A DNA stretch of 52,059 nt from Pseudogemmobacter humi (GTDB lineage Bacteria > Pseudomonadota > Alphaproteobacteria > Rhodobacterales > Rhodobacteraceae). The position numbers and the translations under genes were made by a program. Location of the stretch: the NCBI RefSeq assembly GCF_900609055.1, contig NZ_UXAW01000085.1, forward strand, positions 1 through 52,059. Reading direction: 5' to 3'. Positions 1 to 52,059 of this stretch are shown here, in pieces; position 1 is the stretch's first letter, and each line of letters opens with the position of its first letter. The notes beneath the pieces were generated by a model that saw only the letters and a list, made by a program, of their open reading frames with translations, did no database searches and was not told the DNA's origin.

Positions 1-1
1 C

Positions 2-2347
2 CCCCTGCCCCCCCCCGGCACCGCCCAAGGTGCCGGGATGGCTGCAAAACCCGCTGTCGGCCCGATGCGCGCCATCGTCGCGCCCGCAGCCGGCGCGGCA
101 CCCGCGGCCGACACCGGCGCGGCCCGGAGTATCCCGCTGGCCACCGGCAGCACAGCCGACCCTGCCGCCGCTGCTCTGCTGCCCGGCATCGCGGCCGCCT
201 CCGGCTCTGCCGCCATCCGATCGGGCACTGGCACAGCCGAGCTCCCGCTTCCCTCACCCGCGCCCCATAACCTCGCCTATGTCATCTACACCTCGGGCTC
301 GACCGGCGAGCCGAAGGGGGTGATGATCGAACAGCAGGCCATCGTGAACCGCCTGCTGTGGATGCGCGAGCATTACGGCATCGGCCCGGGCGACCGCATC
401 CTGCAAAAGACCCCGGCCACCTTCGATGTCTCGGTCTGGGAGTTTTTCCTGCCCTGGCTCTCGGGCGCGGAACTGGTGATGGCGCCGCCGGGCGCGCATC
501 GCGACCCGACCGCACTCGCTGCGCTGATCCGGCACCACCGGATCACCACGCTGCATTTCGTGCCCTCGATGCTTTCGGCCTTCCTGGCCGCGCCCGCGTC
601 CGAGGGGCTGAGCATCGCCCGCACCTTCTGCTCGGGCGAGGAACTGACCGCCGACCAGCGCGACCGCTTCCATCGCCGCGTCAAAGGTGAGTTGCACAAC
701 CTCTACGGTCCGACCGAGGCGGCGGTGGATGTCAGCTGGTGGGACGCCGCGCCCGAGGACCGCTCGAACCCGCTGCCGATCGGCTGGCCGGTCTGGAACA
801 CCCGCCTCGTGGTGCTCGACGACCGGATGCGGCCGGTGCCCCCGGGCCTGCCGGGGAACCTTTACCTCGGCGGCATGCAGCTTGCGCGCGGCTATCTCGG
901 GCGGCCCGATCTGACGGCGGAACGCTTCATCCCCGACCCGCACCATCCACGCGAGCGGCTCTATGCCACCGGCGATCTGGCCCGGCTGCGCGCGGACGGG
1001 GCGGTGGTCTATCTGGGGCGCTCGGACCATCAGGTGAAGATCCGCGGGTTGCGGATCGAACTGGGCGAGATCGAGGCGGCGATCATGGCCTCGGGGCTCG
1101 CGCGCGAATGCGTGGTGCTGGCGCGCGAGGACCGCGCGGGCGAGAAGCGGCTGGTGGCCTATCTGGTGCCCGAGCCCGGCTACGGGCCGGGGCTGCTGGC
1201 GCCGTGCCTCGCCGCGCGGCTGCCCGCCTATATGGTCCCCGGGGCCGAGGTGGTGCTGGACGCGCTGCCGGTCACTTCGAACGGCAAGCTCGACCGCAAG
1301 GCTTTGCCCGCGCCGGAACTGCCCACCGGCGGGCGGGCGCCCGCGACCGGGGCCGAGCGGCTGCTGTCGCGGCTTTACGCCGAGGTGCTGCATCTGGAGA
1401 CCCCGCCCCCGGCCGAGGCGGATTTCTTCTCGCTCGGCGGCGATTCCCTTTCCGCGGTGCGGCTGGCGCTCAGGATCGCGACCGAGACCGGACGCGATCC
1501 GGGGCTGGGGACGATCTTCGAAAACCCGGTGCTCGACATGCTGGCGCGGCGGCTGGAGGAGGCCGGGCCGACCGATGACGGCCTCGGGCCCCTGATCCGG
1601 CTGACGGACGGCGCGGGCGATCCCTTGTTCCTGATCCATCCCGCCGGGGGCCTCGGCTGGGGCTACCGGGCGCTCGCGCGCAGCCTGCGCGGGCGCATGG
1701 TCCAGGCCGTGCAGCATCCGGGGCTGGACCCGGAGGAACCTTTGCCCGGAAGCCTCGCTGCGCTCGGGGCGCGCTACGCTTCGCTGGTGGCAAAGGCCCG
1801 GCCCGAGGGGGTGATCCATCTGGCGGGCTGGTCGGTCGGCGGCATCCTCGCCCAGGAGATGGCGGTGGAGCTGACGGCGATGGGGCGCGAGGTCGGCCTT
1901 GTGGCCCTTCTCGACAGCTACCCCGCCGATGTCTGGCGCGACGAGCCCGAACCCGACCCGGCCGCCGCGCTGCGGGCGCTGATCGCCATCGCGGGCCACG
2001 ACCCCGAGGCGCATCGCGATCTGGACACCCGCGACAAGGTGGTGGCCTTCCTGCGCGCGGGCGACAGCGCGCTCGGCGCCCTGCCCGCGCAGGTGCTCGA
2101 CGGCGTTGTGCGGCTGGTGACGGACACCAACCGGCTGGTGCGCGGGCACCATCACCGGCGCTACGGCGGCACGCTGACCCATATCCGCGCCGGGCGCGAC
2201 CATGAGGGGCGCGGCCTGACCGCCGATCTGTGGCGGGATTACGCCGGGCGGATCGAGACGCTGGAAATCCCGTTCCTGCATGCCGAGATGATCTCGCCCG
2301 CCGCGGTGCTGCTGATCGCGCCGGAACTGGCGCGGCGGATGGATTAA
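2..2347 (+). CDS. NRPS terminal module (Ser-type A domain, PCP, thioesterase), 5' partial
   Basis: The reading frame is open from the window edge, so the gene begins upstream. The A domain starts near its A3 core (YTSGSTGEPKG, about 286-318) and continues with LYGPTEAAVD, YATGDL and NGKLDRKALP; A1/A2 must lie upstream. Binding-pocket residues read by eye against EntF are D, V, W (FDVSVWEF), H (LHFVPSM), F and S (TFCSG), L and V (NLYGPTEAAVDV), which is the L-serine code. A carrier domain follows (LGGDSL, Ser codon 1445) and then a type I thioesterase (GWSVGG, Ser codon 1832; late His in LHAEM). The A-PCP-TE order matches EntF, so a serine-containing, possibly catecholate, siderophore is inferred. 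The 85 residues before A3 are Ala/Gly/Pro-rich low-complexity sequence. Its stop overlaps the stop of the convergent esterase gene. Confidence 0.93.
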   Translation, partial: PLPPPGTAQGAGMAAKPAVGPMRAIVAPAAGAAPAADTGAARSIPLATGSTADPAAAALLPGIAAASGSAAIRSGTGTAELPLPSPAPHNLAYVIYTSGSTGEPKGVMIEQQAIVNRLLWMREHYGIGPGDRILQKTPATFDVSVWEFFLPWLSGAELVMAPPGAHRDPTALAALIRHHRITTLHFVPSMLSAFLAAPASEGLSIARTFCSGEELTADQRDRFHRRVKGELHNLYGPTEAAVDVSWWDAAPEDRSNPLPIGWPVWNTRLVVLDDRMRPVPPGLPGNLYLGGMQLARGYLGRPDLTAERFIPDPHHPRERLYATGDLARLRADGAVVYLGRSDHQVKIRGLRIELGEIEAAIMASGLARECVVLAREDRAGEKRLVAYLVPEPGYGPGLLAPCLAARLPAYMVPGAEVVLDALPVTSNGKLDRKALPAPELPTGGRAPATGAERLLSRLYAEVLHLETPPPAEADFFSLGGDSLSAVRLALRIATETGRDPGLGTIFENPVLDMLARRLEEAGPTDDGLGPLIRLTDGAGDPLFLIHPAGGLGWGYRALARSLRGRMVQAVQHPGLDPEEPLPGSLAALGARYASLVAKARPEGVIHLAGWSVGGILAQEMAVELTAMGREVGLVALLDSYPADVWRDEPEPDPAAALRALIAIAGHDPEAHRDLDTRDKVVAFLRAGDSALGALPAQVLDGVVRLVTDTNRLVRGHHHRRYGGTLTHIRAGRDHEGRGLTADLWRDYAGRIETLEIPFLHAEMISPAAVLLIAPELARRMD

Positions 2348-3195
2348 GCGGCGGCGAACGGCAGCGCCAAGGGCAGCGATCCGGCGATGGTCTCGATATG
2401 GACGAGGCCCGGCAGCACATGCACCCGGGGCGCGAACCCCGGATGCCGCGCCAGCCCGGCGACGAAATCCATCGTCGCGGGCGCCGGCCCGTCGGGCGGC
2501 GGCCCGCCTGCGCCGGTGCGCTTCTCGCGGTCGCCGAGCGCGACCAGCAATTCGGGCGGATCCTCCAGCGGCGCGGCCCCGGCGGCGATGCGGCGGATCA
2601 GCGCCTCATCCCACCAGATCGAGGGGCTGATCGCAGCGAAACGCGCGAAGGAGCGCGGCCGGGTCAGCGCGGCGTAAAGCGTGAACAGCCCGCCAAAGGA
2701 ATGACCCCAGAGCGTGCGCCGCGCCGGATCGACCGCGACCCCCTCTTCGGCGGCCGCGCGCAGCGGCCCGGTCAGCCGGTCGAGGAACTGCGCCGCGCCG
2801 CCGGCCAGCCGCCCCTCGTGGACGTGATCGGGACGGATGCCGTCGCCCGGCCCACCAGTTGCCTCATAGTCGGGCGCGGTGAAGTCGAGCGTCCGGCGCT
2901 CGCGCGCGAACTGCCGGTCGGTGTCGTAGCCCACCCCCACCAGCATCAGCCCCGGCACCATGGCCAGATGCCCGGGCGTCAGGAAATCGAACGCCGCATT
3001 GCCGTCGAGCAGATAGAGCACCGGCCAGCCGCCCGCAGGCGCCGCGCCACGCGGCACCGCGAGATAGAGCCGGTGCCCCGGCCCGGTCTCCACCCGCTTT
3101 TGCGAGAGGGTATGGCTGGGCACATCCGCGCTCAGGATCCGCAGTTCGGCGGGTTTCCTCGCATGGTCCGGGCCGGTTTTCCCCGTGTCAGACAT
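2344..3195 (-). CDS. Alpha/beta-hydrolase esterase, enterochelin esterase/IroE-like
   Basis: The predicted protein has 283 residues with a nucleophile elbow GHSFGG (Ser about 166), an early LYLLDGNAAFD segment and a late VHIETI histidine, as in the Fes/IroE/BesA-type esterase family (putative esterase, D-type fold). The family hydrolyses ester bonds of trilactone siderophores to release iron, or acts on related esters. I chose the ATG at 3195 because GGAGGGGAG lies about 7 bases upstream; a longer frame from 3264 lacks this. No signal peptide is visible, so it is probably cytoplasmic and would act on imported ferri-siderophore. Its neighbours, the serine-specific NRPS and the ferric siderophore importer, support that role. 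The exact substrate is inferred. Confidence 0.88.
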   Translation of the reverse strand: MSDTGKTGPDHARKPAELRILSADVPSHTLSQKRVETGPGHRLYLAVPRGAAPAGGWPVLYLLDGNAAFDFLTPGHLAMVPGLMLVGVGYDTDRQFARERRTLDFTAPDYEATGGPGDGIRPDHVHEGRLAGGAAQFLDRLTGPLRAAAEEGVAVDPARRTLWGHSFGGLFTLYAALTRPRSFARFAAISPSIWWDEALIRRIAAGAAPLEDPPELLVALGDREKRTGAGGPPPDGPAPATMDFVAGLARHPGFAPRVHVLPGLVHIETIAGSLPLALPFAAA

Positions 3196-3257
3196 TTTAC
3201 GCTCCCCTCCCGCCGGAAACGGCCGGGTCCGGCGTGGAATAGTGGCGGGGGAATTAG

Positions 3258-3274
3258 TTGACAATCCCCGTCAA
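3258..3274. promoter_or_regulatory. Inverted repeat TTGAC-N7-GTCAA, candidate iron operator
   Basis: A perfect 5-bp inverted repeat with a 7-base spacer lies between the divergent esterase and YncE-like genes, 63 bases from the esterase start and 82 from the other. It overlaps a TTGACA -35-like hexamer. Palindromes of the TTGAC/GTCAA type have been described for iron-responsive control in Rhodobacterales (Iron-Rhodo-box); that link is from memory and not tested here. Confidence 0.45.
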
Positions 3275-3355
3275 GAATATACTCCTGCGGGCAACAGAAG
3301 CCAGACCGGCACAGCCTGCCAGACCCGCAGCGACAGATCAAACGAGGAAAAAACC

Positions 3356-4819
3356 ATGGTGCTTCCAACCCGTTCCGCCCTGCGCAGCCTTCTGGGCGCC
3401 TCGGCGCTGGCGCTGGCCCTGGCCGCCGGTCCGGCCGCCGCGGACACGATCTTCACCTCCACCTCGGACGGTTTCGCCGGTTCGGTGCGCGCGGGCGCGG
3501 CCGAGCAGGGCGCGGCGGTCGTCGCGGGCAGCAAGGTCGCCATCACCGGCGAGCGTCTGGTACCCGGCCAGGAGATCACGCTGATGCGCGGCAATACCGT
3601 TCTGAACGAGGGCGGCCCGATCACCGTCGACGCCGAGGGAAAATTCCGCTTCGATCTGACGCTGGACGCGGGTGCCATGAGCGGCTTGCAGCCGATCCTC
3701 GTCATCGCCGAGAAACCGGCGGCCGCCACCGTGGTCGATCTGAAAATCTCGCCCGATGTGCCGGTCTCGGGGGCGGAGAATTTCGAGATCACCAGCGCGC
3801 CGGTGACGCGCGGCCTCTACCAGGTGGCCTGGAGCCCGTCGCAAAAGGCGCTGTTCGTCACCGCCGCGGTCGGCCGCCCGCCGGTCAAGGATTCGTCCCT
3901 GAACAAGGTCGACGCGGAAACCCTTGAACTGCTGGCCAGTGTCGTCCCCGGCGAGGCGCCGCCCCCGCCGTCGCGCGCGGGGGGCGAAGGCGCCCCGGCT
4001 GCTGGCGGAGCCGCCCCCGAGGATGACGGCCGCCCGCCGCTCTACGCCGTCTACGGCGTGGCCGTGGACGAGGCGAACGGCAATATCTGGGTAAGCAACA
4101 CCCGCCAGAACACCGTCGCGGTCTACCGGCTGGACGATCTGTCGCTGGTGAAGCAATTCGAGCCCGGCGACGTAACCCATTCCTTCAGCATCGAAATCGA
4201 CGAGACGAACAACCGCGCCTATGTCAGCGAGGCGCGCCAGTCGCAGATCGCGGTCTTCGACACGAAGACGCTGGAGCAGCTCGATCCGATCGAACTGAGC
4301 TCCGACAGGCGCGGCGAGAGTTTCGCGGCCCAGGGCATCCATGTGGACGAAACCACCGGCCAGTTGTTCACCGTCAGCCTGGAGACCAGCGAAGTCGCCG
4401 TCACCGATCTGAAATCGGGCGAGACCCGCAACATCGCGCTGCCGGGCGCGCTTGGCGCGGCCTCGGTCGCCTATGATCCGGTCGAGGATCTGATCTTCAT
4501 CTCGTCGCAGCAGACCGACAATCTGCTGATCGTGAAGGGCGCCGACGGCACCGTTCTGCATGACGTGGAGACCGGCGCAGGCGCGCTTTACACCACGTTC
4601 GAGCCGAAAAGCCGCCTCGTCTTCGTCGGCAACCGCGGCGCGGGCACCATCACCGTGGTCAACACCTCGGGCGAGATCGTCGCCAATCTGGAATCGGGCA
4701 GCTATCCGAACCAGCTGATCGCCGATGGCGAGGGCAACGTCTGGGCGGTGAACAAATCGCGCGGCGAAGACGACGAAAGCGGCGACCGGATCTGGAAGAT
4801 CACGCCCAAAGCGCAGTAA
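3356..4819 (+). CDS. Secreted YncE-like beta-propeller protein
   Basis: The protein has 487 residues with a Sec signal peptide (about 1-29, cleavage near AAA-DT), an N-terminal beta-rich region (about 30-130), a Pro/Gly/Ala-rich linker near residues 205-230, then repeated NxxYVSE, GNIWVSN and LIFISSQ blades typical of YncE/YVTN-type seven-bladed propellers. The start at 3356 follows ACGAGGAAAA; frame extension to 3185 is a read-through of the leader. E. coli YncE is iron-regulated and periplasmic, and the siderophore setting agrees with an iron-linked role, but the molecular function is unknown. A strong hairpin follows the gene, so it is probably a single-gene unit. Confidence 0.85.
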   Translation: MVLPTRSALRSLLGASALALALAAGPAAADTIFTSTSDGFAGSVRAGAAEQGAAVVAGSKVAITGERLVPGQEITLMRGNTVLNEGGPITVDAEGKFRFDLTLDAGAMSGLQPILVIAEKPAAATVVDLKISPDVPVSGAENFEITSAPVTRGLYQVAWSPSQKALFVTAAVGRPPVKDSSLNKVDAETLELLASVVPGEAPPPPSRAGGEGAPAAGGAAPEDDGRPPLYAVYGVAVDEANGNIWVSNTRQNTVAVYRLDDLSLVKQFEPGDVTHSFSIEIDETNNRAYVSEARQSQIAVFDTKTLEQLDPIELSSDRRGESFAAQGIHVDETTGQLFTVSLETSEVAVTDLKSGETRNIALPGALGAASVAYDPVEDLIFISSQQTDNLLIVKGADGTVLHDVETGAGALYTTFEPKSRLVFVGNRGAGTITVVNTSGEIVANLESGSYPNQLIADGEGNVWAVNKSRGEDDESGDRIWKITPKAQ

Positions 4820-4842
4820 GACAGCGCGCAAGGCCAGTTTTG

Positions 4843-4867
4843 CGGGGGCGGTCATGAACCGCCCCCG
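4843..4867 (+). terminator. GC-rich hairpin after the propeller gene
   Basis: A 10-bp stem (CGGGGGCGGT pairing with ACCGCCCCCG) and a CATGA loop sit 24 bases after the stop. There is no clear U-tract, so termination efficiency is uncertain. Confidence 0.55.
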
Positions 4868-4923
4868 TCTGCCGTTCCCGGCTTCCGCCAGGCGAGGCCG
4901 GGCTATCCGAGAGGACCCGAAGG

Positions 4924-6018
4924 ATGATCCGGTTTCGCCCCCTTGCAGCTTTCGCCCTGCTTCTGTCGCTGGCCCTGCCCGCCGCGGCCGAGATCCGGGT
5001 GACAGACATCCTCGGGCGCGAGGTGGTGCTGGAGGCGCCGGCGAAGCGGATCGTGCTGGGCGAAGGGCGGCATATGGCGGTGCTTGGCCTCCTGCACGAC
5101 GACCCGGTGGCGCTGGTCGCGGGCTGGCGGCTCGACAAGGCGCTGGACGATCCGACGCTGGCCGCCTACCGCGAGAAATTCCCCGCCATCGACGGGATCC
5201 GCCCGGTGGGGTCCGGCAACCGCGACATCTCGGTCGAGACGATCATCGCGCTTGATCCCGATCTGGTGGTGCTGTCCCTGATGGATCAGGGAGATCCGGG
5301 GATGGAGCGCGCGCGCGATCAGATCGAAACCGCAGGAATCCCGGTGGCTTATGTCGATTTCTTCGCGCATCCGCAGGAGAATTCCATCCCCTCGCTGCGC
5401 ATCCTTGGCGCGCTGACCGACGGCGCCGGACGCGCCGAAGACTTCGCCGAATTCTACGAGACCCGCCTCGCGCGCATCCGCGAGCGGCTGGCGGATCCGG
5501 GCATCCCCCGCCCGCGCGTGTTCTTCCATGTTCATGCCGCGCCGGTGAACTGCTGCTCGACCGTCGGCTCGGGCGTGTTCAACGATTTCATCGCCACCGC
5601 CGGCGGCCAGAACATCGGATCTGAGGCGGTCGACGGCGTTCTGGGCAATGTCAGCCTCGAATTCCTGATCGGCTCGGACCCCGATTTCTACATCGCGACC
5701 GGCGGCGCCCATATGGCGGCGCGCGGCGGGCTGGTGCTGGGCACCGGCGTCGCGGAAGACGACGCGAAGGCGAGTTTCGCCGCGCTGACCGGGGCGCCCG
5801 GCTTCTCCTCGTTGCGCGCGGCGGAAGAGGGCCGCGCCCATGGCGTCTGGCATCTGTTCAACGACACGCCCAGCCATATCGCGCTGATCGAATATCTGGC
5901 GAAAACCTTCCACCCCGACCTTTTCCCCGATGTCGACCCCGAAGGCACCCTGCGCGAGATCGAGAGCCGCTTCTCGCCGGTCGCGGTGCCCGGAACCTGG
6001 TGGGTCGGGACCGAGTGA
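4924..6018 (+). CDS. Ferric siderophore ABC transporter, periplasmic binding protein
   Basis: The product (364 residues) has a signal peptide (about 1-22, LPAAAE) and the class III binding-protein pattern VTDILGREVVLEAPAKRIV near the mature N-terminus, followed by DPDLVVLS and a C-terminal lobe. This is the FecB/FepB/BtuF-like fold that binds ferric siderophores, haem or cobalamin and delivers them to a FecCD-type permease. The start follows GAAGG directly. The TGA overlaps the ATG of the permease gene (TGATG), so the two are translationally coupled. Siderophore is the most likely ligand given the NRPS and esterase nearby. Confidence 0.92.
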   Translation: MIRFRPLAAFALLLSLALPAAAEIRVTDILGREVVLEAPAKRIVLGEGRHMAVLGLLHDDPVALVAGWRLDKALDDPTLAAYREKFPAIDGIRPVGSGNRDISVETIIALDPDLVVLSLMDQGDPGMERARDQIETAGIPVAYVDFFAHPQENSIPSLRILGALTDGAGRAEDFAEFYETRLARIRERLADPGIPRPRVFFHVHAAPVNCCSTVGSGVFNDFIATAGGQNIGSEAVDGVLGNVSLEFLIGSDPDFYIATGGAHMAARGGLVLGTGVAEDDAKASFAALTGAPGFSSLRAAEEGRAHGVWHLFNDTPSHIALIEYLAKTFHPDLFPDVDPEGTLREIESRFSPVAVPGTWWVGTE

Positions 6019-7055
6019 TGTCCGACGCGCTGATCGCTCGCTATCACCGGCAGAACCGCCGCCGCGCCGTCCTCGTGGGCACGATGGCGCTCGGCGCGCT
6101 GCTTGCGGTGGTGCTGGACCTGATCACCGGCCCCGCCGGCCTGCCGTTGTCGGAAACGCTTCGGGCGCTGACCGGGGGCGAGGTTTCGCGCGGCACATCC
6201 GTCATCATCTGGCAGGTGCGGCTGCCGGTGGCGATCATGGCCTTGCTCGTGGGCGCGGCGCTGGCGCTTGCCGGGGCCGAGATGCAGACCGTGCTGGAAA
6301 ACCCGCTTGCCGAGCCCTTCACCCTCGGCGTCTCAGCCGCCGCCGCCCTTGGCGCCGCCACCGCCATCGTGCTTGGCCTGACGCTGCCGTTCCTGCCCGC
6401 GGTCTGGGGCGTCTCGGCCAATGCCTTCCTGTTCGCGCTGGCAGCCCTTGGCCTGTTGCAGCTGATGGGGCGGATCCGGGGTGGCGGGCCCGAGGTGTTG
6501 ATCCTGTTCGGGATCGCGCTGAACTTCACCGCCGCCGCCTTCCTGTCGCTTCTGCAATTCGTCGCCTCGGCCGATGCGCTGCAACAGCTGGTGTTCTGGA
6601 CCATGGGCAGCCTCTCGGCCGCAAGCTGGACCGGGGCGGCGCTGCTCGCCACAGCGATCCTGATCACCGCGCCCTTCGCGCTGCGCGCCTCCTGGCAGCT
6701 CACCGCGCTACGCCTGGGCGAGGAGCAGGCGCGCAGCTTCGGCGTCGATGTCACCGCGCTTCGTCGCTGGGCGCTGTTGCGCGTCAGCCTGTTGTCGGCG
6801 GCGGCGGTGTCGATGGTCGGCGTGATCGGCTTCGTCGGCCTTGCCGGGCCCCATATCGCGCGGATGCTGGTGGGCGAGGATCACCGCTTCTTCCTGCCCG
6901 CAAGCCTTCTGACCGGCGCGCTGGTGATGTCGCTGGCCTCTGTTCTCTCGAAGACCATCGTGCCCGGGGTGCTGCTGCCGGTGGGGCTGGTGACCTCGCT
7001 GATCGGCCTGCCGGTGTTCTTCTCGCTGATCCTGCGCGGAAAGGGTCGGCGATGA
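6018..7055 (+). CDS. FecCD-family ABC permease (siderophore uptake)
   Basis: The 345-residue membrane protein has about nine to ten hydrophobic segments and the FecCD family signatures: GAALALAGAEMQTVLENPLAEPFTLG near residues 75-100 and a C-terminal GVIGFVGLAGPHIARMLVG coupling-helix region. It forms the transmembrane channel with the ATPase encoded next. The start was set at the ATG overlapping the previous stop (TGATG at 6016-6020); a start 18 bases earlier would lie inside the upstream gene without benefit. Its own stop overlaps the ATPase start by ATGA. Confidence 0.94.
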   Translation: MSDALIARYHRQNRRRAVLVGTMALGALLAVVLDLITGPAGLPLSETLRALTGGEVSRGTSVIIWQVRLPVAIMALLVGAALALAGAEMQTVLENPLAEPFTLGVSAAAALGAATAIVLGLTLPFLPAVWGVSANAFLFALAALGLLQLMGRIRGGGPEVLILFGIALNFTAAAFLSLLQFVASADALQQLVFWTMGSLSAASWTGAALLATAILITAPFALRASWQLTALRLGEEQARSFGVDVTALRRWALLRVSLLSAAAVSMVGVIGFVGLAGPHIARMLVGEDHRFFLPASLLTGALVMSLASVLSKTIVPGVLLPVGLVTSLIGLPVFFSLILRGKGRR

Positions 7056-7834
7056 GCGGGCTGTCCATCCGCGACGTTTCCGTCAGCTACGGCCGCCGCC
7101 CGGTGCTGGCGGGCCTCAGCCTGCCCGATCTGGCGCCGGGCGAGGTCACGGTGCTGGCCGGGCCGAACGCCGCCGGGAAATCGACGCTTCTGCGCGCCAT
7201 CGCCGGGCTCGCGCCCGCGCGCGGGCAGATCGCGCTCGGGGGCGAGGATCTGGCGCGGCTCAGCGGCCAGCGCCGCGCCGCGCTGATCGGCTTCATGCCG
7301 CAGACCCTGCCCTCGGGCGCCTCGCTCGTGGTGCTGGAGACGGTGATCGCGGCCCTGCGCGCCGGGTCGGGGCGCGAGGAAACCAGCCCCGAGAGCCGCG
7401 CCATGGCGGTGCTCTCGCGCCTCGGCATCGCGTCCCTCGCGCTGGACCCGCTCGACCAGCTTTCCGGCGGGCAGCGCCAGATGGTCAGCCTCGCCCAGGC
7501 CGTGGTACGCGACCCGCGGCTGTTGCTGCTCGACGAGCCCACTTCGGCGCTCGACCTCGCCCGCCAGGTGCGGCTGCTGACCGAAGTGCGCCGCATCGCC
7601 GCCGAGGGCCGCGTGGTGCTTGCGGTGCTGCACGATCTGGCGCTGGCCGCCCGTTGGGCCGACCGTATCGCCATCCTGCACAAGGGCGGGCTCTACAGTT
7701 TCGGCCCGCCCGCCGAGGTGGTGACGCCCGCGATGCTGGCCGAGGTCTACGGCGTCAGCGCCCGGATCGAGACCTGTTCGCGCGGCCATCTGATGGTGCA
7801 GATCGACGGCGAGATCGCCGCCCCCGCCCTGTGA
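7052..7834 (+). CDS. FepC-like ABC ATPase (siderophore uptake)
   Basis: The 260-residue ATPase carries Walker A GPNAAGKST, Q-loop FMPQ, signature LSGGQRQ, Walker B LLLLDEPTSALD and H-loop VLHD, as expected for the FepC/FhuC/BtuD branch. It powers import with the upstream permease and binding protein. The start overlaps the permease stop (ATGA at 7052-7055). Its stop overlaps the start of the TRAP small subunit (TGATG at 7832-7836), so the ABC and TRAP genes lie on one coupled transcript. Confidence 0.95.
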   Translation: MSGLSIRDVSVSYGRRPVLAGLSLPDLAPGEVTVLAGPNAAGKSTLLRAIAGLAPARGQIALGGEDLARLSGQRRAALIGFMPQTLPSGASLVVLETVIAALRAGSGREETSPESRAMAVLSRLGIASLALDPLDQLSGGQRQMVSLAQAVVRDPRLLLLDEPTSALDLARQVRLLTEVRRIAAEGRVVLAVLHDLALAARWADRIAILHKGGLYSFGPPAEVVTPAMLAEVYGVSARIETCSRGHLMVQIDGEIAAPAL

Positions 7835-8406
7835 TGTCCGGGGCGGATCTGCATATCCCGCAGGCCCCCCACGGCCCGCTCGCACGGCTGAGCCATCTGG
7901 TGATGCGCGCCGAGGCGGCCCTGGGCGGCGCGATCTGCGGCGTGATCTTTCTGCTGATGCTTGCCAGCGCCACCTTCCGCGGCCTGCGCCATCCGCTGAT
8001 CTGGGCCGACGAACTGGCGGTGCATCTGATGGTCTGCCTCGCCTTCCTCGGCGCCTCGCTCGCCATCGCGCTGCGTGGCCATATGACCATGGGCCTGTTG
8101 CCCGAGACCCTGCCGCCCCGCCCCCGCGCCTGGCTTGCGCTGGCGGGGGATGTGCTGATCCTGATGTTCCTGCTCGTGATGGCGCTGGTGATCTGGCGCT
8201 GGCTCGACTTGCCCGGGCTGATCCGCGCCGGATCGGGCGCGGCGCTGGCGCAGAAGACTTTCAGCTTCATCTACACCGACCCGACGCAGACGCTGGGGAT
8301 CAGGAAGATCTGGTTCTGGCTGATCATGCCCGCAACCGGCCTGACCGGCCTGATCCATGTCACCGCGCAGATCGCGGGCGACCTGCGCGACTTGAGGCAG
8401 CCATGA
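7834..8406 (+). CDS. TRAP transporter small membrane subunit (DctQ family)
   Basis: The 190-residue protein has four hydrophobic helices and the DctQ pattern WADELAVHLMVCLAFLGASLAIALRGHM, with H and E/D residues at the usual places. DctQ pairs with the DctM subunit to form a sodium-driven importer fed by a DctP binding protein. I set the start at the ATG overlapping the ABC ATPase stop. The gene overlaps dctM by ATGA. Substrate is unknown; most TRAP systems carry organic acids or related carboxylates. Confidence 0.92.
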   Translation: MSGADLHIPQAPHGPLARLSHLVMRAEAALGGAICGVIFLLMLASATFRGLRHPLIWADELAVHLMVCLAFLGASLAIALRGHMTMGLLPETLPPRPRAWLALAGDVLILMFLLVMALVIWRWLDLPGLIRAGSGAALAQKTFSFIYTDPTQTLGIRKIWFWLIMPATGLTGLIHVTAQIAGDLRDLRQP

Positions 8407-9668
8407 TCGCGGGGCTTTCCTTCACCGTCCTTCTGCTGCTCGGGGCGCCGATCGCCTTCGTGCTGGTCGCCGCCGCGCTGATCCTGATCCATGAGGGCGG
8501 CAACCAGATCCTGCTTGAGGGCCTGCCGCAGCAGTTCTTCGCCGGGATCGAGAGCTATCCTTTGCTGACGCTGCCCCTCTTCATCCTTCTGGGTGAGCTG
8601 ATGGGCGCGGGCGGCATCGGGCGGCGGCTTCTGGCCTTCGCGGCGGCGCTGATGCTGCCGGTGCGGGCGGGGCTGGCCTATGTCAACCTGCTGGCCAATC
8701 TGATGATGGCCTCGGTCCTCGGCTCGACCGTGGCGCAGCTGACGGTGATGTCGCGGCTTGCGGTGCCCGAGATGGAGCGCGCGGGCTATCCGCGCGACCT
8801 TTCCGCCGCCGTCACCTCGGCCGGAGGGCTGCTGGCGCCGGTGCTGCCGCCCTCGATGAACCTGATCGTTTTCGCCGCGGTGGCGCAACTGCCGGTGGGC
8901 GATCTGTTCCGCGCGGCGCTGCTGCCGGGCCTCGCGCTGGCGCTGGCCTTCGCGCTGGTGATCGGCTGGCTCGGCTGGCGCCACAACCTGCCCCGGATCG
9001 GGCGTCAGAGCCTGAGCGCGCGCCTCAACGCCGCCCGCGCCGCCCTGCCCGCGCTTCTGGTGCCGGCGGTGGTGGTCGGCTCGATCCTCGGCAGCGTGGC
9101 GACGCCCACCGAATCCGCCGCCCTCGCCTCGCTGGTGACGATCCTCGTCGCGGTCTTCGTCTACCGCGAGATGCGGCTGAGCGACCTGCCCCGGGTGCTG
9201 GTGCGCACCGCCGTCACCTCGGGCGCGGTGCTCTATCTGGTGGCGGCGGCGCAGCTTCTGGGCTGGGTGATGACCTTCGGCAACCTGCCCCATGAGGCCG
9301 CCGCGATGATCCGCGATCTGGCAGACTCGCCGCTGATGTTCCTGATCCTCATGAACATTCTGCTTCTGCTCATCGGCACGGTGCTGGAGCCGGTGCCGGG
9401 CATCATCCTGACCGCCCCGGTGCTGCTGCCGATCGCCACCGATGTCTATGGCATCGACCCCTTGGCCTTCGGGGTGATCCTCTGCCTCAACCTCGCGCTC
9501 GGGCTGCTGACGCCGCCGGTGGGCGCCGGGCTCTACACCGCCTCGCTGATGACCGGGGTAAGCGCCGGGCGGCTCTCGTGGCTGCTGACGCCGTTCTTCG
9601 GCGCCGTGCTGGCGGTGCTGGCCGGTCTGACCGTGATCACCGCCCTGCAATCATCCGTGGGAGGATAA
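8403..9668 (+). CDS. TRAP transporter large permease (DctM family)
   Basis: The 421-residue protein has about 11-12 membrane segments and family features: an early GAPIAFVL segment, PLFILLGELMGAGGIGRRL, the APVLPPSMNLIVFAA core segment and the C-terminal LNLALGLLTPPVGAGLY motif. It is the main transport subunit. The start overlaps the stop of the DctQ gene (ATGA at 8403-8406), and the binding-protein gene begins 2 bases after the stop. Confidence 0.94.
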   Translation: MIAGLSFTVLLLLGAPIAFVLVAAALILIHEGGNQILLEGLPQQFFAGIESYPLLTLPLFILLGELMGAGGIGRRLLAFAAALMLPVRAGLAYVNLLANLMMASVLGSTVAQLTVMSRLAVPEMERAGYPRDLSAAVTSAGGLLAPVLPPSMNLIVFAAVAQLPVGDLFRAALLPGLALALAFALVIGWLGWRHNLPRIGRQSLSARLNAARAALPALLVPAVVVGSILGSVATPTESAALASLVTILVAVFVYREMRLSDLPRVLVRTAVTSGAVLYLVAAAQLLGWVMTFGNLPHEAAAMIRDLADSPLMFLILMNILLLLIGTVLEPVPGIILTAPVLLPIATDVYGIDPLAFGVILCLNLALGLLTPPVGAGLYTASLMTGVSAGRLSWLLTPFFGAVLAVLAGLTVITALQSSVGG

Positions 9669-9669
9669 G

Positions 9670-10638
9670 ATGACCCCGCTTCGCCGCCTGTTCGCCGCGC
9701 TGTTCGCGCTGACGCTCGCCGCGCCCTCTGCCCGGGCGGACGAGCTGCGCATCGGCCTGATCACGCCGCCGCCGCATCAATGGACCCGCTCGGCCGAGGC
9801 CCTGGCCGCGGCGCTGGACCAGGAGACCGGCGGGCGGCTGAAACTGGCGGTCTTCCCCTCGGGCCAGCTCGGCTCCGAGGCGCAGATGCTGCAACAACTG
9901 CAATCGGGCGCGCTGGACCTGGCCTTCCTGACGGTGGGAGAGCTGACCAACCGCGACGAGGCTTTCGGCATCCTCACCGCGCCTTACCTCGTGAAAGACG
10001 CCGAGGCCGCGGCGAAACTGCTGGAAGGGCCGACGGCTTTGAGGCTCCAGGACCATCTCGGCCCGCTCGGGCTGAAGGGCCTTGGCTATGGCATGGCCGG
10101 GATGCGGATCGTGGCGCTGTCGAAGCCCCTTGACGGCACCGTGGCGGGGCGCAAGATCCGCACCGTGCCGCTGGCGCAGGAGCTGGATTTCTGGACCCGC
10201 GCCGGCGCCGCCCCCACGCCGCTGCCGCTGCCCGAGCTGTTCGACGCCTATACCAACGGCCAGATCGACGGGATGCAGATCGACTACGAGGGCACGTTCA
10301 ACAACCGTTTCCACGATTATTCCGCCGTGGTGCTGGAGACGGAACATATGATCTTTCCGATGGTGGCCGTCGCCTCGGCGCGCAAATGGCAGCATTGGAC
10401 GCCCGAGGATCAGGCCCTGATCGCCCGGCTGGTGGCCGAGGAAACCGCCCGCATCCGCGAAGCCTATCCGCAGATCGACGCCGATTACCGCGCGAAACTG
10501 GAAGAGGCCGGGGCCAATCTGGTCCGGGTGGGCCCCGAGGTTTTCGGCGATGCGGTCGCCACCTGGTATGAGCACTGGCGCAGCCGGACCCCGCTGCTGG
10601 TGGAACTGGAAGCCGAGGCGAAGGCGCTGAACGAGTGA
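9670..10638 (+). CDS. TRAP transporter solute-binding protein (DctP family)
   Basis: The 322-residue protein has a signal peptide (about 1-23, cleavage near ARA-DE) and the DctP/TAXI-like fold with FPSGQLGSEAQMLQQLQSGALDLAF, YDFWTR-like segment QELDFWTR and an Arg-containing KIRTVP strand, where the family's ligand-carboxylate Arg normally lies. It starts 1 base after the dctM stop, with GGAGGATAAG as ribosome binding site. It closes the six-gene ABC-TRAP operon. Whether the TRAP ligand is a siderophore, a precursor or an unrelated acid cannot be told from sequence. Confidence 0.93.
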   Translation: MTPLRRLFAALFALTLAAPSARADELRIGLITPPPHQWTRSAEALAAALDQETGGRLKLAVFPSGQLGSEAQMLQQLQSGALDLAFLTVGELTNRDEAFGILTAPYLVKDAEAAAKLLEGPTALRLQDHLGPLGLKGLGYGMAGMRIVALSKPLDGTVAGRKIRTVPLAQELDFWTRAGAAPTPLPLPELFDAYTNGQIDGMQIDYEGTFNNRFHDYSAVVLETEHMIFPMVAVASARKWQHWTPEDQALIARLVAEETARIREAYPQIDADYRAKLEEAGANLVRVGPEVFGDAVATWYEHWRSRTPLLVELEAEAKALNE

Positions 10639-10715
10639 GCGGGGAGCCGTCTCCAGCCGGGGTTCAGGCTGCATGCAGAGTGCCTGCTTTGCGGACAGAG
10701 TTGCCGGTCGGACAG

Positions 10716-11111
10716 CTAAACCGGCTCTCCGTAGATAGTCGCAAATTTGCCCATCACTACGCTGAGGCGATGCATTTGGTCGTCAGATAATTGCAACCGT
10801 GACAGGGAAGCCGACAAGGACTGAAGTTCCTTCCGATCCAGATCCTTGTTCTCGCCGACAGTCAACTCAAAGACCTGCTCGAACTGATCTAAAGCAGTAG
10901 CAGCCTCGCCAGCCAATGCCGCAACCCTCCATGCAAAAGCTGATGCGCCAACGGTTTGACCATGTTCACGGATGAGAAGAACGGCAAGAGGGACAAGGCT
11001 CATGAACTCGATAAGAACCCCTTCATACCGCTGGAGGTCCGATAGCGATGGGTTGGACAGAACCTTGCTCAGCTTTTCTGTATGGCTGCTTATCGGTTTC
11101 AAGACATGCAC
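10716..11111 (-). CDS. Hypothetical protein, 131 residues
   Basis: I do not recognise this protein. It starts with GTG at 11111, 6 bases after GGGAAGG, and base composition is less GC-rich than its neighbours, suggesting acquisition. It is mostly helical with no signal peptide; residues 30-70 carry a moderately hydrophobic stretch (EFMSLVPLAVLLI), and the C-terminus is Leu/Ser-rich (SLSASLSRLQLSDDQMHRL). It lies alone between the TRAP operon and selD. Confidence 0.6.
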   Translation of the reverse strand: MHVLKPISSHTEKLSKVLSNPSLSDLQRYEGVLIEFMSLVPLAVLLIREHGQTVGASAFAWRVAALAGEAATALDQFEQVFELTVGENKDLDRKELQSLSASLSRLQLSDDQMHRLSVVMGKFATIYGEPV

Positions 11112-11288
11112 TGCGCCTTCCCTCTCTCATCTAACCTGGTCTCTTGGCTCAGGCCTTTGCCAGTATTGTGGCAGGCTACTGAATGACCGCAAAGGGCTCG
11201 AAACCGCCCACCGGCCAGTGCGGGCCCGGATCCGTGTCCTCATGATCCCGGGCGATCACGGGGGAAGCGTTCTCTCCGGGCAGCCCCC

Positions 11289-12353
11289 TCACACGATGGT
11301 CAGCCCCGGCGCGGCCTCGCCCACCCTGCCGATCACGGCGGCCTCGGAGAAGCCGTCCTCGCGGAAGATGCGCAGCACCTCGTCCGCCGCTTCGGGCGCG
11401 CAGGCGACCAGCAGCCCGCCCGAAGTCTGCGGATCGCTCAGCAGCGCCTGGTCCACCGACGACATCTCGCGCGCGAAGGCGATCTCTGCGCCATAGCTGG
11501 CCAGGTTGCGGCCCGAGGCGCCGGTGACGAACCCTTCGCCGGCCAGCGCCACCGCGCCCGCGAGCATCGGCACCGCGGCCCAGTCGATGCGGATCCCGAG
11601 GCCCGCGCCGCGCGCCATTTCCAGCGCATGGCCGCCCAGGCCGAAGCCGGTCACATCGGTCATCGCATGGACGCCGGGCAGCCGCGCCAGCCGCGGCCCC
11701 GGCGTGTTCAGCCGCGTGGTGGTGCCGATCATCTCGCGATAGCCCGCAGCATTGAGTTTGCCCTTCTTCAGCGCCGCCGAATAGACGCCGACCCCGAGGG
11801 GTTTGCCGAACACCAGCACGTCGCCCGCCCGCGCGGCGGCGTTCTTCTTCACATGCGCCGGATCGACCACCCCAAGCGCCACCAGCCCGTAGATCGCCTC
11901 GACCGAGTCGATCGTATGGCCCCCGGCGATCGGGATCCCGGCGGCGCGACAGGCCTGCGAGCCGCCTTCGAGGATCCGGCCGATGGTCTCGACCGACAGC
12001 ACGTTGATCGGCATCCCCACCAGCGCCAGCGCGAAGATCGGCGTGGCGCCCATGGCATAAACGTCCGAGATCGCATTGGTCGCGGCGATGCGGCCGAAAT
12101 CCTCGGGGTCGTCAACGATGGGCATGAAGAAATCGGTGGTGGCGACGATGGCCTGATGCTCGTTCAGCTGGTAGACGGCGGCATCGTCCGAGGTCTCGAT
12201 CCCGACCAGCAGCGCCTCGGGCACCGGCAGCGCCGAGGTGCCGCGCAGGATGCCCGACAGCACGCCAGGCGCGATCTTGCAGCCGCAGCCGCCGCCATGC
12301 GACAGCGAGGTCAGCCGCGGCTCCCCGGCGGGAATGGGGGCTGTCTGGGTCAT
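11289..12353 (-). CDS. selD: Selenide, water dikinase (selenophosphate synthase)
   Basis: The 354-residue protein makes selenophosphate from selenide and ATP, the donor for both Sec-tRNA synthesis (SelA) and tRNA 2-selenouridine (MnmH). The N-terminal SHGGGCGCK segment carries the catalytic cysteine (Cys, not Sec, in this copy) and Lys, followed by DDAAVY and the ATDFFMPIVDDPEDFGRI region of the AIR-synthase-like fold. I chose the ATG at 12353, about 9 bases after GAGAGGAAG. It is divergent from the formate dehydrogenase operon, with a 337-base intergenic region that holds a notable inverted repeat. Confidence 0.97.
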   Translation of the reverse strand: MTQTAPIPAGEPRLTSLSHGGGCGCKIAPGVLSGILRGTSALPVPEALLVGIETSDDAAVYQLNEHQAIVATTDFFMPIVDDPEDFGRIAATNAISDVYAMGATPIFALALVGMPINVLSVETIGRILEGGSQACRAAGIPIAGGHTIDSVEAIYGLVALGVVDPAHVKKNAAARAGDVLVFGKPLGVGVYSAALKKGKLNAAGYREMIGTTTRLNTPGPRLARLPGVHAMTDVTGFGLGGHALEMARGAGLGIRIDWAAVPMLAGAVALAGEGFVTGASGRNLASYGAEIAFAREMSSVDQALLSDPQTSGGLLVACAPEAADEVLRIFREDGFSEAAVIGRVGEAAPGLTIV

Positions 12354-12570
12354 GGCGCGGATCTTCCTCTCGGTCGGGCCGGTCCCCGGCCAGTCTCCGG
12401 CCGGTACCGGGATTGTGCCACCGCCCGCCCCCTGCGGCAAGAGGGCGAGCCCCTGCCCGGCGCGCTCACGCCGGATTTACCCGGAGGATCGTCGCCGTAA
12501 ATCCGGCAAGATCAAGGGCCTGACGGCTTCCGCAAGTCGTTATGTCGGAAGGGAAATATTGCCTCTTTCC

Positions 12571-12611
12571 TTGACAGGCCCGCGCAACCAGGGGACGATT
12601 GAGCCTGTCAA
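12571..12611. repeat. 9-bp inverted repeat, 23-base spacer, upstream of fdnG
   Basis: TTGACAGGC at 12571-12579 is exactly matched in inverse by GCCTGTCAA at 12603-12611. The pair is 79 bases upstream of the fdnG start; the first arm contains a TTGACA -35-like hexamer. The rest of the selD-fdnG intergenic region (12354-12690) holds no gene I can support. A two-site operator or a long stem-loop are both possible. Confidence 0.55.
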
Positions 12612-12690
12612 TACCGTGATTGAAGCAACCCATCACGCCCGGGACCGGCAAGCCCCCCGCGCATGACAGGCAGTAATAAGGAGAGGTCAC

Positions 12691-15600
12691 ATGAACATCG
12701 ACCTTTCGCGCCGCGGCTTTATGAAGCTGGCGGGCGCGGGGGTGGCCACCACGTCTCTGGGCGCCATGGGCTTCCACGAGGCCGAGGCAGCCGAAGCCGC
12801 CCATGTGCGCGACTTCAAACTGGCCACCACCACCGAAACCCGCAACATCTGCACCTATTGCTCGGTCGCCTGCGGGATCATCCTTTACTCGAAGGGCGAT
12901 CTGGCCGCGGGTGAAAAGGCGGAACTCCTCCATATCGAGGGCGACGCCGACCATCCGACCAACCGCGGCACGCTCTGCCCGAAGGGCGCGGCGCTGAAGA
13001 GCTACGTCAGGGCCGAGACCCGGCTGACCCGCCCGCGCTACCGCGCGCCCGGCGCCGACAAATTCCAGGACATCTCCTGGGACGAGGCGCTCGACAAGAT
13101 CGCCCGCGCCGTCAAGGACGACCGCGACGCCAATCTGATCGAGCGGAACGCCGAGGGCGTGCCGGTCAACCGCCTGACCACCACCGGCTTCCTTGCGGCT
13201 TCGGCCACCACGAACGAGACCGCCTGGGCGACCTGGAAAGTGGTGCGCTCGCTGGGGATCGTAGGATTCGACAACCAGGCGCGCGTCTGACACGGCCCCA
13301 CGGTGTCCAGTTTGGGCCCGACCTTTGGCCGTGGAGCGATGACGAACTCCTGGACCGATATCAAGAACACCGACCTCGTGGTCATCATGGGCGGCAATGC
13401 CGCCGAAGCGCATCCCTGCGGCTTCAAATGGGTGACCGAGGCCAAGCACCACCGCGGTGCGAAACTGATCGTCGTCGATCCGCGCTTCAACCGCTCGGCG
13501 AGCGTGGCGGATTACTATGCGCCGATCCGGCCCGGCTCGGACATTGCCTTCCTGATGGGGGCGATCCGCTGGATGATCGCGAATGACAAGATCCAGTGGG
13601 ATTACGTCCGCAACTACACCAACGTCTCTTACCTGGTGCGCGACGACTTCGGCTGGCAGGACGGCATGTTCACCGGCTATGACGAGGAAAAGCGCAGCTA
13701 CGACCAGACCAGCTGGGAATATCAGATCGGCGAGGACGGCTATGTCCTGACCGACGAGACCCTGACCCATCCGCGCTGCGTCTGGAACCTGCTGAAAGCG
13801 CATGTCGACATCTACACGCCGGAATTCGTGGAAAACGTCTGCGGCACGCCGAAGGACCGTTTCCTGAAGATCTGCGAGATGATCGGGGAAACCTCGTCGC
13901 CGACGAAGACGATGACCTCGATGTATGCGCTCGGGTGGACGCAGCATTCCAAGGGCTCGCAGAATATCCGCGGCATGGCGATGTTGCAGCTTCTTCTGGG
14001 CAATATCGGCGTGCCCGGCGGCGGGATGAACGCGCTGCGCGGCCATTCCAACATCCAGGGCCTGACCGATGTGGGTCTGATGTCGAACCTTTTGCCCGGC
14101 TATCTGTCGATGCCGCGCGAGACGGAACCCGACTTCGCGACCTATATGTCCTCGCGCGGCAACAAGCCTTTGCGCCCGAACCAGATGAGCTATTGGCAAA
14201 ACTACGGCAAGTTCATGGTTTCCTTCATGAAATCGCTGTGGGGCGACAAGGCCACCGCCGGGAACGGCTGGGGCTACGACTGGCTGCCGAAGCTGGACAT
14301 CCCGCAATACGACGCGATGCGGATGTTCGAGATGATGACCAAAGGCGAGGTGAACCTCTACTTCTGCCAGGGCTTCAACGCGCTGCTCAGCTTCCCCAAC
14401 CGGGGCAAGATGACCGAGGCCTTCTCGAAGCTGAAGCTGATGGTCGTCATGGACCCGCTGGAGACCGAGACCGCCTCGTTCTGGGAGAACCACGGCATCC
14501 ACAACGACGTGGACAGCGCGGCGATCCGGACCGAGGTGCTGGAGCTGCCCACCACCTGCTTTGCCGAGGACGAAGGCGCCACGGTGAATTCGGGCCGCTG
14601 GCTGCAATGGCACTGGGCGGGGGCGACCCCTCCGGGCGAGGCGAAGTCCGATGTGTGGATCATGGCGCAGATCTATCAGCGGGTGCGCAGGCTCTACGCC
14701 GAAGAAGGCGGCAAGGCGCCCGAGCCGATCCTGAATCTCGCCTGGGATTATGAGGATCCCGAAGAGCCGACCGCGGCGGAACTTGCGCGCGAGCTGAACG
14801 GGCGGGCGCTGGAAACGCTGTATGACGCGGCCGATCCGACCAAAGTGGTGCTGGAGAAGGGCAAGCAATTGTCGGGTTTCGGCCAGATGCGCGACGACGG
14901 CACGACCTCGGGCGCCTGCTGGATCTATACCGGCTGCTTCACCGAAGACGGCAACAACATGGCGCGGCGCGACAATGCCGATCCGTCGGGGATGGGCGTC
15001 TATCAGAACTGGTCCTTCTCCTGGCCGGCGAACCGCAGGGTGCTTTACAACCGCGCCTCCTGCGACCTCGACGGCAAGCCATGGGATCCGAGCCGGGTGC
15101 TGATCGAATGGAACGGCGAGAAATGGGCGGGGGCGGATATTCCCGACATCGCCGTCACCGCCAATCCGCGCGAAGTGGGGCCGTTCATCATGAACCCCGA
15201 GGGCACCAGCCGGCTGTTCAGCCGCAAACTGATGCGCGACGGGCCCTTCCCCACCCATATGGAACCGTTCGAGAGCCCGATCGCCAACCCGCTGAACCCG
15301 GAAATGCGCGGCAACCCCGTCGCCCGCATGTTCCAGGGCGACGTGGCGCAACTGGGCGACCGGACCGAGTTCCCCTTCGTGGCGACCTCTTACCGGCTGA
15401 CCGAGCATTTCCACTACTGGACCAAGCACAACCATGTGAATGCCGTCACCCAGCCCGAATTCTTCGTCGAGATCAGCGAAGAACTCGCGGCCGAGCGCGG
15501 CATCCGCAAAGGGGGCCGGGTCCGGGTGTGGTCGGCGCGCGGCCAGGTCTGGGCCAAGGCGGTGGTGACGAAACGGATCCGCCCGCTGACCTGCGACGGC

Positions 15601-15771
15601 CAGACCGTCCATGTCATCGGCATCCCGATCCACTGGGGCTTCAAGGGCGCGGCGCGCAAGGGCTTCGGCCCGAACACGCTCGGGCCCTTCGTCGGCGACG
15701 CCAATATCGAGACGCCGGAGTTCAAGGCCTTCCTCGTCAACATCGAACCCGCATCGGAGGGCGTGGCATGA
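12691..15771 (+). CDS. fdnG: Formate dehydrogenase-N/O-type catalytic subunit, selenoprotein (UGA at 13288-13290 = Sec200)
   Basis: A single 1026-residue protein spans an in-frame TGA. The context [14 protein letters not shown] is the Sec site of FdnG/FdoG, and the frame continues unbroken after it. The N-terminus has a twin-arginine signal ([12 protein letters not shown]), followed by a [4Fe-4S] motif C-x2-C-x3-C...C (CTYCSVAC, then TLCPKG) and the molybdopterin oxidoreductase domains with a C-terminal dinucleotide-binding domain. It oxidises formate in the periplasm, with electrons passing to FdxH and FdnI. The ribosome binding site AAGGAGAGG precedes the start. Its stop overlaps the fdxH start (ATGA). 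Standard gene callers would split it into 199- and 822-codon pieces. Confidence 0.97.
13291..13334 (+). promoter_or_regulatory. SECIS element in fdnG mRNA
   Basis: Eleven bases after the UGA, GG (13302-13303), a bulged U (13304), GUCCA (13305-13309), a GUU apical loop (13310-13312), UGGGC (13313-13317) and CC (13318-13319) form the minimal bacterial SECIS hairpin with SelB-recognised bulged U and G-U in the loop. CCACGG/CCGUGG (13298-13303 and 13329-13334) offers an alternative outer pairing. Spacing is the same as I recall for E. coli fdnG. Confidence 0.9.
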
Positions 15772-16784
15772 CAACCGAACGCGCACCCCAGCCGACCACG
15801 GCGGCGGCGAACCCGCCGGTTCAGCCGATGGCCTCGAACCTGTTGCCGACGGATCTGGTCCGTATCTCGGCCACGGCCAATGTGCCGGCCCCCGAGCGGC
15901 AGCTCACCAAGGTCGCGAAGCTGATCGACGTGTCGAAATGCATCGGCTGCAAGGCCTGCCAGACCGCCTGTATCGAGTGGAACGACACCCATCCCGCGGT
16001 GGAGGAAAACGTGGGGGTCTACGAGAACCCCCACGATCTGACGCCCGAGATGTATACGCTGATGCGGTTCTCGGAATATGAAAACCCCGGGACCGGCGAT
16101 CTGGAATGGCTGATCCGCAAGGACGGCTGCATGCATTGCGAGGATCCGGGCTGTCTGAAAGCCTGCCCGGCCCCCGGCGCCATCGTGCAATATTCCAACG
16201 GGATCGTCGATTTCATCTCGGCCAACTGCATCGGCTGCGGCTATTGCGTCTCGGGCTGTCCGTTCGACATCCCCCGCATCCACCAGACCGCGCATGTATC
16301 GAAGAAATGCACGCTCTGCTCGGACCGGGTGGCGGTGGGGCAAGGCCCGGCCTGCGCCAAGGCCTGCCCGACCCAGGCGATCACCTTCGGCACCAAGGAC
16401 GACATGATCGCGCTGGCCAACGAGCGGATCGAGGATCTGCAATCGCGCGGCTACGACAATGCCGGGCTCTACGATCCGCAGGGCGTGGGCGGGACGCATG
16501 TGATGTATGTGCTGCATCACGCCGACAAGCCGGGGCTCTATGCCGGGCTTCCGGCGGATCCGCGGATCTCGCCGGTGGTGGAAAGCTGGAAGGGCACCAC
16601 CAAGACCGTCGGCCTCGCCGCCATCGGCCTTGCCGCGGCGGGCGCGGTGCTGCACGGCATCTTCGCCAAAGCCAACAAGGTCTCGGCCGAGGAAGAGCAT
16701 GAGGCCGAAGAGCTGGTGGTCAAAACCGCCTCCGCGCCTGTGCCGCCGTCTTCGGTGCCGCCGGAAAACCGGGGGGGTCTGTGA
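15768..16784 (+). CDS. fdxH: Formate dehydrogenase iron-sulfur subunit
   Basis: The 338-residue protein has four cysteine clusters for [4Fe-4S] centres: [38 protein letters not shown] and CTLCSDR...CAKACP. A single C-terminal membrane helix ([19 protein letters not shown], about residues 283-302) anchors it. It carries electrons from FdnG to the cytochrome subunit. The gene starts at the ATG overlapping the fdnG stop. The N-terminal 40 residues before [11 protein letters not shown] are Pro/Ala-rich and the tail is acidic then Pro-rich. Confidence 0.96.
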
Positions 16785-17491
16785 TGCGCCGCGAATATTC
16801 GCATGAGGGCGACCATATCGAGGCGCTGAAACCCGTGGTGACGGTCAGCCGCTACCGCGGGATCACCCGGGCCAACCACTGGGTGACGGCCTTGTCGCTG
16901 ATCCTGCTGGCGCTGTCTGGGCTCGCGCTGTTCCACCCGTCGCTCTACTTCCTGTCGGGCCTGTTCGGCGGCGGCCAGGTGGTGCGCTGGCTGCATCCGA
17001 TCATCGGCGTGGTGCTGTTTCTCAGCTTCTTCCTCTTGTTCTTGCAGATGTGGAAGCTGAACCTGCCCCGCAGGGAGGATGCCACCTGGGTCGCCCGTAT
17101 CGGCGATGTGATGGCCGGACATGAGGAGAAGCTGCCCGAGCTCGGCAAATACAACGCCGGGCAGAAGGGGGTGTTCTGGGCGATGACGGTGCTGATCCTG
17201 GTGCTGATCGTGACCGGGCTGATGATCTGGGAGCAGCAGGTGCATCTGTGGCGCGACTATGCGCCCTGGGCCGCCACCATCCCGGCACGGCGGATCGCGC
17301 TGCTGGTGCATGCGCTCTCGGCGGTGGGGATCATCCTCGTCTTCATCCTGCATGTCTATGCCGCCTTCTGGACCCGTGGCACCCTGCGCGCTATGACAAG
17401 GGGCAACGTGACCGGGGGCTGGGCCTTCCGTCACCACCGCAAATGGCTGCGCGAAGTGGCGCGGCGGCAGAATACCCCGCCGGCGGAGTGA
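16784..17491 (+). CDS. fdnI: Formate dehydrogenase cytochrome b556 subunit
   Basis: The 235-residue membrane protein has four helices and conserved histidines typical of FdnI/FdoI (RANHWVTALS, RWLHPIIGVV, LVHALSAVG, FILHVYAAFW), ligating two haems b and passing electrons to quinone. ATG at 16784 overlaps the fdxH stop (TGATG); an in-frame GTG immediately before it is an alternative start. It completes the FdnGHI membrane complex. Confidence 0.95.
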   Translation: MRREYSHEGDHIEALKPVVTVSRYRGITRANHWVTALSLILLALSGLALFHPSLYFLSGLFGGGQVVRWLHPIIGVVLFLSFFLLFLQMWKLNLPRREDATWVARIGDVMAGHEEKLPELGKYNAGQKGVFWAMTVLILVLIVTGLMIWEQQVHLWRDYAPWAATIPARRIALLVHALSAVGIILVFILHVYAAFWTRGTLRAMTRGNVTGGWAFRHHRKWLREVARRQNTPPAE

Positions 17492-17536
17492 TCCGCCGGA
17501 CCCGGCCCCTCGCGGGCCGGGCGGCCCGAGGCACGC

Positions 17537-18463
17537 ATGACCAAAGACATCCAGCCCGACCCTTCGATGCCCGATCCTTCAATGATCGGCGGCGTCCCTC
17601 AGGCGCCGCTGGTTTTTCTGCCCGATCCGGTGCGGGTCTTCGACACCCGCGCGAAACGCTTCGCCTTTCTGGCAGAAACCAGCCGGCTTGGGCCGTATCT
17701 GAGCTTCCTCGCCGCTCTGACGGAACTCCAGGCCCGGCTGGCGGCGGAAGACCCCGCCCCCGGGGGCCCTTCGGCGGAACAGATCGCCCGGGCGAAAGCC
17801 GCGAAAATGCCGCCCCTCGACCGGGCGGCATTGGCGGACGACCCGGCGCTCATTCGCCTGCTGGATCGGTTCTGCGACGAGGCGGCGAAGCTGGAGATGC
17901 CCGAGCCCGCCCGCCTCGCGCTGAAAGCGGTCATCGCCGCCGATGAGGGCGACCGGCGATGGCTGCTCACGAACGTGCTCTCGGACACCATCCCCGAGGA
18001 CAGCGCTGCGCCGCATCTCTTCGCCTCGGCCGCGGTGCAGGTCCATCTCGCGCGCCTTGCCGCCACGCTGAACGCCAAAGATCTGCAACCGATCCGCACC
18101 GGCCTCTGCCCGTGCTGCGGCGGCCGCCCCACATCGTCGCTCGTGACCGGCACCCCGGGGATCGAGAACGTGCGCTACGCAAGCTGCATGTCCTGCGCGA
18201 CCTTGTGGAACGAGGTGCGGATCCATTGCCTCGCCTGCGGCACCAACAAGGGGATCTCCTACCGTTCCGCCGAAACCACCGAGGCGACCGTCAAGGCGGA
18301 ATGCTGCCAGGAATGCCACTCCTGGGTGAAGATCTTCTACCAGGTGAAGAACCCGAGCCTTGACGCGGTGGCCGATGATGTCGGCAGTATCGGTCTCGAC
18401 ATGATGATGAAAGAGACCGATCTGAAACGGGCGGGCTTCAACCCCTATCTCGCGGGCTACTGA
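17537..18463 (+). CDS. fdhE: Formate dehydrogenase accessory protein FdhE
   Basis: The 308-residue protein is a rubredoxin-like zinc/iron-binding assembly factor for respiratory formate dehydrogenases. The C-terminal half carries four Cys pairs: CPCCGG, CMSCATLW, CLACGTN and CCQECHSW. The N-terminal half is helical with an FLPDPVRVFDTRAKRFAFLAE motif. It starts 45 bases after fdnI and its stop overlaps the selA start (TGATG). FdhD, the partner sulfurtransferase, is not in the window. Confidence 0.95.
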   Translation: MTKDIQPDPSMPDPSMIGGVPQAPLVFLPDPVRVFDTRAKRFAFLAETSRLGPYLSFLAALTELQARLAAEDPAPGGPSAEQIARAKAAKMPPLDRAALADDPALIRLLDRFCDEAAKLEMPEPARLALKAVIAADEGDRRWLLTNVLSDTIPEDSAAPHLFASAAVQVHLARLAATLNAKDLQPIRTGLCPCCGGRPTSSLVTGTPGIENVRYASCMSCATLWNEVRIHCLACGTNKGISYRSAETTEATVKAECCQECHSWVKIFYQVKNPSLDAVADDVGSIGLDMMMKETDLKRAGFNPYLAGY

Positions 18464-19839
18464 TGGACGGGTTCCGCGCCCTGCCCTCGGTGGATCAGGT
18501 CCTGCTCTCGCCCGCGGGCGCGGCGCTGATCGCGGGCCATGGAAGGGCCTCGGTGCGCGAGGCTTTGCGCGCAAGGCTCGACGAGATGCGCGACGCGATC
18601 CGCGCGGGCGAGGATGGCGCTGTGCTGGCCGCCCGGCTGCCCGACCTCGTGGGCGCCGATCTGGCGGCGCGGGCGCGCACCCGGCTGCGGCCGATGCTGA
18701 ACCTGACCGGCACGGTTCTGCATACCAATCTGGGCCGCGCGATCCTCGCCGATGAGGCGGTGCGGGCGGCGGTTGTCGCCATGGCCAACCCGCTGGCGCT
18801 GGAATTCGACCTGGAGACCGGCGGGCGCGGCCAGCGCGACGACCATCTGCGCGGGCTCCTGGTCGAGCTCACCGGCGCCGAGGACGCCACCGTGGTCAAC
18901 AACAACGCCGCCGCCGTGCTGATCGCTTTGAACACGCTCGCCCAGGGCCGCGAGGCCGTGGTCTCGCGCGGCGAGCTGATCGAGATCGGCGGCGCCTTCC
19001 GCATGCCCGACATCATGGCGCGCGCAGGCGCGAAGCTGGTCGAGGTCGGCACCACCAACCGCACCCATCCGCGCGACTACCAGGACGCGATCACCCCCGG
19101 GACCGGGGTGATCCTCAAGGTCCATACCTCGAATTACCGCATCGAAGGTTTCACCGCCGAAGTGCCCGCGCCGCAGCTCTCGCTGATCGCGCGCGAGGCG
19201 CGGGTGCCGCTGGTGAACGACCTCGGCGCGGGCTCGCTGGTCGATCTGTCGGCCTGGGGGCTGACGCGCGAGCCGACCGTCGCCGAGGCGGTCGCCGAAG
19301 GCGCCGATCTCGTCACCTTCTCGGGCGACAAGCTGCTTGGCGGGCCGCAGGCCGGGTTCATCGTCGGGCGCAGGGATCTGATCGCGGCGATCAACCGCAA
19401 CCCGCTGAAACGCGCGGTGCGGCTCGACAAGATCCGCATCGCGGCGCTGGAGGCCACTTTGCGGCTCTACCGCGACCCCGACCGGCTGGCGGAACGGCTG
19501 CCCACGCTCAGGATGCTGGCCCGCCCGGCGGCGGAAATCGCCGCCCAGGCCGCGCGGCTGGCGCCGAAGATCCATGTGCTGCTGGAACCCCTCGGCTTCG
19601 CTGCCGCCCCCTGCGGCTGCGCCAGCCAGACGGGCTCCGGCGCGCTGCCGGTCGATACCTTGCCCTCGGCCGGGCTGCGGCTGACCGGCCAGGGCGGCGA
19701 TGCGCCCGACCGGCTGGCGGCGAAGCTGCGGGCGCTGCCCTGCCCCGTCATCGGCCATATCCATGACGGCGCGCTGATCCTCGACCTGCGCTGCCTCGAC
19801 GACGATCAGGCGCTCATCTCGGCGCTCACCGCGCTATGA
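18463..19839 (+). CDS. selA: L-seryl-tRNA(Sec) selenium transferase
   Basis: The 458-residue PLP enzyme converts Ser-tRNA(Sec) to Sec-tRNA(Sec) using selenophosphate. The PLP lysine is K290 in [13 protein letters not shown], and [14 protein letters not shown] and [11 protein letters not shown] are family signatures. The start overlaps the fdhE stop (TGATG at 18461-18465), and its stop overlaps the selB start (ATGA at 19836-19839), so its expression is tied to the formate dehydrogenase genes. Confidence 0.97.
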
Positions 19840-21740
19840 TCATCGGCACCGCGGGCCATATCGACCACGGCAAGACCGCGCTGGTGCGCGCCCTGACCGG
19901 CCAGGACACCGACCGGCTGGCCGAGGAAAAAGCGCGCGGCATCACCATCGAACTCGGCTTCGCCTATGCCGATCTGGGAGGCGGAGCCATCACCGGCTTC
20001 ATCGACGTGCCGGGGCATGAGCGGCTGGTCCATACCATGCTGGCGGGCGCGGGCGGCATCGACTTTGCGCTGCTCGTGGTCGCCGCCGACGACGGGATAA
20101 TGCCGCAGACCCGTGAGCATCTGGCGATCCTCGATCTGCTTGGCCTCACCCGCGGCGCGGTGGCGCTGACGAAAGCCGACCTTGCCGACGGGCCCCGCCG
20201 GGCTGAAGTCACCGCGCAGATCCGTGCGGCGCTGGCGGGCAGCGGGCTCGCCGATGCGCCGGTGATCCCGGTTTCCTCGCTGACCGGCGAGGGCATCGCC
20301 GGGCTGCGCGCGCTGCTGGCCGAGGCCGAAGCCGCCACCACCCTGCGCCGCGCCGGGGGCGGTTTCCGCCTTGCGGTGGACCGCAGCTTCACGCTGGCGG
20401 GCACCGGCACCGTGGTGACCGGCACCGTGCTCTCGGGCCGGATCACCCCGGGCGAGACGGTGACGATCAGCCCGAAAGAGGGGCTGAGCGCACGCATCCG
20501 CGGGGTCCACGCCCAGAACCGCGAGGCCGGAGAGGGCCGCGCCGGCCAGCGCTGCGCGCTGAACCTCGCGGGCGAGAACATCCATAAAGAGGCGATCCAC
20601 CGCGGCGACGTGGTGCTGACGCCCGGGCTGCACGCCCCCACCGACCGGATCGACGCCGATCTCACGGTGCTGGGGTCCGAGCCGAAACCGCTCGGCACCT
20701 GGTTTCCGGCCCGGCTGCACAGCCATTCGTTCGAGTGCGGCGCGCGGATCGTGCCGCTCGCGGACCCGATCGTCCCGGGGGCCTCGGGCCTCGTGCAACT
20801 GGTGCTCGACCGCCCCATCGCCGCCGCCCTGGGCGACCGCTTCGTGCTGCGCGACGTTTCGGCCAGCCGCACCATCGGCGGCGGGCGCTTCCTCGACCTG
20901 CGCGCCCCTGCCCGCAAGCGCCGCGCGCCCGAACGGCTGGCATGGCTGACAGCCGCGCGCCCCGAAGACCCCGCCGAGGCCCTGCGCGGCCAGCTTGAGA
21001 TCGCCCCGGTCGATCTGCCCGGCTTCCTGCGCGACCGGGCGCTGCTGCCCGCCGCGGGCCCGGCGCTGACCGTCGCCGCGGGCGCGCAGATGATCGGCCC
21101 GCTCGCGCTCTCCGCCGCCCGCCTCTGCGGCCTGCGCGAGGGGCTGGCGGCGACGCTGGCGCAGTTCCACGACGACAACCCCGATCTGCCCGGCATGGGC
21201 CGCGAGCGGCTGCGCCTCGCGCTCACCCCCCGTCTGCCGAAAGACGTGTTCCTGACCTTCCTGCGCCAGGAGACCGACGCGGGCCGCGCCGCGCCCGATG
21301 GCGCCTTCGTCCGCCTGCCCGGCCATGAGGTGCGGCTGTCGCCCGAAGACGAGGCGCTGCTCAACCGCATCCTCCCCGCGCTTTTGGGCGAGGCCCGTTT
21401 CCGCCCGCCGCGCGTGCGCGACTTCGCCGATGCCTTCGGCGTGGACGAGCGCGAGATCCGCCGGGTGATGCGCCACAGCCAGAAGATGGGCCGCACCGAT
21501 CAGATCGCCCATGATCATTTCTTCGCCCGCGAGGTGACGCGCGAGATGGTCGCCATCCTGCACGACCTTGAGGAAGCCACCGAGGGCGGCTGGTTCACCG
21601 CCCCGGCCTTCCGCGACCGGGTGCAGAACGGGCGCAAGGTGGCGATCGGGATCCTCGACTTCTTCGACCGCCACGGCCTGACGCTCCGGCGCGGCGATCT
21701 GCGCCGCATCAACCCGCACCGCGCCGATCTGTTCGACTGA
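19836..21740 (+). CDS. selB: Selenocysteine-specific elongation factor
   Basis: The 634-residue protein brings Sec-tRNA(Sec) to UGA codons bearing a SECIS. It begins with the GTPase G1 motif GHIDHGKT (residues 6-13), then G3 DVPGHE and G4 TKAD, EF-Tu-like domains 2-3 and, after about residue 370, winged-helix domains that bind the SECIS hairpin. Overlap with selA is ATGA. tRNA-Sec follows 48 bases after its stop. Length matches bacterial SelB (about 610-640). Confidence 0.97.
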
Positions 21741-21746
21741 GCAGCC

Positions 21747-21775
21747 TTGCGGCAGGGCGCGGGGGCCACTAGCCT
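21747..21775 (+). promoter_or_regulatory. Candidate promoter of tRNA-Sec
   Basis: TTGCGG (21747-21752) and TAGCCT (21770-21775) are separated by 17 bases, placing transcription start close to the tRNA 5' end at 21789. The tRNA may therefore be transcribed separately from the fdn-sel operon. Read by eye only. Confidence 0.4.
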
Positions 21776-21788
21776 GACGTGTCGATAT

Positions 21789-21884
21789 GGAAGGGAATCG
21801 TCCCCGGTGGGGCGGCCGGTCTTCAAAACCGGTTGGGGCAGCGAGCCTGTCCCGGGTGGGTTCGACTCCCACTCCCCTCCGCCG
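21789..21884 (+). tRNA. selC: tRNA-Sec (anticodon UCA, 21823-21825)
   Basis: The sequence aligns along its length with E. coli selC: GGAA start, GGCCGGUCUUCAAAACCGG anticodon arm with UCA, a long variable arm (GGGGCAG/CUGUCCC stem) and GGGTTCGACTCCC T-arm. The acceptor stem is 8 bp with one A4-C mismatch. The discriminator is G followed by CCG, so the CCA end is not encoded and must be added. It follows selB directly, completing the Sec-insertion set. Confidence 0.95.
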
Positions 21885-22080
21885 GAATTCCGAAAGCATC
21901 CGCGAAGGGCACGGCTTACGGGCGATGCTTTCCGCCCGGCCGCTCCGCGCACTCCGGCGCCGGGATCGCGCCTGTCAATCAGGATTTCAGGCATAAGAAA
22001 CAAAGTTTCCTTGAATGACACAAGATCCCGGGCCATCCTGCCCCGGGGCGCCTGCCGCCCCTGCAACTTGCCAGGAGAAA

Positions 22081-22096
22081 CAGTCTCTTCAGACTG
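22081..22096 (+). promoter_or_regulatory. Short hairpin just upstream of cupin RBS
   Basis: CAGTCT-CTTC-AGACTG forms a perfect 6-bp stem with a 4-base loop, ending 3 bases before the GGGAGGA ribosome binding site of the cupin gene. It may tune translation or mRNA stability. The rest of 21885-22080 shows no gene. Confidence 0.35.
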
Positions 22097-22108
22097 CGGG
22101 AGGACATA

Positions 22109-22465
22109 ATGGCTATCAGGAAGTTCGGAACGTGGAAGGCGCCCGGGGTCGAACCGATCACCTCGGACCTCGACTGGTGGCATCCGGTGGAAGGCTCGCC
22201 CACCATGAAGACCTGGATCGAATATCAAAGCCCCGACGGCAAGTATCTGAGCGGATACTGGGAAGCGACGCCGGGCAGCTACCGGGTCAAATACGAGGTG
22301 GACGAGTTCATCCACTTCTTCGAAGGGAAGGCGACGCTGATCAACGACGGCGAAGAGCCCCGCAGCTTCGTGGCGGGCGACACCTTCCTGATCGAAGCCG
22401 GTTTCGACGGGATCTGGCGCACCGAGGAAACCGTGCGCAAGACCTTCGCCATCCGGGTGCGCTGA
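22109..22465 (+). CDS. Cupin protein (DUF861/Cupin_3 family)
   Basis: This 118-residue single-domain beta-barrel protein has the cupin pattern SGYWEATPGSYRVKYEVDEFIHFFEGKATLI...FVAGDTFLIEAGFDGIW, with E/H metal-ligand-like residues in DEFIHFFEG. The family includes (S)-ureidoglycine aminohydrolase-like small cupins; its reaction here is unknown. GGGAGGACATA provides a strong ribosome binding site. A second DUF861 cupin is at 31795. A long GC hairpin follows the gene. Confidence 0.88.
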   Translation: MAIRKFGTWKAPGVEPITSDLDWWHPVEGSPTMKTWIEYQSPDGKYLSGYWEATPGSYRVKYEVDEFIHFFEGKATLINDGEEPRSFVAGDTFLIEAGFDGIWRTEETVRKTFAIRVR

Positions 22466-22488
22466 CAGCGCCGGGCAGCTTAGGCGGA

Positions 22489-22517
22489 CCCGGCCCGGTG
22501 CCCTGTGCCGGGCCGGG
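22489..22517 (+). terminator. Hairpin after cupin gene
   Basis: A perfect 10-bp stem (CCCGGCCCGG/CCGGGCCGGG) with a 9-base loop lies 23 bases after the cupin stop. No U-tract follows. Confidence 0.5.
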
Positions 22518-22687
22518 CTGGCGCCGCCGGGGCCTCCTGCGGGGTCTTCCGCGGGGTCTTCTGCGGGCGATGTGCAGGTCTTTCTCCATTCAATCCGCGC
22601 CCGCCGCGTGAAAAACCTGCGGCGGCGGGTTGTGGCGGCGGCGGTTTCGCCGGATGTTCGACGCCGAGAATGCAGACTGGTCAGGAC

Positions 22688-22981
22688 ATGCCCGCAAACA
22701 GCCTCTCCCGGATCCTCTTGTCCGGCCTGTGCCTCGCCGCACTTTCCGCCTGTAGCCGCTCCGGCGAGATATCGGCCGCCTCCGGCGATCAGGTGACGAT
22801 CCGCCTGGAGCAGGGGACGCATCGCGCCGCCGAGGCGCAGGCCGGGGCCGAACGGCTCTGCGCGGACTTTGGCCGGAAGCCGCAATTCCTGGCCATGACG
22901 ACCGAGCCCGGCAGCCTTGCCCGCCACATCATCCGCTACGATTTCGCCTGTGTGGCGCAAGGAGATCCCGCGCTTTCGTGA
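22688..22981 (+). CDS. Small lipoprotein, unknown function
   Basis: The 97-residue product has a lipoprotein signal with lipobox LSAC (Cys about residue 21), then a short globular domain with two cysteines (LCADFG, DFACV) that could form a disulfide. I do not recognise the family. The start is uncertain: ATG 22688 has AGGA only 2-3 bases upstream, and an in-frame ATG at 22670 is an alternative adding six residues. Confidence 0.6.
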   Translation: MPANSLSRILLSGLCLAALSACSRSGEISAASGDQVTIRLEQGTHRAAEAQAGAERLCADFGRKPQFLAMTTEPGSLARHIIRYDFACVAQGDPALS

Positions 22982-23558
22982 TGGTGCGGGGCCTCGTAGT
23001 AGAGCCGCCGCGCGGGCGCGCGCCTCAGATCAGCCCCGGATCACCATCCGTCATCCGGCCGACGATATCGCCAGCCGGCCTGTCGTCGCGCCCGGGGCCC
23101 GTCACGGGGCAGATCCTTCAGCAAACGGCCCGACCCGGCAGCAGGGACCACCACAGATTTCCGACCCGCCCTTCGGAGCAGGTGGAAGAGGAACATTCCA
23201 GGGACGCTGTGGTTTAACCCGGGCGGAACAACCGGCTGCGAAATCCGTCGCTGCGCGCAGGGGCGGTCCCGGAGATCGGCGGCCTGCGACCCGCGGCGAA
23301 TCCGGCTTTCCGGCGAGGCTGGCGGAAAGCCGCATAGAAGGCAGTCTGGTGAAACAGACCGCCAGGAGACCGCCAGGAGACCAGGCAGAGAAAGTGTCGC
23401 CCGCCTTCCCTGCCCGCCCCCGGCGGCCGGTGGGGGCGGAACAGATTTCGCGCCTTGCGGTTTCCCTGTCCGGGCGGCCCCCGGACCGGACCGTATCGCC
23501 TGCGGCACCTTCCACCCCACCGCGCGCCGCCCGGACCAGACGAAAGGACGCAGCACAG
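22982..23558. other. 577-base stretch with no supported gene
   Basis: Open frames here on both strands have poor codon bias, no ribosome binding site and Arg/Pro/Gly-rich translations. A short tandem repeat of ACCGCCAGGAG lies near 23360-23385. The last part is the leader of the following membrane-protein gene. Confidence 0.5.
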
Positions 23559-23813
23559 ATGACGAAGCCCTGGACCTATCGCCCTGCCGATTCCGGATCG
23601 CCCGGCTGGCAGGACAATGCGCTCAGCAATGCCATGGCCTGGGCCTCGGATACGTTCCTGAGCAACTGGTGCACCCGCGAGGGACACTGGTCTTTCGCCG
23701 TGGCGAACCCGCTCTGGGCGGAATGCAGTTGCTGCCTGACCTTCCGCGGCCTCGTCCTCGGCCTGATCGCAGGCTTTGCGGCAGGCCTGATCGCGGGGGC
23801 CTGGCTCTTCTGA
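23559..23813 (+). CDS. Small membrane protein, 84 residues
   Basis: I do not recognise this protein. It starts at ATG 23559, 8-9 bases after AAAGGA. The first 60 residues are polar and Trp-rich (seven Trp) with a CSCC cluster, followed by a Gly/Ala hydrophobic helix (RGLVLGLIAGFAAGLIAGAWLF) ending the protein. This suggests a tail-anchored inner-membrane protein. Confidence 0.55.
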   Translation: MTKPWTYRPADSGSPGWQDNALSNAMAWASDTFLSNWCTREGHWSFAVANPLWAECSCCLTFRGLVLGLIAGFAAGLIAGAWLF

Positions 23814-24245
23814 TCCTTCGTCCGGCAGGCTTCGCAACCGGGCGGGGTAAAGCACAAGCGCCGCACAGAGGCCCCTGAAATGGCCCCTGAAATCAGGGGC
23901 GCCCGAAGAGGACCGGGCACTGGTGCGCGTCTCAGAGACGGAAGAATTGCATCGGGACCGCCTCATCGCCCTTCTGTCCCCCCGTGGCGCGTGAACCGGC
24001 GGCGATCTTCGCGGGGCTCCGCGAGGCGGGCGGCCACGACGGAGCCGGGCAAGGCCGGCCATCACTCGGGGTTTCGAGCGCGCGCCAGCGGCAGGCATGG
24101 CGCATATCCTGCGCCCATACCGCCCCGCCCCGGGACCAGGCGCCGGGCCGCGCCATCCGGTATTTCCCGAACCGCGCGCGGTCTTTCCGGCCCCGCGGCG
24201 CCTGCGCGGCGATCCCGGTCGCGCGGCCAGGATCCATGCGCCCTT
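23814..24245. other. 432-base stretch with no supported gene
   Basis: It contains a repeated GGCCCCTGAAAT near 23870-23895 adjoining ATCAGGGGC, and a small GTCTC-A-GAGAC palindrome near 23930. Frames are arginine/proline-rich and have no convincing start, so I call no gene. Confidence 0.45.
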
Positions 24246-24446
24246 TCAGCAATCATTGTCCTTGTCGATCATGCCCGGACGGTCGCGGTCCTCGCACATG
24301 GCGCTGTCGGGGTTGCGGCCGCGGGGAATCGAGGGCTCGGGGTCATTCTGCCGCCTCGCCTTCTCGCGCACCACCCCGGGCTCCACCCGGCGCTGTTCGG
24401 GGGTCTTCGCATCGTCCTTGCCGGTGATATTTTCTGCGGATTTCAT
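24246..24446 (-). CDS. Small hydrophilic hypothetical protein, 66 residues
   Basis: A strong CAGGAGGCC ribosome binding site precedes ATG 24446. The product is highly charged (many Lys, Arg, Asp, Glu) with no hydrophobic segment and ends in a Cys. It is probably intrinsically disordered; I do not recognise a family. It follows the spermidine-synthase-like gene in the same direction after 69 bases, so co-transcription is possible. Confidence 0.55.
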   Translation of the reverse strand: MKSAENITGKDDAKTPEQRRVEPGVVREKARRQNDPEPSIPRGRNPDSAMCEDRDRPGMIDKDNDC

Positions 24447-24515
24447 CCTGGCCTCCTGTTGTCCGATCACAGGGGAAACCCGCATCCCGGCGTGTTGTTC
24501 CGGGATGCGGCCGCG

Positions 24516-25214
24516 TCAGCCGGCCTTGCGCAACCCCAGCCGGGCGGCATCCGCCGAGCAGCTGTAGATATGGTGCATGGCATCGACCCGCCCCGGCATC
24601 AGCGCGATATCCTCACGGATCCAGGCCCAGGGATGGGCCGCCAGCGCGCGCTCGAACGGCGCCGAGACGGTGGCCGACCAGAAGGCGGCGATCCCGCCCG
24701 GCCGCAGCGCCCCCGCCACCGCGGCAAGGCCCTGCCCCTGGTAAAGCCCGGTGTTTTCCGGCCGCACCAGGAAATCCGGCCCATTGTCGGTGTCGAGCAG
24801 GATCAGATCGTATGCGCCCCGCGCCCCGGCGAGATGCGCCTGCACGTCGCCGGGGATCAGCCTGGTCCGCGGATCGTCCAGCGGGCGCCCCGCGAGAGGC
24901 CCGAGCGGGCCGCGGTTCCAGGCAACGATCTCCGGCTCCAGCTCGCAGACCGTGACCTCTGCGCCCTGCCCCACCAGATCGAGCACGCCGCGCAGCGTAT
25001 AGCCCATCCCCAGGCCGCCGATCAGCACATGGCGCGCCGTGAAATCGCAGCGCCGCAGCGTGCGCAGGGCAAGCTGATCCTCGGAATGGTGGTTCAGGTT
25101 CGACATCAGTTCGATGCCGTTGTAGCGGATCTCGAAGATCTCTGCGCGCCGGCGCAAGACGATCTCGTCGCCCGAGGCGCTTTGCGCCCGTGCGATGGTT
25201 TCCCACAATGTCAT
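24516..25214 (-). CDS. Spermidine synthase-like SAM-dependent protein
   Basis: The 232-residue protein has a Rossmann methyltransferase fold: LIGGLGMGYTLRGVL (motif I, about residues 61-76), TVCELEPEIVAWNR (acidic residue binding the ribose) and DLILLDTDNGPDFL (motif IV). It resembles spermidine synthase/fused-MFS methyltransferase-like proteins but is shorter than true SpeE and lacks the N-terminal tetramerisation domain, so polyamine synthesis is doubtful. The start at ATG 25214 has a weak GGGAAA site; a 22-codon ORF with a much better site precedes it. Confidence 0.75.
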   Translation of the reverse strand: MTLWETIARAQSASGDEIVLRRRAEIFEIRYNGIELMSNLNHHSEDQLALRTLRRCDFTARHVLIGGLGMGYTLRGVLDLVGQGAEVTVCELEPEIVAWNRGPLGPLAGRPLDDPRTRLIPGDVQAHLAGARGAYDLILLDTDNGPDFLVRPENTGLYQGQGLAAVAGALRPGGIAAFWSATVSAPFERALAAHPWAWIREDIALMPGRVDAMHHIYSCSADAARLGLRKAG

Positions 25215-25307
25215 GTCGTTTCCCGTGATGAGGCGAGGCCCGCGGCAAAGCGCGGGCGGTTTCAGCGCGAGGGGCCGGGTTGCCGGGCACAGACGGCCCG
25301 ACAACCC

Positions 25308-25376
25308 TCAGACATTGTTCGCGCGAAGCCCGATCAGAAGCGGAAACAGCGCCGGAAGGTTGGACAGGTTCGACAT
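25308..25376 (-). CDS. 22-residue micro-ORF with consensus RBS
   Basis: ATG at 25376 follows AAGGAGGGCAT. The peptide MSNLSNLPALFPLLIGLRANNV is hydrophobic in its middle and ends with TGA 94 bases before the spermidine-synthase-like start. It could be a leader peptide, a small membrane peptide or a regulatory uORF. Too short for homology by eye. Confidence 0.45.
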   Translation of the reverse strand: MSNLSNLPALFPLLIGLRANNV

Positions 25377-25529
25377 ATGCCCTCCTTCTGCGGCGCGGGT
25401 CGGGGGCACTATGCCCGCCGGGGGCCGGGGGTGCAACCTGCCCCATTGAGACGCAGGCGGCACCGGCCTATAGACGGGCGAAAGCACTCCTCAGGCTGAG
25501 GGTCGTATCATTCAGCCCACAGGCGAGGA

Positions 25530-26579
25530 ATGCCGATCACCCTGACCTCTGTAAGCCAGCCGCTGAGCCTCGGCTTCGACGCCATCATCGACGTGCGCGC
25601 GCCCTCGGAATATGCCGAGGATCACCTGCCCGGCGCGATCAACCTGCCGGTGCTGAGCGACGAGGAACGCGCGCAGGTCGGCACGATCTACAAGCAGGTC
25701 TCGCCGTTCGATGCGCGCAAGCTGGGCGCCGCGCTGGTGGCGCAGAATGCCGCGCGCCATCTGATCGGGCCGCTCGCGGCGATGCCCGGGGGCTGGCGGC
25801 CGCTGGTCTATTGTTGGCGCGGCGGGCAAAGGTCCGGCTCGTTCGCCACGATCCTTGGCCAGATCGGCTGGCGGGTGGAGCGGATCGGAGGCGGCTACAA
25901 GGCCTGGCGCGGGCTGGTGGTCGAGGCGCTGTATCAGCGGGCCTTCACGGCCCCGGTGGTGCTGCTCGACGGCAATACCGGCACCGCCAAGACCGGGATT
26001 TTGCAGCTTCTGCCGGGGCTTGGCGTGCAGGTGCTGGATCTGGAGGGGCTGGCGGGGCACCGCGGCTCGCTGTTCGGCTCGGTGGGGCCGCAGCTCGGCC
26101 AGCGTGCCTTCGAGGGGCGGCTGGCGCTTGCCATGGCGGCGCTGGACCCTGCCCGTCCGGTGGTGATCGAGGCGGAAAGCGCGCAGATCGGCGCGCGCCG
26201 CCTGCCGCCCAGACTGTGGAAGGCGATGGCCGCCGCGCCGCGGATCGTGATCGAGGCGCCGGGAAAGGAGCGCGCCCGCTACCTCGCCCGCGCCTATGCC
26301 GACGTGACCGGAGATTCCGCGCGGCTCTTGCGCACGATTGCGGCGCTGAAACCCTGGCAGCCCGCGGCGCGGATCGCCGCCTGGGAGGGGATGGTCGGCT
26401 CCGGCGATCACGAGGGGCTCGCGCTCGAACTGATCACCTGGCATTACGATCCGCGCTACAGCCGCCACCGCAACCGGCTGGCGGTGAAGATGGCGCCGCT
26501 GGTGGCGGAGAGCCTTGCGCCCGAAGCCCTGCCCGGTCTCGCCCGCCGGGTGGCGGCGCTGGTGCCCGGACTGGTCTGA
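25530..26579 (+). CDS. mnmH: tRNA 2-selenouridine(34) synthase
   Basis: The 349-residue protein replaces sulfur by selenium at wobble uridine 34 of Glu, Gln and Lys tRNAs using selenophosphate. The N-terminal rhodanese domain carries VYCWRGGQRSGS with the catalytic Cys95, and the C-terminal half has a P-loop (DGNTGTAKT, about residues 147-155). Its presence with selD shows the organism uses selenium for tRNA modification as well as Sec. The start follows GGCGAGGA. A hairpin terminator shared with katG follows. Confidence 0.96.
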   Translation: MPITLTSVSQPLSLGFDAIIDVRAPSEYAEDHLPGAINLPVLSDEERAQVGTIYKQVSPFDARKLGAALVAQNAARHLIGPLAAMPGGWRPLVYCWRGGQRSGSFATILGQIGWRVERIGGGYKAWRGLVVEALYQRAFTAPVVLLDGNTGTAKTGILQLLPGLGVQVLDLEGLAGHRGSLFGSVGPQLGQRAFEGRLALAMAALDPARPVVIEAESAQIGARRLPPRLWKAMAAAPRIVIEAPGKERARYLARAYADVTGDSARLLRTIAALKPWQPAARIAAWEGMVGSGDHEGLALELITWHYDPRYSRHRNRLAVKMAPLVAESLAPEALPGLARRVAALVPGLV

Positions 26580-26665
26580 GCACTTTCCATTATCGAATAT
26601 TCTGTCCGTCGCAATCACCAGAATGCGCCAGACGGCTTTCCCTTATCGAACATCAGGGAAAGGAA

Positions 26666-26691
26666 AACCCCGGCGGTCGCCCGCCGGGGTT
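26666..26691. terminator. Bidirectional terminator between mnmH and katG
   Basis: AACCCCGGCGG and CCGCCGGGGTT form a perfect 11-bp stem with TCGC loop between the two convergent genes, followed by a T-rich stretch on the plus strand and preceded by A-residues (T on the minus strand). Confidence 0.8.
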
Positions 26692-26712
26692 CGTCATTTC
26701 GTCAGACCGCGA

Positions 26713-29227
<2,515 letters not shown>

Positions 29228-29842
29228 ATGCTCAGAAAAACCTTTATCACCCTGGGGCTGACCCTGTTTCTCGCGGGCTGCTTCGGCAGCGGCACCTTCC
29301 AGACCAATTATCAGCAGATCGACCGCAGCATCGCGCGGGACTGGCGCGTGGCGAAGATCTCGGTCGAGGTGCCGCGCAGCCTCTCGGTCTCGGAAAAGAA
29401 CAGCTATATGCCGAGAGCCGATATCGTCTGGCACGGCGATCCGATGGGTGACCGCTACGCCCAGATCGAGGCGATCTTCCGCGATGCGCTGCAAAAGGGC
29501 ACCAGGGATTTGCGCGGCAGCCGGCCGGTGACGATCCAAGCGGTGGTGACCCGGTTCCATGCGCTGACACCGCGCGCGCGGGGGATGGACGGCAATGTCG
29601 GCGTGCATGACATCCGCTTCGACATCACGGTCTTCGACGCCCGCACCGGCGCGGCCCTGACCGCGACGCAGGCGGTCGAGGCCGATTTTGCCGCGCTGGT
29701 GGGCCAGGCCGCAGCCGATGCCGATGCCCGCGGCTATACCCAGAAGGAAGAGATCGGCGAACATCTGGTCAAGGTGTTCCGCAACTGGCTGGGCGGCTAT
29801 GGCGAAGACCCCCGCAACAGCTTTTCGCGCATGGGGCGCTGA
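29228..29842 (+). CDS. Outer-membrane lipoprotein, DUF6778-like
   Basis: The 204-residue protein has a type II signal with lipobox FLAGC (Cys about residue 18) and a mature domain beginning with TNYQQIDRSIARDWRVAKISVEVPRSLSVSE. Similar short lipoproteins of unknown function are widespread in Rhodobacterales. The start at 29228 has GGAGAG 10 bases upstream. A strong intrinsic terminator follows 19 bases after the stop. Confidence 0.75.
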   Translation: MLRKTFITLGLTLFLAGCFGSGTFQTNYQQIDRSIARDWRVAKISVEVPRSLSVSEKNSYMPRADIVWHGDPMGDRYAQIEAIFRDALQKGTRDLRGSRPVTIQAVVTRFHALTPRARGMDGNVGVHDIRFDITVFDARTGAALTATQAVEADFAALVGQAAADADARGYTQKEEIGEHLVKVFRNWLGGYGEDPRNSFSRMGR

Positions 29843-29861
29843 CCGCAATCAATGCCATCGC

Positions 29862-29896
29862 AAGGCCCGCCCGGCAGATCCGGGCGGGCCTTTCTG
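29862..29896 (+). terminator. Intrinsic terminator
   Basis: A 13-bp stem (AAGGCCCGCCCGG/CCGGGCGGGCCTT) with CAGAT loop followed by TTTCT lies after the lipoprotein gene. Confidence 0.88.
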
Positions 29897-30349
29897 TGCC
29901 GCACCGCCCCGCCGCGGGCCATTGTTTTTCAATACACCCTTTCAGGCACCCCGGCCCGGAAACGGCTGTAAAGAATCATGACTGAATTTCAGCACCACCT
30001 CGGGTGCCTGTTCGCCCGCCAGTTCATCCGCGAAAACCTGATCCTGCGCGGCGCATATCGCGTGACGGGCACTGAGACCGCGGCAGACAGCGGCAGCGTC
30101 GCGATCCTGTCCTGCGGCAAACCCCATCCGGGGGCGGCTCTGCCCCGGGGATGTAGCCGTCCAGCCCCCGGCACCGGCGAGGGCCGCGGGAATGTGCCGA
30201 CCGGCACGCTGCGCGAGACGATTTATCCCGGCCCGGCGATGAAATACGAAAGGGTGCTGCCCGACGCCCCCCTCGTCGCAGGCAGAGCGACAGAGGAAAG
30301 GCTCCGATCTAGCTGGCCCTGGGCGGCGAAGGACGGCATTGACAGGACG
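29897..30349. other. 450-base leader without supported gene
   Basis: The region between the lipoprotein terminator and the oxidoreductase shows no convincing gene. An AT-richer patch near 29925-29975 (CATTGTTTTTCAATACACC) is the likeliest promoter area for the oxidoreductase-cupin pair. Confidence 0.4.
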
Positions 30350-30355
30350 ATGATG

Positions 30356-31744
30356 ATGGATGCGAAGACCAACGGCGAAGTTTCCTTCTGGTATGCCGAT
30401 ATCGGCGGCGTGCCGGGCTGTCGCAAACCGCTGCCCGGCAGTATCGAGGCCGATGTCTGCATCATCGGCGCCGGGTTCACCGGACTCTGGACCGCATATT
30501 ATCTGACCGAGGCCGAACCCTCGCTGCGCATCGTGGTGGTCGAGAAGGAATTCGCCGGTTTCGGCGCTTCGGGCCGCAACGGCGGCTGGTGCACGGGCGA
30601 ATTCGGCTGGAACCGCGAGAGATACCTCTCGACCGGCAGCCGCGAGGGCGTGATCGACTTCGAGCGCCAGCTGCGCGCCACCGTGGCCGAGGTGAAACGG
30701 GTGACGGAAAAGGAAGGCATCGACTGCGACTTCCTGATGACCGACTGCCTGACCTTCGCGCAATCCCCGGCGCAATGGGACCGTCTGCAAGCCGACCACG
30801 CCGCCGCCATGTCCTGGCAAGTGCCCCCCGGGCGGCTGGAGCTGATCGACGGGCCCGAGGCCACGTCGCGCATCCGGGTGCCGAACGCCCATGGCGCGCT
30901 GGTGCGCCACAACGTCGCGCGCGTGCAGCCCGCGAAACTGGTGCGCGGCCTCGCCGACGCGGTCGAGCGCCGCGGCGTGAGGATTTACGAGCAGACCACC
31001 GTCACCGGCCTTGAGAAGGGCCGCGTCATCACCGACCGCGGCACCGTCCGCGCGAAACGCATCGTCCGCGCGACCGAGGGCTTCACCCATGGCATCGCCG
31101 GACAAAGGCGCGAATGGGTGCCGATGAACAGCGCCATCCTGGTGACCGAGCCGGTCCCCGACGCGCTCTGGGATCAGATCGGCTGGGACGGCTGCCAGCT
31201 TCTCGCCGACGCTTCCCACGCCTATTGCTACGCCCAGCGCACCCGCGAGGGGCGGATCGCCATGGGCGGGCGCGGCGTGCCCTACCGTTTCGGCTCGAAA
31301 ACCGACGTGCGGGGCCAGACCCAGCCCGCAACGGTGGAAAAGCTGAAAGAGATCCTCTTCCGCATGCTGCCGCAGACCCGAGGCCTCGCCCTCGACCATG
31401 CCTGGTGCGGGGTGCTGGGCGTGCCGCGCGACTGGTGCGCCACCGCCGGCCTCGACCGCGAAACCGGCATCGGCTGGGCCGGAGGCTATGTGGGCCTCGG
31501 CGTCTCAACCTCGAACCTCTCGGGCCAGACCCTCGCCGATCTGGTGCTGGACAAACAGACCGGGCGCACCACGCTCCCCTGGGTCAACCGCAAGCCCCGC
31601 AAATGGGAGGTGGAGCCCTTCCGCTGGCTCGGCATCCATGGCATGTACCAACTCTATCACATGGCCGACCGGCAGGAGCGCGCGAAGGGCGGCAGAACCA
31701 CCTCGCCGCTGGCGATACTCGCCAACACGCTGACCGGACGCTGA
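30356..31744 (+). CDS. FAD-dependent amine oxidoreductase (DAO family, PuuB-like)
   Basis: The 462-residue protein has an N-terminal FAD Rossmann motif (CIIGAGFTGLWTAYYL, about residues 34-49), an acidic end of beta2 (VVVEKEFAGFGASGRNGG) and the DAO-type C-terminal GGYVGLGVSTSNLSGQTLADL. The GASGRNGG sequence is typical of gamma-glutamylputrescine oxidase-like enzymes; substrate is unknown. Three ATGs run in tandem (30350, 30353, 30356); the third has AGGA 8 bases upstream. The frame is open back to 29978 but that part lacks coding character. It is followed after 50 bases by a DUF861 cupin, a common pairing with this oxidase. Confidence 0.88.
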   Translation: MDAKTNGEVSFWYADIGGVPGCRKPLPGSIEADVCIIGAGFTGLWTAYYLTEAEPSLRIVVVEKEFAGFGASGRNGGWCTGEFGWNRERYLSTGSREGVIDFERQLRATVAEVKRVTEKEGIDCDFLMTDCLTFAQSPAQWDRLQADHAAAMSWQVPPGRLELIDGPEATSRIRVPNAHGALVRHNVARVQPAKLVRGLADAVERRGVRIYEQTTVTGLEKGRVITDRGTVRAKRIVRATEGFTHGIAGQRREWVPMNSAILVTEPVPDALWDQIGWDGCQLLADASHAYCYAQRTREGRIAMGGRGVPYRFGSKTDVRGQTQPATVEKLKEILFRMLPQTRGLALDHAWCGVLGVPRDWCATAGLDRETGIGWAGGYVGLGVSTSNLSGQTLADLVLDKQTGRTTLPWVNRKPRKWEVEPFRWLGIHGMYQLYHMADRQERAKGGRTTSPLAILANTLTGR

Positions 31745-31794
31745 CGCCCCCCGCAAGGGCGCCGCCCTTCCCATTCCTCAGGAGTTTCCCGACC

Positions 31795-32145
31795 GTGATC
31801 GACCTTTCCGTCTTCACCGGCCTCGCCGGCATCGACCTCGGCACGCTTGCCGACAAGCCGACCACCCTGACCCCGGGCCAGCAGGAAGCCGCGACCTCGC
31901 TCTGGACCTCGCCCGACGGCGCGCTCGACATCGGGCTCTGGGAATGCAGCCCGGGCCGCTTCACCGCCGACCGCTCGAACGCGGCCGAGTTCTGCTATTT
32001 CCTGCAAGGGAAAATCGTGATGACCCATGTCGACGGCACGAAAAAGACCCTCGGCCCGGGCGATGCGGTCATGCTGCCAAGGGGCTGGAAAGGCACCTGG
32101 GAGATCCTGGAGCATACCCGCAAGATCTACGTCTTCCAGTCCTGA
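31795..32145 (+). CDS. Cupin protein (DUF861/Cupin_3), GTG start
   Basis: The 116-residue small cupin has SLWTSPDGALDIGLWECSPG, then AAEFCYFLQGKIVMTHVDG and GPGDAVMLPRGWKGTWEI, the two cupin motifs. No ATG fits; GTG 31795 lies 9 bases after CAGGAG. It shares family with the cupin at 22109. Position after the FAD oxidase suggests it acts on the same substrate or product. Function beyond that is inferred. Confidence 0.87.
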   Translation: MIDLSVFTGLAGIDLGTLADKPTTLTPGQQEAATSLWTSPDGALDIGLWECSPGRFTADRSNAAEFCYFLQGKIVMTHVDGTKKTLGPGDAVMLPRGWKGTWEILEHTRKIYVFQS

Positions 32146-32237
32146 CCAGGCGTCAACAGCCCCGGGGCCTGCGCGGCGGCACCGGAAGCTTTTCTCCGGT
32201 CCTGATCTTCATCCTGACCGAAATACCCTCGGGGGGA

Positions 32238-32275
32238 GGCGCCGCCTGCGGCGCCCGGGGGGCAGACGGCCCCCC
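32238..32275. terminator. Two tandem hairpins between convergent genes
   Basis: GGCGCCGC/GCGGCGCC (32238-32255) and GGGGGGC-AGACG-GCCCCCC (32257-32275) lie between the convergent cupin and GT61 genes and probably end transcription on one or both strands. Confidence 0.5.
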
Positions 32276-32313
32276 GCCTTCCTTCCCCCGCCCGGTTCAG
32301 GCCGCCGCGCCGC

Positions 32314-34599
32314 TCATTCTTCCTCGTCGCCATGGCGCTCGCCCGGGGTGAGCGCGCGGAAAGGCTGATCGCGCCGGTCCTCGAACGTATCGAGCATGGC
32401 GCGGATCGCGGCCTCGTCGGGCAGATCGGGGCGGAAGTCCGGCGGCACATAGCCCAGGGCCTTCAGCCGGTCGAACAGCGCCCCGAAACCGATCTCGCCG
32501 ACCGAACGGAAATCGGGCCGGGTCGCCTCGCCCGCCACCCAGTCGCGGCGGATCACGTTGATCACATCGGGAACGACGCCGCAGAACGAGCGGAACTGAA
32601 GATCGTAATCCGCCACATTGGCAAGCGAGCGGCGCAGGATCATCGCCACCCGGCTTTCCGGCCGCAGCACATAGGCCGCCAGATGCAGCGCCGATCCATC
32701 CAGCGCCACGATCCGGCGCGCGGCCTTGTAACGCGCGATCTGCACGTCCAGCGGATGTTTCTCGGGATGGAAGATCTCATAGCCGAGCCGCGCGAGATTC
32801 TCCTCGATCACCGTCTCGCCCAGGATGCCGCCCCGCGCCGCGTTGAGCCGCGCGCGAGAGATGTAAAGATCTTCTGCCCCCTCGGCGGGCGCGGCGCCGC
32901 GCAGCCGTTCCTGCATGAAAGCGCGATAGGCCGGCGAGCCGGCATAGCGTTCCAGCCAGCCGAAGCCGAGCTCGGGCACGATCAGCCGCTCGACCCGATG
33001 GGTGAACTCCAGGCTGCGGATCGGAATGTCGATCCCGAGCAGTTCAAAGAATTTCCGCTGGCTGCGGATGGCGCGCGCGCCGCCGGCGACATCGCCGCGG
33101 TAGGGCAGGTAAAGGATGCTGTCGGGCTTTTCGTCCAGATGCGCCAGCGCCCAGAGTCGCGCGGTGGATTCCACCAGGAAATGGCCGAAATGGCCGCGAA
33201 AATGGCCGGCGTAAAGATGGGTTCCCGGCAGATCGCCGATCGGCTCGTCCGGGGAAAGCAGCGGCGCCGGGCAGGTCTTGCGGGCCCTGATCCAGACCCG
33301 GGACAATTCGCACCACCGCCCGTCGTGATGCAGAACCCCCGAGGCGCGCGGCTGGTCGTGATCACGCTCGGGCACCACCAGCGCCTCGGAAAGGGTCAGG
33401 ATCTCGCCGGTAAAGGGCGGCGCCAGATCGTGGCTTGCGATCACCCTGCGGCTGTCCCCGACCGGATCGCGGGGCTTGCCGACCGGCGCCGCCAGCCGGC
33501 GTTCAAGCGAGCGCGCGGTCCTGCGGGCAAAGCGGCGCTCGGGATGCAGCGCAAGGATGCGGCGCGCGGCGCGCGCGGTCAGCATCATATGCCCGGCCTG
33601 CTCTCCGGCAGCCAGAAGCGCGGTCTGCCAGGCCTCGATACCGCGGCGCTGCCGCAGCAGACGCCGCGCCCCGGCGGGATCGAGCGTCCCCCTGACCAGA
33701 CCCTCGATCAGCCCGTTCAGCAGATCGGTGCGGCGCAGCGCGCGCATCAGCCGATGGCCGAGGAAATTGACATGCAGCCTGCGGACATGATCGCCGCCGA
33801 TCCGGTCCGCATGGGCCCGGTCCTCGGGGGTGAAGGGGTCGTAGACCAGCCAGACCTCGGATGCCGGCGCCACGGTTTCCGCCGCATCGCGCAGCGGCAG
33901 ATCCTGCCAGTCCAGCTTTCTGGCGTATTTCGGATAGCGCTGATCGAAGGGCGCCAGATCCGGCGCCAGCGTCGATTGCGGTGAAAGCGCCACCACCGCC
34001 GCCCCCGGCACCAGCGCGGAAAGCGTCAGCGCCGCGAACCCCCCCATCGAGGTTCCGATGAACACCACCCGACGAAAGCGGGCGAAAAAACCCGCATCGC
34101 GCAGTCTGGCGATCATCTCCTGGCTTTCGGCATTGCGATACCAGTCGCGCCTCTTCGCGATAAGGCCGAGGACCGAGACCTCCATCTTCAGCGCGCGCCC
34201 CATCAGCCAGGGCTGCGCCGGCTCATAGGCGCCGATCGAGGTGGTGTTGTCGAAAGTGACTATCAGCACGTCCGAGCGGTGGACGAACCAGCCTTCGACC
34301 CGGCGACCGGGCAGGAAGAATTCGTCCCGCATCGCAGCCTCGGCCGCCGAGGCGCTGGCCTCGGGGCGCGGCAGATAGGCGCTGCGCGGCACGCGCCTGC
34401 TCTTCACCCGCCCGCTTTTCGAGATTTTCATCCCCGGCCCCGGCGCCTCTGCCGCCGCTGCGGCTTTCGCGGCGCGGGCTCTGGCCGCCCTGCGCTTCGG
34501 CGGCCGGCTTTCCGTGGGCGCGGCCTCTGCTGCGGTCTCTGCGGCAGCCTCTGCGGCGGGCTCTTCTGTTCCGGTCTGCTCTCCGGCGCGTTCAGCCAT
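32314..34599 (-). CDS. Fusion: alpha/beta-hydrolase-like domain + GT61 glycosyltransferase
   Basis: The 761-residue protein starts with an Ala/Lys-rich basic tail (about residues 1-75), then an alpha/beta-hydrolase-like domain with the elbow FIGTSMGGFAAL (about residues 165-176) and YDPFTPEDRAHADRI, a basic helical linker (about 290-370), and a C-terminal GT61 (DUF563) domain with HFGHFLVESTARLWAL (about residues 468-483) and RRIVALDGSALHLAAYV. GT61 enzymes transfer sugars onto surface polysaccharides. The fusion is unusual. ATG 34599 has ACAGGA 4 bases upstream. It is divergent from another glycosyltransferase-like gene, so this is a surface-glycan locus. Confidence 0.82.
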   Translation of the reverse strand: MAERAGEQTGTEEPAAEAAAETAAEAAPTESRPPKRRAARARAAKAAAAAEAPGPGMKISKSGRVKSRRVPRSAYLPRPEASASAAEAAMRDEFFLPGRRVEGWFVHRSDVLIVTFDNTTSIGAYEPAQPWLMGRALKMEVSVLGLIAKRRDWYRNAESQEMIARLRDAGFFARFRRVVFIGTSMGGFAALTLSALVPGAAVVALSPQSTLAPDLAPFDQRYPKYARKLDWQDLPLRDAAETVAPASEVWLVYDPFTPEDRAHADRIGGDHVRRLHVNFLGHRLMRALRRTDLLNGLIEGLVRGTLDPAGARRLLRQRRGIEAWQTALLAAGEQAGHMMLTARAARRILALHPERRFARRTARSLERRLAAPVGKPRDPVGDSRRVIASHDLAPPFTGEILTLSEALVVPERDHDQPRASGVLHHDGRWCELSRVWIRARKTCPAPLLSPDEPIGDLPGTHLYAGHFRGHFGHFLVESTARLWALAHLDEKPDSILYLPYRGDVAGGARAIRSQRKFFELLGIDIPIRSLEFTHRVERLIVPELGFGWLERYAGSPAYRAFMQERLRGAAPAEGAEDLYISRARLNAARGGILGETVIEENLARLGYEIFHPEKHPLDVQIARYKAARRIVALDGSALHLAAYVLRPESRVAMILRRSLANVADYDLQFRSFCGVVPDVINVIRRDWVAGEATRPDFRSVGEIGFGALFDRLKALGYVPPDFRPDLPDEAAIRAMLDTFEDRRDQPFRALTPGERHGDEEE

Positions 34600-34855
34600 C
34601 ACGTCCTGTTACCTGTTGTTCCACCTGCCTGCCGCGACGCCCCTGCCGGTTTTTATATTCAGGCCTTACGGCTGGCCGGTCCCGTCGCGCCGGTGCCATT
34701 GTGGCGCAAACCTCTGTGAAAGGCCATCGCCGACCGCAGCACAAACCTTATAAAACATGGGATTGTTGCCTCGCCCGATGTTGCTCAGCGGCGACTGCCT
34801 CCGCTATTGACATGAAAACCGCGCTTGCGGGCGTGGCGAAGACGGAGGCGGCAGG

Positions 34856-36727
34856 ATGAACCATGCGGATCACAAAGCGCCGGGCAGCCGGACGAGGGGG
34901 GCCTCGGACATCTTCGGCTCTGTCCCCTTCGGGCTGAAGCGCCATCTCTCGCCGCATGGCCAGGTCACCGCCGTCTCGATGATGAAGGACGAAGGCCCCT
35001 ACGTCATCGAATGGGTGGCGCATCACCTGGCGGTCGGCTTCACCGATCTGGTGGTCTATACCAACGACTGCTCGGACGGCACCGACGATATGCTGATCCG
35101 GCTGGAGGAGCTTGGCCTTGCCCATCACCGCCGCAATGTGATCCCCGAGGGGATCCGGCCGCAGCCCTCGGCGCTGAACCACGCCCAGGAAGAGCCCGTC
35201 GTCTGCCTCTCCGACTGGGTGATGGTGTTCGACGCCGACGAATTCCTGTCGATCCGCTACGGCGACGGCACGCTCGACGATCTGATCGCGGCGGCGAAGG
35301 CGCAGGACGCCAATGGCATCGTGGTGACCTGGCGGATCTTCGGCTCGGGCGGGATGGTCGACTGGTCCACCGCCCCGGTGAGCGAGCAGTATCTGCTGGC
35401 GGCCCCCCCCGAATGGAACAAGGGCTGGGGGGTCAAGACGCTCTTCACCTTCGACCCCGATCACTGGAAACTGGGCATCCACCGGCCCAAGATCAAATCG
35501 AAATGGATCAGGACCGATTTCCCCGACCGGGTGAAATGGCTGAACGGTTCGGGCCGCGAGATGGAGGATTACTTCAAGTTCCGCGGCTGGCGCTCGATCA
35601 CCCGCACGGTGGGCTACGACTGGGTGCAGCTCAACCATTACGCGGTGAAATCGGTGGACAGCTACGCGATCCGCAAGCTGCGCGGCAATGTCAACAACAA
35701 GAAAGACAAGTATAATTCGGATTACTGGTCGCTGCAGGACCGCAACGAGGTGCGCGACGAGACCATGCTGCGCTATACCGCGCGCCGGAATGCGATCATC
35801 GCAGAACTGCTGAAAGACCCGGTGCTGGCCGGGCTGCACAGGGCGGCGCTCGACCGGGTGGAGGCGCGGCTGGCCGAGATCCGCGGCACCGATGCTTACG
35901 CCGATCTGGTCGCCGGTCTCGCGCAGGCGAGCCAGGTGCCGATCCACCAGATCACCGCCAAACCGCCCCAGGCGCGCGATCCGGCAAAGATCGCCGCGCT
36001 GATGAGCGAGGTGGAAAAGACCCGCAACGCCAAAGCGAAGGAAAAGCGCCTCTCCGAGCCGCGCGAGCCGGTCGAGAGCGTGCCGCTCGGCAACTACTCC
36101 GCCGGTCCGGTCGTGTTCACGGGCGAGCCCCAGGGCGACTGGGTGGACAATCATACGGTGAAACTGCCGCTCGACCCACGGATCTTCAGCGCGGCGATCC
36201 TGCCGATCATCGCCAAAGGCAAGTTCGACCGCGGTCTTGCGCGGCGGATGCCCCAGGTGCTGGCGAAAGGCGCGAAAGTGTTCGAGGCGGGCGCGGGGGT
36301 GGGCTTCGTCGCCGCCCATCTGGCCGCCACCCGCCCCGATCTGACCATCACCCTGCAAGAGGACGATCCCGGCCTGCGCCAGGCCATGCACGCGATTTAC
36401 GCGAAGAACGGGCGCAGGTTCACCGAAAGGCTGCGGCTCGACGACACACTCCTCGGCGCGGATCCCGCCGCCACGCTGGCAACGCTTGCCGCGGGTGCCG
36501 ACAGCCTGCTGCTTGCCGCGGCGCAGATCACCCCCGGTGTGCTGGAGCGCCTGCTGGCGCAGCTGCGGCCCGCGCAGATCTTCCTCTACGGCCGGTTGCT
36601 GGAACACAATCGCGCCCGGGTGGCGGATTACGAGGCGGTCTTGCTGGCGGATTATCTGGCCGTTCCCGGCTTTGACCCGAACCTGACATTGTTCGCGATC
36701 CGGAAAGACATCGCCGGGCCGGGCTGA
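34856..36727 (+). CDS. Glycosyltransferase (GT2-like, DUF/Glyco_tranf_2_4) fused to a Rossmann methyltransferase-like domain
   Basis: The 623-residue protein begins with a GT-A-like domain: VTAVSMMKDEGPYVIEWVAHHL (about residues 38-59), YTNDCSDGTDDM and the metal-binding DADEFLSI (about residues 125-132). After a charged linker (about 350-405), the C-terminal 220 residues carry VFEAGAGVGFVAAHLAA, a methyltransferase motif I, and a FkbM-like end. The start has GGAGGCGGCAGG upstream. The first half probably transfers a sugar; the second half may be a methyltransferase or a degenerate one. Confidence 0.8.
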   Translation: MNHADHKAPGSRTRGASDIFGSVPFGLKRHLSPHGQVTAVSMMKDEGPYVIEWVAHHLAVGFTDLVVYTNDCSDGTDDMLIRLEELGLAHHRRNVIPEGIRPQPSALNHAQEEPVVCLSDWVMVFDADEFLSIRYGDGTLDDLIAAAKAQDANGIVVTWRIFGSGGMVDWSTAPVSEQYLLAAPPEWNKGWGVKTLFTFDPDHWKLGIHRPKIKSKWIRTDFPDRVKWLNGSGREMEDYFKFRGWRSITRTVGYDWVQLNHYAVKSVDSYAIRKLRGNVNNKKDKYNSDYWSLQDRNEVRDETMLRYTARRNAIIAELLKDPVLAGLHRAALDRVEARLAEIRGTDAYADLVAGLAQASQVPIHQITAKPPQARDPAKIAALMSEVEKTRNAKAKEKRLSEPREPVESVPLGNYSAGPVVFTGEPQGDWVDNHTVKLPLDPRIFSAAILPIIAKGKFDRGLARRMPQVLAKGAKVFEAGAGVGFVAAHLAATRPDLTITLQEDDPGLRQAMHAIYAKNGRRFTERLRLDDTLLGADPAATLATLAAGADSLLLAAAQITPGVLERLLAQLRPAQIFLYGRLLEHNRARVADYEAVLLADYLAVPGFDPNLTLFAIRKDIAGPG

Positions 36728-36860
36728 GCGGGTTTCACCGTTCCGCCCCTTTTGCGCCACAGGAAAACCCCGGCGCACCGGCACAAAGCCCGCGATTCTT
36801 GAGCCGGTGCCGCGCTTGCTGTATCCGTCCGGTAAACAAACCCCAGGTTGAGGTGCCGCC

Positions 36861-37676
36861 TTGTCAAACCCCGTCCGCCGCCCGGTCGCATCGCTCTGGA
36901 TCGGCCCGCGCCTGCATTACCTCAACCAGCTCTGCCTGCTCAGCCATGTCCGCCAGGGCCATCCGACCACGCTCTACTGCACCGACGAGGTGTCGAACGT
37001 CCCCGAAGGGGTGACGGTGCGCCCGGCGACCGAGATCATGGACATCGACATGGACATCGTGCGCCAGACCTCGGAGAGCTTCCTGTCGAACGTGTTCCGC
37101 TACAAGATGATCCAGGCGACCGATGCGGTCTGGATCGACTGCGACGCCTTCTGCCACAAGCCCTTCCCCGACGAGATGCAGAACATCTACGCGGGCCACG
37201 GCTTTCGCGGCGCGCTGAACTGCGGCGTGGTCTATATCCCGAAGGATGGTGAACTGATCCACCAGTTGCTGGATTATTACGACAACCTGCCCGAGGCCCC
37301 GGCCTGGTTCAACAAGCAGCAGCGCAAACGCATCGACAAGCAGGACCGTTCGCTGCCCCAGGCGGTCAGGATCTACAACGCCGAGCGCACCGCCTTCGGG
37401 CCGCAGGCCTTCACCTGGTTCGCCCAGCAGACCGGCGATTACGAAAAGGCCTTATCGTCGGATTACCTCTATCCGGTGCCGTTCCAGCTGAACGACGTGT
37501 TCTACGACCCCTACGGAAGGGTCGAGGGGCATTTCACCGACAACACGCTCTCCGTCCATCTCTACACCAACGGCACCAAACCCTGGTGGCGCAAGAACCC
37601 GCCCCTGCCCAACTCCTACGCCGCGCGGATGTGCGAAGAGATCGGCGTCGATCCGGCGCAGGCGCTGGAAGAATAG
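36861..37676 (+). CDS. Glycosyltransferase-like protein with DxD motif, TTG start
   Basis: The 271-residue protein begins with ASLWIGPRLHYLNQLCLLSHVRQGH, followed by ATDAVWIDCDAFCHKPF with a DCD metal-binding pattern, and then GALNCGVVYIPK. This is the layout of GT32/capsular sugar-transferase-like proteins with short GT-A folds. No ATG fits; TTG 36861 lies 7 bases after TTGAGGT. It follows the previous glycosyltransferase after 133 bases and is probably co-transcribed, completing a three-gene surface-glycan cluster. Donor and acceptor unknown. Confidence 0.8.
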   Translation: MSNPVRRPVASLWIGPRLHYLNQLCLLSHVRQGHPTTLYCTDEVSNVPEGVTVRPATEIMDIDMDIVRQTSESFLSNVFRYKMIQATDAVWIDCDAFCHKPFPDEMQNIYAGHGFRGALNCGVVYIPKDGELIHQLLDYYDNLPEAPAWFNKQQRKRIDKQDRSLPQAVRIYNAERTAFGPQAFTWFAQQTGDYEKALSSDYLYPVPFQLNDVFYDPYGRVEGHFTDNTLSVHLYTNGTKPWWRKNPPLPNSYAARMCEEIGVDPAQALEE

Positions 37677-37734
37677 CTTGCCCTGCGGCGCGCGAGCGGC
37701 TTTGCTGCCCGCGCGCAAAGGACAGGAGCGGCGA

Positions 37735-38367
37735 ATGGCTGAGCATCAGGATACCACGACCATCCGGCCCGGAGAGATGTTTGAAATCCCTGCTCGCCGG
37801 GGCCGCGCCATCCCGGTGAACAAGGGCCAGGTGCTGCGGATCGTGAACACCCATGGCGCCCAGGTCGGCGATTTCTTCGCCTTCGACGCCGCCGATCCCG
37901 CCGTCTTCCTGTCGATGGAGCATCTGCGGGCCGGGCTGCGCCGGATCTCGCCGCGCCCGGGCGACGTGCTGCCCGACAACCGCCGCCAGCCGCTCATGAC
38001 GCTGCTGTCGGACAGCTCGCCCGGCGTGCATGACACGCTGATCGCCGCCTGCGACATCCACCGCTATGAGCAGCTCGGCCATCAGGGCCATCACGACAAC
38101 TGCGCCGACAATCTGCGCATGGCGCTGGCCGAAGTGGGCGTGCGGGCGCCGGACGTGCCCTGCCCGCTGAACCTGTGGATGAACATTCCGGTGGCCGAAG
38201 ACGGCAGCCTCTCGTGGCGCGCGCCGGTCTCGCGCCCCGGGGATCACGTCCGGCTGCGGGCCGAGCGCGATCTGATCGCGGTGATCTCCTGCTGTCCGAT
38301 GGATCTTCTGCCAATCAATGGCGAGGATGCGGTGCCGCGCAGCCTGTCGGCGATGATCGAGGGCTGA
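37735..38367 (+). CDS. DUF1989 (urea carboxylase-associated family) protein
   Basis: The 210-residue protein shows the family pattern: IPARRGRAIPVNKGQVLRIVNTHGAQVGDFFAFDA near the N-terminus, SMEHLRAGLRRISPRPGDVL, and HHDNCADN, a likely metal-binding cluster, with a late CCPMDLLPINGE. Members accompany urea carboxylase or aminomethyl-transferase-type genes; no such genes are here. Start ATG 37735 follows ACAGGAGCGGCG. Confidence 0.88.
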   Translation: MAEHQDTTTIRPGEMFEIPARRGRAIPVNKGQVLRIVNTHGAQVGDFFAFDAADPAVFLSMEHLRAGLRRISPRPGDVLPDNRRQPLMTLLSDSSPGVHDTLIAACDIHRYEQLGHQGHHDNCADNLRMALAEVGVRAPDVPCPLNLWMNIPVAEDGSLSWRAPVSRPGDHVRLRAERDLIAVISCCPMDLLPINGEDAVPRSLSAMIEG

Positions 38368-38453
38368 GTTCCGCTCATCTCCGGGGTCTGACGGAACCCC
38401 CTCCCGGGCGGGCGGGTTTTTCCGGCGTATCTGAGACAAGCCGGAGATCCGTC

Positions 38454-38606
38454 ATGAGCATCGCCCCCCTGCCCGCCCGCCTGCTGCCGCTGGCTCTCTT
38501 GCTGGCGCTTGGCGCCTGCAACACGATCGAGGGCGCCGGGCGCGACATGCAGCAGGCGGGCAGCGCGATCAGCCAGGAGGCGCGCCAGGCCGAAGCGGGG
38601 ATGTGA
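38454..38606 (+). CDS. Entericidin-like small lipoprotein
   Basis: The 50-residue lipoprotein has a hydrophobic signal with lipobox LGAC (Cys about residue 22) followed by NTIEGAGRDMQQAGSAISQEARQ, the entericidin EcnA/EcnB pattern. Entericidins are cell-envelope lipoproteins linked to stress and lysis control. GGAGATCC precedes the ATG. It ends 6 bases before the stop of the convergent EamA gene. Confidence 0.85.
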   Translation: MSIAPLPARLLPLALLLALGACNTIEGAGRDMQQAGSAISQEARQAEAGM

Positions 38607-38612
38607 TCGCGC

Positions 38613-39506
38613 TCAGCCGCGGGTGGTGGCCAGCCAGACGCCCCCCAGCGTCACCGCAAGGCCGAGGAACATGCCGGAGGTCAGCGGCTCGCCGAACATC
38701 GCCCAGCCCCAGAGCATGGTCACCGGCGGGCTGAGATAGATCACCGCCCCCACCCGCGCCGCCGGGTAAAGCCGCAGCCCGAGGTAATAGACCCCGTAGC
38801 ACAGGAAGGTCGAGGCCAGCACCAGCCAGGCGATGCCGAAGGCGAAGCGCGCATCGGTGGGCGGCGCCAGCCCCGCGCCCGGCAACAGGCACAGGCCGAA
38901 CAGCGCCGCCGCCGTCAGGCACTGGATGCACAGGCTCTGGTGGATCGCCATATGCACCGCCCCCAGCCGCTTTTGCAGCACCGTCGCCAGCGCGAAGACC
39001 AGCATCGAGCCCACGGTCAGCCCATAGGCCCAGAACGGCGCATCGCCGAGGCCAAGGCCGTCGAGCGAGACCATGAACACCCCGAGCGCGCCGATCCCGG
39101 TGCCCAGCCATTGCCGCGCGCTCAGCCGCTGGCCGAGCATGGGCTGCGACAGCGCCGCGATAGCGATCGGGATCAGATCCGAGATCAGCGCGACGATGCC
39201 GGTCGGCACCCGCTGCCCGATCGCCAGCGCGAAACCGCCGAGGTAAAGGAACATCATCGCCACGCCGAAGCCCATCTGCTGCACCAGCGCGGCGCGGCCG
39301 ATGCGGGGGCCGAAGGCCAGCGCGAAGGGCAACAGGATCAGCCCCGCGACCAGAAGCCGCCAGAACAGCACCTGCACCACGCTGGCGTTCTCGCTGGCAA
39401 AGCGGATGCCGACATAGCCCGAACTCCAGCACAGGATCAGCGTGACCGCGATCAGCGGCCACAACAGGGGATGCGGCCGGGCGGCGGCTGTGATCTGGCA
39501 GGTCAT
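38613..39506 (-). CDS. EamA/DMT-superfamily transporter
   Basis: The 297-residue protein has about ten hydrophobic helices in two EamA repeats (first: WPLIAVTLILCWSSGYVGIRFA; second from about residue 155), typical drug/metabolite exporters such as RhtA/YedA. ATG 39506 follows CGAGGCATC. It is divergent from the adjacent LysR gene, which probably regulates it; its substrate is unknown. Confidence 0.9.
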   Translation of the reverse strand: MTCQITAAARPHPLLWPLIAVTLILCWSSGYVGIRFASENASVVQVLFWRLLVAGLILLPFALAFGPRIGRAALVQQMGFGVAMMFLYLGGFALAIGQRVPTGIVALISDLIPIAIAALSQPMLGQRLSARQWLGTGIGALGVFMVSLDGLGLGDAPFWAYGLTVGSMLVFALATVLQKRLGAVHMAIHQSLCIQCLTAAALFGLCLLPGAGLAPPTDARFAFGIAWLVLASTFLCYGVYYLGLRLYPAARVGAVIYLSPPVTMLWGWAMFGEPLTSGMFLGLAVTLGGVWLATTRG

Positions 39507-39689
39507 GATGCCTCGGGTGCAGGAAGGTCTCGCCCCGGGGTGTAGCCCGCCGCCCGCCAGGCCGCACATGACAAATTTCGATGCAACCATGACCATCGGC
39601 GCAAATCCGGCATGGCTGATTGCCGGGCCGCGGTTTCTGCGTCATGTCTGAAGGGCAGACATTCACAACAGGGCACAACAGGGGGCGCC

Positions 39690-40580
39690 ATGGCCGGAAT
39701 CCTGTCCCGCCGTCTCGACATCGACGCGCTGCGCGCGCTGACCGCCATCGAGGACCAGGGCGGCGTGACCCGCGCCGCCGAAGTGCTGGGCCTGTCGCAA
39801 TCGGCGGTCAGCCACCGGATCCGGCGGCTGGAGGCCAGCCTCGGCTGCGATCTGCTCGACCGGCGGGCCAATGCGCCGCTTTTCACCGGCGCGGGCCGCG
39901 ATCTGCTGGCGCGGGCGCGGCGCATCCTCGGGCTGCATGACGAGGCGGTGCTCAGCCTGTCGAAAAGCCCGCTCCAGGGCCGGATCGCGCTTGGCATGAC
40001 CGAGGACACCACCTGCACCGACCTGTCGCGCATCCTCGGCCGGTTCCGCCGCCTGCATCCCGAGGTCTCGGTGCGCACCCGGGTGGGGATGAGCCTGACG
40101 CTTCAGACCATGCTGGCCGCGGGCGCGCTGGACGCCGCCATCGTCCAGATGTTCCGCCATGACGTGCGGCCGCAGGATCTGCTGCTGTTCCGCGAAGAGC
40201 TGCACTGGGTGAAATCGCCCGATCTCGACCTGCCCGCCGACCGGCCTGTCCCGTTTCTGTCGTTCGACGAGAACTGTTTCTACCGCCGGTGGGGGATCGA
40301 CATGGCGCAAGACGAGGGCAGGTTGTTCGAGACCGTCTTCGAATGTTCCAGCGCGGCGGGGATCACGGCGGCGGTGCAGGCCGGGCTCGGGGTAGCGCTG
40401 CTGTCTTCGCGCTATCTGAAGCCGGAGATGGAGATCCTGACCGCGAACCTGCCCGCGCCTCCGGATCTGGCCTATGTGGTGCGCCGTGCGAAAAAGCCGC
40501 GCAATCCGGCGCTGGAAAGCCTGATCGCGCAGATCGCCGACGAGATAAGCCGCAGCGGCCAGTTGCAGATTCCCGCCTGA
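39690..40580 (+). CDS. LysR-family transcriptional regulator
   Basis: The 296-residue regulator has an N-terminal winged helix (LDIDALRALTAIEDQGGVTRAAEVLGLSQSAVSHRIRRLEASLGCDLLDR, residues 8-57) followed by a periplasmic-binding-like effector domain. It is divergent from the EamA exporter with a 183-base intergenic region, the usual layout for control of the neighbour. Start ATG 39690 follows AGGGGGCGCC. Confidence 0.93.
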   Translation: MAGILSRRLDIDALRALTAIEDQGGVTRAAEVLGLSQSAVSHRIRRLEASLGCDLLDRRANAPLFTGAGRDLLARARRILGLHDEAVLSLSKSPLQGRIALGMTEDTTCTDLSRILGRFRRLHPEVSVRTRVGMSLTLQTMLAAGALDAAIVQMFRHDVRPQDLLLFREELHWVKSPDLDLPADRPVPFLSFDENCFYRRWGIDMAQDEGRLFETVFECSSAAGITAAVQAGLGVALLSSRYLKPEMEILTANLPAPPDLAYVVRRAKKPRNPALESLIAQIADEISRSGQLQIPA

Positions 40581-40749
40581 CCTTGGTGACCACGACCCGG
40601 CGGCGGAAGCAGGATCATCAGCCCCGCCAGCGCGCCGCCCGCCTCACCGGCTTTCGTGGAAACACCGTGCCACAGCCCGCCCCCGCGCACCTTGCGGGCA
40701 GCGCCAGCCTGATCACCCTTACGCGCGCCGGTGCCGCTCTGCCCCTCCG

Positions 40750-41700
40750 CGCCCGGGAGAGCGGGAAGAGGCCTTCCACGACAGGATCTTCGTCACCAGA
40801 GAAAAGGTCCTGCGGGACATGATCAGCCCCGATGGCCCTTACCCCGGCTCCAGCGAGCTTTGCTTCGGCACGGCCCCGGGCCGGGAACTCAACAGGGTCG
40901 AGGTGCTCCGCAGCCAGCAGTCCCCATCGCAGTGCGCGAACGCCACCGAAGGCGCGATCATCGTCAACGCCTGGGACCGGGGCAACGGCCTGGTGTTCGC
41001 GAACATGCTCCATGTCGACGACGAATTGCCGCCTGACCTTCGCCCCCCCGACGAGACGCTCAGCCACGTGGCTGGGGCCTGCAACGCCTGCACCCGCCAG
41101 TCGGAGGCCCTGAACCGCGACGGATTCCCATCGTCCCGAACCGCAAGCACAATCCGGGCCTCGATGGTAAGCTGAACCGGCGTTTCGCCGGGCAATGGAC
41201 GCTGACCCGCGGCCTGCGCGACCACATCCGCCGCCGGGGCGCTGCCTCGCCACAGCTTGCCAGCAGCGACATGGATTTCCGCCCGACCTGCGCGGAAGTG
41301 CCGCCACGCCCGACCGGGTGGTGGCGGCCCGGTCTCGCAAGGCGACAACCCGGGCGGGACCTCGCCCGATTTCGGCGGCACCGGAACCGGCGAGAGGACC
41401 GCCTGGGCGCCCGGCACGGGGCTCAGCCCCGGCGCCGGGTGGGACGCGAGCGGGCAGCCCACCCTCGGCGGCCAGGCGCGTTTCACCGACGCTGTTACTC
41501 CGACACCGCCAATACGCCGGCCTGTGAGGTGCAGGATTACAGGCTGGTGGACATCATCGCCGGTCACAGACTGGATGGGAACCTGCCGGACGGGCGCGCC
41601 CGACCCCGCCGGAGCCCCCCTCGCGGCACGATGCCGGGCAGCCGGGCAGTCTGACCGCGCCGCGCATGGTGAGGATCGGCATCCGCGGCCCCTTCTGAGC
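40750..41700 (+). pseudogene. Frameshifted coding remnants, unrecognised
   Basis: Plus-strand segments look coding but switch frame: EAFHDRIFVTREKVLRDMI to NAWDRGNGLVFANMLHVDD (40760-41050), then RIPIVPNRKHNPGLDGKLNRR and QWTLTRGLRDHIRRR (41120-41240), then SPDFGGTGTGERT (41370-41400) and EVQDYRLVDIIAGHRLDGN (41530-41590). No frame is intact and I do not recognise a family. Disrupted gene or genes is an inference. Confidence 0.4.
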
Positions 41701-42822
41701 GGATCCGCGTCAAGACCCTGGTCGCCCGCGCAGGGCCCGCCGCCTTGAGGGCGGCAGACCGGCATGGCAATGCAGATCCGACCCAGAGCATATCGGTGGC
41801 GCCGGCCTGGCTGAGCGGCGAGAGCTTGCGGCAGCAGGATCAAGGATCTCTGTTCCCGCGATCCGGCGAGGATGATGGCCTCGTCGCGCGCGGGAGCGAA
41901 AGGATCGGGTTGATCACCACTTTCAGCCATCCCTGTAGGGAAGCACGGCAACTGATGTCGCCGCAGGGGCTCGGCGAGGACCGGGCGGGGTGGAGCGTGG
42001 TCCCCGCGCTTCGGGGCACGAGAATTTCGCCCTGCCGGAGATGCTTTCGTCCGGGGTCCACTGTAGCCGCGCCGCCGAGGTCACTGAAGGTCAGCTCCGG
42101 CTTTGGGCCAGCTTTCCGGTGGGCGCTGTCCCGACACCGGTTCGGTGCTGCCGATCAGCCACCGCGGCGCGCATTTCGGGGGAGAAGGGAATTGAACCCG
42201 CCAGAACCCGGGCAGCGGCCGATGCAGGCGGGCGGCCACGGGATCGACTTCGCCGCAGCCAGCGCCGGTATGGTCTTTGCCATGACGCCGGAACCGGAGA
42301 CGGTGGCGCGCAGAAGCCCGTGGCGACCCGGCCTTGCCCCTTGCCGGCCGGACGCGCGCCGGATGACCCCGGCCGATCTGCCCGCCGCCGCTCCGCAGGG
42401 CCAGCCCGGAGACAAGGCGCATGATCATCGCGTCAAGGCGGTGGGTAGAAGAGTTGCTGGCGCAGCCCGAGGTGCCGGCCCCGGTCCATCTAAAGGTGAT
42501 CGGCGCGGCGATCCGCCGCCGGGGCGATCAGTGATTCATCGCCGTGTCAGGCGGTTCGCTGCGCTTGCCGGATCTGACGCCGGACGATCTGATCCCGCGC
42601 CGACATGGGCTGTTCCGCCAAAGCCACAGCGGCGCGGCCCTGCTGTCGCATCGGGAAGCAGACTGAGGCGCGCAAGTCTGGTGCGGTCCTATTCCGGGAC
42701 CGGGGAACGCCGGATCGCCATCATGCCCCGACGGCCAGCGAGAGGCCGGCGGCACAAACCAAACCACAGCGTGAGGGGGCCGGCGGAACCCGGGCCGGGA
42801 TCCTCCGGCAGCCAGAATCCGC
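41701..42822. other. 1.1-kb stretch with no intact gene
   Basis: Between the remnants above and irr, frames are short or Arg/Pro-rich. A possible broken frame runs on the plus strand at 42421-42660 (VEELLAQPEVPAPVHLKVIG, stop at 42532, then SGGSLRLPDLTPDDLIPRR), suggesting another decayed gene. No RNA gene or clear repeat was found. Confidence 0.4.
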
Positions 42823-43254
42823 TCAGGGATTGCGGCGCAGGCGGATCACCACATCGACGCGCGAGACCTCGGTCCCTTCCGGCGCCGAGGGCAGGCGCGC
42901 GACCTCAAGCTCCTCTTTCGGCGCGTCGGTCAGCACCGCATTGTCTTCCCAGAAGAAATGCGGGTGATCGTCCATCCTTGTGTCGAAATAGCTTTTCGCG
43001 CCATCGACCACGACCTCGTTCATCAGACCCGCGTCGCAGAAGGCGCGCAAGGTGTTGTAGACGGTGGCGAGGCTCACCTTCTCATGCGCGCCCGCGGCCA
43101 TCTCAAACAGGCTTTCGGCGGTGACGTGGCGGTCCTCGCCGTCGCCGACCAGCAACGTGGCCAGGGCCAGCCGCTGCCGCGTCGGGCGCAGCCCGCCGTG
43201 CTCAAGCCATTCGGCCGCCCGCTCATGTGCCGTCTGCCCTGCCGTCTGTGCCAT
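42823..43254 (-). CDS. irr: Irr-type Fur-family iron-response regulator
   Basis: The 143-residue protein has the Fur DNA-binding winged helix ([14 protein letters not shown]...[38 protein letters not shown]) and a dimerisation domain with [17 protein letters not shown], the HxH-type haem/metal region of Irr proteins. Irr controls iron and haem genes in alphaproteobacteria. I chose ATG 43254, about 9 bases after AGGAGAT. It lacks the C-terminal Cys cluster of Fur zinc sites, which fits Irr. It is divergent from fabA, a synteny I recall from other alphaproteobacteria. Confidence 0.92.
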
Positions 43255-43457
43255 GGGCCGATCTCCTGCCGCTCCTGCCCGCCCGGGATGATCCCGGCGG
43301 GGCCTGTCGCTGGAATGATTATAAAGTGCGCTTGCCCCCGGTTTCAATGGAAAACGCAAATTTCCGCCATTGCGTTCGCGGGTGCAGCACCCTTGCCCTG
43401 GGTTCGGTGCCTCTGTTAGAGGAAAAGCAGGAGAAGATCAGACGGATCGGGGAGAAG

Positions 43458-43967
43458 ATGGGGCGTTATCCGAACAAGTTCGACCGGGAAGACCTGCTGG
43501 CCTGCGCAAGGGGCGAGCTTTTCGGCCCCGGCAACGCCCAGCTTCCCGAACCGCCCATGCTGATGATGGACCGCATCACCGAAATCTCGGAGGATGGCGG
43601 CGAACATGGCAAGGGCCATGTGGTGGCGGAATTCGACATCCACCCCGATCTGTGGTTCTTCGCCTGCCATTTCCCCGGCAATCCGATCATGCCGGGCTGC
43701 CTCGGGCTTGACGGTCTGTGGCAGCTGACCGGCTTCAACCTCGGCTGGCGCGGATGGGAGGGGCGCGGCTATGCCCTGGGCGTCGGCGAGGTCAAGCTGA
43801 CCGGCATGGTCCGCCCCGAGCGCAAACTGCTGCGCTATTTCGTCGATTTCACCAAGGCGGTGCAAACCCGCCGGCTGACCATGGGTGTGGCAGATGGCCG
43901 GGTGGAAGCCGACGGCGAGACCATCTATCTGGTCAAAGACATGAAGGTGGCCCTCTCGGCCTCGTGA
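43458..43967 (+). CDS. fabA: 3-hydroxydecanoyl-ACP dehydratase/isomerase
   Basis: The 169-residue enzyme introduces the cis double bond in anaerobic unsaturated fatty-acid synthesis. The active-site His ([21 protein letters not shown], with the catalytic Asp in GLDGLWQ) is present, and the hot-dog fold length fits. The start follows GGGGAGAAG. fabB follows after 24 bases, then fabI, forming the usual fabA-fabB-fabI operon. Confidence 0.97.
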
Positions 43968-43991
43968 TCCCTAGGTAAGGACTATAACCGT

Positions 43992-45218
43992 ATGCGTCGC
44001 GTCGTCATCACCGGCCTCGGCATCGTCTCACCCATCGGCAACAATGTGGCCGAAGTGGAAGCCAGCCTGCGCGCCGGCCGGTCGGGCATCGTTTTCGCCC
44101 CCGATTACGCCGAACGCGGCTTCCGCTCGCGGGTGCACGGCCAGCCGCAGATCGTTTTCGAGGACCATATCGACAAGCGCGACCTGCGCTTCATGGGCGA
44201 CGGCGCGGCCTATAATTTCATCGCCATGAGCCAGGCGGTCGCCGACAGCGGGCTGGAGGCGAAAGACGTCTCGAACGAGCGCACCGGGATCATCGTCGGC
44301 TCGGGCGGGCCTTCGACGAAATCCTTCTTCAAGGCGCATAACATCGTCTCGGAGACCGGCAGCCCGAAGCGGATCGGCCCGTTCGGCGTGACCAAGGGCA
44401 TGTCCTCGACCACTTCGGCCTGCCTCGCGACGCCCTTTAAAATCAAGGGCGTGAACTATTCGATCACCTCGGCCTGCTCGACCTCGGCGCATTGCATCGG
44501 CAACGGCGCCGAGCTGATCCAGTTCGGCAAGCAGGATATCGTGTTCGCCGGCGGCGGCGAGGAACTGGACTGGACGCTGTCGTGCCTGTTCGACGCCATG
44601 GGCGCGATGTCGTCGAAATACAACGACACGCCCGACCGCGCCTCGCGCCCCTATGACGCCAATCGCGACGGTTTCGTGATCGCGGGCGGCGGCGGCGTGG
44701 TGGTGCTGGAAGAGCTGGACCACGCGCTGGCGCGCGGCGCGAAGATCTACGGCGAAGTCACCGGCTACGGCGCCACCTCGGACGGCCACGACATGGTGGC
44801 GCCGAGCGGAGAAGGCGGCGAGCGCTCGATGAAGCTCGCGCTCTCCACCCTGCCCCAGGGCCGCCGCATCGGCTATGTCAACAGCCACGGCACCTCGACC
44901 CAGGCCGGCGACATCACCGAGATCGAGGCGATCCGCCGCGTCTTCGGCGAGGAGAACATGCCGCCCGTCGCCTCGACCAAATCGCTGACCGGCCATTCGC
45001 TCGGTGCGACCGGGGTGCATGAGGCGATCTATTCGCTGATCATGATGAACAAGGGCTTCATCGCCGCCTCGGCCAATGTCGAGACCCCGGATCCGGCGCT
45101 TCGCCCCGGCGAGGTGGTGACGGAACTGCGCGAGGCCGAGATCGACAGCGTTCTGTCGAACAGCTTCGGCTTCGGCGGCACCAATGCCACGCTGGTGATG
45201 AGCAAATACAAGTCTTGA
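43992..45218 (+). CDS. fabB: 3-oxoacyl-ACP synthase I
   Basis: The 408-residue condensing enzyme has the catalytic Cys ([13 protein letters not shown]), the two His residues ([11 protein letters not shown] and [11 protein letters not shown]) and GFGGTNAT at the C-terminus. FabB elongates the cis-3-decenoyl product of FabA. It starts 24 bases after fabA; its stop is 11 bases before the fabI start. Confidence 0.97.
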
Positions 45219-45229
45219 GGGAGCGCGGC

Positions 45230-46018
45230 ATGGCCGGACTGATGCAGGGAAAACGCGGCCTCGTGATGGGTGTCGCGAATGACCGTTCCATCGCCTGGGG
45301 CATCGCCTCGGCGCTTTCCGCCGAAGGGGCGGAGCTTGCCTTCTCTTACCAGGGCGAGGCTTTCGGCAAGCGGGTCGAGCCGCTGGCGGCCTCGGTCGGC
45401 TCGGATTTCCTCGTCGATGTCGATGTGACGGATGAGGACTCGCTCGGCCGCTGCTTCGACGCGCTGAAATCCCGCTGGGGCAGGCTCGATTTCGTGATCC
45501 ATGCGGTGGCCTATTCCGACAAGACCGAACTCACCGGCCGCTTCACCAATACGACGCGGGCGAACTTCCTGAATTCGCTGAACATCTCGTGTTTCAGCTT
45601 CATCGACGTGGCGCGGCGCGCGGCGGAACTGATGCCCGAGGGCGGCAGCCTGATCACGCTGACCTTCCAGGGCTCGAACCGGATCGCGCCGAATTACAAT
45701 GTGATGGGTGTGGCCAAGTCCGCGCTGGAATCGGCGACGCGCTATCTGGCGAACGACCTCGGGCCGCAGGGCGTGCGGGTCAATGCGATCTCGCCCGGCC
45801 CGATGAAAACGCTGGCCGGATCGGCGATCGGCGGCGCGCGGGCAACCTTCCGCCATACCGAGGAAAACGCGCCTTTGCGCAAGAACGCCACGCTGGAAAC
45901 CATCGGCGGCACCGCGGTCTGGCTGTGCTCGGATTACGGCGCCGCGACCACCGGCGAGATCGTCCATGTCGACGGCGGCTATCACATTCTGGGCTTCCCC
46001 CAGGCCGAAAACATCTGA
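45230..46018 (+). CDS. fabI: Enoyl-ACP reductase (NADH), FabI
   Basis: The 262-residue short-chain-dehydrogenase-fold enzyme has GVANDRSIAWGIASAL (nucleotide binding) and NYNVMGVAKSALE with the Y-x6-K catalytic pair. In the segment LTFQGSNR the residue aligned by eye to E. coli Tyr146 is Phe, and the flanking YGAE-type residues differ, a variant that may affect inhibitor response. The start was set at ATG 45230 after GGGAGCG; an in-frame ATG five codons earlier lacks support. Confidence 0.95.
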   Translation: MAGLMQGKRGLVMGVANDRSIAWGIASALSAEGAELAFSYQGEAFGKRVEPLAASVGSDFLVDVDVTDEDSLGRCFDALKSRWGRLDFVIHAVAYSDKTELTGRFTNTTRANFLNSLNISCFSFIDVARRAAELMPEGGSLITLTFQGSNRIAPNYNVMGVAKSALESATRYLANDLGPQGVRVNAISPGPMKTLAGSAIGGARATFRHTEENAPLRKNATLETIGGTAVWLCSDYGAATTGEIVHVDGGYHILGFPQAENI

Positions 46019-46208
46019 CATGGCCGGGCTCCGCCGCCGGGCGTGAGGCCGGGGGGCTCCGGCAACTTTCCGCGCTGCCCGGCGGCACTGAGGCGGTTCA
46101 TGCAAAGCAGGTGAACGCCGCTGGTTCGCTAGAGCCCGCAACACGGCGCGGGAAGATTGCTCCCGATACCGGATCATGACCCTGAACGGACATATCCGGG
46201 CGAAGACC

Positions 46209-46346
46209 TCAGATCTCTGCGCCAAAGGCGCCGAATGACCGGGACTCGCCCGTGATGCCATAGGCGCTGCGGAGGCCAGGGCCGGCAAGCGTCCCACCGA
46301 CGATTGCCACATGGGAAACCAGTGCGGTTAACCCACTGATTACCAT
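46209..46346 (-). CDS. Possible 45-residue hydrophobic small protein
   Basis: ATG 46346 opens a frame with hydrophobic N-terminus (MVISGLTALVSHVAIVGGT) and a Gly/Ser-rich end (ITGESRSFGAFGAEI). There is no clear Shine-Dalgarno, so it is weakly supported. It lies between fabI and the prophage-like genes. The rest of 46019-46480 shows only scattered small hairpins. Confidence 0.3.
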   Translation of the reverse strand: MVISGLTALVSHVAIVGGTLAGPGLRSAYGITGESRSFGAFGAEI

Positions 46347-46480
46347 GCGATATTTTCCGAAGGATGGAGCGGGAGCGGGAGACGCGCTCCAGCCAATCCC
46401 GAGCAGGGAATATATCTCTTATTTTATTGCCAATCTCAAATCGACATGGAGCGGATTGTTGTACAGATTGGTGCTCAAGT

Positions 46481-46714
46481 CTAGGTGCTTGTCCCGCTGA
46501 CCTCAGCGATCATATCCGCCCGAAACCCCGACCAGACCTGATCCCCAGCCACCACCAGCGGCCCCTCCCGCGAGCCTGCGATCCTCGCCAGCCGCTCGAC
46601 ATCATCCGGCCAGTCAGCCCCTGCCCTCTCCTCATAGGCCAGTCCGGCCTGATCCAGCGCGCGCTTGGTCGCAACGCACGGGCCACAACCCGGCGAGGTG
46701 TAGATGATGATCAT
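46481..46714 (-). CDS. NrdH/glutaredoxin-like protein
   Basis: The 77-residue thioredoxin-fold protein has the redox motif SPGCGPC near the N-terminus (Cys10 and Cys13), a short hydrophobic start (MIIIYTS) and a C-terminal VSGTST. Such small glutaredoxins serve ribonucleotide reductase and are common in phages. ATG 46714 follows AGGATCTCTCCC. The next gene-like segment upstream ends 11 bases before it, so it may be the last gene of a small operon. Confidence 0.85.
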   Translation of the reverse strand: MIIIYTSPGCGPCVATKRALDQAGLAYEERAGADWPDDVERLARIAGSREGPLVVAGDQVWSGFRADMIAEVSGTST

Positions 46715-46724
46715 GGGAGAGATC

Positions 46725-46952
46725 CTATTCGTGATCGTGAGGCACGTTGTTGAAGCTATCGAGCCATTGCATCTTGTGCCGCATGAGATCGGGTGTGCCG
46801 AAGGATACCCATAATTCGCCCATGCCCGCACATTGCGAACACCGCAGGCCAGCCTGAACTGCAACAAAATCGAGCCCTTCCCCCGGCGCTACAACGTCAA
46901 GCCGACGCTGATCGAGGGAATGTAGGAGTACCCGGTATCGACTGGGTATATT
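46725..46952 (-). pseudogene. Zn-ribbon-like reading frame lacking a start, upstream of nrdH
   Basis: An open frame on the minus strand (75 residues) reads coding-like, with GLRCSQCAGMGELWVSFG and a polar C-terminus NNVPHDHE, but has no ATG/GTG/TTG start in frame; TGA at 46953-46955 precedes it. The adjoining frame (from ATG 46990) begins MIVHAAFREIMKYTQ and could be its N-terminus after a frameshift. Truncated or shifted phage-type zinc-finger gene is an inference. Confidence 0.4.
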
Positions 46953-47060
46953 TCATGATTTCCCTGAACGCTGCATGTACGATCATATGTGGACGCTGCG
47001 CAACAGGTATTGCACACGGGCAGTAATAACCTTCAAATTTTCCACGCACTGCTGGCCAAA

Positions 47061-48707
47061 CTAGCTTCGAAAATTTCTGGTCGGGCGAACGCCAACAGGC
47101 CTCGCGGCTCTCGTTCGAGTTTTCGCTGTCTTAGGGCCAAATTTTACAGCATCCACTTTCCTCGCAGCAAACATCGCAGCAACCTGCGACAATCCACTTT
47201 TGAAGCCAGACAAGGCATGAAACTCAAGAAAGGTATGAGTTCCAGTTTTATTATCAATCATTGGCGTCGGATCATCAAACTGCCACTTCTTAACCCTATT
47301 CAGTTCGTCACGCCTCTTTTTCCCCTTCTCAAATATCTCCCTATATCTTCGCGGAGCTATTCCAATAAAATGCTCAACAAGCACTTTATCAGAATCCCCC
47401 CTTGATACCGTCAATGCATCCCCACTCAGCTCGAAGGCCTTACTTTTAGCATAAGGCTCAATGTAAACTATTCGCGTGACGCCAGCTGCAATGAGATGTT
47501 TTGCACAGTTATGACAGGGAAATGTAGTCACGTATATCGTGGATCCCAGTGTCGACCTACCTAAACGCGCAGCATCAGCAAGGGCAGACATTTCAGCATG
47601 AGTTATCCTTCCAAATTCAGTAATATCAGAAATAAATGCATCTTTCAAAACATGATCCAGAGCCGGGTCTCTCAACACTTCAACAGGATCAAAATTCATT
47701 TTATCGAGCTTCGACAGGGCATGCACAAAGTCGTATATTAGTCTTGTAGTCTCAAGTTTATTTGGCTCAACTCCCCTCTCAATATCGCGCTGAGGGTAAT
47801 CATCATCACACCAATAATTCCCCCCTTGCGACTTAGGCACCTCATTACACCCAAGTGTGATAACATCTCCAAACTTGGACATTATGGCAGCACCTACCTG
47901 CCTACTAAGATCAAGCGTTCGAAATGATGCCGTCTTCGCAAGAAAGCTACCAAACTCATCTCGTGTCGGGCTAATCATATTAGACCCAAAGAATGCCTCT
48001 ATAAATCTGCCAATTTGAGATCCAATTTCGTTTGCGTTCCCACCAACGAACACATCCGCGCTATGATATACGTTTATAAGGCTTTGGCCAAATGGTGAGC
48101 CGGCCTCATCTTTATCCCTAATAATAAGCTGTCTGGCTTCGGATTCGCGTTTCACCTGAGATAGTTCTGGAGCCTCTCTGCCCACAATGCTTAAAACAGA
48201 TTGAAACTGATCCCCTTCACTCACCGCTATAGAAATCTGAACGAACTTCTTGCCGTATACCTTCGAAAGAAGATCTGCTTCCTGCTTTCGCTTGAGCTGA
48301 CGAACAATATATGCCTTCTTTGAAGCCTGGAATATCCTTGCGTTTTTTGCATTCAGCTCCCTCGGCTTATTGAATTTAACACGATTAGCCACAATTGAGG
48401 CAATGGCGACTCTAGCAAGAAAATCCTGCTTTCCGGAGTACCTAACCACGTCATTCATAAGATTTATTTTCTGGGTATATGTATCAATTTCAAAACTGGA
48501 GAATTCATGCAGCATCGCTTTCAAATCGCGCGTCAGGTGAATAACAACGGCTTCATACCCGACCTTCATAAGTTCAACCCTTAATGCCTCTTGAGCAGCA
48601 TCAATATTGCTACCCAATGGGCCCACCAAGCCAAAAACGAGCTCGGGCGTAAGGACGTCCATATGATTTTCTGAATCACCCCCAATAGAATTAATATCTT
48701 CGCTCAA
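47061..48707 (-). CDS. avcD: AvcD-type anti-phage dC deaminase (P-loop domain + CDA domain)
   Basis: The 548-residue protein begins with GLVGPLGSN (residues 26-34), a P-loop-like kinase-like domain, and ends with a zinc deoxycytidylate deaminase: HAEMSALADAARLG (His370, Glu372), PCHNCAKH (Cys398, Cys401). The order and the conserved ADVFVGGNANEIG, DLSRQVGAAI and GCNEVPKSQGGNYW blocks match AvcD-like proteins that deplete dCTP/dCMP during phage infection. TTG 48707 has GAGGTG upstream; the frame is open to 48812 but overlaps a divergent gene. The region is far poorer in GC than neighbours. In V. cholerae AvcD is held by an AvcI RNA; no such RNA is identified here. Confidence 0.85.
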   Translation of the reverse strand: MSEDINSIGGDSENHMDVLTPELVFGLVGPLGSNIDAAQEALRVELMKVGYEAVVIHLTRDLKAMLHEFSSFEIDTYTQKINLMNDVVRYSGKQDFLARVAIASIVANRVKFNKPRELNAKNARIFQASKKAYIVRQLKRKQEADLLSKVYGKKFVQISIAVSEGDQFQSVLSIVGREAPELSQVKRESEARQLIIRDKDEAGSPFGQSLINVYHSADVFVGGNANEIGSQIGRFIEAFFGSNMISPTRDEFGSFLAKTASFRTLDLSRQVGAAIMSKFGDVITLGCNEVPKSQGGNYWCDDDYPQRDIERGVEPNKLETTRLIYDFVHALSKLDKMNFDPVEVLRDPALDHVLKDAFISDITEFGRITHAEMSALADAARLGRSTLGSTIYVTTFPCHNCAKHLIAAGVTRIVYIEPYAKSKAFELSGDALTVSRGDSDKVLVEHFIGIAPRRYREIFEKGKKRRDELNRVKKWQFDDPTPMIDNKTGTHTFLEFHALSGFKSGLSQVAAMFAARKVDAVKFGPKTAKTRTRAARPVGVRPTRNFRS

Positions 48708-48757
48708 AATACACCTCAAGTTTCGGCGAACTTCCAGCTCCCAGTGAAGAACTGATC

Positions 48758-48785
48758 TTGCAATAGTCAAGCAAAAAGAGATACT
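48758..48785 (+). promoter_or_regulatory. Candidate promoter of divergent small gene
   Basis: TTGCAA (48758-48763) and GATACT (48780-48785) are 16 bases apart, upstream of the plus-strand gene at 48824 and inside the avcD 5' intergenic region. Read by eye. Confidence 0.35.
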
Positions 48786-48823
48786 GGACGTGCCCCAACA
48801 TTCCGCAAACATTGGAGAACACC

Positions 48824-49012
48824 ATGCCCGCGATCAAGGATTGCCAAGCAGCCGCCCAAGCAAGAGACGCGGAGTTTGCGAAGGAAGTCCTTGAAATTGC
48901 TGACCAATCTGACAGGAAAACGGCCCTGCTGCCGGACTCCATCAGGCGCGCAATGGCATCTTATCTTGAACCAGAATCTGATCCAGGTAAGCCATGGGAA
49001 ACTTGGCTCTAA
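48824..49012 (+). CDS. Small protein, 62 residues, divergent from avcD
   Basis: I do not recognise this protein. It starts with ATG 48824 (TTGGAG 7 bases upstream) and is an acidic helical protein (AAAQARDAEFAKEVLEIADQSDR; LPDSIRRAMASYLEPESD) without hydrophobic segments. Its AT-richer composition resembles avcD more than the host. A partner or regulator of avcD is possible but unproven. A terminator hairpin follows after 7 bases. Confidence 0.6.
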   Translation: MPAIKDCQAAAQARDAEFAKEVLEIADQSDRKTALLPDSIRRAMASYLEPESDPGKPWETWL

Positions 49013-49019
49013 CCCCCGC

Positions 49020-49044
49020 AGCCCGCCCCTCCGGCGGGCTTCTT
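49020..49044. terminator. Terminator hairpin (may serve both strands)
   Basis: AGCCCGCC-CCTCC-GGCGGGCT forms an 8-bp stem after the small gene, followed by TCTT; it also lies just past the last minus-strand micro-ORF of the phage late operon. Confidence 0.65.
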
Positions 49045-49115
49045 CATGCGCGCCCCAGCCTGAGCCAGAGCGCGTCGAGGAATAGCGAGAACCGCCAGTC
49101 CGGTTGCGGTGTCAC
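49044..49115 (-). CDS. Micro-ORF, 23 residues, translationally coupled
   Basis: GTG 49115 overlaps the stop of the preceding micro-ORF (GTGA) and has AAGGTGGGG 5 bases upstream. The peptide is MTPQPDWRFSLFLDALWLRLGRA, Trp/Leu-rich and amphipathic. No family recognised. Confidence 0.4.
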   Translation of the reverse strand: MTPQPDWRFSLFLDALWLRLGRA

Positions 49116-49201
49116 TTGACGCCCCACCTTGCGAAGATCGACCAGGACGCGGCCACCGCCCCGCCGTCAGCGGTCAGCAGATCTGGAAAATGGCTGATCA
49201 A
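49112..49201 (-). CDS. Micro-ORF, 29 residues, overlapping Rz1-like stop
   Basis: TTG 49201 overlaps the stop codon of the Rz1-like gene (TTGA), with GGGGTG 4 bases upstream. The short peptide begins MISHFPDLLTADGG and ends ARWGVK, its stop overlapping the next micro-ORF start. Coding status is inferred from coupling only. Confidence 0.35.
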   Translation of the reverse strand: MISHFPDLLTADGGAVAASWSIFARWGVK

Positions 49202-49401
49202 TCGCACCCCGCGTCGATCAGCGCGATCAGCCGGGCCCCGGTGACCACCGCCCGGTCATCCGCCGAATCCGCCAGGGCCGCCGCATGATCGGTGCGCGCC
49301 TCCCGCGAACCATCGCAGAGCGCATCACCGCTGGTTTGCGTCCCGTTCACGCAGCCAGCGACGAGCAGCGTCAGGGTCATTGCCGTGATCAGGCGCATCA
49401 T
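49198..49401 (-). CDS. Rz1-like outer-membrane spanin lipoprotein
   Basis: This 67-residue lipoprotein (lipobox LLVAGC, Cys about residue 17) has a charged/Ala-rich mature part. Its first 77 bases overlap the 3' end of the preceding membrane-protein gene in another frame, as in phage Rz/Rz1 pairs. ATG 49401 follows GGAAAGGA. It would act as o-spanin to fuse the membranes at lysis; sequence itself is not diagnostic. Confidence 0.65.
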   Translation of the reverse strand: MMRLITAMTLTLLVAGCVNGTQTSGDALCDGSREARTDHAAALADSADDRAVVTGARLIALIDAGCD

Positions 49402-49561
49402 CCATTCCTTTCCGGGTTTTCGCATAGCGTTCTGCGGCCTCCAGCGCCGTCTCTTGCCGCGCTGACGCCCTGCCCCGCCACCACGCAACGGCAAGGGCGG
49501 CGATCACCGCCCCTGCGCCGGCCAGCCAGCCGGAGAATTCGGTGAAAATCCATGTCAACAT
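49325..49561 (-). CDS. Rz-like inner-membrane spanin
   Basis: This 78-residue protein has one N-terminal membrane helix (WLAGAGAVIAALAVAWW) followed by a charged coiled-coil-like tail (RASARQETALEAAERYAKTRK). ATG 49561 has GGAGCGAGA upstream and overlaps the preceding gene's end. Topology, size and overlap with the lipoprotein gene suggest i-spanin of a phage lysis module. Confidence 0.65.
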   Translation of the reverse strand: MLTWIFTEFSGWLAGAGAVIAALAVAWWRGRASARQETALEAAERYAKTRKGMDDAPDHGNDPDAARRWLRERDANQR

Positions 49562-49920
49562 TTCTCGCTCCAATCCGGCAGATCCACGGTCTGGCCAGCG
49601 AGAGCATGGGTGCAGTCGCCCAGGAACTGGATGCGTCCGTCCGTCACGAAGCTGTGGCAGCACAGACAGTCGCATGGCCAATCCGGATCACCGGATCTGT
49701 CGCAATGCTTGCCGTTCGGCTGGACAAAATGGCCGCTCTGAACGAGGATCGACGGGGTGAAGGTTGGCGCATCCCCGCTTCCATTCCATCCCCACCGTGG
49801 CCCCGACCCATTCCCGACCGTCACACGATGGGTCTCGTTGCAGCCAGGACAGCGGAATGCCAGGCTACCATCGGTAAGGCGGTTGAGTTTTGTGCCAACA
49901 AGAATTGTCACGTCGCCCAT
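49555..49920 (-). CDS. Phage protein, DUF6527-like zinc-binding
   Basis: The 121-residue protein has Cys pairs CPGC (about residues 24-27) and a CDCLCC cluster (about 83-88), suggesting metal binding, and the WNGSGDAPTFTPSIL segment common in small phage proteins annotated DUF6527. Function is unknown. It lies between the holin-like and Rz-like genes and overlaps the latter. Confidence 0.7.
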   Translation of the reverse strand: MGDVTILVGTKLNRLTDGSLAFRCPGCNETHRVTVGNGSGPRWGWNGSGDAPTFTPSILVQSGHFVQPNGKHCDRSGDPDWPCDCLCCHSFVTDGRIQFLGDCTHALAGQTVDLPDWSEKC

Positions 49921-50093
49921 CCGAACCTCCGGGCAAGCGCATAGGCGCCCTCGGTCAGGGCTCCGATGCCTGCGCCGATCAGCAGCACCAGATCCGGCTC
50001 TGCCGCGGCCGCCTCGGGCGGGCTGAACAGGCCATAGGCGACCAGCGCGCCCGCGATGTAGCGCGCGAGGATACGAGAGAGGGGAGCGATCAT
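49908..50093 (-). CDS. Holin-like small membrane protein
   Basis: The 61-residue protein has two hydrophobic helices (ARYIAGALVAYGLFS; DLVLLIGAGIGALTEGAYALA) with a short loop. ATG 50093 follows GGAGGTCCAA and overlaps the stop of the endolysin gene (ATGA). Its position directly after the endolysin supports a holin role, which is inference. Confidence 0.65.
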   Translation of the reverse strand: MIAPLSRILARYIAGALVAYGLFSPPEAAAAEPDLVLLIGAGIGALTEGAYALARRFGWAT

Positions 50094-50665
50094 TTGGACC
50101 TCCAGAGCAGGTTGCTGATGATTTCGACGATGCGGGCCAGCCAGCCCGGCTGGGTCGCGGCGGCCGGTGCGGCCGTGGTGCGTCGGGCGGTCCTGACCCG
50201 CTCGCGGATCAGATCGCCCACCGCCAGCGGATCGCCGGGCTGCGTCATGCCGGGCAGCCAGGTGATGTCCCATTTGCCGCGCTGCGCGATGCCCAGCGTG
50301 GGCTGCACCTCGGCATGGGTCAGCACCGTCTCGCGTGTCACCGGGATCTGATACTGGTCGCAGAGCGCAACCAGCAGGTGCGTCAGCGCGGCTTCCTGCG
50401 CGGCGGTGATCGGCGCAGAGCCGGGCTTGAACGGCCGCTCCTGCGCGCCCGCCATCGCCGCCAGCGCCACGCCGATACTGCCGGTGTTGCAGTTGAGCGT
50501 GTGGGCAGCATAGGCACCGGGTTTCAGCGGCCCGGCGTTCGCCCGGACCGGATGCAGCCCGCTATGCAGTTCCCCGGATCCATCGAGGATCAGGTGATAG
50601 TGTTCCTTGTCGAGGCCGGTCGGCTTGTGAGGCCCGCCGGTCCAGTGGATGATGATGCGCTTCAT
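50090..50665 (-). CDS. Phage endolysin, N-acetylmuramoyl-L-alanine amidase
   Basis: The 191-residue protein belongs to the amidase_2/PGRP fold: IIIHWTGGPHKP at the start (first zinc His), YHLILDGSG, and later VLTHAEVQPT with another zinc His, and TWLPG. It cleaves peptidoglycan at lysis. ATG 50665 has AGGAGGCGCC upstream. The C-terminus (WLARIVEIISNLLW) is hydrophobic, perhaps a membrane anchor. Confidence 0.9.
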   Translation of the reverse strand: MKRIIIHWTGGPHKPTGLDKEHYHLILDGSGELHSGLHPVRANAGPLKPGAYAAHTLNCNTGSIGVALAAMAGAQERPFKPGSAPITAAQEAALTHLLVALCDQYQIPVTRETVLTHAEVQPTLGIAQRGKWDITWLPGMTQPGDPLAVGDLIRERVRTARRTTAAPAAATQPGWLARIVEIISNLLWRSK

Positions 50666-50745
50666 CGGCGCCTCCTGTCGCTGGACATGAAAAAGCCCGG
50701 CGCGGTGGCCGGGCGGTTTATACACACTTATTTGCGCATCAATGC

Positions 50746-50774
50746 TTGACTGTGCTGTGGAAAGTATGTATATA
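50746..50774 (+). promoter_or_regulatory. hicAB promoter
   Basis: TTGACT (50746-50751) and TATATA (50769-50774) are separated by 17 bases, with a nearby direct TATGTAT repeat that could bind HicB. The hicA ribosome binding site (AAAGGAGGGG) follows. Confidence 0.6.
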
Positions 50775-50795
50775 TGTATTCAGAAAGGAGGGGCG

Positions 50796-50984
50796 ATGGA
50801 GCTTGAGACAAACTCACGAAAGCTCCTGAAGGTTCTGAAAGAAGCGGGCTTCGAGGAAGTGTCCAAGAAGGGATCACACCTCAAACTTCGGAAAGGGGAT
50901 CGAACCGTGATCCTGCCCCACCCGAAGAAAGACCTGCCGCCCGGAACCGTCAGGAGCATCTACCAGCAGGCCGGGCTTCTTTAG
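50796..50984 (+). CDS. hicA: HicA-family mRNA interferase toxin
   Basis: The 62-residue toxin has the double-stranded-RNA-binding-like fold with SRKLLKVLKEAGFEEVSKKGSHLKLRKG, including the catalytic His in KGSH. It cleaves mRNA when not bound by HicB. ATG 50796 follows AAAGGAGGGGCG. hicB follows after 52 bases. Confidence 0.93.
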   Translation: MELETNSRKLLKVLKEAGFEEVSKKGSHLKLRKGDRTVILPHPKKDLPPGTVRSIYQQAGLL

Positions 50985-51036
50985 CCCGGTCTACCCATCG
51001 CCCCCTCCCTACGAAACAACCACACGGGCAAATGTC

Positions 51037-51438
51037 ATGCGCTACTACATCGCTATCGTTCACCAGGACGGGGACAGCGCCTTTGGCCTGACCTTCCCCG
51101 ATCTTCCCGGCTGCTTCGCCGCAGCCGATACATGGGACGCCATTCCCGCCGCCGCGACCGAAGCTCTTGATCTGTGGTTTGAAGATCAACCGGACGCTGA
51201 GCCCGCATCTCTCGACGGCCTTCGCCGTCGGAAGGACGTGGCCGAAGCCATGGCAGGTGGGGCCGTTCTTCTGCCGATCCCCTACATTCCTGCGGATACT
51301 GCGGTCGACCGTGTAAACATCACCATGGAGCGCAGCCTGCTGCGCGCCATTGACGAAACCGCCAGGGCCAGAGGGATGACCCGCTCGTCCTTCCTCGCCT
51401 CGGCCGCACGGCGGGAACTGGTCGGGGTGACGCCCTGA
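51037..51438 (+). CDS. hicB: HicB-family antitoxin
   Basis: The 133-residue antitoxin has the HicB N-terminal domain (YYIAIVHQDGDSAFGLTFPDLPGCFAAADT) and a C-terminal ribbon-helix-helix-like region (VNITMERSLLRAIDETARARGMTRSSFLASAA) that binds its own operator. It lies downstream of hicA in the usual order and ends against the convergent phage gene. The pair is oriented against the phage genes, so it was probably inserted as cargo. Confidence 0.92.
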   Translation: MRYYIAIVHQDGDSAFGLTFPDLPGCFAAADTWDAIPAAATEALDLWFEDQPDAEPASLDGLRRRKDVAEAMAGGAVLLPIPYIPADTAVDRVNITMERSLLRAIDETARARGMTRSSFLASAARRELVGVTP

Positions 51439-51690
51439 TCAATCCCGCCGCGCGAGCAGCGTCTTGATGTCCCGGCGGACCTCATCCAGCATTGCGTTGG
51501 TCGTGTCGCGTGCCTCCTTGTGCGCGCGCAGATCCTCTTCGCGTTGTCGCCAGAGCCTGCGGATCTCAGCCGCGTTGGCTTTGGTCCGCGCCTCGCCGCG
51601 CACCAGCCAGACGATCAGCGCCACCAGAGCCAGCAACTGCGCCCAGACAGCTTGAATGATGGCCAGGAGGCCGTGTGGGGTGTCAGGCAT
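51439..51690 (-). CDS. Small phage membrane protein with coiled coil
   Basis: The 83-residue protein has an N-terminal helix (AVWAQLLALVALIVWLVRG) and a charged coiled-coil (RRLWRQREEDLRAHKEARDTTNAMLDEVRRDI). AGGAGATACG precedes the ATG. Its topology resembles phage holin-accessory or DUF2730-type proteins; family assignment is tentative. Confidence 0.65.
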   Translation of the reverse strand: MPDTPHGLLAIIQAVWAQLLALVALIVWLVRGEARTKANAAEIRRLWRQREEDLRAHKEARDTTNAMLDEVRRDIKTLLARRD

Positions 51691-51727
51691 CGTATCTCCT
51701 GCGCATGAAAAAGCCCGCCGGAGCGGG

Positions 51728-51793
51728 TCAGAGTGTCATCCAGGCTGCGATCAGCCATGCGGCGAGCGGCAGGATCAGGAGCCAGCAGGCCAT
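51728..51793 (-). CDS. Possible 21-residue membrane peptide
   Basis: ATG 51793 (GAGGG 9 bases upstream) encodes a hydrophobic peptide MACWLLILPLAAWLIAAW plus MTL. It may be a small phage membrane peptide, but support is only RBS and composition. Confidence 0.3.
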   Translation of the reverse strand: MACWLLILPLAAWLIAAWMTL

Positions 51794-51922
51794 GGATCGG
51801 CCCTCACCAGCCCCAGCACGGCGAGCGCGACACCCACGTCATCACCAATGACCGCAGCGAACCGGTCGGGGTGCGTCAAGCGCCAGATGACGCAGCGCCT
51901 CCCATGCGGTGACGCGGATCAC
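51775..51922 (-). pseudogene. Possible frameshifted phage protein
   Basis: From GTG 51922 the frame reads VIRVTAWEALRHL, and a +1 shift gives THPDRFAAVIGDDVGVALAVLGLVRADP, which together look like one protein of about 48 residues. Either a programmed shift, a mutation or a sequencing error would explain it. Confidence 0.25.
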
Positions 51923-51981
51923 CAAGGCATTTGTCGCACCGCCACGCGCGCGCCAAATCTCCGCCCCGGGTCAGAGCCGGA

Positions 51982-52059
51982 TCACAGCAGCCCGGCATCG
52001 CCACAGATCAGCTGGGCGATCTGCTCATGGCCGTATTTGTTCGGATGCAGCCCGTCCAT
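51982..52059 (-). CDS. SGNH/GDSL hydrolase-like phage protein, C-terminal fragment
   Basis: Only the last 25 residues are in the window: DGLHPNKYGHEQIAQLI, the block with the catalytic Asp and His (D-x-x-H) of SGNH hydrolases. In phages such domains occur in tail or baseplate esterases. The gene begins beyond the right end. Confidence 0.7.
   Translation of the reverse strand: MDGLHPNKYGHEQIAQLICGDAGLL

Follow-up and report, generated by a model that had tools for sequence, protein, structure and literature searches.

A 52,059-nucleotide stretch of Pseudogemmobacter humi DNA, the whole of which we call the window, carries a deaminase gene just beyond a set of prophage lysis genes, and this raises two questions: what is such a gene doing at the edge of a prophage, and what would keep its product in check? 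AvcD of the AvcID system is a two-domain deaminase. PMC10511110 describes AvcD as deaminating both dCTP and dCMP and as being held by an RNA, AvcI, whose loss when a phage halts host transcription is the published trigger of AvcID. AvcI is also described as a small RNA in passages of PMC12409362 and PMC9455884, and the latter reports it upstream of avcD in a passage that does not state the strand. A sequence-only reading of the window had proposed that the gene is an AvcD-like anti-phage deaminase carried as prophage cargo, which would serve superinfection exclusion. Feature coordinates are collected in Table 1.

Table 1. Coordinates of the deaminase gene, its small divergent neighbour and the prophage genes around them
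Feature	Position	Strand	Basis and remarks
Glutaredoxin-like gene (named by eye)	46481..46714	-	Other border of the cargo slot; adjoins host fabI as last phage-associated gene
avcD-like gene, 548 aa, TTG start	47061..48707	-	Adenylate-kinase-like N-terminal domain and C-terminal dCMP/dCTP deaminase domain
PCHNC zinc motif, residues 397-401	47505..47519	-	P397, C398 and C401 invariant in 50/50 aligned homologues
HAE motif of the deaminase zinc site, residues 370-372	47592..47600	-	H370 and E372 invariant in 50/50 aligned homologues
Candidate divergent control region, 116 bp	48708..48823	.	Block TTGC..(A/G)GTCAAG..AAG.GATACT, and GGAG before the small gene
Small divergent gene of the putative partner, 62 aa, ends in SYLEPESDPGKPWETWL	48824..49012	+	Same place in L002, L082 and L083; third-position excess
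GC hairpin with T/C tail, terminator-like by eye, just after the small gene	49020..49045	+	Sequence; not flagged by the scanner
Rz1-like spanin	49198..49404	-	phrog_1275, E 1.3e-4 (longer frame searched)
Rz-like spanin	49325..49558	-	phrog_1026, E 1.2e-5 (longer frame searched)
DUF6527 protein of the lysis cassette	49555..49920	-	PF20137; phrog_3362
Holin-like membrane protein (by eye), 61 aa	49908..50093	-	Beside Rz in L180, L181, L188, L190 and L193; no PHROG family match (longer frame searched)
Endolysin (amidase)	50090..50665	-	PF01510; phrog_5867

The minus-strand reading frame proposed for the deaminase is real, and its proposed limits are those of a 548-aa gene that starts at a TTG. The ORF listing gives a longer frame of 583 aa from an upstream ATG (48812..47061). 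However, an in-frame TTG lies at exactly 48707 and is the better start, because GAGGTG directly precedes it and because the closest relatives, at the three loci L002, L082 and L083, start at the corresponding place. The PADLOC dCTPase profile scored 447 bits (E = 3.6e-134) over residues 47-538 of the 583-aa frame, which is evidently not a chance match. The NCBIfam model NF041025 was covered entirely (positions 1-437 of 437) with 383.2 bits, below the model cut-off of 400, so the window avcD is probably a divergent relative and we do not assign it to that NCBI equivalog. Pfam recognized a dCMP/cytidine deaminase zinc region, phrog_9198 was matched with 258.7 bits, and all five zinc-site residues of the HAE and PCxxC motifs are invariant among the 50 aligned homologues, in keeping with the earlier description of both motifs as intact. 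The sequence-only reading had called for HMM and structure searches and had named best matches to metabolic dCMP deaminases lacking the N-terminal domain as the outcome that would count against it. That outcome did not occur, and AvcD-type profiles were matched over nearly the full length, so the proposed AvcD/dCTP-deaminase architecture is supported. By analogy with its family, the window protein would deaminate deoxycytidine nucleotides and act in phage defence.

The AlphaFold model of the window protein has a mean pLDDT of 88.9 and a pTM of 0.87. Its top structural matches in the PDB are dCMP deaminases (2w4l, 2hvw, 4p9c and T4 1vq2), followed lower down by adenylate- or uridylate-kinase-like folds (3h0k, 2bwj and 1uky); the latter probably fall at about residues 20-240, as placed from the secondary structure of the model, the listing of matches itself giving no ranges. 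Among the best 50 rows from a viral structure library, most of the named ones are dCMP-deaminase-type proteins. These kinase-like matches bear out the proposed P-loop-like N-terminal domain in its fold. The loop itself reads GLVGPLGSN, without the Walker-A lysine, and GxxxxGK[ST] was found near the N-terminus in 0/50 aligned N-termini and 0/97 avcD rows. Therefore the term P-loop-like fits, and use of ATP by this domain is doubtful.

The composition and neighbours of the gene speak to how it arrived. The gene has a GC content of 44.5%, and the 500-bp blocks across positions 47000-48999 range from 43 to 49% GC, against 58-71% in the remaining blocks of 43000-51999, as expected from the AT-rich setting first noted. 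The lysis genes that adjoin it are likewise as proposed, with endolysin, Rz and Rz1 confirmed by PHROG matches. Several of 12 other genomes of the genus have DNA resembling the lysis genes and the glutaredoxin-like gene, and host fabI, beyond the glutaredoxin-like gene, is 80-86% identical in 11 of the 12; the avcD stretch has no listed DNA match in any of them, with at most 23 candidate places scored per genome. Next to the endolysin gene, and opposite to the direction of the lysis operon, are genes for a HicA toxin and a HicB-like antitoxin (50742-51438, +). Farther away, the window holds a selenium cluster (11289-26579) with SECIS_3 at 13285-13343 and tRNA-Sec at 21788-21883, and some of its ORFs resemble, by eye, selD, selA, selB and the genes for a tRNA selenouridine synthase and for a formate dehydrogenase, the last of which begins close to the SECIS.

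To compare the slot between the lysis genes and the glutaredoxin-like gene, 14 stretches were fetched. Both borders are present in four of them (L180-L183), where the glutaredoxin-like gene lies past the lysis genes; L185 repeats the L011 contig, and the other nine have one border only within the stretch. Two of the four, L180 and L181, come from a single congener genome, G783; in them the glutaredoxin-like gene follows Rz1 after about 300 bp and avcD is absent. In L182 (G783) about 3.6 kb of other genes separate the borders, and in L183 (G784) about 3.3 kb, with just a fragment of Rz1 matched in the latter. The cargo in both includes IrrE-like peptidases (PF06114; L182:4026-5745, +, and L183:3225-4367, -), and this slot may possibly exchange defence genes. 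In L182 a 392-aa protein beside the peptidase has no Pfam match and looks nucleotide-cyclase-like by eye; SRAP-type genes, also named by eye, occur in both slots. At locus L011 a similar glutaredoxin gene is preceded by an SRAP gene (PF02586) and by an avcD that differs from that of the window (46% identity). The amidase gene on the far side of these two encodes an Amidase_3 unrelated to that of the window and none of the lysis proteins of the window match there, so L011 shares one slot border only.

Since no more than about 300 bp separates these borders at L180 and L181, avcD is cargo. The slot also lies at a prophage edge, since beyond the glutaredoxin-like gene L180 and L181 run on into host genes, a RACo gene and a murA/aroA-type gene respectively, as the window runs into fabI; the contig does not include the other end of the prophage. 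The cargo proposal was to be judged by synteny in related prophages and would have been weakened by a chromosomal gene in related strains lacking the prophage. We found avcD missing from otherwise matching G783 loci and other cargo in its place in L182 and L183, and no such chromosomal case. The closest avcD relatives at L082 and L083 are on IMG/VR contigs, and a phage integrase gene lies near avcD in L002 and L083.

The second question, of control, turns on a gene that the sequence-only reading missed. A 62-aa ORF lies head-to-head with avcD, and the three closest avcD genes have counterparts of 61-63 aa in the same place that are 65-74% identical. The four small proteins share 21 invariant positions, including the terminal KPWETWL. 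Nucleotide differences by codon position (for example 24, 16, 36 and 14, 15, 29) are highest at the third position in all six pairs, and dN/dS is about 0.2 in the two pairs for which dS could be computed, the other four being saturated. This pattern indicates that the small gene evolves as a protein. The intergenic spacing is 115-120 bp at all four loci, each of which retains the conserved block and the GGAG. A promoter and terminator scan of the window did not list the block, so a promoter in this region can only be presumed. In the window avcD is co-oriented with the endolysin gene, whereas in L082 it runs against a neighbouring amidase gene; since the head-to-head layout is kept despite this difference, the small gene and avcD move as a unit.

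Searches for the small gene elsewhere led back to avcD. Across 394 genomes of the family, a profile built from the four sequences matched strongly only in the genome of the window (E 2e-34; next best 0.0034), and both of its matches in viral contigs adjoin avcD; in the family genomes and viral contigs searched, no copy was found away from avcD. The window small protein had no match in the plasmid collection or in the phage collection and none to NCBIfam or PHROG, and its Pfam matches were all below threshold. Rfam gave no family at the divergent region or the small gene. A structure predicted from the four sequences has one long and one short helix (mean pLDDT 74.7). Taken on its sequence record, this is an avcD-linked protein gene.

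Small neighbours are present well beyond the closest relatives. Copies of the window or of other loci (L001, L091, L140, L141 and L142) and loci without an avcD N-terminus were left out before counting; this gave 112 loci with an avcD N-terminus, and 107 after removal of five duplicates (L092, L096, L138, L139 and L085). Small ORFs were compared within 700 nt on either side of avcD, and 997 ORFs were searched with an iterated profile. A co-directional small ORF directly after avcD was found in 43/107 loci, and none of the ORFs searched in the three remaining position classes matched the profile. Raw clustering, noise included, had assigned 47 loci to downstream co-directional, 25 to upstream divergent, 7 to downstream antisense and 4 to upstream co-directional clusters; these totals contain small clusters that resemble gene overlap or composition, and 43/107 is the cleaner figure. 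In 37 of the 43 loci the downstream ORF begins between -29 and +6 relative to the avcD stop, most commonly at -4 (11/43), and W-P-x-W is invariant in the 22 that were aligned (WPxWK motif). In the seven pairs tested, the third position changes most in six and dN is below dS in all. One of 97 avcD proteins, that of L060, ends in GLIKKLGAHVKQWPNWKKNVLGTF, which matches the WPxWK profile at residues 507-526 of 527 (E 1.5e-5), and by this match L060 is a natural fusion of avcD with the small-ORF motif.

The WPxWK type was also followed into other collections. The Pseudomonas downstream ORF matches phrog_38465 (50.9 bits), a family listed, like phrog_9198, as of unknown function. In the plasmid collection the Vibrio small protein had two matches, both at an avcD 3' end, and the Pseudomonas protein had none; in the phage collection the latter matched three records at E up to 0.1, one strongly (MT838710) and just after avcD, and two weakly. 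The plasmid gene table is incomplete: the WPxWK-type ORF beside avcD in record L158 is not listed in its annotation. The neighbouring ORF in record L157 is annotated as a hypothetical protein and belongs to none of the subtypes tested. Among 398 genomes of a phylum-wide sample the WPxWK profile gave four weak matches (E 0.003-0.01), none convincing and yielding no linkage count, as the presence of downstream-type avcD was unchecked there. The sole match in a single-protein scan of viral contigs, L198, was set aside as chance, being a low-complexity frame in a contig where no avcD was found. L126, L127 and L129, on a deep avcD branch, have small ORFs that overlap the avcD stop and do not match WPxWK, possibly representing further partner types. 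Overall, the comparisons indicate that a conserved small neighbour is present for much of the avcD family.

In alphaproteobacteria the small ORF is often upstream and divergent instead, in five subtypes. Subtype a is the window type; b comprises L003, L004, L010 and L006; c, L007, L008, L009 and L012; d, L005, L057 and L094, grouped by eye and forming no cluster in the ORF clustering; and e, L015, L016, L090 and L095. For b, c and e the third codon position is highest in all 15 pairs. In comparisons with the downstream WPxWK family, taken by itself or together with b, the scores of subtypes b and d exceeded 60/60 column shuffles, and c was borderline, with 1/60 shuffles as good. The window small protein did not qualify as a WPxWK homologue (13/60 shuffles as good against the combined profile, 22/60 against subtype b), and the profile comparison does not support common descent of the window small gene and the WPxWK family. 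Nor did c qualify as a relative of b (44/60 shuffles as good) or e as a relative of the downstream family, its score lying within its shuffles. Several subtypes have C-termini that look alike by eye, a resemblance set aside as unproven, and nothing of subtype c was found in the viral contigs. At L057/L096 (G036) a relative of avcD is split into two reading frames and the divergent small ORF is still open.

A tree of the deaminase was computed from 97 rows; incomplete, short or stop-containing sequences were dropped, L016 and L057 fell out, and AvcD of Vibrio cholerae was not included. All 17 divergent rows belong to a single clade of 23 (support 99); they include L006 despite its more distant small ORF, about 2.3 kb upstream. 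The tree requires 4 changes of arrangement against 15.9 for shuffled labels. The downstream arrangement accounts for another 41 rows, and by the criteria used 39/97 have neither, so these data do not establish a small partner as universal. Seven avcD frames (L027, L040, L058, L065, L079, L080 and L032) have an extra N-terminal stretch with the motif NW(Y/F/W)(E/Q/P)(S/T)TG.I.FQGK, and six of these fall in a clade of eight without a small ORF by the same criteria.

We propose, with a probability of roughly 0.53, that the window prophage carries a two-gene defence module made up of an AvcD-type deaminase and a cognate 62-aa partner, most likely an inhibitor that is lost upon infection. The small protein, most likely made in excess from its own promoter, would bind the deaminase and keep it inactive. 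An infecting phage that stops host transcription would cause loss of the small protein and free the deaminase, which would then turn dCTP and dCMP into dUTP and dUMP and starve the incoming phage of deoxycytidine nucleotides. A role like that of a type II antitoxin is suggested by the linkage, the coding selection and the one fusion (L060). That the small protein would inhibit, rather than activate or repress transcription, we infer from analogy: it is proposed as a labile inhibitor because of the loss of AvcI in AvcID (described in a passage of PMC10511110). More tentatively, and at somewhat less than even odds, in many lineages a tiny protein partner encoded after avcD, divergently before it or fused to its C-terminus may hold the enzyme off until infection. 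The window prophage would then represent a new, divergently transcribed subtype and AvcID one branch of a family that switches between protein and RNA control, and AvcD-type deaminases would not in general be single genes or RNA-controlled.

The small protein could instead be an activator or a phage sensor that switches the deaminase on, and the conserved linkage and the L060 fusion would fit this as they fit any direct partner. We consider it unlikely on the precedent of AvcID, in which a passage of PMC10511110 has loss of the inhibitor activating the enzyme, rather than on anything that bears on it directly. A transcriptional regulator of avcD is the natural guess from the layout, as divergent genes are typical of regulators, the 116 bp would be a control region common to both genes, and the predicted protein is helical. 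It is nonetheless quite unlikely, since the small ORF is downstream in the 43 loci counted above, mostly touching or overlapping avcD, and the motif recurs inside the L060 avcD protein. The overlap and the L060 motif therefore fit a protein-protein role better, with the relation of subtype a to these cases unsupported.

There is a slim chance that the ORF is incidental and that the divergent transcript acts as an antitoxin in the manner of AvcI. AvcI as published is a non-coding RNA next to avcD (PMC10511110 and PMC12409362), the small gene would give a short transcript, perhaps ending at the hairpin recognized by eye, and either this transcript or an RNA from the same 116 bp could act in place of the protein. 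Against this, the third-position excess and the conserved amino acids hold across four diverged loci, GGAG precedes the small-gene start in all of them, Rfam has no family at the region, and the transcript is divergent; PMC9455884, by contrast, reports AvcI as lying upstream of avcD (in the passage that leaves the strand unstated). Very improbable is a deaminase that merely serves the nucleotide metabolism of the prophage (dUMP for thymidylate synthesis) with no defence role: its C-terminal domain does match phage and cellular dCMP deaminases, but AvcD-type profiles were matched over nearly the whole length, of the 884 phage records with a match to the window avcD only 1 has a single place that spans 80% or more of the query, avcD is sparse (E < 1e-50 in 7/295 family genomes, its own included and two of them in pieces), and the slot is exchangeable.

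If the deaminase is indeed paired with a protein inhibitor, this would matter in several ways. Silencing of AvcD as published is by the RNA AvcI (in the passages cited above), and a conserved small protein gene that lies next to avcD, follows it or is fused to it across several phyla would add a second mode of control, easily tested and with a likely trigger point. Constructs with the deaminase alone may then be missing half of the system. As for the prophage slot, it shows where such modules get exchanged. Among the papers listed in literature searches, no title or abstract opening describes a small protein partner of AvcD, and the 2022 primary papers or subscription journals may contain one.

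The module can be set beside several known systems. The phage and cellular dCMP deaminases (T4 cd and ComEB) resemble the C-terminal domain of the window deaminase in zinc site and fold, but their matches are confined to that domain. Of the two PHROG families of unknown function, the window avcD matches phrog_9198, and the window small protein, unlike the Pseudomonas one with its match to phrog_38465, matches none. The anti-phage dCTP deaminases (NF041025; PADLOC dCTPase) have long profile matches to the window avcD and differ in that it falls short of the NF041025 cut-off and its neighbour gene matches no NCBIfam model. By the criterion of an RNA antitoxin beside avcD, the window has 116 bp followed by a divergent protein gene, with no Rfam match, and we do not file the module under the AvcID type III toxin-antitoxin systems. 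Its deaminase, moreover, belongs to an alphaproteobacterial clade of its own, in a tree computed without Vibrio cholerae AvcD. The likeness to AvcID, known from Vibrio and others, is one of design: both pair a two-domain deaminase with a small neighbouring element as its presumed controller, a non-coding RNA in AvcID and a conserved, divergent protein gene in the window.
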